36,375 nt of DNA from Candidatus Cloacimonadota bacterium. GTDB taxonomy: Bacteria; Cloacimonadota; Cloacimonadia; Cloacimonadales; Cloacimonadaceae. Below the pieces are notes generated by a model. That model had not been told where the DNA came from and searched no databases. It worked only from the letters and a program-made list of their open reading frames with translations. Positions 1 through 36,375 of this stretch are shown in pieces (position 1 is the first letter of the stretch; each line of letters starts with the position of its first letter). The stretch is taken from contig JASKKR010000023.1 of NCBI GenBank assembly GCA_030154085.1, positions 1-36,375 of the forward strand. The letters are read 5' to 3'. The translations under genes were made by a program, and so were the position numbers.

Positions 1-752
1 GTCTAATATAGATTGTGAGTAACGAGGGATATCAGATGCCCTCAAACAACCTGAAAAACAATGAGTTGGAATTTACACCAACATTTGGGACTCAACACAA
101 AAATGATGCATTTCAGCTAAATTCTCATAAAATGCTCAGAGATTCTCACTCGTGAATTCTACAGATGGAATGTTCAACAGTCTTGACAAGCTTATCTGAG
201 ACGCAGCGACCTGATTCTGGGTATCCTTTTTTCAGCCAATTCAGTGATACCGTTTGCCCCGGCTCTAAGTCCTTGCAAAAGTAGGGCACTTGATGCCTCC
301 CCCGTTTCTCTCCCCTTTGAGAAGTGAGCAAGAAACGGGATAATAAGGAGTTACGGCTTTGTGAAGTGCGTTCTGATGAGCACTCATTGGTGGGAGAAGT
401 ATTCTGCTTTTTCCACGATTAGTTTATAACTGATAGCAAAGCTATATTCTGCATCTATCTTGTCCAATAATTAGTTACATATATTTATTGGTATTATCTT
501 AGGCAAAGTCCCAAAGGTTAAAGACCTTTGTGTAATTTCCTGAAGCAGCACGTTAAAGTAGTCTATTTTGTCTGTTCTCAAGAAAAACTTCATCAAGGTG
601 ATAGTGTAATACAAAGTATAGCTATAAAATTAGTCAAGAACTACTTGTAAATATCATAACTTTATTTTTAGGATCGCTGTCTTTAAAGGCAGACGGTCGG
701 AGGATAATCTGTGTGCAAAGGTCTTCCTCATTGAGGGCGACAATTCGCCGAT
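1..752. other. Intergenic region with no supported gene
   Basis: No reading frame here looks like a real protein. The stretch is AT-rich and holds one copy of the dispersed palindromic repeat (272-367). It also has a small 7-bp hairpin at 512-530 (arms CAAAGGT and ACCTTTG). A 61-codon minus-strand frame at 146-331 runs through the repeat and is not considered coding. The gene to the left of the window is not visible. Confidence 0.6.
272..367 (+). repeat. Dispersed palindromic repeat, copy 1
   Basis: This 96-bp unit recurs at 17314-17411 in the same orientation and at 33068-33163 inverted. The core is an inverted repeat with a left arm starting CCCGTTTCT at 301 and a right arm ending AGAAACGGG at 339. 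It is followed by the conserved block AATAAGGAGTTAC. The left flank CTTGCAAAAGTAGGGCA is identical to the inverted copy 3. By eye, copy 1 and copy 3 agree at roughly 85% of positions. The stem in this copy is imperfect beyond the first nine pairs. Confidence 0.85.
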
Positions 753-784
753 AAAAAATGGCTGCCCAATAGTTGAGCAGCCAT
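753..784 (-). terminator. Rho-independent terminator after rpsG
   Basis: On the minus strand an 8-bp stem (ATGGCTGC at 784-777 pairing with GCAGCCAT at 765-758) is followed at once by a run of T residues (complement of 753-758). It lies 24 bases beyond the rpsG stop and would end the rpoBC-rpsL-rpsG transcript. Confidence 0.85.
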
Positions 785-807
785 AGGATGTATATCTTAT
801 ATAAAGA

Positions 808-1278
808 CTACCATCTGAGATGAGCAAAAGCTTTGTTAGCTTCTGCCATCTTATGAGTGTCTTCACGCTTTTTGATGGAAGCACCTTCTTTTTTATAGGC
901 TGCGATCAGTTCTGCTGCTAGCTTTTCCATCATAGTCTTTTCGCTACGATTACGTGAGTTTGTGATGATCCATCTAAAGGCAATAGCACGCCCGGCTTTC
1001 TCGGTTACTTCAGTAGGGATCTGATAGTTTGATCCACCCACGCGGCGCGATACGACCTTAACGAGGGGACGCACGTTTTCCAGAGCTGTTTTAAAGACTT
1101 CCAATGGTTCCTGTTTGGTCTTTTCTTTGATTATATCAAAAGCACCATAGACAATCTTTTCGGCAAGAGATTTCTTACCTTTGACCATAAGGCAATTCAT
1201 AAATTTAGTTAGAACGACATCATTGTATACGGGATCCGGGAGCACTTCCCGTACGACTGCTTTACGCTTTCTTGGCAT
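808..1278 (-). CDS. rpsG: 30S ribosomal protein S7
   Basis: This 156-residue protein has the normal length and composition of S7, which nucleates assembly of the 30S head by binding the 3' domain of 16S rRNA and contacts tRNA at the E site. The start MPRKRKAV is typical. The central block with RRVGGSNYQIPTEV is the S7 signature, and the C-terminus HKMAEANKAFAHLRW is the usual tail. The gene follows rpsL by 9 bases and is the last gene of the long transcription/translation cluster, with an intrinsic terminator just beyond. In most bacteria fusA follows rpsG; here it does not. Confidence 0.97.
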   Translation of the reverse strand: MPRKRKAVVREVLPDPVYNDVVLTKFMNCLMVKGKKSLAEKIVYGAFDIIKEKTKQEPLEVFKTALENVRPLVKVVSRRVGGSNYQIPTEVTEKAGRAIAFRWIITNSRNRSEKTMMEKLAAELIAAYKKEGASIKKREDTHKMAEANKAFAHLRW

Positions 1279-1287
1279 CTAATCCCC

Positions 1288-1665
1288 CTATTTCTTTTTA
1301 GGTCGCTTGGTTCCGTATTTGGAGCGAGAATTGGCTCGTTTTTCCACTCCGGAGGAATCCATAGCACCCCGAACAATATGATAGCGAACACCGGGAAGGT
1401 CTTTGACACGACCGCCACGAACGAGCACGATTGAGTGCTCTTGGAGATTGTGTCCCTCACCGGGAATATAGGCTGTAACTTCAAATCCGTTTACAAGACG
1501 GACACGTGCGACTTTACGAAGAGCTGAGTTGGGTTTTTTGGGCGTAGTCGTGTAAACACGAGTGCATACTCCGCGCCTTTGCGGACATCCCATGAGCGCC
1601 CTGTTTTTCTTTTTCACCTCAACAGTGCTTCTTCCTTTTCTGATCAGTTGATTGATGGTTGGCAC
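1288..1665 (-). CDS. rpsL: 30S ribosomal protein S12
   Basis: The 125-residue product is S12, the decoding-centre protein that monitors codon-anticodon pairing. It opens with [12 protein letters not shown] and contains the universal block [18 protein letters not shown], where the Lys (about residue 43) is the classical streptomycin position and is wild-type. A second conserved loop reads [11 protein letters not shown]. The basic tail ends RPKKK. The gene lies 42 bases after rpoC and 9 before rpsG. Placement behind rpoC joins the str-type genes to the rpoBC operon. Confidence 0.97.
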
Positions 1666-1707
1666 TGATATTCTCCTTATCTTTATTTCAGTGTATTAGG
1701 ATACATT

Positions 1708-4700
1708 CTAGAAATCAAGGATATCTTCTGCTTCTTCTTCCACCTTCGGGTGGGCAAATTTGCTGATGATCTGAGCAACGGATTCTCCGTTTGCTACAGC
1801 TTCCTTGATCATATTATTATATATTTTAGTACCGGTTCCCACAGGTATGCGATGACCGAGGATGATGCTCTCTTTGAGCCCTTCCAGATGGTCTACGCTG
1901 CCTTCAATTGCAGCTTTTGTAAGCACTTTTGTGGTTTCCTGGAACGATGCTGACGAAAGCCAGCTATCCGTCAAGAGAGAAATTTTGGTGATACCCAAAA
2001 GCAACTGTTCAAACTGTGCAGGTTGCTTACCATAGGAGACCACCTCACGGTTTTCACGTTCCACTCTTATTTTGTCAACCACATCTCCTTGAAGGAAACT
2101 GGTGCTGCCGCTATCAGTGATGCGCACTTTCTTGAACATTTGTCGGATAATGACACTAACGTGTTTGTCATCAATCTTCACACCCTGTTTGCGGTAGATT
2201 TCTTGGATCTCGTTCAGGATCAGCATTTGAGCTTCAATCACACCTTTTACTAACATATCGTGTGGATCCAGAGGTCCATCCGAAAGAGCGTCACCTGATT
2301 CTACTCTATCGCCCTGGTGCACGATAATGCGTTTTCCAGTGGGAATAGCATATTTACGTCCAGCAAGAGCTTGTCCTTCGGAGACTATATCTCCTGATTC
2401 CACTATGCTTTCTTGCTCGGCAGGAACGATGAAGGCACGGCCACACAATGGAGCACCTTTCTTCACAGTATCACCGTCTTTGACGATCAAATCAAGTGTG
2501 TTTGGGATTGGATAAATCACAGGTTTTTGAGAGCGTTTTGCAATCTGAACGCTTCTCTTTTTACCTTCTGTCACGATGGTGCACTTACCGTCATTCTCTG
2601 CATACACAGTCTTAGGAGTGAGCACGAAAATGCTTTGACGTTTGTTATCATCAGTAGTTATCACCACTTGTCCATCATTGGGAGCAAAGATCCCATTGGG
2701 CGGAGTCACAAAGATCTCACGACCGGCTTTTTTTAGTCCACCGATGGTGACTATACCGTCGATGTCGGTGATTTGGGCTTTATCTTTTGGTACTCGAGCT
2801 TCAAAGAGATCCTGCACTCGAGGCAAGCCGCCGGTGATATCACGCTGTTTGATTGTGACCCTGGAGGTCTGACCGAGAATATCTCCTTGATGCACAAAAC
2901 TTCCATCTTCCACACGGACAATTAGATCAGTCGGCAATGGAATTAAGCGAGTGCTTCCGTCTTCATCCACGATCTTGAATTGTGGTTGTTTTTTACGATC
3001 TTTGGATTCGATGATAACGATGTCCCTGGTGAAAGTGATATCGTTGTATTCTTCTTTATAAGTAATATCCTTGATGAAGTGTTCATAATGCAAGACACCA
3101 CGAGCAGTGGAGATCAAAGGATTATTAAATTGATCCCAAGACAGCAGTTTGGTATTGGTGGCAATCTTTTGCCCATCCCGCACATGCACGGTGGCAGCAT
3201 ATTCCACTTTGTATTCCTCCAGCACCTTGCTAGGATCTTCTTCATCCACTATCATGAGTTTTCCTAGGTGAGACACTGAAATCAATTGTCCCTGAGGATT
3301 TGTCACAGTGTTCATGCGGTCAAACTTCACGATACCATCATGAGCAGAACTAACTTCTGCAAGATCTGTGGCAGTCGATGCAGCACCGCCAATATGGAAA
3401 GTACGCAGAGTAAGCTGTGTCCCAGGCTCCCCGATGCTTTGAGCAGCGATGACACCCACTGGATCTCCCAGTTGAACCGGTTTGAGAGTTGAGAGATTGC
3501 GACCGTAACATTTTGCACATAGTCCGCGTTCTGCTTCACACGTGAGCACACTTCGCACATGGACATCAATCATGCCATGATTTTGCAGAGTCTTTGCCAT
3601 TTTGTTAGTGATCTCTTCACCTGCATACACCATGACTTTGTTGGTCGTAGGATCCACGATATCTTCGGCAGCATAGCGTCCTTGTATTCTGTCTGCCAAG
3701 GATTGGACGACCTCATTGCCTTCTTTGAGTACTGTCATGTGCACACCACGATTTGTACCACAATCTTCCATTGTAATAATAGCATTTTGCGCTACATCCA
3801 CCAAACGGCGAGTCAAATATCCAGCGTCAGCGGTTTTAAGAGCAGTGTCTGCCAGTCCCTTACGTGCTCCATGAGTAGAAACAAAGTATTCGAGCACGGT
3901 TAGACCCTGTTTGAAATTAGATATGATGGGAGTTTCAATCACGTCTGCTCCACCGGTGGATCCGATCTTGGTAGGTTTATCCATCAAGCCGCGCATTGCG
4001 CCAAGCTGTTTAATCTGATCTTTAGAGCCGCGTGCACCTGATTTGTACATCATATATATAGAGTTCAGTCCACTGCGATTGTGGGAAAGCTCTTCCATCA
4101 TCTCGTCAGTCACGCGGACAGTCGTTCTTTTCCAAGTGTCTACTACTCGACCTACACGTTCGTGTTCTGTGATGCCGCCCTTTTGGTGAAGGTCCCAGAT
4201 CTTGGCAACTTCCTTTTCAGCTTGGGAAATAATTTCATCTTTGCGTTCGGGAACAACGATATCTCCAAAGCTAAAGGTCACTCCAGCGCGAGTAGCATAG
4301 GCAAAGCCTAGATCTTTGAGGTCATCAAGAAAGATGGCAGTGCGCCTTTGTCCTACAGCTTCAAAGCAGAGCATAGCAAGATCATTGAGCTTGCCTTTGT
4401 CGTAAGTGATATTTTGGAATCCCACTTCACTGGGGAGGATCTGATTGAAAATCACTCTCCCAACCGTAGTGATAACATATTGATTATCAATCTTGACCCG
4501 AATCCAAGTGTGCAGATCGAGGCTACGTTCGAAATCTGTCTCGCCCTTGACACTACAAAACTGTTCGTCAGTTTCATAAGCTGCAATCACTTCATCAACT
4601 CCATAAAAATGGCGCAAAGTGGTTATATCTTCAGGTGCATCACATTCTGTCATGGTAAGATAATAGCAGCCCAGGACGATATCTTGGTTTGCAGCCATCG

Positions 4701-6186
4701 CTAGTCTACCATTGGCTGGCAACAAAAGATTCCTGGTGGAAAGCATCAAGACTCTTGCTTCGATCTGAGCTTCCAAAGAAAGAGGGACATATACACCCAT
4801 CTGGTCACCATCAAAATCTGCATTAAATGGCACACAAACCATGGGATGCAATTGGATCGCCTTGTTATCCGTCAGGACAGGCATAAATGCCTGAATCCCC
4901 AAGCGGTGCAACGTAGGAGCACGGTTTAAAAGGACTGGGTAATCTTTGATCACATCTTCCAGGATGCTCCAGATCTCTGGTTGCTTCTTTTCTATCAATT
5001 TCTTGGCATTTTTGACCTTATCCACTTCGCCCATCTTTTGCAAACGTTCGATCAGATAGGGTTTGAAAAGCTCCACTGCCATCTCTTTGGGCAATCCGCA
5101 TTGATAGAGCTTTAATTCGGGACCAACAGATATGACTGAACGCCCGGAATAGTCCACACGTTTACCAAGAAGATTCTGCCGGAAACGCCCCTGTTTACCC
5201 TTTAATTGATCGGTAAGGGATTTGAGCGGACGATTTCCACGTCCTCGCACAGGTCTTGCTTTGCGGCTATTGTCAATAAGGGCGTCAACTGCTTCTTGCA
5301 GCATCCGTTTTTCATTGCGGAGGATCACCTCGGGTGCACGAATCTCGAGCAACCCTTTGAGGCGATTATTTCTGGTAATTACCCGGCGATAGAGATCATT
5401 GAAGTCTGCTGTGGCAAATCTTCCCCCCTCCAAAGGTACCAACGGTCGGAGAGTCGGTGGCAACACGGGTAAGGCTTCCAGTATCATATTTGCGGGATTA
5501 TTTCCACTCTTGATGAAAGCATCCACAATCTTTAGTTTATTGATCAGCTTCTGTTTACGCAGAGCAGATTCTTCAAATTTTAGTCTGGTTCTAAGGTCCA
5601 GAGCTTCATTTTTAAGATTAATTCTCTCAAGAAGCTCTTTGATGGCTTCAGCACCCATCTTAGCGACAAAGTTATCGCCAACCTTATCCCGAATATCATA
5701 ATATTCGTCTACTTCCAAAAGCTCCATCTTTTCATATGGGCTATCTCCTGGATCGATTACGATAAAGGATTCATAATATAGTACACGCTCTAAATCTTTA
5801 ATGGTCATGTCCAACAAGGTGCCAATCTTGGAAGGAGCTGATTTTACAAACCAGATATGAGCGATTGGCACGGCCAGTTGAATGTGTCCCATGCGGGTAC
5901 GTCTCACTCTGCTCGTGGTTACCAATACATTACAGCGATCACACACGGTGCCTTGGAAGCGTTTCTTTTTATATTTTCCACAAGCACATTCATAGTCCCT
6001 TTCGGGTCCAAAAATGCGTTCGCAGAAGAGACCGTCTTTTTCCGGTTTCAAAGTACGGTAGTTAAGAGTATCAGGTTTGGTAACCTCACCATGAGACCAT
6101 TCATTCATAATAGTCTCGGGAGAGGCTATCTTAATCCGAACTCCATCATATTCACCGGGTCGAACTTCACGTCTTGTGTCTTTCAT
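1708..6186 (-). CDS. rpoC: DNA-directed RNA polymerase subunit beta'
   Basis: The 1492-residue beta' subunit carries the catalytic Mg-binding motif NADFDGDQM (around residues 454-462). Its N-terminal zinc site has Cys 67, 69, 82 and 85, and the second zinc site includes [11 protein letters not shown] near residue 885. It forms the clamp and active site of RNA polymerase together with beta. The start is ATG, 12 bases after the rpoB stop. Compared with E. coli, the segment between the GIV(T/S)xG strand and SDGPxxPHD (DNA about 2280-2690) is roughly 100 residues longer and contains short repeats of an IV-x-x-GD-x-V-x-x-G type. No frameshift was seen. Confidence 0.98.
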
Positions 6187-6198
6187 CCTCTCTTCCCC

Positions 6199-9100
6199 CT
6201 ATTTGCCTTCCTCGTCTTTAACAAATTCGATGTCAAAGCCGAGAGATTTGAGTTCACTAACCAGAACATTAAACGATTCCGGAACTCCAGGAGGAGGCGG
6301 ATTCTCGCCGCGAGTGATGGCTTTGAAGGCATTATTTCTGCCATCCACATCATCACTTTTGATTGTGAGCATTTCTTCGAGCAGGTGTGCTGCACCATAG
6401 GCTTCCAATGCCCAAACCTCCATTTCTCCCAGACGCTGACCGCCATGTTGAGCTTTGCCACCAAGGGGCTGCTGAGTAATCAGGGAATATGGTCCCGTAG
6501 AGCGTGCATGCATCTTATCGGCTACAAGGTGATTTAGTTTCATCATGTAGATGATGCCCACAGTGACTCTTTCCTTGAATGGATAACCAGATTTACCGTC
6601 ATAGAGCACCATTTTACCGTCTTCATCATAGCCGGCAGCTCTGAGTTCGCTGCGAATATCTTCATTGCTGGCGCCATCAAATATCGGTGTCTCCACTTCA
6701 AAGCCCAAAGCTTTGGCAGCAAGACCCAAATGAGTCTCCATGATCTGTCCGATGTTCATACGAGATGGCACACCCAAGGGATTTAGCACGATATCGACAG
6801 TAGATCCATCTTCCATAAACGGCATATCCTCGATCGGCGCTATGATGGAGATCACACCTTTATTACCGTGCCGTCCTGCCATCTTGTCACCCACTTCGAT
6901 CTTACGTTTCTTAGCCACATAGACTTTTACCATCTTGCGTACGCCATATTGCAGCTCATCACCGTGTTTGATCCGTTCCCGAGATTTCTTGTAGATGTTT
7001 TCACTTTGTTCCAAAGACTGCTTGATCTTTAAAATTATATCTTGATAGATAATATTGTTGATAGCACTATCTTCTACCATCTCAACATCCAGATCGAGCT
7101 TTTTAAAGTTAATCCGTTTGATATCGTCTTTGGTAATCTTTTTGCCGGGAGCGATAAAATAGACGTTGGTTTTCTCATCCCAGATAGTCTTGGCAACCTG
7201 TCCTAAAAGAATGGCAGACAGCTTTTCTTCTTTAAATTCTTCCACTTTTTTGCGCCGCAATGCCAGATCGTCTTTTAGCTTTTTGATCTTTTCATCATAC
7301 TCATCTTCCAAGTCAGTGCCATCTTCCAGACGAGAAAATACTTTGACGTCGATGACCACACCCTCCATTCCGGGCTTTGCCTTTAGAGAGCTGTTAGTAA
7401 AATCGCCAGCACGATCCCCAAAGAGGGCGCGCATGAGGTTTTCTTCCGGAGAAGGATCTATCTCTACCGATTTTGGAGTAACCTTACCAACGATTATGTC
7501 GCCGGCATGGATCACTGATCCCACCCTGATGATGCCTGTCTTATCCAGATTGCGAAGGGCATGAGATGGTACATTGGGAATGTCATAAGCCAATTCTTCA
7601 CGTCCATTTTTGACGTTGCGAACTAGCACCTCCATCTCCTCTATATAGATGGAAGTGAGACTATCTTCACGAGCTACCTTTTCGCTGATGATGATAGCAT
7701 CCTCATAGTTGTATCCATACCAAGGCATGAATGCAACAAGCATGTTAGTACCAAGCGCAAGTCGATTATCTTCCACACAGGCTCCATCGGAGATCGGCTG
7801 ACCCTTACGTACTGTATCTCCGACCTTAACTATCGGTCGTTGATTTGCGCAGGTGTCTTGATTGGTGCGGACAAATTTCTTCAAATAAATGCGACTCTGG
7901 CTTCCTAAATATAGAGCTTCATCTTTTTCATTGAGCGCTTTGAGATCTATATATGCTGAAGTTACATTGACTACGGTGGCATCATAAGGTGCCACAGCCA
8001 CATCGGAAGTATCCTTTGTGGCAATCTTCTCCATGCCGGTACCTACAATAGGAGCTTGGGGATTGATCAAAGGTACGGCCTGGCGCTGCATATTCGAGCC
8101 CATCAAAGCACGATTTGCGTCATCATGCTCCAAGAAAGGAATCATCGCAGCAGATACAGAAACCATCTGCTGGGGGGCCACATCCATATACTGGATATCG
8201 GATGGACTGACTTGCACGAAATCACCCTTTTCTCGAGCAAAGACCAAATCGTCCGTGATTCTACGATCATCATCCAGATGCACATCGGATTGGGCTATGA
8301 TATACTGATCCTCCTCGGCTGCATCCATATAGACATATTCATCTGTCACTCTGCCATCAACCACTTTACGATAGGGGGTTTCCACAAAGCCAAGGCGATT
8401 GATGCGGCTATAAATAGCTGGTGAAACGATGAGTCCGATATTGGGCCCTTCCGGCGTCTCAATCGGGCAAACTCTGCCATAGTGAGACGAGTGGACATCG
8501 CGCACTTCAAAGCCTGCTCTATCGCGAGCTAATCCTCCGGGACCCAATGCGGAAAGTGCACGTTTGTGACGTAATCCTGCCAGAGGGTTGGTCTGCTCCA
8601 TAAACTGAGATAGCTGCCCGGTGAGGAAAAAGCCCTGCACAACATTAATCAAAGCGTTGCTATTCACAAGATCGTGTACAGTTATCTCGTCGATATTGGA
8701 AATAGCCATACGCTCCTGGATAATCCTGGAGACCATAGATAGTCCGGAATTGTACTGCTCTTGCAAAAGCTCACCCACCGTGCGCACCCGTCGGTTTGAA
8801 AGATTGTCGATATCATCCACATCTTGATCGCCATTGTAGGTATCAATCAGAGTCTTGAAAACATGGACAAAGTCTTCCACGGTGAGAGTCATAATGGATT
8901 CATCTACATCAATCCCTAAACGTCTATTGATCTTATATCGTCCCACTTCACCGAGATTGTATCGCTTTTCATTGAAGAACATGCGATCAACCAGTTGCTT
9001 AGCTGCTTCCAAGGGAGCATCTTCCCCGGGACGAATCAGCGAATATATCTTTTTAAGAGCATCTTCTTGATTTGTGGTCGGATCTTTGGCAATGGTGTTT

Positions 9101-9978
9101 TCGAGCACTTTGCGTGCTATCTCATTGTTTGAACCAATGAGCTCCACTTTTTTTATCTTGTGCTCGGAAAGGATTTTGATCAAAGTATCGGTAACTTGTT
9201 CGTTAGCAAATGCTATAGGCTCTTCAATACCGTCGACTGTGATGTCTTTGAAGAGATACCTATTTTTAGATTCGGAGACATTTAAGGTCTCGCTTTGATA
9301 GAAAGTTTTGCGAAGGTCAAGATTGGAAGAAATGCCAATTGCACGCAACAAAGTAGTTGCAGGTAATTTGCGGCGTTTATCGATATGGACGAACATTACA
9401 TCGTGAATATCTATATCAAATTCCAGCCAAGACCCATTGTAAGGTATAATTTTTGCGGAATACAGGGTTTTTCCTGATGGATGCTTTTCTGATGAGAAGA
9501 ATACACCGGGCGAACGCTGCAGTTGTGAGATTATCACACGCTCAGCGCCATTTACTATGAATGTACCCTGATCTGTGACCAATGGAATCTCGCCTAAAAA
9601 TACGTCTTGTTCCAAGACATCTTTGCTTTCACGTCCGGTCTCGGTATTCTCAAATACAGTGAGACGAAGCTTTGCTTTGAGGGGAGCTTGATAGGACAGA
9701 TTACGCTCACGACACTCATCTATGGTATATTTTTCTTGCAGGACATTATATTCGATGAATTCCAGCAAGAAATTGCCTTTATTGTCTTCAATCGGGAATA
9801 TGGACTCAAAGACAGCCTGCAGTCCTCTTTTTGCCCGTCGCTGAGGATGTACATCCTTCTGCAGAAAATCGTTAAACGAATCTACTTGCATGGCAAGAAG
9901 ATTGGGAATTTCTACTTCAGGAATACCCAGTTCGGCAAATCTTCCGGAGATACGGGAATAACTTTTGATCTTTCTCAA
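6199..9978 (-). CDS. rpoB: DNA-directed RNA polymerase subunit beta
   Basis: The 1259-residue beta subunit of RNA polymerase is complete. The rifampicin pocket region is clear: SQFMEQTNPLAGLRHKRALS followed by LGPGGL and then CPIETPEGPNIGL. The C-terminal GGKAQHGGQRLGEMEVWALEA clamp-contact motif is also present. The start appears to be TTG at 9978-9976, preceded by AAGGAG with a 7-base spacer, so the first residues are MRKIKSYSRI. It lies about 200 bases after rplL, with a strong hairpin in the gap, and 12 bases before rpoC. There is an inserted coiled-coil-like Lys/Glu-rich segment around residues 910-1010, as in many bacterial beta subunits. Confidence 0.98.
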   Translation of the reverse strand: MRKIKSYSRISGRFAELGIPEVEIPNLLAMQVDSFNDFLQKDVHPQRRAKRGLQAVFESIFPIEDNKGNFLLEFIEYNVLQEKYTIDECRERNLSYQAPLKAKLRLTVFENTETGRESKDVLEQDVFLGEIPLVTDQGTFIVNGAERVIISQLQRSPGVFFSSEKHPSGKTLYSAKIIPYNGSWLEFDIDIHDVMFVHIDKRRKLPATTLLRAIGISSNLDLRKTFYQSETLNVSESKNRYLFKDITVDGIEEPIAFANEQVTDTLIKILSEHKIKKVELIGSNNEIARKVLENTIAKDPTTNQEDALKKIYSLIRPGEDAPLEAAKQLVDRMFFNEKRYNLGEVGRYKINRRLGIDVDESIMTLTVEDFVHVFKTLIDTYNGDQDVDDIDNLSNRRVRTVGELLQEQYNSGLSMVSRIIQERMAISNIDEITVHDLVNSNALINVVQGFFLTGQLSQFMEQTNPLAGLRHKRALSALGPGGLARDRAGFEVRDVHSSHYGRVCPIETPEGPNIGLIVSPAIYSRINRLGFVETPYRKVVDGRVTDEYVYMDAAEEDQYIIAQSDVHLDDDRRITDDLVFAREKGDFVQVSPSDIQYMDVAPQQMVSVSAAMIPFLEHDDANRALMGSNMQRQAVPLINPQAPIVGTGMEKIATKDTSDVAVAPYDATVVNVTSAYIDLKALNEKDEALYLGSQSRIYLKKFVRTNQDTCANQRPIVKVGDTVRKGQPISDGACVEDNRLALGTNMLVAFMPWYGYNYEDAIIISEKVAREDSLTSIYIEEMEVLVRNVKNGREELAYDIPNVPSHALRNLDKTGIIRVGSVIHAGDIIVGKVTPKSVEIDPSPEENLMRALFGDRAGDFTNSSLKAKPGMEGVVIDVKVFSRLEDGTDLEDEYDEKIKKLKDDLALRRKKVEEFKEEKLSAILLGQVAKTIWDEKTNVYFIAPGKKITKDDIKRINFKKLDLDVEMVEDSAINNIIYQDIILKIKQSLEQSENIYKKSRERIKHGDELQYGVRKMVKVYVAKKRKIEVGDKMAGRHGNKGVISIIAPIEDMPFMEDGSTVDIVLNPLGVPSRMNIGQIMETHLGLAAKALGFEVETPIFDGASNEDIRSELRAAGYDEDGKMVLYDGKSGYPFKERVTVGIIYMMKLNHLVADKMHARSTGPYSLITQQPLGGKAQHGGQRLGEMEVWALEAYGAAHLLEEMLTIKSDDVDGRNNAFKAITRGENPPPPGVPESFNVLVSELKSLGFDIEFVKDEEGK

Positions 9979-10124
9979 AAGCTCACTCCTTTGTGCTGAT
10001 ATCGCACATTCGGTATGGGTTAGTACTTTGCATCTTATACGCTACGTTCAAGCGGCTCATAGTTTTGACTGACACATCAATTTGGGGATAGGTTGTTACT
10101 TTATGCTGTCTGCTCAGCAAATGA

Positions 10125-10158
10125 GTCCAAAAAAAGTCCAGGTGGACTTTTTTTGGAC
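10125..10158 (-). terminator. Perfect 15-bp hairpin between rplL and rpoB (likely attenuator)
   Basis: Bases 10125-10139 and 10144-10158 form a perfect 15-bp inverted repeat with a 4-base loop. The centre is GGAC/GTCC next to seven A and seven T residues, so in either direction it can act as an intrinsic terminator with a short GC stem followed by T7. It lies 24 bases after the rplL stop and 147 bases before rpoB. In E. coli an attenuator at this place sets the ratio of L7/L12 to RNA polymerase. The same role is inferred here. Confidence 0.75.
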
Positions 10159-10181
10159 ATATGTTTTGGCAAAAAAGCCGA

Positions 10182-10556
10182 TTACTTGAGTTCGACAGTT
10201 GCGCCAGCGTCTTCAAGTTTTTTCTTAGTTGCTTCGGCTTCTTCTTTACTAACTTTCTCAGCGACTGCTTTAGGAGCGCTGTCAACCAAATCTTTGGCTT
10301 CTTTGAGACCAAGGTTGGTGATTTCGCGTACAACTTTGATTACGTTGATCTTCTTGTCACCGGGGCTAGTAAGAATCACGTCAAATTCGCTCTGTTCTTC
10401 TTTCTCTTCAGCAGCGCTGGCAGGAGCGGCAAATGCGGCCACAGGAGCGGCGGCGGATACGCCAAATATTTCTTCCATTTCTGTGACGAGTTCAGAGAGC
10501 TCGAGAACGGTCATTTCTTTAATCAGGTCAATTACTTGTTGTTTTTTATCGGACAT
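10182..10556 (-). CDS. rplL: 50S ribosomal protein L7/L12
   Basis: The 124-residue stalk protein L7/L12 binds L10 as dimers and recruits translational GTPases. The N-terminal dimerisation helix is followed by an Ala-rich hinge (about residues 34-50, ending near [11 protein letters not shown]). The C-terminal domain contains [20 protein letters not shown] and ends [13 protein letters not shown]. It starts 33 bases after the rplJ stop and is followed by a strong hairpin before rpoB. Confidence 0.97.
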
Positions 10557-10589
10557 CTTTCCTCCATCGGATATATGAATAATTTTTTA

Positions 10590-11126
10590 TTAGCTAGCAT
10601 CAGCTTGTTTGTCTTTTATGGCATCTACCGCATAGATGAATTTACGGATAATACCCTGGCTGACCGCCATGAATCCAGTAAGCGGAGCAGTCATGCTGCC
10701 CAGCACTTTTGCCAAGAGTTCGTCGCGGGTTGGAAGGTTGGCTAGAGCAGCAAGTTCTGCCTGACCATATACGTGTCCTGCCACGTATCCGACTTTAAAG
10801 CTTGGAAAGTCGGCATCTTCCATTACTTCTTTACTAAACTTCGCTACTACGCGAGCGGGAGATACTTCATCATCCTGGCTAAAAGCCACTGCTGTGGGGC
10901 CATTGAGATATTTGTCCAGCTCTGTAATACCAAGTTCGTTAAGTGCAATCTTGAGCAGGGTGTTTTTCTCCACCAGGTATTCCACCTTATCAGCGCGAAA
11001 ACGGTTGCGCAGATCGTTTACCTGTTCGACATTGATTCCCTTGTAATCCACCAGTACGATCGCCTTTGCGCTACGTAGTCTTTCGACTAGGTTCTTAACT
11101 TTGTCTACTTTAAATTGTTGAACCAT
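10590..11126 (-). CDS. rplJ: 50S ribosomal protein L10
   Basis: This 178-residue protein is L10, the base of the ribosomal stalk that holds the L7/L12 dimers. Typical features are the N-terminal VDKVKNLVERLRSAKAIVLVDYKGI segment and the NLRNRFR-like DLRNRFRADKVEY region. The C-terminal helix (last 30 residues, ending FIYAVDAIKDKQADAS) binds L7/L12. It lies 14 bases after rplA and immediately before rplL, as in nearly all bacteria. Autogenous control by L10 is common in other bacteria, but the rplA-rplJ gap is too short to hold a full leader here. Confidence 0.95.
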   Translation of the reverse strand: MVQQFKVDKVKNLVERLRSAKAIVLVDYKGINVEQVNDLRNRFRADKVEYLVEKNTLLKIALNELGITELDKYLNGPTAVAFSQDDEVSPARVVAKFSKEVMEDADFPSFKVGYVAGHVYGQAELAALANLPTRDELLAKVLGSMTAPLTGFMAVSQGIIRKFIYAVDAIKDKQADAS

Positions 11127-11140
11127 TATTGTGCCTCCTC

Positions 11141-11845
11141 TTAGCTCTTGGCTGCCAAGGTTGCGCTTGCGACCTGTAGTTTAATGCCGGGTCCCATTGT
11201 GGTGCACAGAGTGATGCTCTTGATAAAGACGCCTTTGAGTGTAGCGGGGCGCTCTTTGAGAACCGCGGCAAGGATAGCCTTGATATTTTCTTTCAGCTTT
11301 TCTTCATCAAAACTGAGTTTACCAGCAGGGATATGTAGATTTGCAAACTTATCAACACGATAGGTCACTTTCCCACCTTTGGATTCTTCCACTGCTTTGG
11401 CTATGTCCATTGTAACTGTTCCCACTTTGGGATTTGGCATCAGTCCGCGAGGACCAAGAACTCGGCCTAATTTACCGATACGTCCCATAAGGTTTGGAGT
11501 GGCGATCACTACGTCAAAATCAAACCACCCACCGGTGATTTTTTCGACAAGATCGTCCACGCCTACGTAATCGGCTCCAGCATTTCTGGCTTCTTCTGCT
11601 TTGTCACCCTCAGCAAACACAAGCACTCGCATAGTCTTCCCCGTTCCATGGGGAAGTACCAATGAGTTTCTGATCTGCTGATCTGCTTTACGAGGATCGA
11701 CGCCAAGGTTGAAATGAACTTCGACTGTTTCGTCAAACTTCGAAGCCGGCAGGCTCTTGAGAAGTTTGATTCCTTCATCGAGGTCAAATCTCTTTTGGCG
11801 ATCAAACATCGCATAGGCGACTTTGTACCTTTTACTATGTTTCAT
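11141..11845 (-). CDS. rplA: 50S ribosomal protein L1
   Basis: The 234-residue L1 protein forms the mobile L1 stalk that releases E-site tRNA. Diagnostic blocks are the N-terminal [19 protein letters not shown] region, [21 protein letters not shown], the central [23 protein letters not shown] loop and the C-terminal [17 protein letters not shown]. It sits between rplK (39-base gap) and rplJ (14-base gap) in the standard KAJL order. The start is ATG with a GGAG-type ribosome site (AAAGGAGAGTCA) directly upstream. Confidence 0.97.
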
Positions 11846-11884
11846 TGACTCTCCTTTATGAATACTATCTCCTGCATCGTCACA

Positions 11885-12316
11885 TTAGCCGTCGATGGTG
11901 ACGCCCATGCTCCGTGCAGTACCTGCGATCATACTCATAGCGGATTCAAGGGAATGGCAATTCATATCCTGGATTTTGAGCTCTGCAATGCTCCTGAGTT
12001 GGGCTTGGTTCAGCTTTCCAACTTTTTCTTTATTTGGCGTAGAGGAACCTTTTGCCAAACCAACTTCTTTTTTGATGAGAACGCTGGCAGGAGGTGTTTT
12101 GATCTCAAAAGTGAAAGATTTATTCTTGGCCACATAGATCACTACCGGAAATACCATCCCGGGTTGATCTTGGGTCTTTTCATTAAACTGACGGCAAAAT
12201 TCTGGTATGTTCACGCCCACTTGTCCCAATGCAGGGCCCACGGGAGGTGCTGGAGTCGCTTTGCCAGCTGGCAATTGCAGCTTCAGAATTGAAACGATGT
12301 CTTTTGGTTTCGCCAT
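11885..12316 (-). CDS. rplK: 50S ribosomal protein L11
   Basis: The 143-residue L11 protein sits at the GTPase-associated centre with L10/L12 and is needed for the stringent response sensor RelA. The Pro-rich N-terminal domain ([20 protein letters not shown]) and the C-terminal rRNA-binding domain ([13 protein letters not shown] at the end) are both intact. It follows nusG by 26 bases and leads the rplKAJL block. Confidence 0.97.
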
Positions 12317-12342
12317 AATATTTATCCTCTTGTATCTATAAT

Positions 12343-12882
12343 CTATTTTTTTATCAGTTCTACCTGACTTCCATTAAGCTCTACGGGAGTGCGACGACCA
12401 AATACCGTCACATCTATCACCAGCTTATTACCGTCATCGGCAGTCTTTTGAACAATGCCCTCAAAATCCGTAAATGGACCGGATATTACCTTAACCAGGT
12501 CTCCCGGCATATACGAAAACTTTTTGAAATCCCGATCGGGGTCTGCTATGCCTAACAACCTGTCTACTTCTTCTTGAGGTAAGGGAATGGGGTCTTTGTG
12601 GTCTTTGGTCATACCCAAAAAACTGGTGACACCTGCCAAACTCAAAATATAGGTCTTCAACTCTGGTGTCAAATCTGCTTCCAAAATCACGTAACTGGTA
12701 AAAACTTTGCGCTCTCGCTCGATCTTCTTGCCATCGCGAATAATAAATGTTTTGCGAACGGGTACTAAGATCTGCCCGACAAGCTTCTCCATCTCAGTCC
12801 CTTCCAGACCCTTCTCGATGGCGCTCTTTACCTTATTCTCGAAACTCGAGTAGGTATGCAACACATACCACTTCATTGCCAC
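12343..12882 (-). CDS. nusG: Transcription termination/antitermination factor NusG
   Basis: The 179-residue protein has the NusG N-terminal domain ([17 protein letters not shown]) and a C-terminal KOW domain ([18 protein letters not shown], then [20 protein letters not shown]). NusG binds RNA polymerase beta' to reduce pausing and links it to Rho or to ribosomal S10. A GTG start at 12882 has AAGGGG about eight bases upstream. An ATG two codons later lies too far from that site, so GTG is preferred. It follows secE by 12 bases. Confidence 0.96.
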
Positions 12883-12894
12883 TGGTCTTTCCCC

Positions 12895-13080
12895 TTAAAA
12901 AAGCAGTTCCAAGATGCGTGAAAAGCCAAAGTCCACCACGGATAGAAAGATAGCTACAATCGCAGACATTACTATGACTACTATTGTACCTTCCTTAAGA
13001 TCTTCCCGGCTGGGCCAGCTTACTGATTTCATCTCGGAACGCACATCGCGAAAAAAGCGACTTACAGTTTGTAATTTCAT
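12895..13080 (-). CDS. secE: Preprotein translocase subunit SecE
   Basis: This 61-residue single-span SecE clamps the SecY channel in the inner membrane. It has the amphipathic helix with the conserved EMKSVSWPSREDL-type motif (residues about 16-28), followed by one membrane segment (about 32-55). It lies between tRNA-Trp and nusG, the usual location. The length matches the short SecE form found outside enterobacteria. Confidence 0.95.
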   Translation of the reverse strand: MKLQTVSRFFRDVRSEMKSVSWPSREDLKEGTIVVIVMSAIVAIFLSVVDFGFSRILELLF

Positions 13081-13128
13081 CTATTTCACCAAATACCTGT
13101 TTAGCTAAAAGCTACAAATTTAAGAATG

Positions 13129-13204
13129 TGGCAGGACAGGCAGGAATCGAACCCGCAACCCCCGGTTTTGGAGACCGGTGCTCTACCAGTTGAACTACTG
13201 TCCT
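13129..13204 (-). tRNA. tRNA-Trp (CCA anticodon)
   Basis: A 76-base tRNA folds with acceptor arms AGGACAG/CTGTCCT, the T-arm GGGTTCGATTC region and an anticodon stem ACCGG/CCGGG-type with loop CTCCAAA, giving anticodon CCA. The terminal CCA is encoded (13131-13129). It lies between rpmG and secE, a position conserved in many bacteria. Confidence 0.95.
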
Positions 13205-13225
13205 GCAACATATATTTCCAGCAGT

Positions 13226-13372
13226 TTAACGCTGCTTGTGGTTTGTGTGTTTCCGACAAGTGGGGCAATATTTCTTCAGCTCCATTCTGTTCGGATGCTT
13301 ACGTTTGTTGCGGGTCGTCGTATAATTACGATTCTTGCACTCTTCGCAAGCCAGGATAATTATATCTCTCAT
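13226..13372 (-). CDS. rpmG: 50S ribosomal protein L33
   Basis: A 48-residue protein is encoded from ATG at 13372 to TAA at 13226. It begins [17 protein letters not shown] and has two CxxC pairs (Cys 9/12 and 36/39) of the zinc-binding L33 type, with the typical [18 protein letters not shown] centre. L33 sits near the E site of the 50S subunit. The gene follows tuf by 20 bases and precedes tRNA-Trp, the canonical tuf-rpmG-trnW-secE order. The four-Cys form suggests a zinc-dependent version; a Cys-less paralogue might exist elsewhere. Confidence 0.93.
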
Positions 13373-13392
13373 CTTATGCTTCCAATTGGTTC

Positions 13393-14577
13393 TTATTCAA
13401 CTATGCTAGAAACAACGCCACTGCCGATTGTGTGACCACCTTCACGGATAGCAAAGCGTAGTCCCTGTTCCATAGCAATCGGAGTGATAAGTTCAGCAGT
13501 GATCTCCACATTATCACCAGGCATGACCATTTTGACTCCTTCTGGGAGTTGCAAAGAACCGGTAACGTCGGTGGTGCGGAAATAGAACTGAGGACGGTAA
13601 CCACTTTGGAAAGGTTTATGACGTCCGCCTTCTTCTTTGGTCAGGATGTAGGTCTGACCTACAAACTTGGTATGCGGAGTAATTGATTTCGGTTTGGCCA
13701 ATACCATACCGCGTTCCACATCTTTCTTAGCAAAGCCACGCAGCAGGATACCGATGTTGTCACCAGCTTGAGCTTCATCAAGAAGCTTACGGAACATTTC
13801 TACTCCAGTGCAAGTGGTTTCAACAGTCTCCCGGATACCTACACGCTCAACCTTATCTCCAACCTTGATCACACCGCGTTCCACACGACCGGTAGCAACT
13901 GTGCCCCGACCAGGGATAGAAAACACGTCTTCCACAGGCATCAGGAATGGTTTGTCAATTGCACGATCTGGAAGCGGAATGTAGCTGTCTATAGCATCAA
14001 GCAAAGCCTGAATCTGCACTTCTGCTTCTGGATCTCCATTTAAACACTTTAGGGCTGAACCACGAATCACCGGAACTTCGTCACCAGGAAATTCATATTT
14101 ATCGAGAAGTTCACGAACTTCCATTTCAACCAGATCAAGTAGTTCTTCGTCATCAACTAAATCGCATTTGTTCATGAATACCACGATTGCAGGAACACCA
14201 ACTTGACGAGCAAGCAGGATGTGTTCGCGAGTCTGAGGCATAGGTCCATCATAAGCACTGACCACCAAAATTGCTCCATCCATCTGAGCAGCACCGGTGA
14301 TCATGTTTTTGATGTAGTCAGCGTGACCGGGACAGTCAACGTGAGCATAGTGGCGCTTTTCAGTCTCATATTCAACGTGGGCGGTTGCGATGGTGATACC
14401 ACGAGCTTTTTCTTCGGGAGCGTTGTCAATACTATCAAAGGAACGGAATTTGGCTCCGCCCTTCTTTGCTAGATAAGAGGTAATCGCCGCGGTGAGCGTG
14501 GTCTTACCATGGTCTATGTGACCAATCGTACCGACATTTACGTGTGGCTTGGTACGTACGAATTTTTCTTTTGCCAT
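13393..14577 (-). CDS. tuf: Elongation factor Tu
   Basis: The 394-residue GTPase delivers aminoacyl-tRNA to the ribosome. The G motifs are all visible: GHIDHGKTT (about residues 19-27), the switch [15 protein letters not shown] block, DCPGHADY (about 80-87) and NKCD (about 135-138). Domains II and III follow in normal order, ending [15 protein letters not shown]. An AGGAGG site lies a few bases before the ATG. Four tRNA genes lie directly upstream on the same strand and rpmG directly downstream, so it belongs to a tRNA-tufB type operon. Confidence 0.98.
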
Positions 14578-14672
14578 TGTTCCTCCTGGAATTACTATTC
14601 CATGTCCTTGTATTATTCGCTATCATAGAGATAAACCTACGTGCTCTTACCACGTAAATTCATCTCATAAAA

Positions 14673-14748
14673 TGGAGCTCAAGACCGGATTTGAACCGGT
14701 GACCTCATCCTTACCAAGGATGTGCTCTACCGACTGAGCTACTTGAGC
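14673..14748 (-). tRNA. tRNA-Thr (GGU anticodon)
   Basis: A 76-base tRNA with acceptor arms GCTCAAG/CTTGAGC, anticodon stem CATCC/GGATG and loop TTGGTAA (anticodon GGT). The T-loop GGTTCAAATCC is present and the 3' CCA is encoded. It is the fourth tRNA of the cluster and lies about 95 bases upstream of tuf, matching the E. coli thrT-tufB arrangement. Confidence 0.95.
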
Positions 14749-14789
14749 CTTTTCACACCACCTTGAAAAAGGCAGACAATCTAAAATAT

Positions 14790-14865
14790 TGGAGCGGGAA
14801 ACGGGGTTCGAACCCGCGACCCTCAGCTTGGAAGGCTGATGCTCTACCATCTGAGCTATTCCCGC
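14790..14865 (-). tRNA. tRNA-Gly (UCC anticodon)
   Basis: A 76-base tRNA with acceptor 5' arm GCGGGAA and matching 3' arm, anticodon stem TCAGC/GCTGA and loop CTTCCAA (anticodon TCC). CCA is encoded. It corresponds in position to glyT of the E. coli tufB operon. Confidence 0.95.
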
Positions 14866-14879
14866 TAAATGCAAAAAAA

Positions 14880-14965
14880 TGGTGGAGAGGGGAGGATTCG
14901 AACCTCCGAAGTCGTCTGACGACAGATTTACAGTCTGTTCCCTTTGGCCGCTCGGGAACCTCTCC
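14880..14965 (-). tRNA. tRNA-Tyr (GUA anticodon)
   Basis: An 86-base class II tRNA with acceptor arms GGAGAGG/CCTCTCC, the TTCCCGAGCGG D-arm typical of bacterial tRNA-Tyr, and anticodon loop CTGTAAA (anticodon GTA). It has an extended variable arm and an encoded CCA. It corresponds to tyrU of the E. coli tufB operon. Confidence 0.95.
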
Positions 14966-14972
14966 ACTTTTA

Positions 14973-15047
14973 TGGAGCCGATGAAGGGAGTTGAACCCCC
15001 AACCTATTGATTACAAATCAATTGCTCTGCCATTGAGCTACATCGGC
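14973..15047 (-). tRNA. tRNA-Thr (UGU anticodon)
   Basis: A 75-base tRNA with acceptor 5' arm GCCGATG, anticodon stem ATTGA/TCAAT and loop TTTGTAA (anticodon TGT). CCA is encoded. It is first in the transcript and matches thrU of the E. coli tufB operon. Confidence 0.95.
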
Positions 15048-15604
15048 AATGGGTTTTGTCAATGAATTTGACTGCACGATTTTTGTCAATACCTTTTTTC
15101 TGGCTCACTCTATGTTCTTCTTTGTAGATTCTATAACCTTGTTTTTATTCCCACCCTTTCTGTCAACAAAATAAATCTCGCAGAACTTTTTTTGCTGTCC
15201 ATAGACCCTGCTCCTTGAATCCTTTGACCAATTCATATCCAATAGGCTTAAATATTTACGGGCTGGTTAACTACAGGAAATAATAGCGCTATTAGCCATT
15301 CGCCACTCTGACATCCATTAATTATCCCAATCGGAAAGCAGCACAGACATCACATCAGCTGTTTGTTTTGGCATAATATTCAGCTTGACAGCAGGGACTT
15401 GACGAAAGAGTCTGTCGTGCTGAAAAAATAACAAGATTTGGAGTGCTCAATCCAGAGCATATTCACTCACACCTGGATTCACATCAGGTCATCAAAGAGG
15501 TAGATATGGAGATAGACGTAAAGGGACTGTGCCGAAAACTCGGTATCAGCCGGAACTCATTACTTCCAGAAAGACCCAACCAAGTGCTTTTGTAGTAAGC
15601 TTTC
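15048..15604. other. Intergenic region between the tRNA cluster and the ABC permease gene
   Basis: This 557-base stretch should hold the promoter of the minus-strand tRNA-tuf operon near 15060-15090. The rest has no convincing gene. A plus-strand frame open from 15389 to the TAG at 15593-15595 has an ATG at 15506. Its end contains the helix-turn-helix-like peptide LCRKLGISRNSLL. It could be a decayed gene fragment, but nothing else supports it. Confidence 0.5.
15061..15089 (-). promoter_or_regulatory. Weak candidate promoter for the tRNA-tuf operon
   Basis: On the minus strand a consensus TTGACA (15089-15084) is followed after 17 bases by TTCATT (15066-15061), which matches the -10 consensus at only three positions. 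A second TTGACA occurs at 15062-15057, overlapping the proposed -10. The first tRNA begins about 14 bases further on. The -35 is convincing but the -10 is not. Confidence 0.35.
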
Positions 15605-16540
15605 ATGGGTAAGTTCAGAGTGTTTACTTATTACTTTAAATTGCAGGCTCGCAGAATACACAGAAGGGTAGTAGAGATGGGAGGATATCCCATTTTAAAT
15701 TATCTTGCTATTCTAGCTGGCTTTCTGGTCGTATCGTTAATTTTATACTATTTTTCCGATGCTTTCATGCTAAGCTATATGCTTGTTGCATTGCTAGTCA
15801 TTACCCGACTTAGCAGTAAAAAATATAACGATTTCCTGAAACTAACATTTTCAACTGCAGATTATTATAAAATACGATTGGCAGAAAATCTAATATCTGC
15901 TCTTCCTTTCTTATTATTTCTATGTGCTGTAGGAGATTTCCAATTGGGACTTGCGATATTGATATCGTCAGCGCTTCTCGTTTTTATCCAATTTAGAGTG
16001 AAGTGGCAGATTGTTATTCCAACTCCTTTCTCCAAGTATCCATTTGAGTTCATAGTGGGGTTCAGAGTCTCATTTATTGTTTTTGCTCTTGCCTATTTTC
16101 TGACCTATATATCCATACGTTATACCAATTTTGGCATAGGTATTTTTGCTTTATTGATCGTGCCAATCGTTTGCACCATGTTCTATTTCAAGGTAGAGGA
16201 TGTTTTTTATGTATGGATTTTTTCATCTAACGCAAAGAGATTCCTGATTGATAAAGTAAAGATTGCTTTTTTTTGCTTATTTCTCTTATGTTTACCTATA
16301 GTTATAACTTTATCTATTAGCTACCCAACTAAAATTCCCATCATACTTATATGTCAGATCATAGGACTTGGTCTGATTTGTGCCAGTGTATTAGCTAAAT
16401 ACTCATCTTTCCCCAATGAAATAGGCAAACGTGAGGGGCTACTTGTTTTATTCTCTATCATATGGCCAATATTGCTTTTTTTCACAATACCATATTTGTT
16501 CAAACGCTCCATAAGAAGTTTAGAAGGAATATTAGGATGA
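15605..16540 (+). CDS. Putative ABC-2 type transporter permease
   Basis: The 311-residue protein is strongly hydrophobic, with about eight or nine predicted membrane spans spread over residues 28-300 and a short basic N-terminus (KLQARRIHRRV). I do not recognise the exact family. It is called a permease because its stop overlaps the start of an ABC ATPase (ATGA, 16537-16540), the usual coupling of a two-gene exporter. The substrate is unknown. The coding sequence is much more AT-rich than the flanking operons. No good ribosome site precedes ATG 15605. An ATG at 15677 has AGAAGG upstream, but that start would drop the family-like N-terminus. The gene is bounded upstream in frame by a TAA at 15596. 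Confidence 0.75.
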   Translation: MGKFRVFTYYFKLQARRIHRRVVEMGGYPILNYLAILAGFLVVSLILYYFSDAFMLSYMLVALLVITRLSSKKYNDFLKLTFSTADYYKIRLAENLISALPFLLFLCAVGDFQLGLAILISSALLVFIQFRVKWQIVIPTPFSKYPFEFIVGFRVSFIVFALAYFLTYISIRYTNFGIGIFALLIVPIVCTMFYFKVEDVFYVWIFSSNAKRFLIDKVKIAFFCLFLLCLPIVITLSISYPTKIPIILICQIIGLGLICASVLAKYSSFPNEIGKREGLLVLFSIIWPILLFFTIPYLFKRSIRSLEGILG

Positions 16541-17217
16541 TTAATATCAAAAACTTAAATAAAACTTACGGTTTTGTTCACGCTTTGAGAGATGTAAATC
16601 TACACATTCAAGATGGCTATGTATATGGTGTTGTTGGGAGTAACGGGGCGGGCAAAACTACTTTATTTGAATGTATTGCAGGTCTTATAAATTATTCAGG
16701 AAGTATTGAGTTTACGGGAAATAACATTAAAAACCAAATGGGCTTTTTGCATACTGAGCCCTATTTCCCTTCTCTAATCACTGGTCGGGAATATCTGCAA
16801 TTAATATGCAATGCAAGGAAGTTAAAATCCGTTGATTTTGACGAAACCAATATATTCGAATTGCCCTTGAATAGTTATGTCTCAACTTATTCAACTGGGA
16901 TGAAAAAGAAAATAGCTTTAACAGGAATTTTGTTACAAAAAAACCAAGTATATATTTTGGATGAACCGTTTAATGGAATAGATGTCCAAAGTAATATGCT
17001 GGTTACGGAAATTTTACTGCGACTGAAAGCCAAGAAAAAGACGATGATTATATCATCTCACATATTATCGACTCTTAGCGAAGTATGTGATTATTATGTA
17101 GTGTTGAAAGATGGTAAAATTGATAAAAATGTGAATAAGGAAGCTTTTCAGGATATAGAAAAAGAGATACGTCGTGCAGAAATAGGCAATAAAATCGAAA
17201 AACTTAAATTGGGATAA
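16537..17217 (+). CDS. ABC transporter ATP-binding protein
   Basis: A 226-residue ABC ATPase starting MINIKNLNKTYGF at ATG 16537, with AAGGA eight bases upstream. A longer frame from 16462 would run deep into the permease gene and is rejected. Walker A is GSNGAGKTT (residues 34-42), Walker B is VYILDEPFNGID and the switch His is in IISSH. The signature loop is YSTGMKKK, a variant of LSGGQ common in ABC-2 exporters. It would power export by the upstream permease. The AT-rich composition and plus-strand orientation inside a minus-strand region suggest an accessory, possibly transferred, pair. Confidence 0.9.
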   Translation: MINIKNLNKTYGFVHALRDVNLHIQDGYVYGVVGSNGAGKTTLFECIAGLINYSGSIEFTGNNIKNQMGFLHTEPYFPSLITGREYLQLICNARKLKSVDFDETNIFELPLNSYVSTYSTGMKKKIALTGILLQKNQVYILDEPFNGIDVQSNMLVTEILLRLKAKKKTMIISSHILSTLSEVCDYYVVLKDGKIDKNVNKEAFQDIEKEIRRAEIGNKIEKLKLG

Positions 17218-17313
17218 AACACAAAGCTGCCCCCTCTGATTCTATTGCTATATGATGTTGCACTTTTCTTTCGACAAGGGCTTTACTGAGATGTGAAATA
17301 ACATGTCTAAGTG

Positions 17314-17411
17314 CTTGAAAAAGTATCACACTTCATGCCTTCCCCGTTTCTTGCCCATTTGAGAAGTGAGCAAGAAACGGGAAAATAAGGAGTTACAGCG
17401 TTGGGAAAGTA
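17314..17411 (+). repeat. Dispersed palindromic repeat, copy 2
   Basis: Same element as at 272-367. The core is a 15-bp inverted repeat, CCCGTTTCTTGCCCA (17343-17357) against TGAGCAAGAAACGGG (17367-17381), with 14 of 15 pairs and a 9-base loop. The AATAAGGAGTTACAGCG block follows. This copy lies between the convergent ends of the ABC ATPase gene and rsmD. The left flank is more diverged than in copies 1 and 3. Confidence 0.85.
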
Positions 17412-17446
17412 GATTGCAGCACAGAATTCTGACTGCAGGACCGGAC

Positions 17447-18001
17447 TCAGCTCTGGATTACTGGATTTGCACTTAGCCAAGTGATAGAGCAAATATGCCC
17501 TTCTTTCTCTTTAAAAATGTGTTTATCAAAGATAGGATCTATCTTTTCTTTCCTGGAATGTTCAGCCACGATCACGGCATCGTCTGCCATGATCCGACTT
17601 TCAAAAAGGATTTGTAGGGTAGGATTGATCAAGTTTTTGTCATAGGGAGGATCCAAAAAGATCACATCATATATTTGATTTGCACTTTTAATAAAGCTAT
17701 ACACCTTTTTACGATAGACATGACATTGATCCTGGCAACCAAGCAATTCGATATTACTAATGAGGGTAGCGATCGCAGGGGCAGCAAATTCGACAAAGTC
17801 TACCCAAGCAGCTCCCCGTGAAATCGCTTCCAGCCCAAAGGCTCCGGTTCCGGCATATAGATCCAGGACTCGCTTCTCAGCATATTCTTGATAAGTGGAA
17901 AAGATCATTTCCCGGTTGAAATCAGTGGTAGGTCTGGTACTTCTCCCCGGAACAGCGTGGAGTTTACGCTTTTTATGCTTCCCAGCAATAATTCGAATCA
18001 T
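17447..18001 (-). CDS. rsmD: 16S rRNA (guanine-N2)-methyltransferase RsmD
   Basis: The 184-residue SAM-dependent enzyme methylates G966 of 16S rRNA (E. coli numbering). The SAM-binding motif is VLDLYAGTGAFGLEA (about 45-59) and the catalytic motif is DPPY (117-120). The N-terminus MIRIIAGKHKKRKL with RPTTDFNREMIFS is typical of RsmD. Its ATG overlaps the stop of a small Cys-rich frame by four bases (ATGA), suggesting coupled translation. The 3' end faces the ABC ATPase gene. Confidence 0.93.
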   Translation of the reverse strand: MIRIIAGKHKKRKLHAVPGRSTRPTTDFNREMIFSTYQEYAEKRVLDLYAGTGAFGLEAISRGAAWVDFVEFAAPAIATLISNIELLGCQDQCHVYRKKVYSFIKSANQIYDVIFLDPPYDKNLINPTLQILFESRIMADDAVIVAEHSRKEKIDPIFDKHIFKEKEGHICSITWLSANPVIQS

Positions 18002-18168
18002 ACCTTTTTTTCAAATCTTTTTCCCAAGCCAGGAACCTTGATCTCAAGTTGCACAGGTTTTGTTTCAAACCGTGGACATGAGAGCAATTGCACTCTCTGC
18101 ATTTGCTTACATTGACGCAAACACTTTTCGCAGATGTGATTGTACTGTTTGGGGAAACCTTTGGTCAT
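17998..18168 (-). CDS. Small Cys-rich hypothetical protein upstream of rsmD
   Basis: A 56-residue frame runs from ATG 18168 to TGA 17998. It starts two bases after the preceding gene and overlaps rsmD by four bases. The product has CEKCLRQC (Cys 13, 16, 20) and SCPRF (Cys 31), a possible zinc site, and a basic C-terminus (GLGKRFEKKV). I do not recognise the family. The tight fit between two genes supports it being real. The basic, metal-binding look would fit an RNA- or protein-binding partner, but that is only a guess. Confidence 0.6.
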   Translation of the reverse strand: MTKGFPKQYNHICEKCLRQCKQMQRVQLLSCPRFETKPVQLEIKVPGLGKRFEKKV

Positions 18169-18170
18169 AA

Positions 18171-18725
18171 TTAGACTTTGGGATTTTGCATATCCGCAAA
18201 AAGGCTCACAAGCTCAGAGATGCTAATCTCGGAAAGAGGAGTCTTTTTGTCATAGCGCGCAAGAACTGCGATCAACAAATCTTCTAACAAGAACGCAGAA
18301 TCTTCGTCGCTGGAATCAAGCATAGTCGACTGAGCTTGTCTCTCTATCGCTTCAATTACTTCCGAAAGAGCGTCCAATTCTGATTCGTCAGCTACAATAT
18401 CTTCGTCAAAGACGATTTCGCTTTCTTGGATACCGTCACCAAGTCTTTCCATGGCATGGACCATGTTGTCAAAACCTTGATGACTGAGGATTTTCAGATA
18501 TGCTAGCTCTTCCGGAGTAAATAGCTTTTCTATGCGCGGGTCATAGCGATTTGAGGGATCATTCAAGATTCGAGCATGAAGAGCTTCAATCTTCTCCCTG
18601 ATGGCAGGTGAAGAGTCATTTTGGGCGATGAGCTCATAGGTAGCAAGAGCATCAAAAAATTGGTTTTGTTCTTCAAAAAGCTTTGCTAGAGTGATAGTCG
18701 GAGTCCAGTTCATGGGTATCTTCAT
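18171..18725 (-). CDS. Hypothetical acidic protein, TPR-like N-terminus
   Basis: A 184-residue protein of unknown function. The N-terminal part (about residues 8-50) resembles a single tetratricopeptide-like helical pair (LAKLFEEQNQFFDALATYELI). The middle and C-terminal parts are strongly acidic with helical Leu-rich segments. There is no signal peptide or membrane segment. ATG 18725 has GGGAG upstream. It leads a three-gene unit with the small Cys-rich protein and rsmD, separated from the upstream ComEA-like gene by 104 bases that may hold a promoter. Confidence 0.75.
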   Translation of the reverse strand: MKIPMNWTPTITLAKLFEEQNQFFDALATYELIAQNDSSPAIREKIEALHARILNDPSNRYDPRIEKLFTPEELAYLKILSHQGFDNMVHAMERLGDGIQESEIVFDEDIVADESELDALSEVIEAIERQAQSTMLDSSDEDSAFLLEDLLIAVLARYDKKTPLSEISISELVSLFADMQNPKV

Positions 18726-18756
18726 TGTTTTCTCCCAAAATATATTGTCAATAAGT

Positions 18757-18785
18757 CAATAAAAGTTAATGGCATTTTGTGTCAA
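18757..18785 (-). promoter_or_regulatory. Weak candidate promoter upstream of the TPR-like gene
   Basis: On the minus strand TTGACA (18785-18780) is followed by a -10-like TTTATT or TTATTG 16-17 bases on. Two further TTGAC motifs follow at 18759-18754 and 18751-18746, so the region contains three spaced TATTGAC repeats. It is the only sizeable gap (104 bases) between pgi-side genes and the rsmD unit. Confidence 0.3.
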
Positions 18786-18829
18786 TAGCTTTGTTCTGAT
18801 AATTCACATATCACGATTGCTATGGTTCT

Positions 18830-19444
18830 TCAAAAAGCGATGCGATTTAGATTGGCTTCGATGGTCCCCGTTCCAATTCCTTTAACCTTGATGAAGTCAC
18901 TTATATCCCGGAAATCCCCGTGTTGCTCTCTGTATGCTATGATTGCTTTTGCTTTTGCGGGACCGATACCTTTGAGACTACACAATTGTTCCAAGGTGGC
19001 AGTATTGAGATTCACTATCTCCCCCGGGGAGAGCTTGCCAATTGTCTGCTCAGAGGAAGTTGATTCAGGCAAGAGAGAATCTCCAAAGACTACGAGATAT
19101 GGATAGCTACGCCGATATATTCCCGAACCGATTCCTGATACTTTGGTCAAATCTATCACATTTTCAAAGGGAAATTGGAGGCGATAATTGATGATATCTT
19201 CCGCCCTTTTTTGCCCGATACCGGGAATTGCCATGAGCTCCTGAGCGCTTGCTGTGCGAATATCCACCTTTAGCGGCACTTCTTCTGCCAGGGCAATACG
19301 CAAGCTATCCGAGAGACCAGAGCTATTTTGCTGCCCTTGATAACCAGCCAAAGACAGCAAGGAACCCATCATGATAATACCAGCAACAATTAATATTATG
19401 CGTTGCTCATCCTGGGTCAGGATCTGGTTAAGTGGATTGTTCAT
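18830..19444 (-). CDS. ComEA-like helix-hairpin-helix protein
   Basis: A 204-residue membrane-anchored protein. One membrane segment (residues 14-34) is followed by two copies of the ComEA-type helix-hairpin-helix unit. The first has VDIRTASAQELMAIPGIGQKRAEDI at about 60-84; the second has VNLNTATLEQLCSLKGIGPAKAKAI at about 144-168, each followed by a further GIG hairpin. Such proteins bind DNA non-specifically; in ComEA this captures DNA at the cell surface for uptake. A double HhH form is less usual. ATG overlaps the thioesterase stop by four bases. The role in competence is inferred. Confidence 0.85.
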   Translation of the reverse strand: MNNPLNQILTQDEQRIILIVAGIIMMGSLLSLAGYQGQQNSSGLSDSLRIALAEEVPLKVDIRTASAQELMAIPGIGQKRAEDIINYRLQFPFENVIDLTKVSGIGSGIYRRSYPYLVVFGDSLLPESTSSEQTIGKLSPGEIVNLNTATLEQLCSLKGIGPAKAKAIIAYREQHGDFRDISDFIKVKGIGTGTIEANLNRIAF

Positions 19445-19839
19445 GATTGATTGCGGGGGACCACAAAAATACCTTCCGCCTCGGCATAGATTCCGTCAAG
19501 GTCCATGAGTTCAGCACGAGTATGGATGGTTCTGCTTTTTGCAGATTCAATCCAACCTCTGAGTTGAACTTCTTTACCAATAGCAAGAGGACGACGAAAG
19601 CTGATGGTGAGCTTTGCAGTAAAGGCGACTTTCCCACTATGGATGACAGCTTTTGCCATCACTTCATCCAGGAGGCTGGACAAAATCCCGCCATGAGCTA
19701 TCTGAGCATAGCCTTCGTATAGTTCTGAAAGACATAAGCTCGCTCTTGCCTCATTAGGATGAGGATATTCAAAGTCCAATTTTAGCCCGATGGGATTATC
19801 TTTCCCACAGACAAAGCAATTATGATACTCTTCGCTCAC
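19441..19839 (-). CDS. PaaI-type hotdog-fold thioesterase
   Basis: A 132-residue single hotdog domain. The N-terminal CFVCGKDNPIGL and the central AHGGILSSLLDEVMA match the acyl-CoA thioesterase family in which the HGG turn and the following Asp/Glu form the active site. The substrate is unknown. It probably starts at GTG 19839 with AGGAT upstream. It lies 17 bases after pgi and overlaps the ComEA-like gene by four bases. Confidence 0.85.
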   Translation of the reverse strand: MSEEYHNCFVCGKDNPIGLKLDFEYPHPNEARASLCLSELYEGYAQIAHGGILSSLLDEVMAKAVIHSGKVAFTAKLTISFRRPLAIGKEVQLRGWIESAKSRTIHTRAELMDLDGIYAEAEGIFVVPRNQS

Positions 19840-19856
19840 GAGACTATCCTATCTAC

Positions 19857-21203
19857 CTATCTATGTCTTTGAATGTAGTCTTGGATCTCCGCCAGCTGAT
19901 TTTCATAGCCCTTTTTGCCCATTAGGGCATAAGTTGCGATCTTACCAGCTTCTACACCCGGTTGATCCAAGGGGTTGATCTTGAGCAGCTTGCCAGTAAA
20001 GACGGTTTGTATCTGATACATCATGATCATCTCTCCCAGGTTATGGGCATTGATCTCATTGAAGATCAGATTTGCATTTGGGCGTCCAGCTTTACAGAGG
20101 GCAATCTCAGTGGCAAGACGTTCTGCCGCAAGCAATTCTGAAAGCTTTTTACCGCCCAGATAGCTGACCTCTGCTCGGTCTGGATAAAGATTTGGGATTT
20201 CATAGTCGTGTTTGAATTTCTCCACAGAAATGAAGGTTACTACTTTGTCATTTGGTCCTTGTGTATAGAGCTGAATCTGAGAATGTTGATCAGTGGTTCC
20301 CAGTGCTTTAACCGGAGTTTGACCGACATATATTTCGCGCCCACGAAGATCATATCGCTTGCCCAAACTTTCTGCCCAGAGCTGACGATACCAATCTGCC
20401 AGATCATAAAGAGAATTGCTATAGGGCATCATCACGCTGATGTTTTTGCCTTCCCGCATATATAGATAGTGCAGCAGCCCATTTATATAAGGCGGATTCA
20501 GCATTATGTCAGCATTTTCACTCTGCTCACGCATGGCTTTGGCTCCCGCCAATAGGGCTTTGATATCGATCCCAGCGAAAGCTGAAGAAAGCAGACCGAC
20601 ATCGGTGAGCACGGAGAATCTTCCTCCCACATTGTCAGGAACGATGAAAGAAGCTATCCCTTCTTGCTGAATCACTTGACGCAAGAATCCCTTTTCTTTG
20701 TCGGTGGTAATCACCAAGTGTTTTTGATAATTTGAGGGATATTTGTCTTTTAAGATCTTGGTAATAATCAGAAAGGCAGCCATGGTCTCGGCGGTTGTGC
20801 CACTTTTGCTGATAACGTTGAAGATTGTCCTATCCAGATCTATATCGTTTAGTATCTCATAGAGATATACGGGATCCACATTGTCATAGACATATACTTT
20901 ACGTTTGAGTCCAGCTTCAGTTTTGAGCGCACTATACAAAGCTTTGTTCCCTAAAGCGCTGCCTCCTATCCCCAGAACTACCATGTTTTCAAAACGATCG
21001 TCAATCCGATCTACAAAATCCAATATGTGCTGTACATCGTATTCCGGGAGCTCATAAAAGCCCAAAATCCCCGCTCGGCGGTCTGCATCGATTTCAGCGA
21101 TGGCATCCTTGACTCTGTCTGCATAATCTACCAACCGTGAGGCTTTTATGGCTGATAGTAAGTTTGGATTGGAAAGAAGGTTTTGATAATCAAAGCGGAT
21201 CAT
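19857..21203 (-). CDS. pgi: Glucose-6-phosphate isomerase
   Basis: A 448-residue cytoplasmic enzyme interconverting glucose-6-phosphate and fructose-6-phosphate. Family motifs are VLGIGGSALGNKAL, the phosphate-binding VISKSGTTAET, NVGGRFSVLTDVG and HSQIQLYTQGPNDK. The length matches the short bacterial form. The start MIRFDYQN at 21203 is chosen because AGGAG lies seven bases upstream. A longer frame from 21224 would lack a site and overlap ptsI further. It already overlaps the ptsI 3' end by 14 bases, placing a glycolytic gene directly behind the PTS relay genes. Confidence 0.95.
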   Translation of the reverse strand: MIRFDYQNLLSNPNLLSAIKASRLVDYADRVKDAIAEIDADRRAGILGFYELPEYDVQHILDFVDRIDDRFENMVVLGIGGSALGNKALYSALKTEAGLKRKVYVYDNVDPVYLYEILNDIDLDRTIFNVISKSGTTAETMAAFLIITKILKDKYPSNYQKHLVITTDKEKGFLRQVIQQEGIASFIVPDNVGGRFSVLTDVGLLSSAFAGIDIKALLAGAKAMREQSENADIMLNPPYINGLLHYLYMREGKNISVMMPYSNSLYDLADWYRQLWAESLGKRYDLRGREIYVGQTPVKALGTTDQHSQIQLYTQGPNDKVVTFISVEKFKHDYEIPNLYPDRAEVSYLGGKKLSELLAAERLATEIALCKAGRPNANLIFNEINAHNLGEMIMMYQIQTVFTGKLLKINPLDQPGVEAGKIATYALMGKKGYENQLAEIQDYIQRHR

Positions 21204-22938
21204 ATATAGACTCCTGTTTAGCATAATATGGTTTTAGAGTTCTATAGATCAATTCATCCACATTCGGTAAGGAAGTGGAAAAATCAAAGTTTTTTACGAT
21301 CATACTAAGCCTCTCGTCACAATTTGGAATCACTGACTTGATATCATAATATGCTCCGGGACTAACACTCAATTCGGTGATGCCCATTCCGATAAGAAGC
21401 GGGATGTATTCCTTGATCGAAGCCATCTCTCCACAAACTGAGAGTGATGTGCCATGTTTGGAAGCGTGTATGACAATAGAACGTATCAGCTTGAGCACTG
21501 CCGGATGATGTTGGATAAAATATCGAGAGACTTTATCATTGTTGCGGTCAACCGCCAAAGTATATTGCACGAGATCATTTGTGCCGATAGATAAAAAATC
21601 ACAATGCTGAGCCAAAGAATCAGAACTAAGGGCTGCAGAAGGGATCTCAATCATGCAACCCAAAGGAAGGTCAGGGTCATAATCGATGCCCTTTTCATAG
21701 AGTTCATCTGCACAAGATTTGACAATCTGCTTTGCTGCTAAAAAGTCATCTACATCGATGACCATGGGAAACATCAAACGAATCCTCCCAAAAGCTGAAG
21801 CACGCAATATTGCTCTAATCTGTGGACGCATAAAGGATGGATTTGACAAGAGCAACCGGATCCCGCGATTCCCCAGATAGGGATTATCCTCTTTTTCTGA
21901 AGGTATCAGATGCGAAATCTTGTCGCCACCAATATCAAAGCTGCGAATGGTAAGTGTCTTAGGCGCAATCTGCTCTGCCATCTTTTTGTAGATGGCAAAT
22001 TGCTCTTCTTCATCAGGAAGACGGTTCTTCTCGATCAGAAGAAACTCTGTACGAAACAGACCAACTCCACTACTTCCAAGCTCCGCGACCTGCGTGATCT
22101 CTTCCGGTAAGCCAATGTTTAGGCTCAATTGAATCTTGCGCTTATCCTTTGTCTCACACGCTATGTTTTTAAGTCGCATTTGCTTGCTTCGAATCAGTTC
22201 TTGGATCTGGATCTTTTGGGCGAAGTATTCGAGATTTTCGTCATCCGGATTTTGGATCACTAAGCCGGATTCTCCATCCATCATGATCAAATCACCCTCA
22301 GCAATCTTTTGTTTGAGATCATGGATATTTGCCACACATGCCAGTTTCATGGCTCTACTGAGAATTGCGGCATGTGATGTGTAGCTGAGGTTTTCCACCA
22401 AAAAACCGGCTATCCCTTTTTGATGCAAAATGCTAATATCACTGGGCTGAACTTGATCAAAGATGGGGATTGAATCTGGATCAAGCCTGGCTAGATGCTC
22501 ACCATTAGAGCCCGTTATCTGCCAGATTAAGCGCGATTTGACGTCGGCAAAATCAGCGGCTCTTTCGGCAAAGAGCTCATTTGCCATGTTTCTAAAAACT
22601 TCTATCGCCTCTTCGAAAACAAGATCTATACTTTTGGCTGCCGTGAGGCGATCACCCGCGATCTTTTTCTGAATCTTTGCCTGTAACTCGGGATCATCCA
22701 AGATCTCTATGTGTGTGCTGAGGATATCCTTCTCCCCGTCGGTGATCTCGGATTTGGATAGATATTCTTCCAGATCCTTTTTGGTGGTTAAAAGCAAGTT
22801 TTCCAGAAGTTCTAGTTCCCTTTCCACCTCATCGGATGAGATTTTGTCAGTAGGTATATCGGGCGCACTGCAAGTCACAAAAACAGCTTTGCCCAACGCT
22901 AGCCCTTTCGAAATTGGAGTTCCCGTAAAACTATGCAT
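21190..22938 (-). CDS. ptsI: Phosphoenolpyruvate-protein phosphotransferase (PTS enzyme I)
   Basis: The 582-residue enzyme I takes phosphate from PEP and passes it to HPr. The phosphohistidine site is in YTSHAAILSRAM (His about 188). PEP-binding motifs follow: GVGLFRTEFLL, FDIGGDK and the signature GTNDLVQYTLAVDRNND, and the catalytic Cys is in SVCGEMA (about 501). The N-terminal HPr-binding helical domain is intact. It starts directly after the HPr stop and overlaps pgi. No sugar-specific EII gene is in the window, so the phosphate acceptor downstream of HPr cannot be told from here. Confidence 0.96.
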   Translation of the reverse strand: MHSFTGTPISKGLALGKAVFVTCSAPDIPTDKISSDEVERELELLENLLLTTKKDLEEYLSKSEITDGEKDILSTHIEILDDPELQAKIQKKIAGDRLTAAKSIDLVFEEAIEVFRNMANELFAERAADFADVKSRLIWQITGSNGEHLARLDPDSIPIFDQVQPSDISILHQKGIAGFLVENLSYTSHAAILSRAMKLACVANIHDLKQKIAEGDLIMMDGESGLVIQNPDDENLEYFAQKIQIQELIRSKQMRLKNIACETKDKRKIQLSLNIGLPEEITQVAELGSSGVGLFRTEFLLIEKNRLPDEEEQFAIYKKMAEQIAPKTLTIRSFDIGGDKISHLIPSEKEDNPYLGNRGIRLLLSNPSFMRPQIRAILRASAFGRIRLMFPMVIDVDDFLAAKQIVKSCADELYEKGIDYDPDLPLGCMIEIPSAALSSDSLAQHCDFLSIGTNDLVQYTLAVDRNNDKVSRYFIQHHPAVLKLIRSIVIHASKHGTSLSVCGEMASIKEYIPLLIGMGITELSVSPGAYYDIKSVIPNCDERLSMIVKNFDFSTSLPNVDELIYRTLKPYYAKQESIYDPL

Positions 22939-23202
22939 CTATTCTTCACCAAAGCCAGATTCGATCATGTCGCCGATCTCTGATATAAGATATTCTTCAT
23001 CTACTCCGTCAGCAATCAACTCCAATTTACTGCCGCATTCAGCTGCCAACATCATCACCCCCATGATGCTTTTCCCATTAACTTTGGTGCCGTCTTTTTC
23101 TATGTAAAAATCAGAACGGTACTTTGTCGCAGCGCGCACCATCAGAGCAGAGGGACGAGCGTGTAAACCCAGCTTATTCTTGACTGTGACTGTCCTGCGC
23201 AT
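22939..23202 (-). CDS. ptsH: Phosphocarrier protein HPr
   Basis: An 87-residue HPr. The enzyme-I-dependent site is His 14 in LGLHARPSA, and the regulatory serine recognised by HPr kinase is Ser 45 in NGKSIMGVMML. Both are intact, matching the hprK gene directly upstream. The start is taken at the second of two adjacent ATGs (23202), which has GGAAG six bases upstream. A longer frame from 23280 is rejected because it lies inside hprK and adds residues not found in HPr. It overlaps the hprK 3' end by 29 bases. Confidence 0.94.
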   Translation of the reverse strand: MRRTVTVKNKLGLHARPSALMVRAATKYRSDFYIEKDGTKVNGKSIMGVMMLAAECGSKLELIADGVDEEYLISEIGDMIESGFGEE

Positions 23203-24154
23203 CATCTTCCAACTTCTTTTGCATAGTTTTTCTACGGATTTCATCGTGAACTTTCTGATTAAAATCCTCGGCAGCGTCATAACCTACACTTTTCAGGATC
23301 ATGTTCATCGCTGCTACTTCGACGATCACAGAGACATTTTTACCCGGTGATACCGGCAAATATATAATAGGGATTTTTACTCCTAGATGTTCAGCATAGC
23401 TGTCTGTCAGACCAATTCGCTCATAATCCATATTTTCCTGCCAAGGCATAAGCTCCATCTGCATATCAATGTTCTTTTGCCGACGAGTTCGTTCAACGCC
23501 AAACATACGCTCCACATTTACAAAACCCAGCCCCCGGATCTCCATGAAATGACCAAAAGCGCGTCCTGGCCTGCCAATCAATTGATCATCGAGATAGCGC
23601 AGAGTGATCAGATCATCCCCTACTAACGAGTGCCCTCTATGCACCAGGTCTAAAGCACATTCACTTTTGCCGATACCACTCTTCCCGGTGAGCAAAATCC
23701 CCTGACCAAAGACATCCACCAAGGTAGCATGGATAGTTTTCTCGAGAGCAAAGATATCTTGCAAATAGCGGCTAAGGTGCTGGATGAGATTGATCGTGGA
23801 GAGACGACTGGATAGCAGCGCAATGTTGAGATCATTTGCCAGAAACTCGATCACGGGAGGTAGGGTGAGCCCTTTTGAGATGATGATGCACGGGATATCA
23901 GTTTTGAACATGTCTCTGATCCGGAGGATCAATTCTTCCTCTCTAAGCGATTGCAGATAGCGTACTTCGGTTTCGCCGAAAACCTGTATCCTCTCCGCAG
24001 AAAAGACTTCCAAATATCCTGCCAAAGCAAGTCCCGGACGATTAACGTGCGGTGAATTGATCTTCTTTGAAAGGGTCTGCGGCTCCGTCACCAAGGACAA
24101 AGCAAGGTCCTTCTTTTTGGCATCAAAGAATTCACGAACGGTAATTTCTTTCAT
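23174..24154 (-). CDS. hprK: HPr kinase/phosphorylase
   Basis: A 326-residue HprK. The P-loop is TGKSGIGKSE (about 151-160), followed by LVHRGHSLVGDDLI. The HprK signature region (IRGLGFVNVERMFG) and the C-terminal PVSPGKNVSVIVEVAAMN complete the catalytic domain. It phosphorylates HPr on the regulatory serine in response to ATP or glycolytic intermediates and also reverses this. The start MKEITVREFF at 24154 has AAGGA upstream; the longer frame to 24208 would run through a hairpin. It is coupled to ptsH. Confidence 0.95.
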   Translation of the reverse strand: MKEITVREFFDAKKKDLALSLVTEPQTLSKKINSPHVNRPGLALAGYLEVFSAERIQVFGETEVRYLQSLREEELILRIRDMFKTDIPCIIISKGLTLPPVIEFLANDLNIALLSSRLSTINLIQHLSRYLQDIFALEKTIHATLVDVFGQGILLTGKSGIGKSECALDLVHRGHSLVGDDLITLRYLDDQLIGRPGRAFGHFMEIRGLGFVNVERMFGVERTRRQKNIDMQMELMPWQENMDYERIGLTDSYAEHLGVKIPIIYLPVSPGKNVSVIVEVAAMNMILKSVGYDAAEDFNQKVHDEIRRKTMQKKLEDDAQDSHSQE

Positions 24155-24168
24155 AAGATCCTTATGGT

Positions 24169-24206
24169 GACCTCTACCCCCTCCCACTTGGAAAGGAGTA
24201 GAGGTC
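24169..24206 (-). promoter_or_regulatory. Hairpin in the hpf-hprK gap
   Basis: GACCTCTAC (24169-24177) and GTAGAGGTC (24198-24206) form a perfect 9-bp stem that can be extended by further C/G pairs around a 20-base interior. It lies in the 118-base gap and ends 14 bases before the hprK start. No T-run follows on either strand, so it is more likely an RNA processing, stability or control element than a terminator. Confidence 0.5.
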
Positions 24207-24272
24207 AAATTATCTGCCCGCTACTAAAAGAGATAAGCCCCCTCTAGAAAGCTGGCAAGAGTTGAGGTTTGC

Positions 24273-24809
24273 TTAGGGCTCAAAGAGCTTGTAGTTCTCT
24301 TCATCCTTTTTGACCAAGACGTTGATACGATCGGTTTCTATGTTTCTAAAGATGAAGAAATTATCCTTCCCTTCTTCCATTTTATCGATGGCTTCTTGTA
24401 TATCAAGAGGTTCGGTGACCACGCGTTTGGTTTTTACGGTACGACGCTCTTTATTGGCACGGTTCACCACGATGTCAGAAGCGTGAGAGAAGTTCTCAAA
24501 TTGCTCTTTAAGGGCGCGCTTTTGATGATCAGTAACACGGTCCTTTAGTTTCTTTATCTGAGCTTCCAATTTGTCCAAAGCGTTGTCGATGGAAAGGTAC
24601 ATATCCATCTCTTCTGCTTCTGACTGAAGGCTAAATTTACCGGCATGCATGGAAAGCTCACAGATGTTGCGGTTATTTTCCAAGGCAAGTGTCACATGAA
24701 TCGTAATAATATGATCAAAATACTTCTTCAGTTTCAGGCATGAGCTTTCCACATAGTCACGGATCGCTTTAGTTAGTTCGAAGTGACGGGCTGTAATCGT
24801 GATTTGCAT
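24273..24809 (-). CDS. hpf: Long-form ribosome hibernation promoting factor
   Basis: The 178-residue protein has the N-terminal HPF/YfiA domain (MQITITARHFELTKAIRDYV, residues 1-100). A linker follows, then the C-terminal dimerisation domain (residues about 125-178, with EPLDIQEAIDKMEEGKDNFFIFRN). The long form alone produces 100S ribosome dimers during starvation. It is cotranscribed with lpd (13-base gap). Location near rpoN and PTS genes is a widespread arrangement in Gram-negative bacteria, although the long form is unusual beside rpoN in Proteobacteria. Confidence 0.94.
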   Translation of the reverse strand: MQITITARHFELTKAIRDYVESSCLKLKKYFDHIITIHVTLALENNRNICELSMHAGKFSLQSEAEEMDMYLSIDNALDKLEAQIKKLKDRVTDHQKRALKEQFENFSHASDIVVNRANKERRTVKTKRVVTEPLDIQEAIDKMEEGKDNFFIFRNIETDRINVLVKKDEENYKLFEP

Positions 24810-24822
24810 CGTAATCCTCCAG

Positions 24823-26223
24823 TTATATTTTGTGGATACTAAGGTCTCGCAGATCCTCTACGGATTCCATAATTGCTTCAGATAAAGTGGGATGGGCAAA
24901 TACGATCTCCTCTATAGATTCTGCTGTCATCTCTTTTGAGATCATGATGGCTCCCTGAGCGATCAATTCGGCGGCATTGGGACCCATGATATGCATCCCC
25001 ACCAATTGCCCATTATCTTTGCGAGCTATGCTTTTTACAAAGCCTTGGGTTGCAGACATGGACATGGCCTTGCCGTTTGCCGAAAAGGGGAATTTCCCCA
25101 CCACAATCTCACCATATTTTGCTTTTGCTTCCACTTCTGTAAGGCCCACGGAACCGATTTCCGGATTTGTGAACGTACAGCGCGGAATATTGGGATAGTA
25201 CAAAGTGTGTTTAGGGCAAGGACGCTCGTTCAAGAGAGCGGCAATATCTTCCACCGCCAGAAGTCCTTGCTTGCTAGCGGTATGTGCCAGTTGCATTTTG
25301 CCGGTCACGTCACCAATCGCCCAGATGCCTGCAGCGGAGCTGCGCATCTTTTCGTCGATAACGATAGCTGATTTCTGGGTCTTAATCTCAAATCCTTCAC
25401 ACTCGATGTCAAAGGCAGGCACTCTGCCAACCGACATGAGCACTTTCTCGGCAATCAATTCGCTGCCATTAGCAAGTTTAAGCTGCATCTGCCCATCAAT
25501 CTCTTGGATGTTTTGCACAGCAGTGTTGAGATATATCTTAATACCACTTTTTTTGAGGGCAAGAGCCAGACGTTTTGAGATCTCTTCGTCTTCGAGAGCA
25601 ACCAGCCGGGGAAGGAACTCGACGATGCTTACCTTCACTCCAAAAGCGGCAAAGATCGAAGCAAATTCGCAACCGATCACACCTCCTCCCACGACAGCCA
25701 GGCTTTCTGGTAAAGATTCCATAGCCAGGATACCGGTGGAACTGAGAATGCGCTCCTCATCGATCGGAATACCGGGCAAGCTCTTAGCTTGACTTCCTGT
25801 ACCCACGATGATATACTTTGCATGGTAGCTACTATCATCCGAACAGTGAACTTGATAGCCATCTTCTGTCTTAACGATTCGGACGGCAGTGCCGGATATC
25901 ACTGGTATTTTACGTTTACGGAAGAGATATTCGATGCCACCCACTAACTGTTCAACGACCTGATTTTTGCGTTGCCAGATTTTTGCATAATCCAAAGTCA
26001 GCTTAATCTCAGGTAAACCAAATAGTTCAGACTCATGGATTTCACGAACCAGTTCGGCACTTTTCACCAAGGTTTTGGTAGGGATACATCCCCAATTTAA
26101 GCAGATTCCGCCTAGCCGCTCTTTTTCAATCACGGCGCAGGAGATGCCATATTGTGCCAGCCGGATTGCTGCTTCGTATCCGCCGGGTCCCCCTCCGATC
26201 ACTAATACTTGATAGTCTTGCAT
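24823..26223 (-). CDS. lpdA: Dihydrolipoyl dehydrogenase
   Basis: A 466-residue FAD-dependent disulfide oxidoreductase that reoxidises lipoamide in 2-oxoacid dehydrogenase complexes or the glycine cleavage system. The FAD motif is VIGGGPGGYEAAI (about 8-20). The redox pair is GGICLNWGCIPTK (Cys 41 and 46), the NAD site is VVGGGVIGCEFASIF, and the C-terminal active-site base is in FAHPTLSEAIMES (near 445). There is no lipoyl domain at the N-terminus. It lies 7 bases after rpoN and 13 before hpf; none of its usual partner subunits is nearby. Confidence 0.94.
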   Translation of the reverse strand: MQDYQVLVIGGGPGGYEAAIRLAQYGISCAVIEKERLGGICLNWGCIPTKTLVKSAELVREIHESELFGLPEIKLTLDYAKIWQRKNQVVEQLVGGIEYLFRKRKIPVISGTAVRIVKTEDGYQVHCSDDSSYHAKYIIVGTGSQAKSLPGIPIDEERILSSTGILAMESLPESLAVVGGGVIGCEFASIFAAFGVKVSIVEFLPRLVALEDEEISKRLALALKKSGIKIYLNTAVQNIQEIDGQMQLKLANGSELIAEKVLMSVGRVPAFDIECEGFEIKTQKSAIVIDEKMRSSAAGIWAIGDVTGKMQLAHTASKQGLLAVEDIAALLNERPCPKHTLYYPNIPRCTFTNPEIGSVGLTEVEAKAKYGEIVVGKFPFSANGKAMSMSATQGFVKSIARKDNGQLVGMHIMGPNAAELIAQGAIMISKEMTAESIEEIVFAHPTLSEAIMESVEDLRDLSIHKI

Positions 26224-26230
26224 GTTTCCT

Positions 26231-27688
26231 CTATGTTCTTCTTAATCTACTGTTTAGGATGCCAAGCTCTTCGCGGTATTTGGCAATAATTCGCCGTGAA
26301 ATATTCATTCCTTCTGCTTTGAGCAGATCGACCAGTTCCTGATCCGAATGCGGTTTTTTCTTATCTTCGCTTTCAATTAGGCGAATAATGCAAGTCTTAG
26401 CTTGCTGACGTGAGATGCTCTCATAATGATCATCTCTGCCGGCAGTTGAGGAAAAGAAATCCTTCAGGGCAAAGATGCCATATGGGGTTTCGGCATACTT
26501 GTGCTTGACCACCCGACTGATGGTGGATTCGTTCTTTCCCACATCTTGGGCAATAGAGCTATAAGTCAGGGGTTGCAGAACTCCGCTGCCGTTGTAAAAG
26601 AAATCTTTCTGGTGTTTGATGATGGAAAGGGTGACTTGCTCCAGGGTGCGAGTACGCATGTAGATGGACTTGATCAGGAACTTTGCACTATTGATGCGTT
26701 CGCGTACGAAAGAGAGTGTCTCGCGGTCTAAATATCCTCGCCTAATCATATTGCGATAGTGCGAGCTGATCACGATATTGGGAGTGATGCTATCATTAAT
26801 GATCACTACATAGTCACCGTCGATAAGCTTGAGAGTCACATCCGGATACACATAGGAAGCGTTGATATTTAGGATCCTCAAGCCCGGTTTAGGATCCAGC
26901 TTTGAGATCTGGTCCCGATAGAAAATGATGGTATCTTCGGAAACATTGTAGTAGGAAGCTATCTTGCTATAGCGTCGATGGATAAGGTTCTCAAAATGTT
27001 CGCCAACCATGCCCATAATGATAGGATTTTCTTTTTGTTTTTCCGAAAGTTGTGCAACCAGGCACTCCGTGATATTGCGAGCTGTAATTCCTTTGGGGGT
27101 CAGTTGTAAGATAATCTCGTGTAATTCATCTGCTCGGCGGGGGGAGATCAGAAAACGCTGTGCCACATAGTAAAGATCATATCCTTGTGGCAAAAAGCCA
27201 TAGACGTCGCAACTATCCACCAATTCCATGACAAAGTCCATCTCATTTTCAGGGAGATTCAGGGGATAGAGCTGCTCCAGATATATATCCTTGCTATTAC
27301 TTTCATAGCGGATCATGCTTTCTCGGCCCTCTGTTTCGTTTTCGCCCAGATAAGCTTCATATGATGAGTGATATTCGTTCCACTGATCCAGTATATCAGT
27401 GAGCTGTTGAGCTTCTTTGCTCGCCGCGCTCAACTCATCGGGGCTATCCACATCATCCAGAGCAGTGCTGCTTTCCGCCTCATCTTGGGGCAGATCATCT
27501 TCCGGATGCTCATCATCGTCCTTTTCCTCCCGCAGCTCCAAAAGGGGATTATTCTGAAGCTCTTGGCGGATATAGCTTTCCAGCTCAAGGATTGGCAGAG
27601 AGAGCATCTTCAAAGATTGCAGCATTTTAGGCTTCAGCGCCAGCTCCTGCTTCTGCTTTAGTGAAATATGTTGATTCATCGTATTCAT
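26231..27688 (-). CDS. rpoN: RNA polymerase sigma-54 factor
   Basis: The 485-residue sigma-54 has all three regions: the Gln/Leu-rich N-terminal activator-response region (residues 5-50, with LKPKMLQSLKMLSLPILELESYI), an acidic linker (about 55-100) and the C-terminal DNA-binding domain. That domain includes a helix-turn-helix region (DVGKNESTISRVVKHKY) and the RpoN box ISRRIIAKYREELGI, which varies slightly from the common ARRTVAKYRE. Sigma-54 directs transcription from -24/-12 promoters with an enhancer-binding ATPase. The start overlaps the lptB stop by four bases. A near-consensus -24/-12 site occurs in this window before a pilin-like gene. Confidence 0.96.
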   Translation of the reverse strand: MNTMNQHISLKQKQELALKPKMLQSLKMLSLPILELESYIRQELQNNPLLELREEKDDDEHPEDDLPQDEAESSTALDDVDSPDELSAASKEAQQLTDILDQWNEYHSSYEAYLGENETEGRESMIRYESNSKDIYLEQLYPLNLPENEMDFVMELVDSCDVYGFLPQGYDLYYVAQRFLISPRRADELHEIILQLTPKGITARNITECLVAQLSEKQKENPIIMGMVGEHFENLIHRRYSKIASYYNVSEDTIIFYRDQISKLDPKPGLRILNINASYVYPDVTLKLIDGDYVVIINDSITPNIVISSHYRNMIRRGYLDRETLSFVRERINSAKFLIKSIYMRTRTLEQVTLSIIKHQKDFFYNGSGVLQPLTYSSIAQDVGKNESTISRVVKHKYAETPYGIFALKDFFSSTAGRDDHYESISRQQAKTCIIRLIESEDKKKPHSDQELVDLLKAEGMNISRRIIAKYREELGILNSRLRRT

Positions 27689-28434
27689 GATCTCTCTTCA
27701 AATGGACTCATAGTGAACCTTTCTCCCAGATACAGTCTCTTTGCGTTTTCATCATTGATCAGTTCTCTGGAAGAACCTGAAACGATAATTTTACCTTCGT
27801 AGATAATATAAGCACGGTTCACGATTTTCAAAGTCTCAATTACATTGTGGTCAGTGATCATCACACCGATGTTTTTTTGACGGAGTTTTTCGATGATATC
27901 TTGGATGTCGGATACGGCGATAGGATCGACGCCCGCAAAGGGTTCGTCCATAAAGATAAAGGTAGGATCTGTGACCAAAGCCCGGGTGATCTCGAGCTTG
28001 CGCCGTTCTCCTCCCGAGAGCGTATATGCTTTTTGTTTGGCAAGTTTGGTCAGATTCAGCTCGGATAGTGCCTCTTCCAGCTTGAGGCGACGCTCTTTGC
28101 GCGAAAGCTTCAGAGTTTCCAGGATCGCCATGATATTCTCTTCCACTGTGAGCTTAGCAAAGATAGAAGGAGCTTGTGCCAGATAGCCCATGCCCATGCG
28201 AGCGCGTTTATACATGGGTTTTTTCGTGATGTCTACCTCATTGAGGATCACTTTACCCCGATTTGGCTTTGCCAGACCTATGATCATATAAAAAGTGGTG
28301 GTCTTACCTGCACCATTGGGACCTAAAATGCCCACAACTTCACCCTGATTGATTTCCAAGCTGAGGTCATTTACCACAGTGCGTTTACCATATATTTTCA
28401 CGAGGTTTTGTGCTTCGATCTTATGTAATTCCAT
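27685..28434 (-). CDS. lptB: LPS export ABC transporter ATP-binding protein LptB
   Basis: The 249-residue ABC ATPase has Walker A GPNGAGKTT (38-46), signature LSGGERRKLE (about 139-148), Walker B FIFMDEPFAGVDP and the LptB-typical VMITDHNV. It powers extraction of LPS from the inner membrane through LptFG to LptC and LptA. The neighbours lptC and the OstA-like gene upstream and rpoN downstream match the common lptC-lptA-lptB-rpoN order. It overlaps rpoN by four bases. Confidence 0.95.
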   Translation of the reverse strand: MELHKIEAQNLVKIYGKRTVVNDLSLEINQGEVVGILGPNGAGKTTTFYMIIGLAKPNRGKVILNEVDITKKPMYKRARMGMGYLAQAPSIFAKLTVEENIMAILETLKLSRKERRLKLEEALSELNLTKLAKQKAYTLSGGERRKLEITRALVTDPTFIFMDEPFAGVDPIAVSDIQDIIEKLRQKNIGVMITDHNVIETLKIVNRAYIIYEGKIIVSGSSRELINDENAKRLYLGERFTMSPFEERS

Positions 28435-28466
28435 AGTTTACAATTTAAGCCTTATTATTTGCCATG

Positions 28467-29546
28467 TCAAGGTTGATTCTCAAAAAAATACTTGCCCCGG
28501 ATGCGTCCGCCCATGTCCATCAGTTTAAGCTGATTCTCTTCGCCGAATAAAGCTTTGAGCCTGTCGCCGGTAGCGCTATTGATAAAAAAGTCTTGCGAGC
28601 CATCTTGATCTTGTACATAATAGTAAGCAACATCCCGATCTGCACTAAAATCTTGCACTTTCCCATCTACAAAATTCAGCTCGATATTTGCTGCCTGCAC
28701 CCAGTTTTTCTTCTCCTCTTGCCCCTCAATAGCAAAATAAACCAAGCAGGAATCCACCAGAACCACCCGACTGAGCTTCTGCTGGTCAAGATAAAGATGA
28801 AATTCCCTTGCTGTAGCTGTCGCGAATTCATTATAAAAATTTGGCTGTCCTGTAAATACCGCCTGCTCTTCCTTGGCAAAATAAATCAAGAAATCGCTAT
28901 TTGCATGATAGTCTTGAGTACTTGTCTCAACGTTGAAGGTGGCTATCAGCTTGCGTTCATCCTCAAAATATTCCATCTTATCCGCACTAATATAGAGAGT
29001 ATCCTTCACCCCCGCACGGATGCGAGGTTCTTCGATGAGATAAGCATAGCCATTTGTCCTATCCCAAAATCCATAGCCACATTCCGCAAAACCATTTTCC
29101 CGTTCATCCCAAGCTCGAACATTTTGCCAAACCGTAATCGTATCTTTAGCCCTATTATAGATGCCATAATCCCCTTCCATCCAACGGCTATATCCTTGAG
29201 AGGTGCGCTGAGTTACCCGCACCTTGCCGCCCAGATTGAGCACTTGGGTATTGCGATAATACGCCAAAGAATCCGCCACCAGATGCAGTGAATCATTTTC
29301 CACCACTACATTGCCAGACAGCCGCGCAATCTTAGGTCCATCGAGAATCACCGCCCGGTCCGATCGGAACTCGATCTCCCCATAAAAGAAATTCACCTGT
29401 CCATTTAGCTGCAATACCTGTCCACTCTCGAGATTTACCATGTTTAGCCGATTAGCATTGATCAACCGAAATCTCCCCGGATCACTATTTTGCCCCCAAA
29501 GATAGACCAGGATGAAGATCAGACTACCAAGAAATATCTTCTTCAA
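28467..29546 (-). CDS. OstA/LptA-like LPS transport protein
   Basis: A 359-residue exported protein: a hydrophobic signal segment (residues 2-18) is followed by beta-jellyroll OstA-type repeats (for example LNGQVNFFYGEIEFRSDRAVIL and LSGNVVVENDSLHLVADSLAYY). It should form part of the periplasmic LPS bridge between LptC and the outer-membrane LptD. It is about twice the length of E. coli LptA, a size seen in the OstA-like proteins of FCB bacteria. The start is probably TTG 29546, overlapping the lptC end by 23 bases. It is not long enough to be LptD itself. Confidence 0.82.
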   Translation of the reverse strand: MKKIFLGSLIFILVYLWGQNSDPGRFRLINANRLNMVNLESGQVLQLNGQVNFFYGEIEFRSDRAVILDGPKIARLSGNVVVENDSLHLVADSLAYYRNTQVLNLGGKVRVTQRTSQGYSRWMEGDYGIYNRAKDTITVWQNVRAWDERENGFAECGYGFWDRTNGYAYLIEEPRIRAGVKDTLYISADKMEYFEDERKLIATFNVETSTQDYHANSDFLIYFAKEEQAVFTGQPNFYNEFATATAREFHLYLDQQKLSRVVLVDSCLVYFAIEGQEEKKNWVQAANIELNFVDGKVQDFSADRDVAYYYVQDQDGSQDFFINSATGDRLKALFGEENQLKLMDMGGRIRGKYFFENQP

Positions 29547-30096
29547 CTATATATCCTTCTGCCGAGACAGTTTCCATATCCACAAAGCTGAGACGGGAAT
29601 CGGTGCGCAAGTTGTATCCACGCAAGACATCTTCTCCACGCGTAAGCACAACATAGGTTGGCACGGTGATGTGATCCGTGGTGCGTTCCCAAACGAAACG
29701 CTGGGTCTTGATGGTGCCTTCTGGGCTTTCATAATAAGCATTACCATTGGCAAAGATGATATTTCGGGCATCGTCCACGATAGTAGTATCTGCTTTGATA
29801 ACTGAACTAAGCATGCCATCTTTGTCATATGAGGTCAGGGTCACCGTATAGCCATACATCATACGACGATCTGTAAAGCGTTCTATGCGTTCCGCTTCGA
29901 TGATGTAGTCCAAGCGGTTGTGCGTATATTCCAAAACCTGCACTCCCTGCGCATTTTCATCCGGGATTCCACTTTCTAAGACGCCCGTCTCCTGCTGTAG
30001 ATCATCCTTGGAGCAGCCGGCAGCTATGCCAAGCCCAAGTATCAGCACGATAAATCCTCCAAGTTTAATAACTCGATGCAATATCTTGCGAATCAT
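29524..30096 (-). CDS. lptC: LPS export protein LptC (lipoprotein form)
   Basis: A 190-residue protein with an N-terminal membrane segment ending in a lipobox (LGIAAGC, Cys 28), so it is probably a lipoprotein. It is followed by one LptC/OstA-like beta domain (VLEYTHNRLDYIIEAERIE, then repeats such as DTTIVDDARNIIFANGNAYYE). It would receive LPS from LptB2FG and hand it to the OstA-like protein encoded next. The ATG overlaps the kdsC stop by four bases. E. coli LptC keeps its anchor; a lipid anchor is the form seen in several Bacteroidota-like lineages. Confidence 0.85.
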   Translation of the reverse strand: MIRKILHRVIKLGGFIVLILGLGIAAGCSKDDLQQETGVLESGIPDENAQGVQVLEYTHNRLDYIIEAERIERFTDRRMMYGYTVTLTSYDKDGMLSSVIKADTTIVDDARNIIFANGNAYYESPEGTIKTQRFVWERTTDHITVPTYVVLTRGEDVLRGYNLRTDSRLSFVDMETVSAEGYIVEEDISW

Positions 30097-30650
30097 CCAC
30101 TCACGCTTTCCAGATAGCTATTGATAGCTTTCTCATAGAGCCCTTTTTTCGCGAGCACAAAGTCGATCAATTCGCGCACTGCCCCGCGTCCGCCGGAGTG
30201 ATTTGTGACCATATCCACTAACTTATGAATCTCGGGATGGGCATTTTGGGGAGCCACCGACAAGGCAGCCCGGTGCAAGCAGTGAACGTCGTTCCAGTCG
30301 TCACCCATATAGATGACATTGTCAAAGTCCAGCTCAAGCTCTTCCAAAAGCTGGGTCACACATGCCAATTTATTCGCCACGCCTTGATGCAGATGCTTGA
30401 TCTTCAGATCCCGACAGCGTTGCGCCAGGGCATCTGACTCTCTGCCACTGACTACTGCTATATCCAGATCTATCTGTGAAAGCAGCATTATTCCCATTCC
30501 ATCTGCCGCATCAAATTGTTTTAGATCCAGATTATCATTGCCATAAATAATGCGTCCGTCCGTAAGCACACCATCACAATCCAAGATCAACAGCTTGATC
30601 TGCTCCCAATTTACTGCAGGTTTGTTTGGTCGCACCAGATAATTTGTCAT
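30093..30650 (-). CDS. kdsC: 3-deoxy-D-manno-octulosonate 8-phosphate phosphatase KdsC
   Basis: A 185-residue HAD phosphatase that removes phosphate from KDO-8-phosphate. The nucleophile motif is LLILDCDGVLTDG (Asp 24 and 26). Motif II lies in IAVVSGRES, the Lys is in GVANKLACV and motif IV is VIYMGDDWNDV. No cap domain is present, as expected for tetrameric KdsC. Two adjacent ATGs (30653 and 30650) share the AAGGG site; the second has the better spacing. Either way the start overlaps the kdsA stop, and the 3' end overlaps lptC. Confidence 0.94.
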   Translation of the reverse strand: MTNYLVRPNKPAVNWEQIKLLILDCDGVLTDGRIIYGNDNLDLKQFDAADGMGIMLLSQIDLDIAVVSGRESDALAQRCRDLKIKHLHQGVANKLACVTQLLEELELDFDNVIYMGDDWNDVHCLHRAALSVAPQNAHPEIHKLVDMVTNHSGGRGAVRELIDFVLAKKGLYEKAINSYLESVSG

Positions 30651-31459
30651 CATTCCCTTCCGATGACTTGTGCGAGCTTTAGACAATCAGTGAGGATATC
30701 CTCTACCTCGTTCAGACTTAGCATCGTCGCCGCATCACTCAATGCTTTGGACGGATCGGGATGACACTCGATGAATAGGCCCCGTACCTTGCCAGTGGCA
30801 AGCGCAGCCCGCGCCATCAAAGGTGCAAATTCCGGATTCCCACCGGTGGATACCCCACTGGATGGTCGTTGCAATGAGTGCGTGAGGTCATAGATCACCG
30901 GATATCCCATCTGATTCAAAATCCCAAAACTGCGAAAATCTACCACCAGGTCGTGATAGCCAAAGGAAGTTCCCCGTTCCGTGACAAGCAAGTGCTGATT
31001 CCCTACCGCCTCTGCTTTTGCCGTGGCGGCGCGCATATCCTCTGGCGCCATAAACTGAGCTTTTTTGATATTCACGATCTTCCCGGTTGCCGCAGCGGCT
31101 CGAATGAGATCAGTCTGTCGGCTCAAAAATGCCGGAATCTGCAAAATATCGCAGATCTCGGCAGCCTCGGATACTTCACACACCTCGTGCACATCACTGA
31201 GTATACTAAGCCCCAGTTCTTGCTTGATCTCTGCCAAGATTCTCAGCCCGTCCTTGATCCCGGGACCGCTATAGGAGCTTCCGCTACTGCGATTTGCCTT
31301 TTTGTAGGACGATTTAAATACAAATGGCAGCTGCAATCTCTTGCTCAGATCCTGCAAAAACCGTGCAGTCTGCCACATTATTTCATCGCTCTCTACGACA
31401 CAGGGTCCGGCTATGAGAAAAAAGCTCGGCGCATTTTTCAAGCTGTCATATAGGGACAT
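30650..31459 (-). CDS. kdsA: 3-deoxy-8-phosphooctulonate synthase (KDO8P synthase)
   Basis: The 269-residue enzyme condenses arabinose-5-phosphate with PEP to give KDO-8-phosphate, the committed step of KDO synthesis. Family motifs include FLIAGPCVVES near the N-terminus, FKSSYKKANRSSGSSYSGPG, LSDVHE, the QIPAFLSRQTDL block and TERGTSFGYHDLVVD. It starts 8 bases after metK and its TGA overlaps kdsC. Both steps of KDO-8P metabolism are therefore encoded in tandem upstream of LPS transport genes. Confidence 0.96.
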   Translation of the reverse strand: MSLYDSLKNAPSFFLIAGPCVVESDEIMWQTARFLQDLSKRLQLPFVFKSSYKKANRSSGSSYSGPGIKDGLRILAEIKQELGLSILSDVHEVCEVSEAAEICDILQIPAFLSRQTDLIRAAAATGKIVNIKKAQFMAPEDMRAATAKAEAVGNQHLLVTERGTSFGYHDLVVDFRSFGILNQMGYPVIYDLTHSLQRPSSGVSTGGNPEFAPLMARAALATGKVRGLFIECHPDPSKALSDAATMLSLNEVEDILTDCLKLAQVIGRE

Positions 31460-31467
31460 CTTCCTTC

Positions 31468-32628
31468 CTAATTAAGTTTTTTTATTCCTTCCCAGCTGCA
31501 GTCTTTGGTATTGAACCCAAAATGACCGTAAGCAGCAGTGGGACCATAGATCGCCTCTCGCAAACCAAGATATTCAATGATTCCCATTACTGTCAAGTCA
31601 AATTCTCGCTTGATCAAAGCCTCAATCTCAGAATCCGGTATTACTCCACTTCCGAAACTATCCACCATCACTGATACCGGACGGGTATCCCCGATCACAA
31701 AACTCATCTGGATCAGACATTCCTCTGCCAAGGAAGATGCCACGACACTCTTGGCAATATGCCGTGCCATGTAAGTTGCGCTACGGTCAACCTTGGTGGC
31801 ATCCTTACCAGAAAAAGCTCCACCGCCATGCTGTGCCCAACCACCATATGTATCCACAATGATCTTACGTCCCGTGAGTCCTGTATCCGCTGCAGGTCCG
31901 CCTTCTTCCCATTTTCCCAAAGGATTGATCATGATCTTGGGAGAGCTTACGTCAAATAGCATATCCTCTCCCATACTATGAATAGTGGGCTGCACAACCT
32001 GCTCGATGATGTTCATTTTCAGGTCTTCAAAATCCCGATCAGTAAGGGGTTGATGATTTGTGGAAATCACCACCGTGTTCAGTGCTACGGGTTTGCGTCC
32101 GGCATAGACGAAACTCACCTGACTTTTTGAATCCGGCAAAAGTCCGGGAATGCTACCATCTTTGCGAGCATGCGCAAGATTAATCAAAAGCTGATGCGCA
32201 ACTTCAATAGGAATCGGCATCAGGTACTTACTCTGCGAACAGGCATAGCCAAACATCAAACCTTGATCTCCAGCCCCTGTATTTTCCATGAGCTCCTTCT
32301 CCTGCTCATGTAGATAGTTTTGGATCTCACAATTGAAGTCAAAACCCTTTCCAGAATTGGTATAGCCAATCTTCTTGATCACTTCACGAACTACGGGCTC
32401 GACATCGATGATGCGCGAACTGCTGGTCTCACCAGAGAGAACCACCCTGTCCTTGGTGCATAGGGTCTCGCAAGCTACCTTGCTCTTCGGATCTTCTCTG
32501 AGATATGCATCCAAGATCGCATCAGAGATCTGATCGCATACTTTGTCGGGATGCCCTTCTGATACAGACTCTGAGGTGAAGATATATGTGTCATTCCCTC
32601 TTCTCGTCTGGGCGTGTAATGCTGTCAT
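31468..32628 (-). CDS. metK: S-adenosylmethionine synthetase
   Basis: A 386-residue MetK that makes SAM from methionine and ATP. Signatures are SEGHPDKVCDQISDAILDA (residues about 22-40), GAGDQGLMFGYA and GGGAFSGKDATKVDRSATY. The start has AAAGGAG eight bases upstream. It appears to be the first gene of a long minus-strand run that continues to the ComEA-like gene, with gaps of 8 bases or less or overlaps through most of it. The leader is short (about 60 bases after the tRNA-Lys terminator), leaving no room for a SAM riboswitch. Confidence 0.97.
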   Translation of the reverse strand: MTALHAQTRRGNDTYIFTSESVSEGHPDKVCDQISDAILDAYLREDPKSKVACETLCTKDRVVLSGETSSSRIIDVEPVVREVIKKIGYTNSGKGFDFNCEIQNYLHEQEKELMENTGAGDQGLMFGYACSQSKYLMPIPIEVAHQLLINLAHARKDGSIPGLLPDSKSQVSFVYAGRKPVALNTVVISTNHQPLTDRDFEDLKMNIIEQVVQPTIHSMGEDMLFDVSSPKIMINPLGKWEEGGPAADTGLTGRKIIVDTYGGWAQHGGGAFSGKDATKVDRSATYMARHIAKSVVASSLAEECLIQMSFVIGDTRPVSVMVDSFGSGVIPDSEIEALIKREFDLTVMGIIEYLGLREAIYGPTAAYGHFGFNTKDCSWEGIKKLN

Positions 32629-32686
32629 CTTGTTCTCCTTTAAATTGCTATGCTCACGCCCAAATTCCCACTTCTGAATTAAGTAG

Positions 32687-32711
32687 AAAAATGCCGGCTG
32701 CTAAAGCCGGC
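32687..32711 (-). terminator. Rho-independent terminator after tRNA-Lys
   Basis: On the minus strand GCCGGCT (32711-32705) pairs with AGCCGGC (32699-32693) around a 5-base loop, followed directly by T5 (32691-32687). It lies between tRNA-Lys and metK and should separate their transcripts, so metK needs its own promoter within the next 60 bases. Confidence 0.8.
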
Positions 32712-32868
32712 TTCTAAAAATCCGCACTTTAGCACATTTATGCCGCGGAGCAAAGAGCAAATTACCGCGTTTATTTTTTCTGACAAAAGCTGCAACAGCT
32801 TCTGCCATTTTATATTAAGGAAGGCGTTCTGCTTATTTCGTTAAAGCATTTTGCAGACCGCCAAAAAC

Positions 32869-32944
32869 TGGTACATCTTCGGGGATTCGAACCCCGGACC
32901 CACTGATTAAGAGTCAGTTGCTCTGCCAGCTGAGCTAAAGATGC
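32869..32944 (-). tRNA. tRNA-Lys (CUU anticodon)
   Basis: A 76-base tRNA with anticodon stem ACTGA/TCAGT and loop CTCTTAA, giving anticodon CTT. The T-loop GGTTCGAATCC is normal and CCA is encoded. The acceptor arms GCATCTT and AAGATGT pair with a G-U wobble at the first pair (G1:U72), which is unusual. It is a single-gene unit followed by a terminator 160 bases later. Confidence 0.92.
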
Positions 32945-33067
32945 ACAAATCGAAAACAAGATTTTTTGATCTACTCTTTATGTCAAGATTTTTCGCTTGC
33001 TAAGCTCCACCCCTGAGGTTTATCTGCTCAATTCTTTCCATCCTACCCAAATTCACTTCCCAAATTT

Positions 33068-33163
33068 ACTTCACATCGCTGTAACTCCTTATTTTCTCGT
33101 TTCTTGCTCACTTCTCAAATGAGCGAGAAACGGGGGAGAAAGCAAATGCCCTACTTTTGCAAG
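33068..33163 (-). repeat. Dispersed palindromic repeat, copy 3 (inverted)
   Basis: This copy is in reverse orientation to copies 1 and 2. The core arms are CTCGTTTCTTGCTCA (33096-33110) and TGAGCGAGAAACGGG (33120-33134), pairing at 13 of 15 positions with a 9-base loop. Both outer flanks of copy 1 are conserved, including the TGTGAAGT end (here ACTTCACA at 33068-33075). The length, 96 bases, equals that of copy 1. Confidence 0.85.
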
Positions 33164-33488
33164 CATTTACAGCTCTATTTTAAAAGCTCTGTGCCAAGCC
33201 GATATTCTGTCCAATCTATCTATGCCATTTTGTCCGATCTCAACAAGCTGAAAAAACACGGAATAAACGGAATAGAATGCAAAAAATTATATCTCAAGGA
33301 TAGTGGATGAGCAAGAAGTGTCTCTTTGTATTCACATATATTACTGGTTTTGGATAATAAAGAATACACATTCGCTTAGCTAAAGAAAACACAGAACAAC
33401 CAGTTTAGCCTTTTATGAAATTCGTATCATATTGATATAATTATAGATATAAGGTTCATTAAAAATTTTATTGCGCTTTTGCCAACTT

Positions 33489-33504
33489 TGGCTCGTAGAT
33501 TGCA
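33489..33504 (+). promoter_or_regulatory. Candidate sigma-54 (-24/-12) promoter of the first pilin-like gene
   Basis: The sequence TGGCTCGTAGATTGCA matches the sigma-54 consensus TGGCACGNNNNTTGCW at every fixed position but one (T for A at position 5). The GG and GC elements are exactly 12 bases apart. Transcription would begin near 33515, leaving a leader of about 60 bases before the ATG at 33576, which has AAGGAG upstream. pilA-type genes are classical sigma-54 targets in other bacteria, and rpoN lies in this window. Confidence 0.7.
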
Positions 33505-33575
33505 TCTATGCTGTGTGCACCTTGAACTTGATTATAAGAGTGTAAAAAAACTAAACCAAAAAAAGGAGAATACCC

Positions 33576-34088
33576 ATGGGAACTCAACAAATTCTACTCA
33601 TTGTACTTAGTGTCATCATCGTCGGTGCCGCAATCGCCGTAGGTATCCAAATGTTTAATAACCAGGCATACAGTGCCAATAAGACTGCTATTGCCGCAGA
33701 CGCCCAAGGCTTCGCATCACAAATCGTTCAATATTACAAAACCCCGGAATCCCAAGGCGGCCTGGGAGGTGATTTTTACGTTGGTGGCAATGATAGTAAT
33801 AGTGGCACTCTCGTTACTGATGCAAATATTGGTTCCTTTATCGGTTGGGGTGGAGCGACAACAGACAATGATAATGGAGAATATGTCATAGGTCTTAAAG
33901 AAGACTCAGATGAAATATACGTTTACGGTCTTGGCAAAGAAGTTAGCGACAATAAAAAACCTGCAATAAAAACAACTATTACCTTCCCCGCTGGCACCAT
34001 TACTGCTAAAGTTGCTGATGTTGCCGCTGGTACTGCCCTAACAGTGACTGCCATAGAAGCTGCAATTAACCCCAGCACAGGCGGCTGA
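33576..34088 (+). CDS. Pilin-like protein, copy 1
   Basis: A 170-residue protein beginning MGTQQILLIVLSVIIVGAA, a hydrophobic helix (residues 4-27) like the N-terminus of type IV pilins and pseudopilins. A helical stretch with VQYYKTPESQGGLGG and a beta-rich C-terminal head follow. It lacks a basic leader and the usual mature Glu5. If prepilin peptidase cuts after Gly2, the leader is only two residues. A related copy lies at 34547-35032 and a broken one between. A PilC/GspF-like gene follows. It could be the main subunit of a pilus or pseudopilus; assembly is inferred. It is flanked by a sigma-54 type promoter and a strong terminator. Confidence 0.8.
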   Translation: MGTQQILLIVLSVIIVGAAIAVGIQMFNNQAYSANKTAIAADAQGFASQIVQYYKTPESQGGLGGDFYVGGNDSNSGTLVTDANIGSFIGWGGATTDNDNGEYVIGLKEDSDEIYVYGLGKEVSDNKKPAIKTTITFPAGTITAKVADVAAGTALTVTAIEAAINPSTGG

Positions 34089-34121
34089 TATAATCAAGCA
34101 CACAATAATATTGTGAGACTT

Positions 34122-34147
34122 AGGACCGAGAAATCGGTCCTTTTTTT
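34122..34147 (+). terminator. Rho-independent terminator after pilin copy 1
   Basis: AGGACCGA (34122-34129) and TCGGTCCT (34134-34141) form a perfect 8-bp stem with a GAAA loop, followed by a run of T to 34147. It lies 33 bases after the stop, so copy 1 is a monocistronic unit, as expected for a highly expressed pilin. Confidence 0.93.
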
Positions 34148-34200
34148 ATGCTCTTTTTGCCAAAGTGCTTAGTATATATCAAATCGCCTAAGGAGCCCCA

Positions 34201-34457
34201 ATGGTATTTCAGCAGATACTGCTTGTGATCATCGTGGTGCTCATTGTCGGCGGCGCGGTTGCGGTGGGCTTTGATATGTTTCTAAGGCAGGATCTGAGCG
34301 CAAATCGCTCTTCTTGCGGGGCGGATCTGCAGCTTTTTATGGCTCAGGTTCAGTAGATTACAAGATGCCCGAGCATCCGGGAGGATATTCCGGCAATCTG
34401 GCAAATGCTGAAGCGGCGGAGATGGGGTATTGCATCGGCAGGATCAGCTTTTCTTGA
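34201..34457 (+). pseudogene. Pilin-like pseudogene (frameshifted)
   Basis: An ATG at 34201 with AAGGAG upstream starts a frame related to the two intact pilin-like genes (MVFQQILLVIIVVLIVGGA, then FDMFLRQDLSANRSS). It stops at TAG 34354 after 51 codons. Reading one frame over from 34359 restores the family sequence YKMPEHPGG and a segment like the start of the head (LANAEAAEMGYCIGR), ending at TGA 34457. A net loss of one base around 34350-34358 explains this. The head domain is also mostly missing, so the copy is inactive. Confidence 0.85.
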
Positions 34458-34475
34458 TACCAAAATAAATACCGC

Positions 34476-34504
34476 TTGACTATTTTCTATTTTAAGCTTA
34501 TAAT
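34476..34504 (+). promoter_or_regulatory. Sigma-70 type promoter of pilin copy 3
   Basis: TTGACT (34476-34481) and TATAAT (34499-34504) are separated by exactly 17 bases, an almost perfect housekeeping promoter. Transcription would start near 34511, giving a leader of about 36 bases with GAAAGGGGG before the ATG at 34547. This contrasts with the sigma-54 type site before copy 1. Confidence 0.85.
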
Positions 34505-34546
34505 ATATACATCTGTCATATAAAATAATAGAAAGGGGGTCCCATT

Positions 34547-35032
34547 ATGGGAACGCAACAGATTCTGCTCATAGTATTGAGTGTAATTATCGTTGGAGCG
34601 GCAGTGGCAGTAGGCATAGACATGTTCAATAGACAAGATTTTACCAGCAATAGGAGTTCAGCAGCCTCGGATGTGCAGATCTTCTTGACGCAGGTCTTGC
34701 AATATTACAAAATGCCCGAATCTTTAGGCGGTTTGGGCAATGATCTGGACAATCTGGATGATGCCGAGCAATTGGCGAAGTACATCGGCTGGGGCGATGA
34801 TCATCCCATGAAAAATGACAATGCGCACTATCTGGTGGAATTGCCAAATAACGATGAACAGGTAGTCTATATCAAAGCCATCGGCCGCTCTTCTTTGGCA
34901 GGGAAACGGCCGGTTGTCCACGGCAGAATTCGTTTCCCGGATGGTGAGATCCGCTCCAGAGTGGGCGAGATTGAGCTGACGACGGATGTGACTGAGACGG
35001 ATTTTAATTTTGATCTGTGGGAAACGGAGTAA
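34547..35032 (+). CDS. Pilin-like protein, copy 3
   Basis: A 161-residue paralogue of the protein at 33576. The first 28 residues differ at only two positions (Val for Ile 20, Asp for Gln 25). The helix continues with VLQYYKMPESLGGLGN and the head keeps the order IGWGDD, YLVELP, VVYIKAIG, RIRFPDGEIRSRVGEIEL. The C-terminal tail is acidic (ETDFNFDLWETE) and unlike copy 1. As in copy 1 there is no basic leader and no Glu5. Its own promoter suggests expression under different conditions from copy 1, or a minor-pilin role. No terminator directly follows; a three-hairpin element starts about 90 bases on. Confidence 0.8.
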   Translation: MGTQQILLIVLSVIIVGAAVAVGIDMFNRQDFTSNRSSAASDVQIFLTQVLQYYKMPESLGGLGNDLDNLDDAEQLAKYIGWGDDHPMKNDNAHYLVELPNNDEQVVYIKAIGRSSLAGKRPVVHGRIRFPDGEIRSRVGEIELTTDVTETDFNFDLWETE

Positions 35033-35123
35033 GATTAAGACGACTCGGAGATAGATCCTATATGGGAATCATATCCAAGCTTCATACCCGATTGGGCTAC
35101 TTTTAGACACCCGCTGAAAGTGG

Positions 35124-35198
35124 CAGCGGCTTGTAGCCGCTGGACAAAAGCATCTTGCAGATGCTTTTGCATAAATAATATGCGGCTACAAGCCGCAT
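35124..35198. repeat. Three-hairpin palindromic element
   Basis: Three adjacent stem-loops are present: CAGCGGCT-TGT-AGCCGCTG (35124-35142), an 11-bp stem CAAAAGCATCT/AGATGCTTTTG (35145-35169) and ATGCGGCT-ACA-AGCCGCAT (35180-35198). In addition, GCGGCTTGTAGCCGC (35126-35140) is the exact reverse complement of GCGGCTACAAGCCGC (35182-35196), so the outer arms can also pair with each other. The layout resembles REP/BIME elements. It could end or stabilise the pilin transcript. Confidence 0.8.
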
Positions 35199-35270
35199 CC
35201 ACAGCGCAGACAGGGGATAGATTCCGGATCAGGCCCATTGGTGGCGGGTGTGACCGGAGTATGCTTCCTG

Positions 35271-35297
35271 AATTTAGCAGATCTGCGGTGCTAAATT
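35271..35297. repeat. Hairpin upstream of the pilC-like gene
   Basis: AATTTAGCA (35271-35279) and TGCTAAATT (35289-35297) form a perfect 9-bp stem with a 9-base loop, followed by TT. It is GC-poor and has only a short T-run, so it is a weak terminator at best. It may instead be a processing or stability element. Confidence 0.45.
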
Positions 35298-35400
35298 TTG
35301 CCGAGCAGCAAAAAAGATCATCAAAGCCCAAGAAAAAGCTTGACCAAATGTGGGATCTTCCGCATTTTGTGAATGTTATAAAAGTACTTAGGGAGAAAGA

Positions 35401-36375
35401 ATGACCAAAGAGTATCGCTTTAAGGGTGTGAGTCCTGAAGGCAAGCTGATCCAAGGCACCTTCATGGCGGATAGTCCCAAGGCTGCCAAGGAGCAAATGG
35501 CTAAGGTTGAGCTGCGTTACAAGCTCAAAGTTCAGGCTTTTGAGAAGAAGCGAGATTGGCTCTACAAGGTCTTCATTGAGGGCAAGAAGCCGGTCAGTGG
35601 GCGTCAATCTGCCTATTCCAAAGAAGAGGTGGCAAATGCTCTAAGGCGAATGGGCTATACGAAGTTCAATATATCCCCTGTACTTTTTGACATTCCGTCC
35701 AGGCCATCTTTGCCGGACATCATGATGTTTATCAAGCTCTCTGCCACAATGTTGCGCGACAAGATGAGCTTTGGCAAGATCCTGGAGATGCTTGCTGAAG
35801 AGCAGCCAAATCGCGGTTTCAGAGAAGCTTTGCAGCAGATTGAGAGTCAGCTCAAGGCGGGCGCGGAGGGACGTGAAGTCTTCATGCGCTATCAGCATAT
35901 CTTCGGCAAGTTTCCCGCCTACATGCTGGGGCTTGCCACCCGAAGCGGTAATATGGCGGAGGTCTTTGATGCCACCGCGAAATTCATCGAGCGCGATATG
36001 GAGATCAAGAAAAACGTCAAGAAAGCCTTGATCTCTCCGATGTTTGCACTTTTGGCAACCGTCGCCGCGGTGATCTACTATATAGTGGCTATCTTCCCGG
36101 CCACCGCTCAGCTTTTTTTGAAGTATGACATGCCGTTGCCTCCGCTTACGCAGAGTACCTTGGCGGCGAGTGATTGGCTCGGAGCATATTGGTGGGCTCT
36201 GCTTTTGGGGGTAGCTATCCCCATGTTTATCATTTGGCGTTGGTGGAGCACACCCAAGGGCAAGATCTGGCGGGACAAGCGCATTGTCAAGATACCCATA
36301 GTGGGGCATTTGATCCACAAATCCTCGATAGAGATTTATTTTCGTGTATTTGGCACTATTTATGGCGGTTCTGGG
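35401..36375 (+). CDS. PilC/GspF-like inner-membrane platform protein (partial, runs off the window)
   Basis: An open frame from ATG 35401 (GGGAG seven bases upstream) continues without a stop to the window end, 325 codons. The T2SSF domain begins near residue 105 (LSATMLRDKMSFGKILEML). It includes the typical LATRSGNMAEVF block and two membrane segments (about 209-240 and 259-283). A second T2SSF half starts near residue 305 (IEIYFRVFGTIYGG). The protein anchors the assembly ATPase and pilin polymerisation in type II secretion and type IV pili. The N-terminus has two short units of the kind normally present once (residues 3-50 and 60-95). Lying behind the pilin-like genes, it supports a pilus or pseudopilus role for them. 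Confidence 0.9.
   Translation, partial: MTKEYRFKGVSPEGKLIQGTFMADSPKAAKEQMAKVELRYKLKVQAFEKKRDWLYKVFIEGKKPVSGRQSAYSKEEVANALRRMGYTKFNISPVLFDIPSRPSLPDIMMFIKLSATMLRDKMSFGKILEMLAEEQPNRGFREALQQIESQLKAGAEGREVFMRYQHIFGKFPAYMLGLATRSGNMAEVFDATAKFIERDMEIKKNVKKALISPMFALLATVAAVIYYIVAIFPATAQLFLKYDMPLPPLTQSTLAASDWLGAYWWALLLGVAIPMFIIWRWWSTPKGKIWRDKRIVKIPIVGHLIHKSSIEIYFRVFGTIYGGSG

Follow-up and report, generated by a model that had tools for sequence, protein, structure and literature searches.

The window analysed here is the complete contig C15 (36,375 bp) of a 99.75%-complete Cloacimonadota genome, G000 (1,950,348 bp in 42 contigs), and it carries three copies of a palindromic, non-coding element of ∼110 bp, as delimited by a covariance-model profile. 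Copy 1 is situated downstream of the rpsG and rpoC genes; copy 2 resides between an ABC-transporter ATPase gene and rsmD; and copy 3 is located upstream of metK, before an unnamed open reading frame. The features are as follows:

264 to 380, + strand: copy 1 (139.6 bits)
301 to 339, + strand: copy 1 hairpin core, with an imperfect stem and a 9-nt loop
342 to 354, + strand: conserved AATAAGGAGTTAC block of copy 1
16462 to 17217, + strand: ABC-transporter ATPase gene
17306 to 17422, + strand: copy 2 (122.8 bits)
17343 to 17381, + strand: copy 2 hairpin core, with 14 of 15 pairs formed
17384 to 17396, + strand: conserved AATAAGGAGTTAC block of copy 2
17447 to 18001, − strand: rsmD
31468 to 32628, − strand: metK
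33055 to 33171, − strand: copy 3 (129.8 bits)
33081 to 33093, − strand: conserved AATAAGGAGTTAC block of copy 3
33096 to 33134, − strand: hairpin core of copy 3
33576 to 34088, + strand: unnamed open reading frame

A sequence-only reading had placed three copies at these sites, and its coordinates needed only small corrections. It had also described a 15-bp stem with a 9-base loop; the loop is as described, whereas the stem is not perfect, forming ∼11, ∼14, and ∼13 of its 15 pairs in copies 1, 2, and 3, respectively, as read from the sequence. Similarly, the block AATAAGGAGTTACAGCG, which it had called conserved, is intact in both copy 2 and copy 3, whereas copy 1 reads AATAAGGAGTTACGGCT. The window further holds two low-copy repeats: positions 657–727, downstream of copy 1, correspond to the left flank of another copy (C35:36889-37049) and are also found at C5:91399-91555, and positions 1–97 match C33:3376-3465, C35:1-88, C35:121285-121369, and C5:100219-100314.

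Along the element, information content climbs steeply ∼77 bases ahead of the AATAAGGAGTTAC block and declines ∼32 bases past the block start, and the most conserved part is the middle, GCCTCCC-hairpin-AATAAGGAGTTAC. The left and right arms vary among the lower-scoring copies, each occurring in at least two forms. The stem is mostly invariant within G000, where one pair clearly covaries (68% paired, versus 59% when shuffled, with 36 C-A mismatches remaining). Moreover, the G000 copy C41:831 and the single copy in genome G009 have an entirely different stem in common, and the element of genome G010 has a third stem type with a similar tail. Compensatory stem change is thus seen both in the covarying pair and in the replacement of the whole stem in G009, C41:831, and G010. 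The outer arms, AATGC..CAAAAG and CTTTG..GCATT, can be paired by eye in the consensus, where a fold with RNA parameters pairs other bases, and no known structured RNA in Rfam 15 scored above its gathering score for the element. The structure in our covariance model, R1, is a weak one from RNAalifold that omits the obvious stem, so R1 scores rest mainly on sequence.

Genome-wide, we detected 116 copies in G000, making the family larger than the three found by the sequence-only reading. These comprise (i) 114 copies from the covariance model, counted at E values of up to 0.01; (ii) one motif copy, C9:41038, cut by a contig end; and (iii) one copy, C35:4143-4207, from a sensitive profile search that covered seven contigs (764 kb), nine copy-free contigs, and those long parts of C8, C9, and C10 that lack copies. 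A 24-base motif, allowing up to 3 mismatches, matched G000 at 103 places (52 forward and 51 reverse), against 0 for the reversed control, so the family is not a product of chance, and BLAST gave at least 40 copies, with 40 of its 118 candidates scored. Within the 764 kb, the element is the sole repeat of depth 8 or more, besides one 35-bp stretch. The flanks of most copies are unrelated, while a minority of copies have 250–300 bp in common; the copies are therefore not simply parts of larger duplications. Neither of the two outcomes named beforehand as refuting the sequence-only reading (no further copies, or copies only within larger duplicated segments) was seen. An assembly artefact is ruled out by the unique flanks that most copies have inside contigs, although a copy is present within 300 bp of 11 contig ends.

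The seven contigs hold 50 copies, and all 46 that have a called gene on both sides are intergenic, in tandem (21), convergent (13), and divergent (12) contexts; these counts come from a crude gene caller that overlooked the ABC gene next to copy 2, a gene recovered by a family search. Copies show no preferred orientation relative to the flanking genes, and neighbouring copies have the same orientation in 42 cases and opposite orientations in 40. No T-run of the kind that marks an intrinsic terminator follows the stem on either strand, as read from the sequence. Together with the gene contexts, this rules out a terminator or promoter role, and the proposal of a dispersed, orientation-free palindrome family rather than a set of terminators is supported. 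A link between orientation and replication, for which the earlier reading had proposed a check, was rejected: the strand of a copy does not follow local GC skew (counts, 14/10 and 11/15; P = 0.40). On contig C1, the GC skew switches from negative to positive at ∼120–160 kb, as at a replication origin.

Dispersed bacterial palindromes are usually random or clustered. In G000, the 83 within-contig intervals between copies have a mean of 14,264 bp, a median of 13,023 bp, and a coefficient of variation (CV) of 0.283, and range from 7,026 to 24,824 bp. Among 5,000 uniform placements, the CV averaged 0.99 and never came down to that of the data; such placement predicts 36.5 gaps under 7 kb, whereas none was observed. 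A null in which copies on the seven contigs could occupy only intergenic DNA at least 120 bp long gave a CV of 0.80, versus an observed 0.277, with none of 20,000 runs as low (minimum, 0.46), and 12.7 gaps under 7 kb, versus 0 observed. Such strongly non-random spacing favours the idea that spacing matters. A lattice is ruled out by k-step variance ratios of 1.1–1.2, which, along with an adjacent-interval correlation of +0.23, describe a renewal process, and spacing without long-range phase points to local mutual exclusion, with no ruler. Saturated random sequential insertion with an exclusion of 10–11 kb gave mean intervals of 13.2–14.1 kb and quantiles similar to the data. Exclusion insertion over all contigs at the observed copy number, which is unsaturated, gave CVs of 0.36–0.53. 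This spread exceeds that of the data, which requires some of the genome to be refractory as well.

Nine contigs (185 kb) are copy-free, measuring 45.6, 41.8, 34.1, and 22.3 kb, with the other five at 10.4 kb or less, and C8 begins with 40.7 kb free of copies; the sensitive search of these contigs and of the C8 stretch found no copy. Tetranucleotide composition is partly or wholly unusual in C4, C17, C12, C14, and C18, not unusual in C6, C32, C21, and C29, and mostly ordinary in C8. Copy-free stretches of up to 45.6 kb indicate that a maximum spacing is not enforced. The regular spacing continues through the C1 region of GC-skew sign change. Each of the four shortest intervals has a poorly conserved copy at one end or both (P = 0.006 by permutation, with a cut-off chosen after looking), as would be expected under immunity if worn copies exclude less, whereas over all intervals the correlation between copy score and interval is nil (Spearman 0.05).

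Nearest relatives (76 pairs) differ more per site in the arms (left, 0.135; right, 0.117) than in the core (0.050 and 0.033 for its two halves); the 3′ core half is thus ∼4 times less diverged than the left arm, and the core 3–4 times less than the arms. The core is mostly kept in copies with a degenerate left arm, and those with 40–60% matching left arms have 93% core identity. This persistence and low divergence suggest, from sequence comparison, maintenance after insertion. The singleton test points the opposite way to the nearest-relative test: the 38 singletons in 96 copies are Poisson-like, without a difference between core and arms (P = 0.52), in a comparison confounded by saturation at variable positions. 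All four gametes occur in 80% of common-variant site pairs, and association declines with distance, a shuffling of variants among copies that may reflect gene conversion or independent degeneracy.

Across 124 genomes of the phylum, the conserved-core pattern (up to 2 mismatches) matched 113 times in G000 and 23 times in G010, once in G009 (a true copy), once in G011, and 0–2 times in the rest, as in the reversed control, so that only two of the 124 genomes have the family in numbers. The G011 locus, C16:5088-8191, has 801 bp identical to G000:C38 and was therefore not counted as a relative; its contig was probably cross-binned from the window's species, judging by this identity. In G010, a model built from that genome (R2) gave 53 matches, or 48 after overlaps were merged, and close pairs are again depleted, with 0 versus 4.55 expected within 7 kb (P = 0.011), 1 versus 5.5 within 9 kb (P = 0.026), and 1 versus 7.9 within 15 kb (P = 0.003), under a null that used the lengths of the 42 copy-bearing contigs and a rounded genome size, allowed placement beyond intergenic DNA, and could be biased by assembly breaks at copies. 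Common to both genomes are local self-avoidance and a species-specific sequence in a shared frame. Conserved positions between them are not supported, an orthologous neighbour gene lying on the same side of the copy at 4 of 13 loci, near chance. The motif had no exact match in IMG/VR, no blastn match in phages or plasmids, and no match in a broader genome-contig collection, which may lack near records. A search of that collection with the RsmD protein gave four loci, in Cloacimonadota MAGs only (best identity, 66%). Other palindromes occur in the group: in G017, from another genus of the family, an unrelated and almost perfect palindrome of ∼80 bp is present in ∼25 copies, and G020 (a single contig of 2,246,820 bp) has the palindrome TCCCATATCGCGATATGGGA at 13 places, including G020:C1, in a wide, uneven spread, with several other repeat families in its first 400 kb.

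The sequence-only reading had offered a MITE- or REP-like family or a chromosome-organising site, a proposal that our analyses support in part, with mixed results. A scan for target-site duplications of 2–12 bp, over up to 113 copies, gave no frame that stands out, and G000 has no match to the Y1 (RAYT) transposase family, PF01797. Among 12 genomes of the genus and 14 control genomes, the same search found this family in 7 and 5, respectively. With neither a target duplication nor a Y1 gene, the element is only a candidate member of the MITEs or REPs. G010 has two Y1-family genes, one of which, on G010:C68, is a truncated open reading frame ∼0.7 kb from an element copy.

As the best explanation we tentatively favour, at a confidence somewhat short of even, a miniature element built like a REPIN or MITE whose spread is limited by target immunity. 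Here, a miniature non-coding mobile element would have entered the G000 lineage and spread, landing between genes in either orientation; a putative protein bound to an existing copy would make ∼7–10 kb on each side refractory to a further copy; and repeated insertion under this exclusion would fill the accessible chromosome until copies lay ∼10–20 kb apart, with no global ruler. We infer that the element moves, that a protein binds it, and that immunity produces the spacing. By one assumption, and without an enzyme, immunity would cover both the local self-avoidance and the species-specific sequence in a common frame. Against it stand the missing target duplication and Y1 gene, the overly wide simulated CV, the seemingly maintained core, and the nil correlation of score with interval. 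Mu, Tn7, and Tn3-family elements show such immunity, an existing copy forbidding insertion nearby (available text of PMC3562280), but these elements are large and autonomous, each with a transposase of its own.

If the core were instead bound by a host protein (a nucleoid protein, gyrase, or condensin loader), selection might keep about one site per 10–20 kb, a distance that matches the size of supercoil domains, and surplus neighbours would disappear. This we consider doubtful. A selected site would explain the core conservation as well as the spacing, which stays regular where the C1 skew flips and recurs as close-pair depletion in G010, and it fits an element that has almost no rival among deep repeats; it would not explain the family's absence in numbers from 122 related genomes or the copy-free stretches of 34–46 kb, some with ordinary composition. 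Nor does it fit well with spacing that is not phase-coherent, positions not demonstrably common to G000 and G010, or singletons without core depletion, and the low core divergence could stem from gene conversion or shared ancestry. Slightly more doubtful is its fuller form, a lineage-specific, rapidly diverging organising site, in which the 110-bp palindrome, bound by a putative host protein at about one copy per 10–20 kb over most of the chromosome, would mark domain borders; two Cloacimonadota species would have amplified it independently, each with its own stem. The matS sites of MatP are palindromic, and BIMEs are built of exchangeable modules. Like the element, matS sites are spaced on a scale of tens of kb (23 sites, ∼35 kb apart; available text of PMC6907758), but they are 13 bp long and confined to the terminus rather than genome-wide. 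The BIMEs of E. coli, intergenic palindromes proposed there as supercoil-domain barriers, form clusters of alternating units, whereas the element occurs singly, ∼14 kb apart.

An improbable alternative is that the copies are REP/REPIN relics, mobilised by a RAYT now lost, with the even spacing a by-product of selection against close repeats, e.g. through recombination. REPs and REPINs with RAYT, as in Pseudomonas and E. coli, resemble the element in being short, intergenic, lineage-specific imperfect hairpins at tens to hundreds of copies that encode no protein and show compensatory stem changes. The modular arms, the absent target duplication, and the Y1-family genes of G010 also agree. REPINs are, however, described as randomly distributed over extragenic space (PMC3116915, available text), whereas our copies avoid one another under both the uniform and the intergenic null, have little decay in the core, and reside in a genome without a Y1/RAYT gene. 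Very improbable is that the copies serve in packaging or transfer by a gene-transfer agent, or by a phage-like particle, taking ∼14-kb pieces of DNA; this matches the size scale and dispersal only, and the free orientation and the lack of matches among IMG/VR contigs and phage or plasmid records speak against it. RU-1 is also known as ERIC or IRU, and we know of no report of even spacing of RU/ERIC repeats. By description, not sequence, the element resembles these MITE-like enterobacterial repeats, which are of ∼100–130 bp and lie in many intergenic regions (RU-1, 127 bp; RU-3, 103 bp; PMC2759123, available text). No report of such a self-avoiding palindromic family was found in the open PMC literature, mostly at the level of titles and the starts of abstracts.

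With more than 100 mutually avoiding copies, a spacing rule can be read directly from the sequence. If target immunity is its cause, the copies would be a natural record of the reach of immunity; if selection is, they would be countable candidate domain borders in an uncultured phylum.

Follow-up and report, generated by a model that had tools for sequence, protein, structure and literature searches.

In reviews of the type IV filaments, the removal of a leader from the pilin by a dedicated peptidase is given as the defining step of every such system (PMC4471445, PMC10191384). The loci of the MSHA (MSH) pili contain no prepilin peptidase gene, but they always occur in genomes in which a peptidase belongs to another system (PMC6668835); the divergent T2SS/T4P-like cluster of Cytophaga hutchinsonii (Bacteroidota), an FCB relative, encodes its own Peptidase_A24, CHU_3197 (PMC5553014), and the Synechocystis study of pilD suppressors dealt with mutants of a canonical system. 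For the genome of Melioribacter roseus, pilT, pilQ, pilB and pilC were reported, and neither pilA nor pilD was found (PMC3534657). No description of leaderless pilins, or of type IV pili free of a peptidase, was found in the literature searched, subscription journals and preprints lying outside it. The locus analysed here comes from a Candidatus Cloacimonadota genome, and two of its proteins very probably serve as the major subunits in a full type IV filament machine, one that works with leaderless pilins and without a PilD step.

The probable leaderless pilin locus and its operon

The window, the whole stretch of 36,375 nucleotides that was analysed, corresponds to contig C15 in a genome of 1.95 Mb (99.75% complete), and it carries two intact tandem pilin genes on the forward strand. 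Leaderless major pilin 1 (33576–34088) has 170 aa, begins MGTQQILLIVLSVIIVGAAIAVGIQMF and is preceded by the Shine–Dalgarno (SD)-like AAGGAG at 33563–33568; leaderless major pilin 2 (34547–35032) has 161 aa and the SD-like AAAGGGGG at 34532–34539. Both proteins are 43% identical, and their first 19 residues, MGTQQILLIVLSVIIVGAA, are the same. In-frame stops lie seven (pilin 1) and five (pilin 2) codons upstream of M1, and the interval between the stop and M1 is without any start codon in both genes, which leaves neither gene able to encode a leader. If cleavage followed Gly2, position 5 would be Leu (Leu7) instead of Glu, and counted from Met1 it is Gln. A broken third copy is found on the same strand at 34201–34371, with a remnant to about 34458; it has a premature TAG and has lost its frame, with 55% identity over 55 residues, and the position of this pseudogene between the intact copies suggests a tandem duplication followed by decay. 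Further downstream, the gene for the inner-membrane platform, pilC/gspF (35401–36375, forward strand; PF00482, T2SSF, E=1.2e-19), is cut by the contig end. The initial annotation had described two ORFs with a common N-terminus, no leader and Leu at the position of Glu5 after a cut behind Gly2, followed by a PilC/GspF-like gene, and all of these features proved to be real; the broken third copy had escaped it.

The end of the window inside pilC is an assembly break and no biological end, as positions 36277–36375 are identical to positions 1–99 of contig C30 (L017), an exact overlap of 99 bp within the gene. On C30, the end of pilC is followed by the genes for PilB, three small membrane proteins (smA, smB and smLamG), a histidine-kinase-like protein and an adjoining response regulator that carries a cNMP domain, PilT, a PilM/PilN-like protein of 711 aa that has a PilN-like region, a PilO-like protein and a secretin whose nearest family is PilQ. 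PilB, the next gene after pilC (T2SSE, E=4e-96; best NCBIfam match type IV-A PilB, 388 bits), is the assembly ATPase that had been anticipated beyond position 36375, and PilT reaches 319.8 bits against a pilT_fam cut-off of 319.1. An assembly ATPase, a PilC-type platform and a secretin, the components by which membership among the type IV filament machines was judged, are all present at the locus. In the same genome, C37 carries the genes of a distinct, canonical pilus system (KGFTLIE pilins with PilB, C, M, N, O, Q and T), and a single prepilin peptidase gene lies on C36.

Elsewhere in the window, a tRNA-Lys (CTT) gene lies just ahead of the pilin locus (32869–32944, reverse strand), and the reverse strand also carries, at 808–14577, the usual cluster of S7, S12, RNA polymerase beta/beta', L7/L12, L10, L1, L11, NusG and EF-Tu genes with tRNAs. 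The LptB-like ABC protein, LptA/LptC-like, KdsC-like and KdsA-like genes at 27685–31459 (reverse strand), for lipopolysaccharide (Kdo) and its export, are consistent with a diderm.

Start sites and conservation of the N-terminus

The homologues were collected and counted with the motif [MVIL]G.Q..L, by which 9 of 192 rows were set aside; the 183 distinct homologues for which the upstream stop could be determined all begin at the same Met, more than chance would give. In 170 of the 183, no ATG, GTG or TTG separates this Met from the in-frame stop upstream of it, and a leader is therefore not encodable there; the stop lies at most three codons from M1 in 56 and at most five codons in 100, and an SD-like motif accompanies M1 in 163. 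The hydrophilic leader by which type IV pilins (class III signal peptide proteins) are defined, of about 6–26 residues and ending in Gly or Ala (PMC4471445, PMC10191384), is accordingly missing from these 170, whereas the hydrophobic mature start of about 21 residues that marks type IV pilins has its counterpart in residues 6–24, hydrophobic throughout the alignment. Glu5, frequent though not universal among type IV pilins, is absent from the major subunit, where Gln4-Gln5 (counted from Met1) is near-invariant. The invariance of G2, Q4 and L7 is partly built in by the motif, and that of Q5, L8, G17, G23 and F27 is not. The near-invariant N-terminal residues are encoded by many synonymous codons, position 7 using all six Leu codons, which indicates that conservation acts on the protein and not on the DNA, and the helix is conserved far above the head. 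The net charge of residues 2–6 is zero in 183 of 184 homologues, so the positive-inside rule provides no explanation for an N-in orientation.

In the Pfam and NCBIfam scans, no family covers these pilins, no member passes PF07963 or any other pilin model, and a single weak PilX_N match (E 0.049) was obtained among the family members; the search of PDB sequences gave weak matches only, to a geopilin (9egp, E 0.019) and to PilE1. The hhalign comparison with the canonical pilins of the phylum was likewise weak (probability 3%), with a register offset by one residue, and because of this ambiguity no claim is made as to whether Met1 or Gly2 corresponds to position +1.

Predicted structures and putative minor pilins

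AlphaFold2 was run on pilin 2, with a 55-sequence alignment, and on smA. The model of pilin 2 combines a helix (residues 3–55) with four strands and a short second helix (pLDDT 92.2, pTM 0.81), and that of smA a helix (3–59) with four strands (pLDDT 88.8, pTM 0.70); the predicted architecture of both proteins is pilin-like. Foldseek returned no significant match for either model in the PDB, nor in the viral library; below significance, the closest pilin to pilin 2 was 7o5y_A (E 0.88, TM 0.42/0.51), and the top-ranked entry for smA was the Thermus competence pilin TT_C0855 (E 0.26). The long N-terminal helix and beta-sheet head of the pilin lollipop fold, on which the structural check of the initial annotation turned, are seen in outline in the predictions, with no significant match to a solved pilin.

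The small membrane proteins encoded after PilB, smA (140 aa), smB (193 aa) and smLamG (419 aa), all start without a leader across the Cloacimonadota, with less certainty for smB, for which 25 of 39 have no alternative upstream start, and they may be inferred to be minor pilins that are leaderless too. The N-terminus of smA, MNMMEM, has no Gly at −1 and carries Glu at residue 5 from Met1, a residue that switches from E/D to Q among relatives within one family; smLamG shows a weak LamG match and no early acidic residue. Tip-capping minor pilins without an early acidic residue have been reported (PMC10191384), and a role of smLamG as tip cap and adhesin would fit. A set of three minor-pilin-like genes of rising length, the largest without an early acidic residue, is also a point of likeness to the T2SS pseudopilins GspG/I/J/K, and the order smA-smB-smLamG appears by analogy to resemble GspI-J-K, although here the proteins are leaderless and PilT is in the operon. 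No Pfam T2SSG, I, J or K match was found among the three genes, and smA has just a weak GspK-like NCBIfam match (E 0.017).

Distribution of the family and phylogeny of PilB

The first scan of the collection gave 67 loci, mostly from Candidatus Cloacimonadota, with records also from Neomarinimicrobiota, Ignavibacteria and Latescibacterota. In profile searches, 87 of the 125 genomes from the phylum of the window had the leaderless pilin family, as had 211 of the 391 from the class to which the Ignavibacteria record L083 belongs, a class which we take to be part of FCB. Among 65 family-bearing loci of the first scan, from Cloacimonadota and others and many of them on short contigs, a nearby gene on the same strand encoded PilC in 51, PilB in 46 and PilT in 19, and in the Ignavibacteria-containing class, regions of 20 kb contained PilC, PilB and PilT together in 16 of 19. 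The tandem pilin copies sit directly upstream of pilC, a genome may have up to 15 of them, and no pilin-like gene beyond the leaderless set was recognised in these operons. One Cloacimonadota genome, G119 (L117, L135 and L136), has its 15 leaderless pilin genes distributed over several arrays; it is 95% complete with 8% contamination, and neither PilD nor a PF07963 pilin was detected in it.

The PilB proteins encoded in the leaderless operons fall into a single clade (SH-like support 1.0, 63 tips), with members from the Ignavibacteria-containing class as well as from Cloacimonadota, Latescibacterota and Neomarinimicrobiota, whereas the canonical PilB of the window genome falls outside it and groups with the peptidase-adjacent PilBs of the Ignavibacteria-containing class. 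The homologue N-termini, the AlphaFold2 models, the conserved operons and the distribution all support the proposal of the initial annotation that these proteins define an uncharacterised pilin class with neither a normal leader nor Glu5, spread across FCB bacteria and associated with a PilC-type machine.

Occurrence of the prepilin peptidase

The initial annotation had also made its proposal depend on a prepilin peptidase in the genome, and such a gene does exist; nevertheless, in the Cloacimonadota the peptidase is nearly universal, in single copy, and accompanies the canonical system (102 of 125), as it does in the window genome, so that its presence is uninformative on the leaderless pilins there and related genomes decide the matter. 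In the Ignavibacteria-containing class, PF01478 is found in 16 of 391 genomes, all of which carry leaderless pilins, and the A24 prepilin peptidase was undetected in 195 of the 211 family-bearing genomes by a search that was positive for 12 of 14 control genomes, archaea and Caulobacter included. PF07963 is present in 24 of the 391, and 188 genomes, counted from those listed, have leaderless pilins without both PF01478 and PF07963. Several of the genomes without a peptidase match consist of one contig of full or nearly full length (G281, 3.30 Mb; G308, 3.86 Mb; G311, 4.21 Mb; G160, 5.24 Mb). The first of them, a closed genome of 3,300,414 bp (C1), has exactly the same length as the published chromosome of Melioribacter roseus (PMC3534657), and its leaderless pilins (681272–681655 and 681735–682115, reverse strand) adjoin pilC, pilB and pilT. 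Four genomes from other phyla, the first to be reached there and listed without a completeness value, likewise gave no peptidase match.

Peptidase loss within the Cloacimonadota, where the family occurs without PilD in G069, G108, G119 and G124, was considered as proof and rejected, its frequency being about that of incomplete genomes. In the genome of record L083 (G125), three PF07963 pilin matches lie on one contig (C237, 2905–3858) and no peptidase match was found in the genome, possibly through contamination or a missing contig.

Processing, topology and a proposed mechanism

Among the counted homologues Gly2 never varies, in part because of the motif, and Met-Gly might itself be a two-residue leader, cut after Gly2 by the PilD that the window genome encodes to give a mature TQQILL... 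without Glu5, a residue dispensable for processing (PMC4471445). The Cloacimonadota genomes G111, G112, G114 and G115 (L214, L211, L212 and L213, respectively) have a stand-alone peptidase and no PF07963 pilin match, and there the peptidase could act on the leaderless pilins. However, the peptidase is undetected in most family-bearing genomes of the Ignavibacteria-containing class, the N-terminus of smA does not provide the Gly, the mature helix of smLamG would begin with a charged Arg, positive charge is absent, and the shortest leader reported to be cleaved by such a peptidase has 3–4 residues (PMC4187195), all of which makes this cut very improbable. Between a two-residue leader and no cleavage, the alternatives of the initial annotation, the evidence therefore favours the latter and disfavours the former. 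Even less probable is the removal of a leader by an unrelated protease, or a true start farther upstream by way of a non-AUG start or a frameshift: the near stops, the missing start codons and the SD-like motifs at M1 leave nothing to remove, although processing is regarded as universal in the type IV filaments (PMC4471445, PMC10191384) and a non-homologous replacement of the enzyme is possible.

Tandem copies directly upstream of pilC, as many as 15 in one genome, a pilin-like AlphaFold2 architecture, a helix conserved far above the head, and operons with a LamG-like minor partner and no other recognised pilin-like gene argue for filament subunits and against single-pass membrane accessory proteins, or a reversed topology with a cytoplasmic C-terminal domain, in spite of the uncharged N-terminus and the lack of a significant Foldseek match, which would suit either; such roles are considered highly unlikely.

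If both proteins are leaderless major pilins, translation would start at, or one residue before, the +1 position of other pilins. Methionine aminopeptidase is expected to take Met off before Gly2, leaving a Gly N-terminus. The hydrophobic N-terminal segment would act as an uncleaved signal anchor, with the N-terminus cytoplasmic and the head outside, an insertion that is required because the head must reach the periplasm; given the absent leader and the enzyme's absence in relatives, neither a prepilin peptidase step nor N-methylation would take place. Judging from the families to which they belong, PilB and PilC of the operon would build the fibre from the subunits and PilT may retract it, the PilM/N-O-like proteins would align it and the secretin would let it through the outer membrane. 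Gln4-Gln5 of the major subunit probably takes over the docking role of Glu5, and the fibre would likely serve in adhesion to polymers or cells or in retraction on them.

Comparison with known systems and significance

The locus resembles the type IVa pilus in PilB, PilT, PilC, the PilQ-nearest secretin and the PilN-like region, but its pilins have neither leader nor Glu5, PilD is absent in most machine-bearing genomes of one class, the PilM and PilN parts appear to be fused, and its PilB belongs to a clade apart from the canonical PilB of the same genome. The hydrophobic helix resembles, weakly at the profile level, that of the Geobacter geopilin-domain pilin (9egp). Unlike the leaderless proteins described here, which have their own beta-sheet head, Geobacter PilA undergoes cleavage and possesses Glu5. 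Like the MSH loci, those described here are without a prepilin peptidase gene, but most family genomes of one class have no peptidase from any other system either, and the C. hutchinsonii cluster is set apart by a peptidase of its own. In summary, the family fails the textbook definition of a pilin on the leader and, in the major subunit, on Glu5, and would be type IV pilus-like by its machinery and predicted architecture. These data point to what is probably a distinct and widespread class of type IV filament in FCB bacteria, with major and minor pilins synthesised at their mature length, the peptidase dispensed with genome-wide and Gln standing in for Glu5 in the major subunit.

Annotation tools that demand a leader or PilD will overlook this system. 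The leaderless pilins offer an answer to the puzzle of Melioribacter roseus, with pilB, pilC, pilT and pilQ and no recognised pilA or pilD (PMC3534657), and since this species is cultured, the prediction is testable. If true, the leader would be a dispensable route to the membrane, the machine in hundreds of species omitting its cleavage, which would raise the question of how an N-terminus without charge enters the membrane and acquires its orientation, and would put to the test the purpose of Glu5 and of N-methylation.
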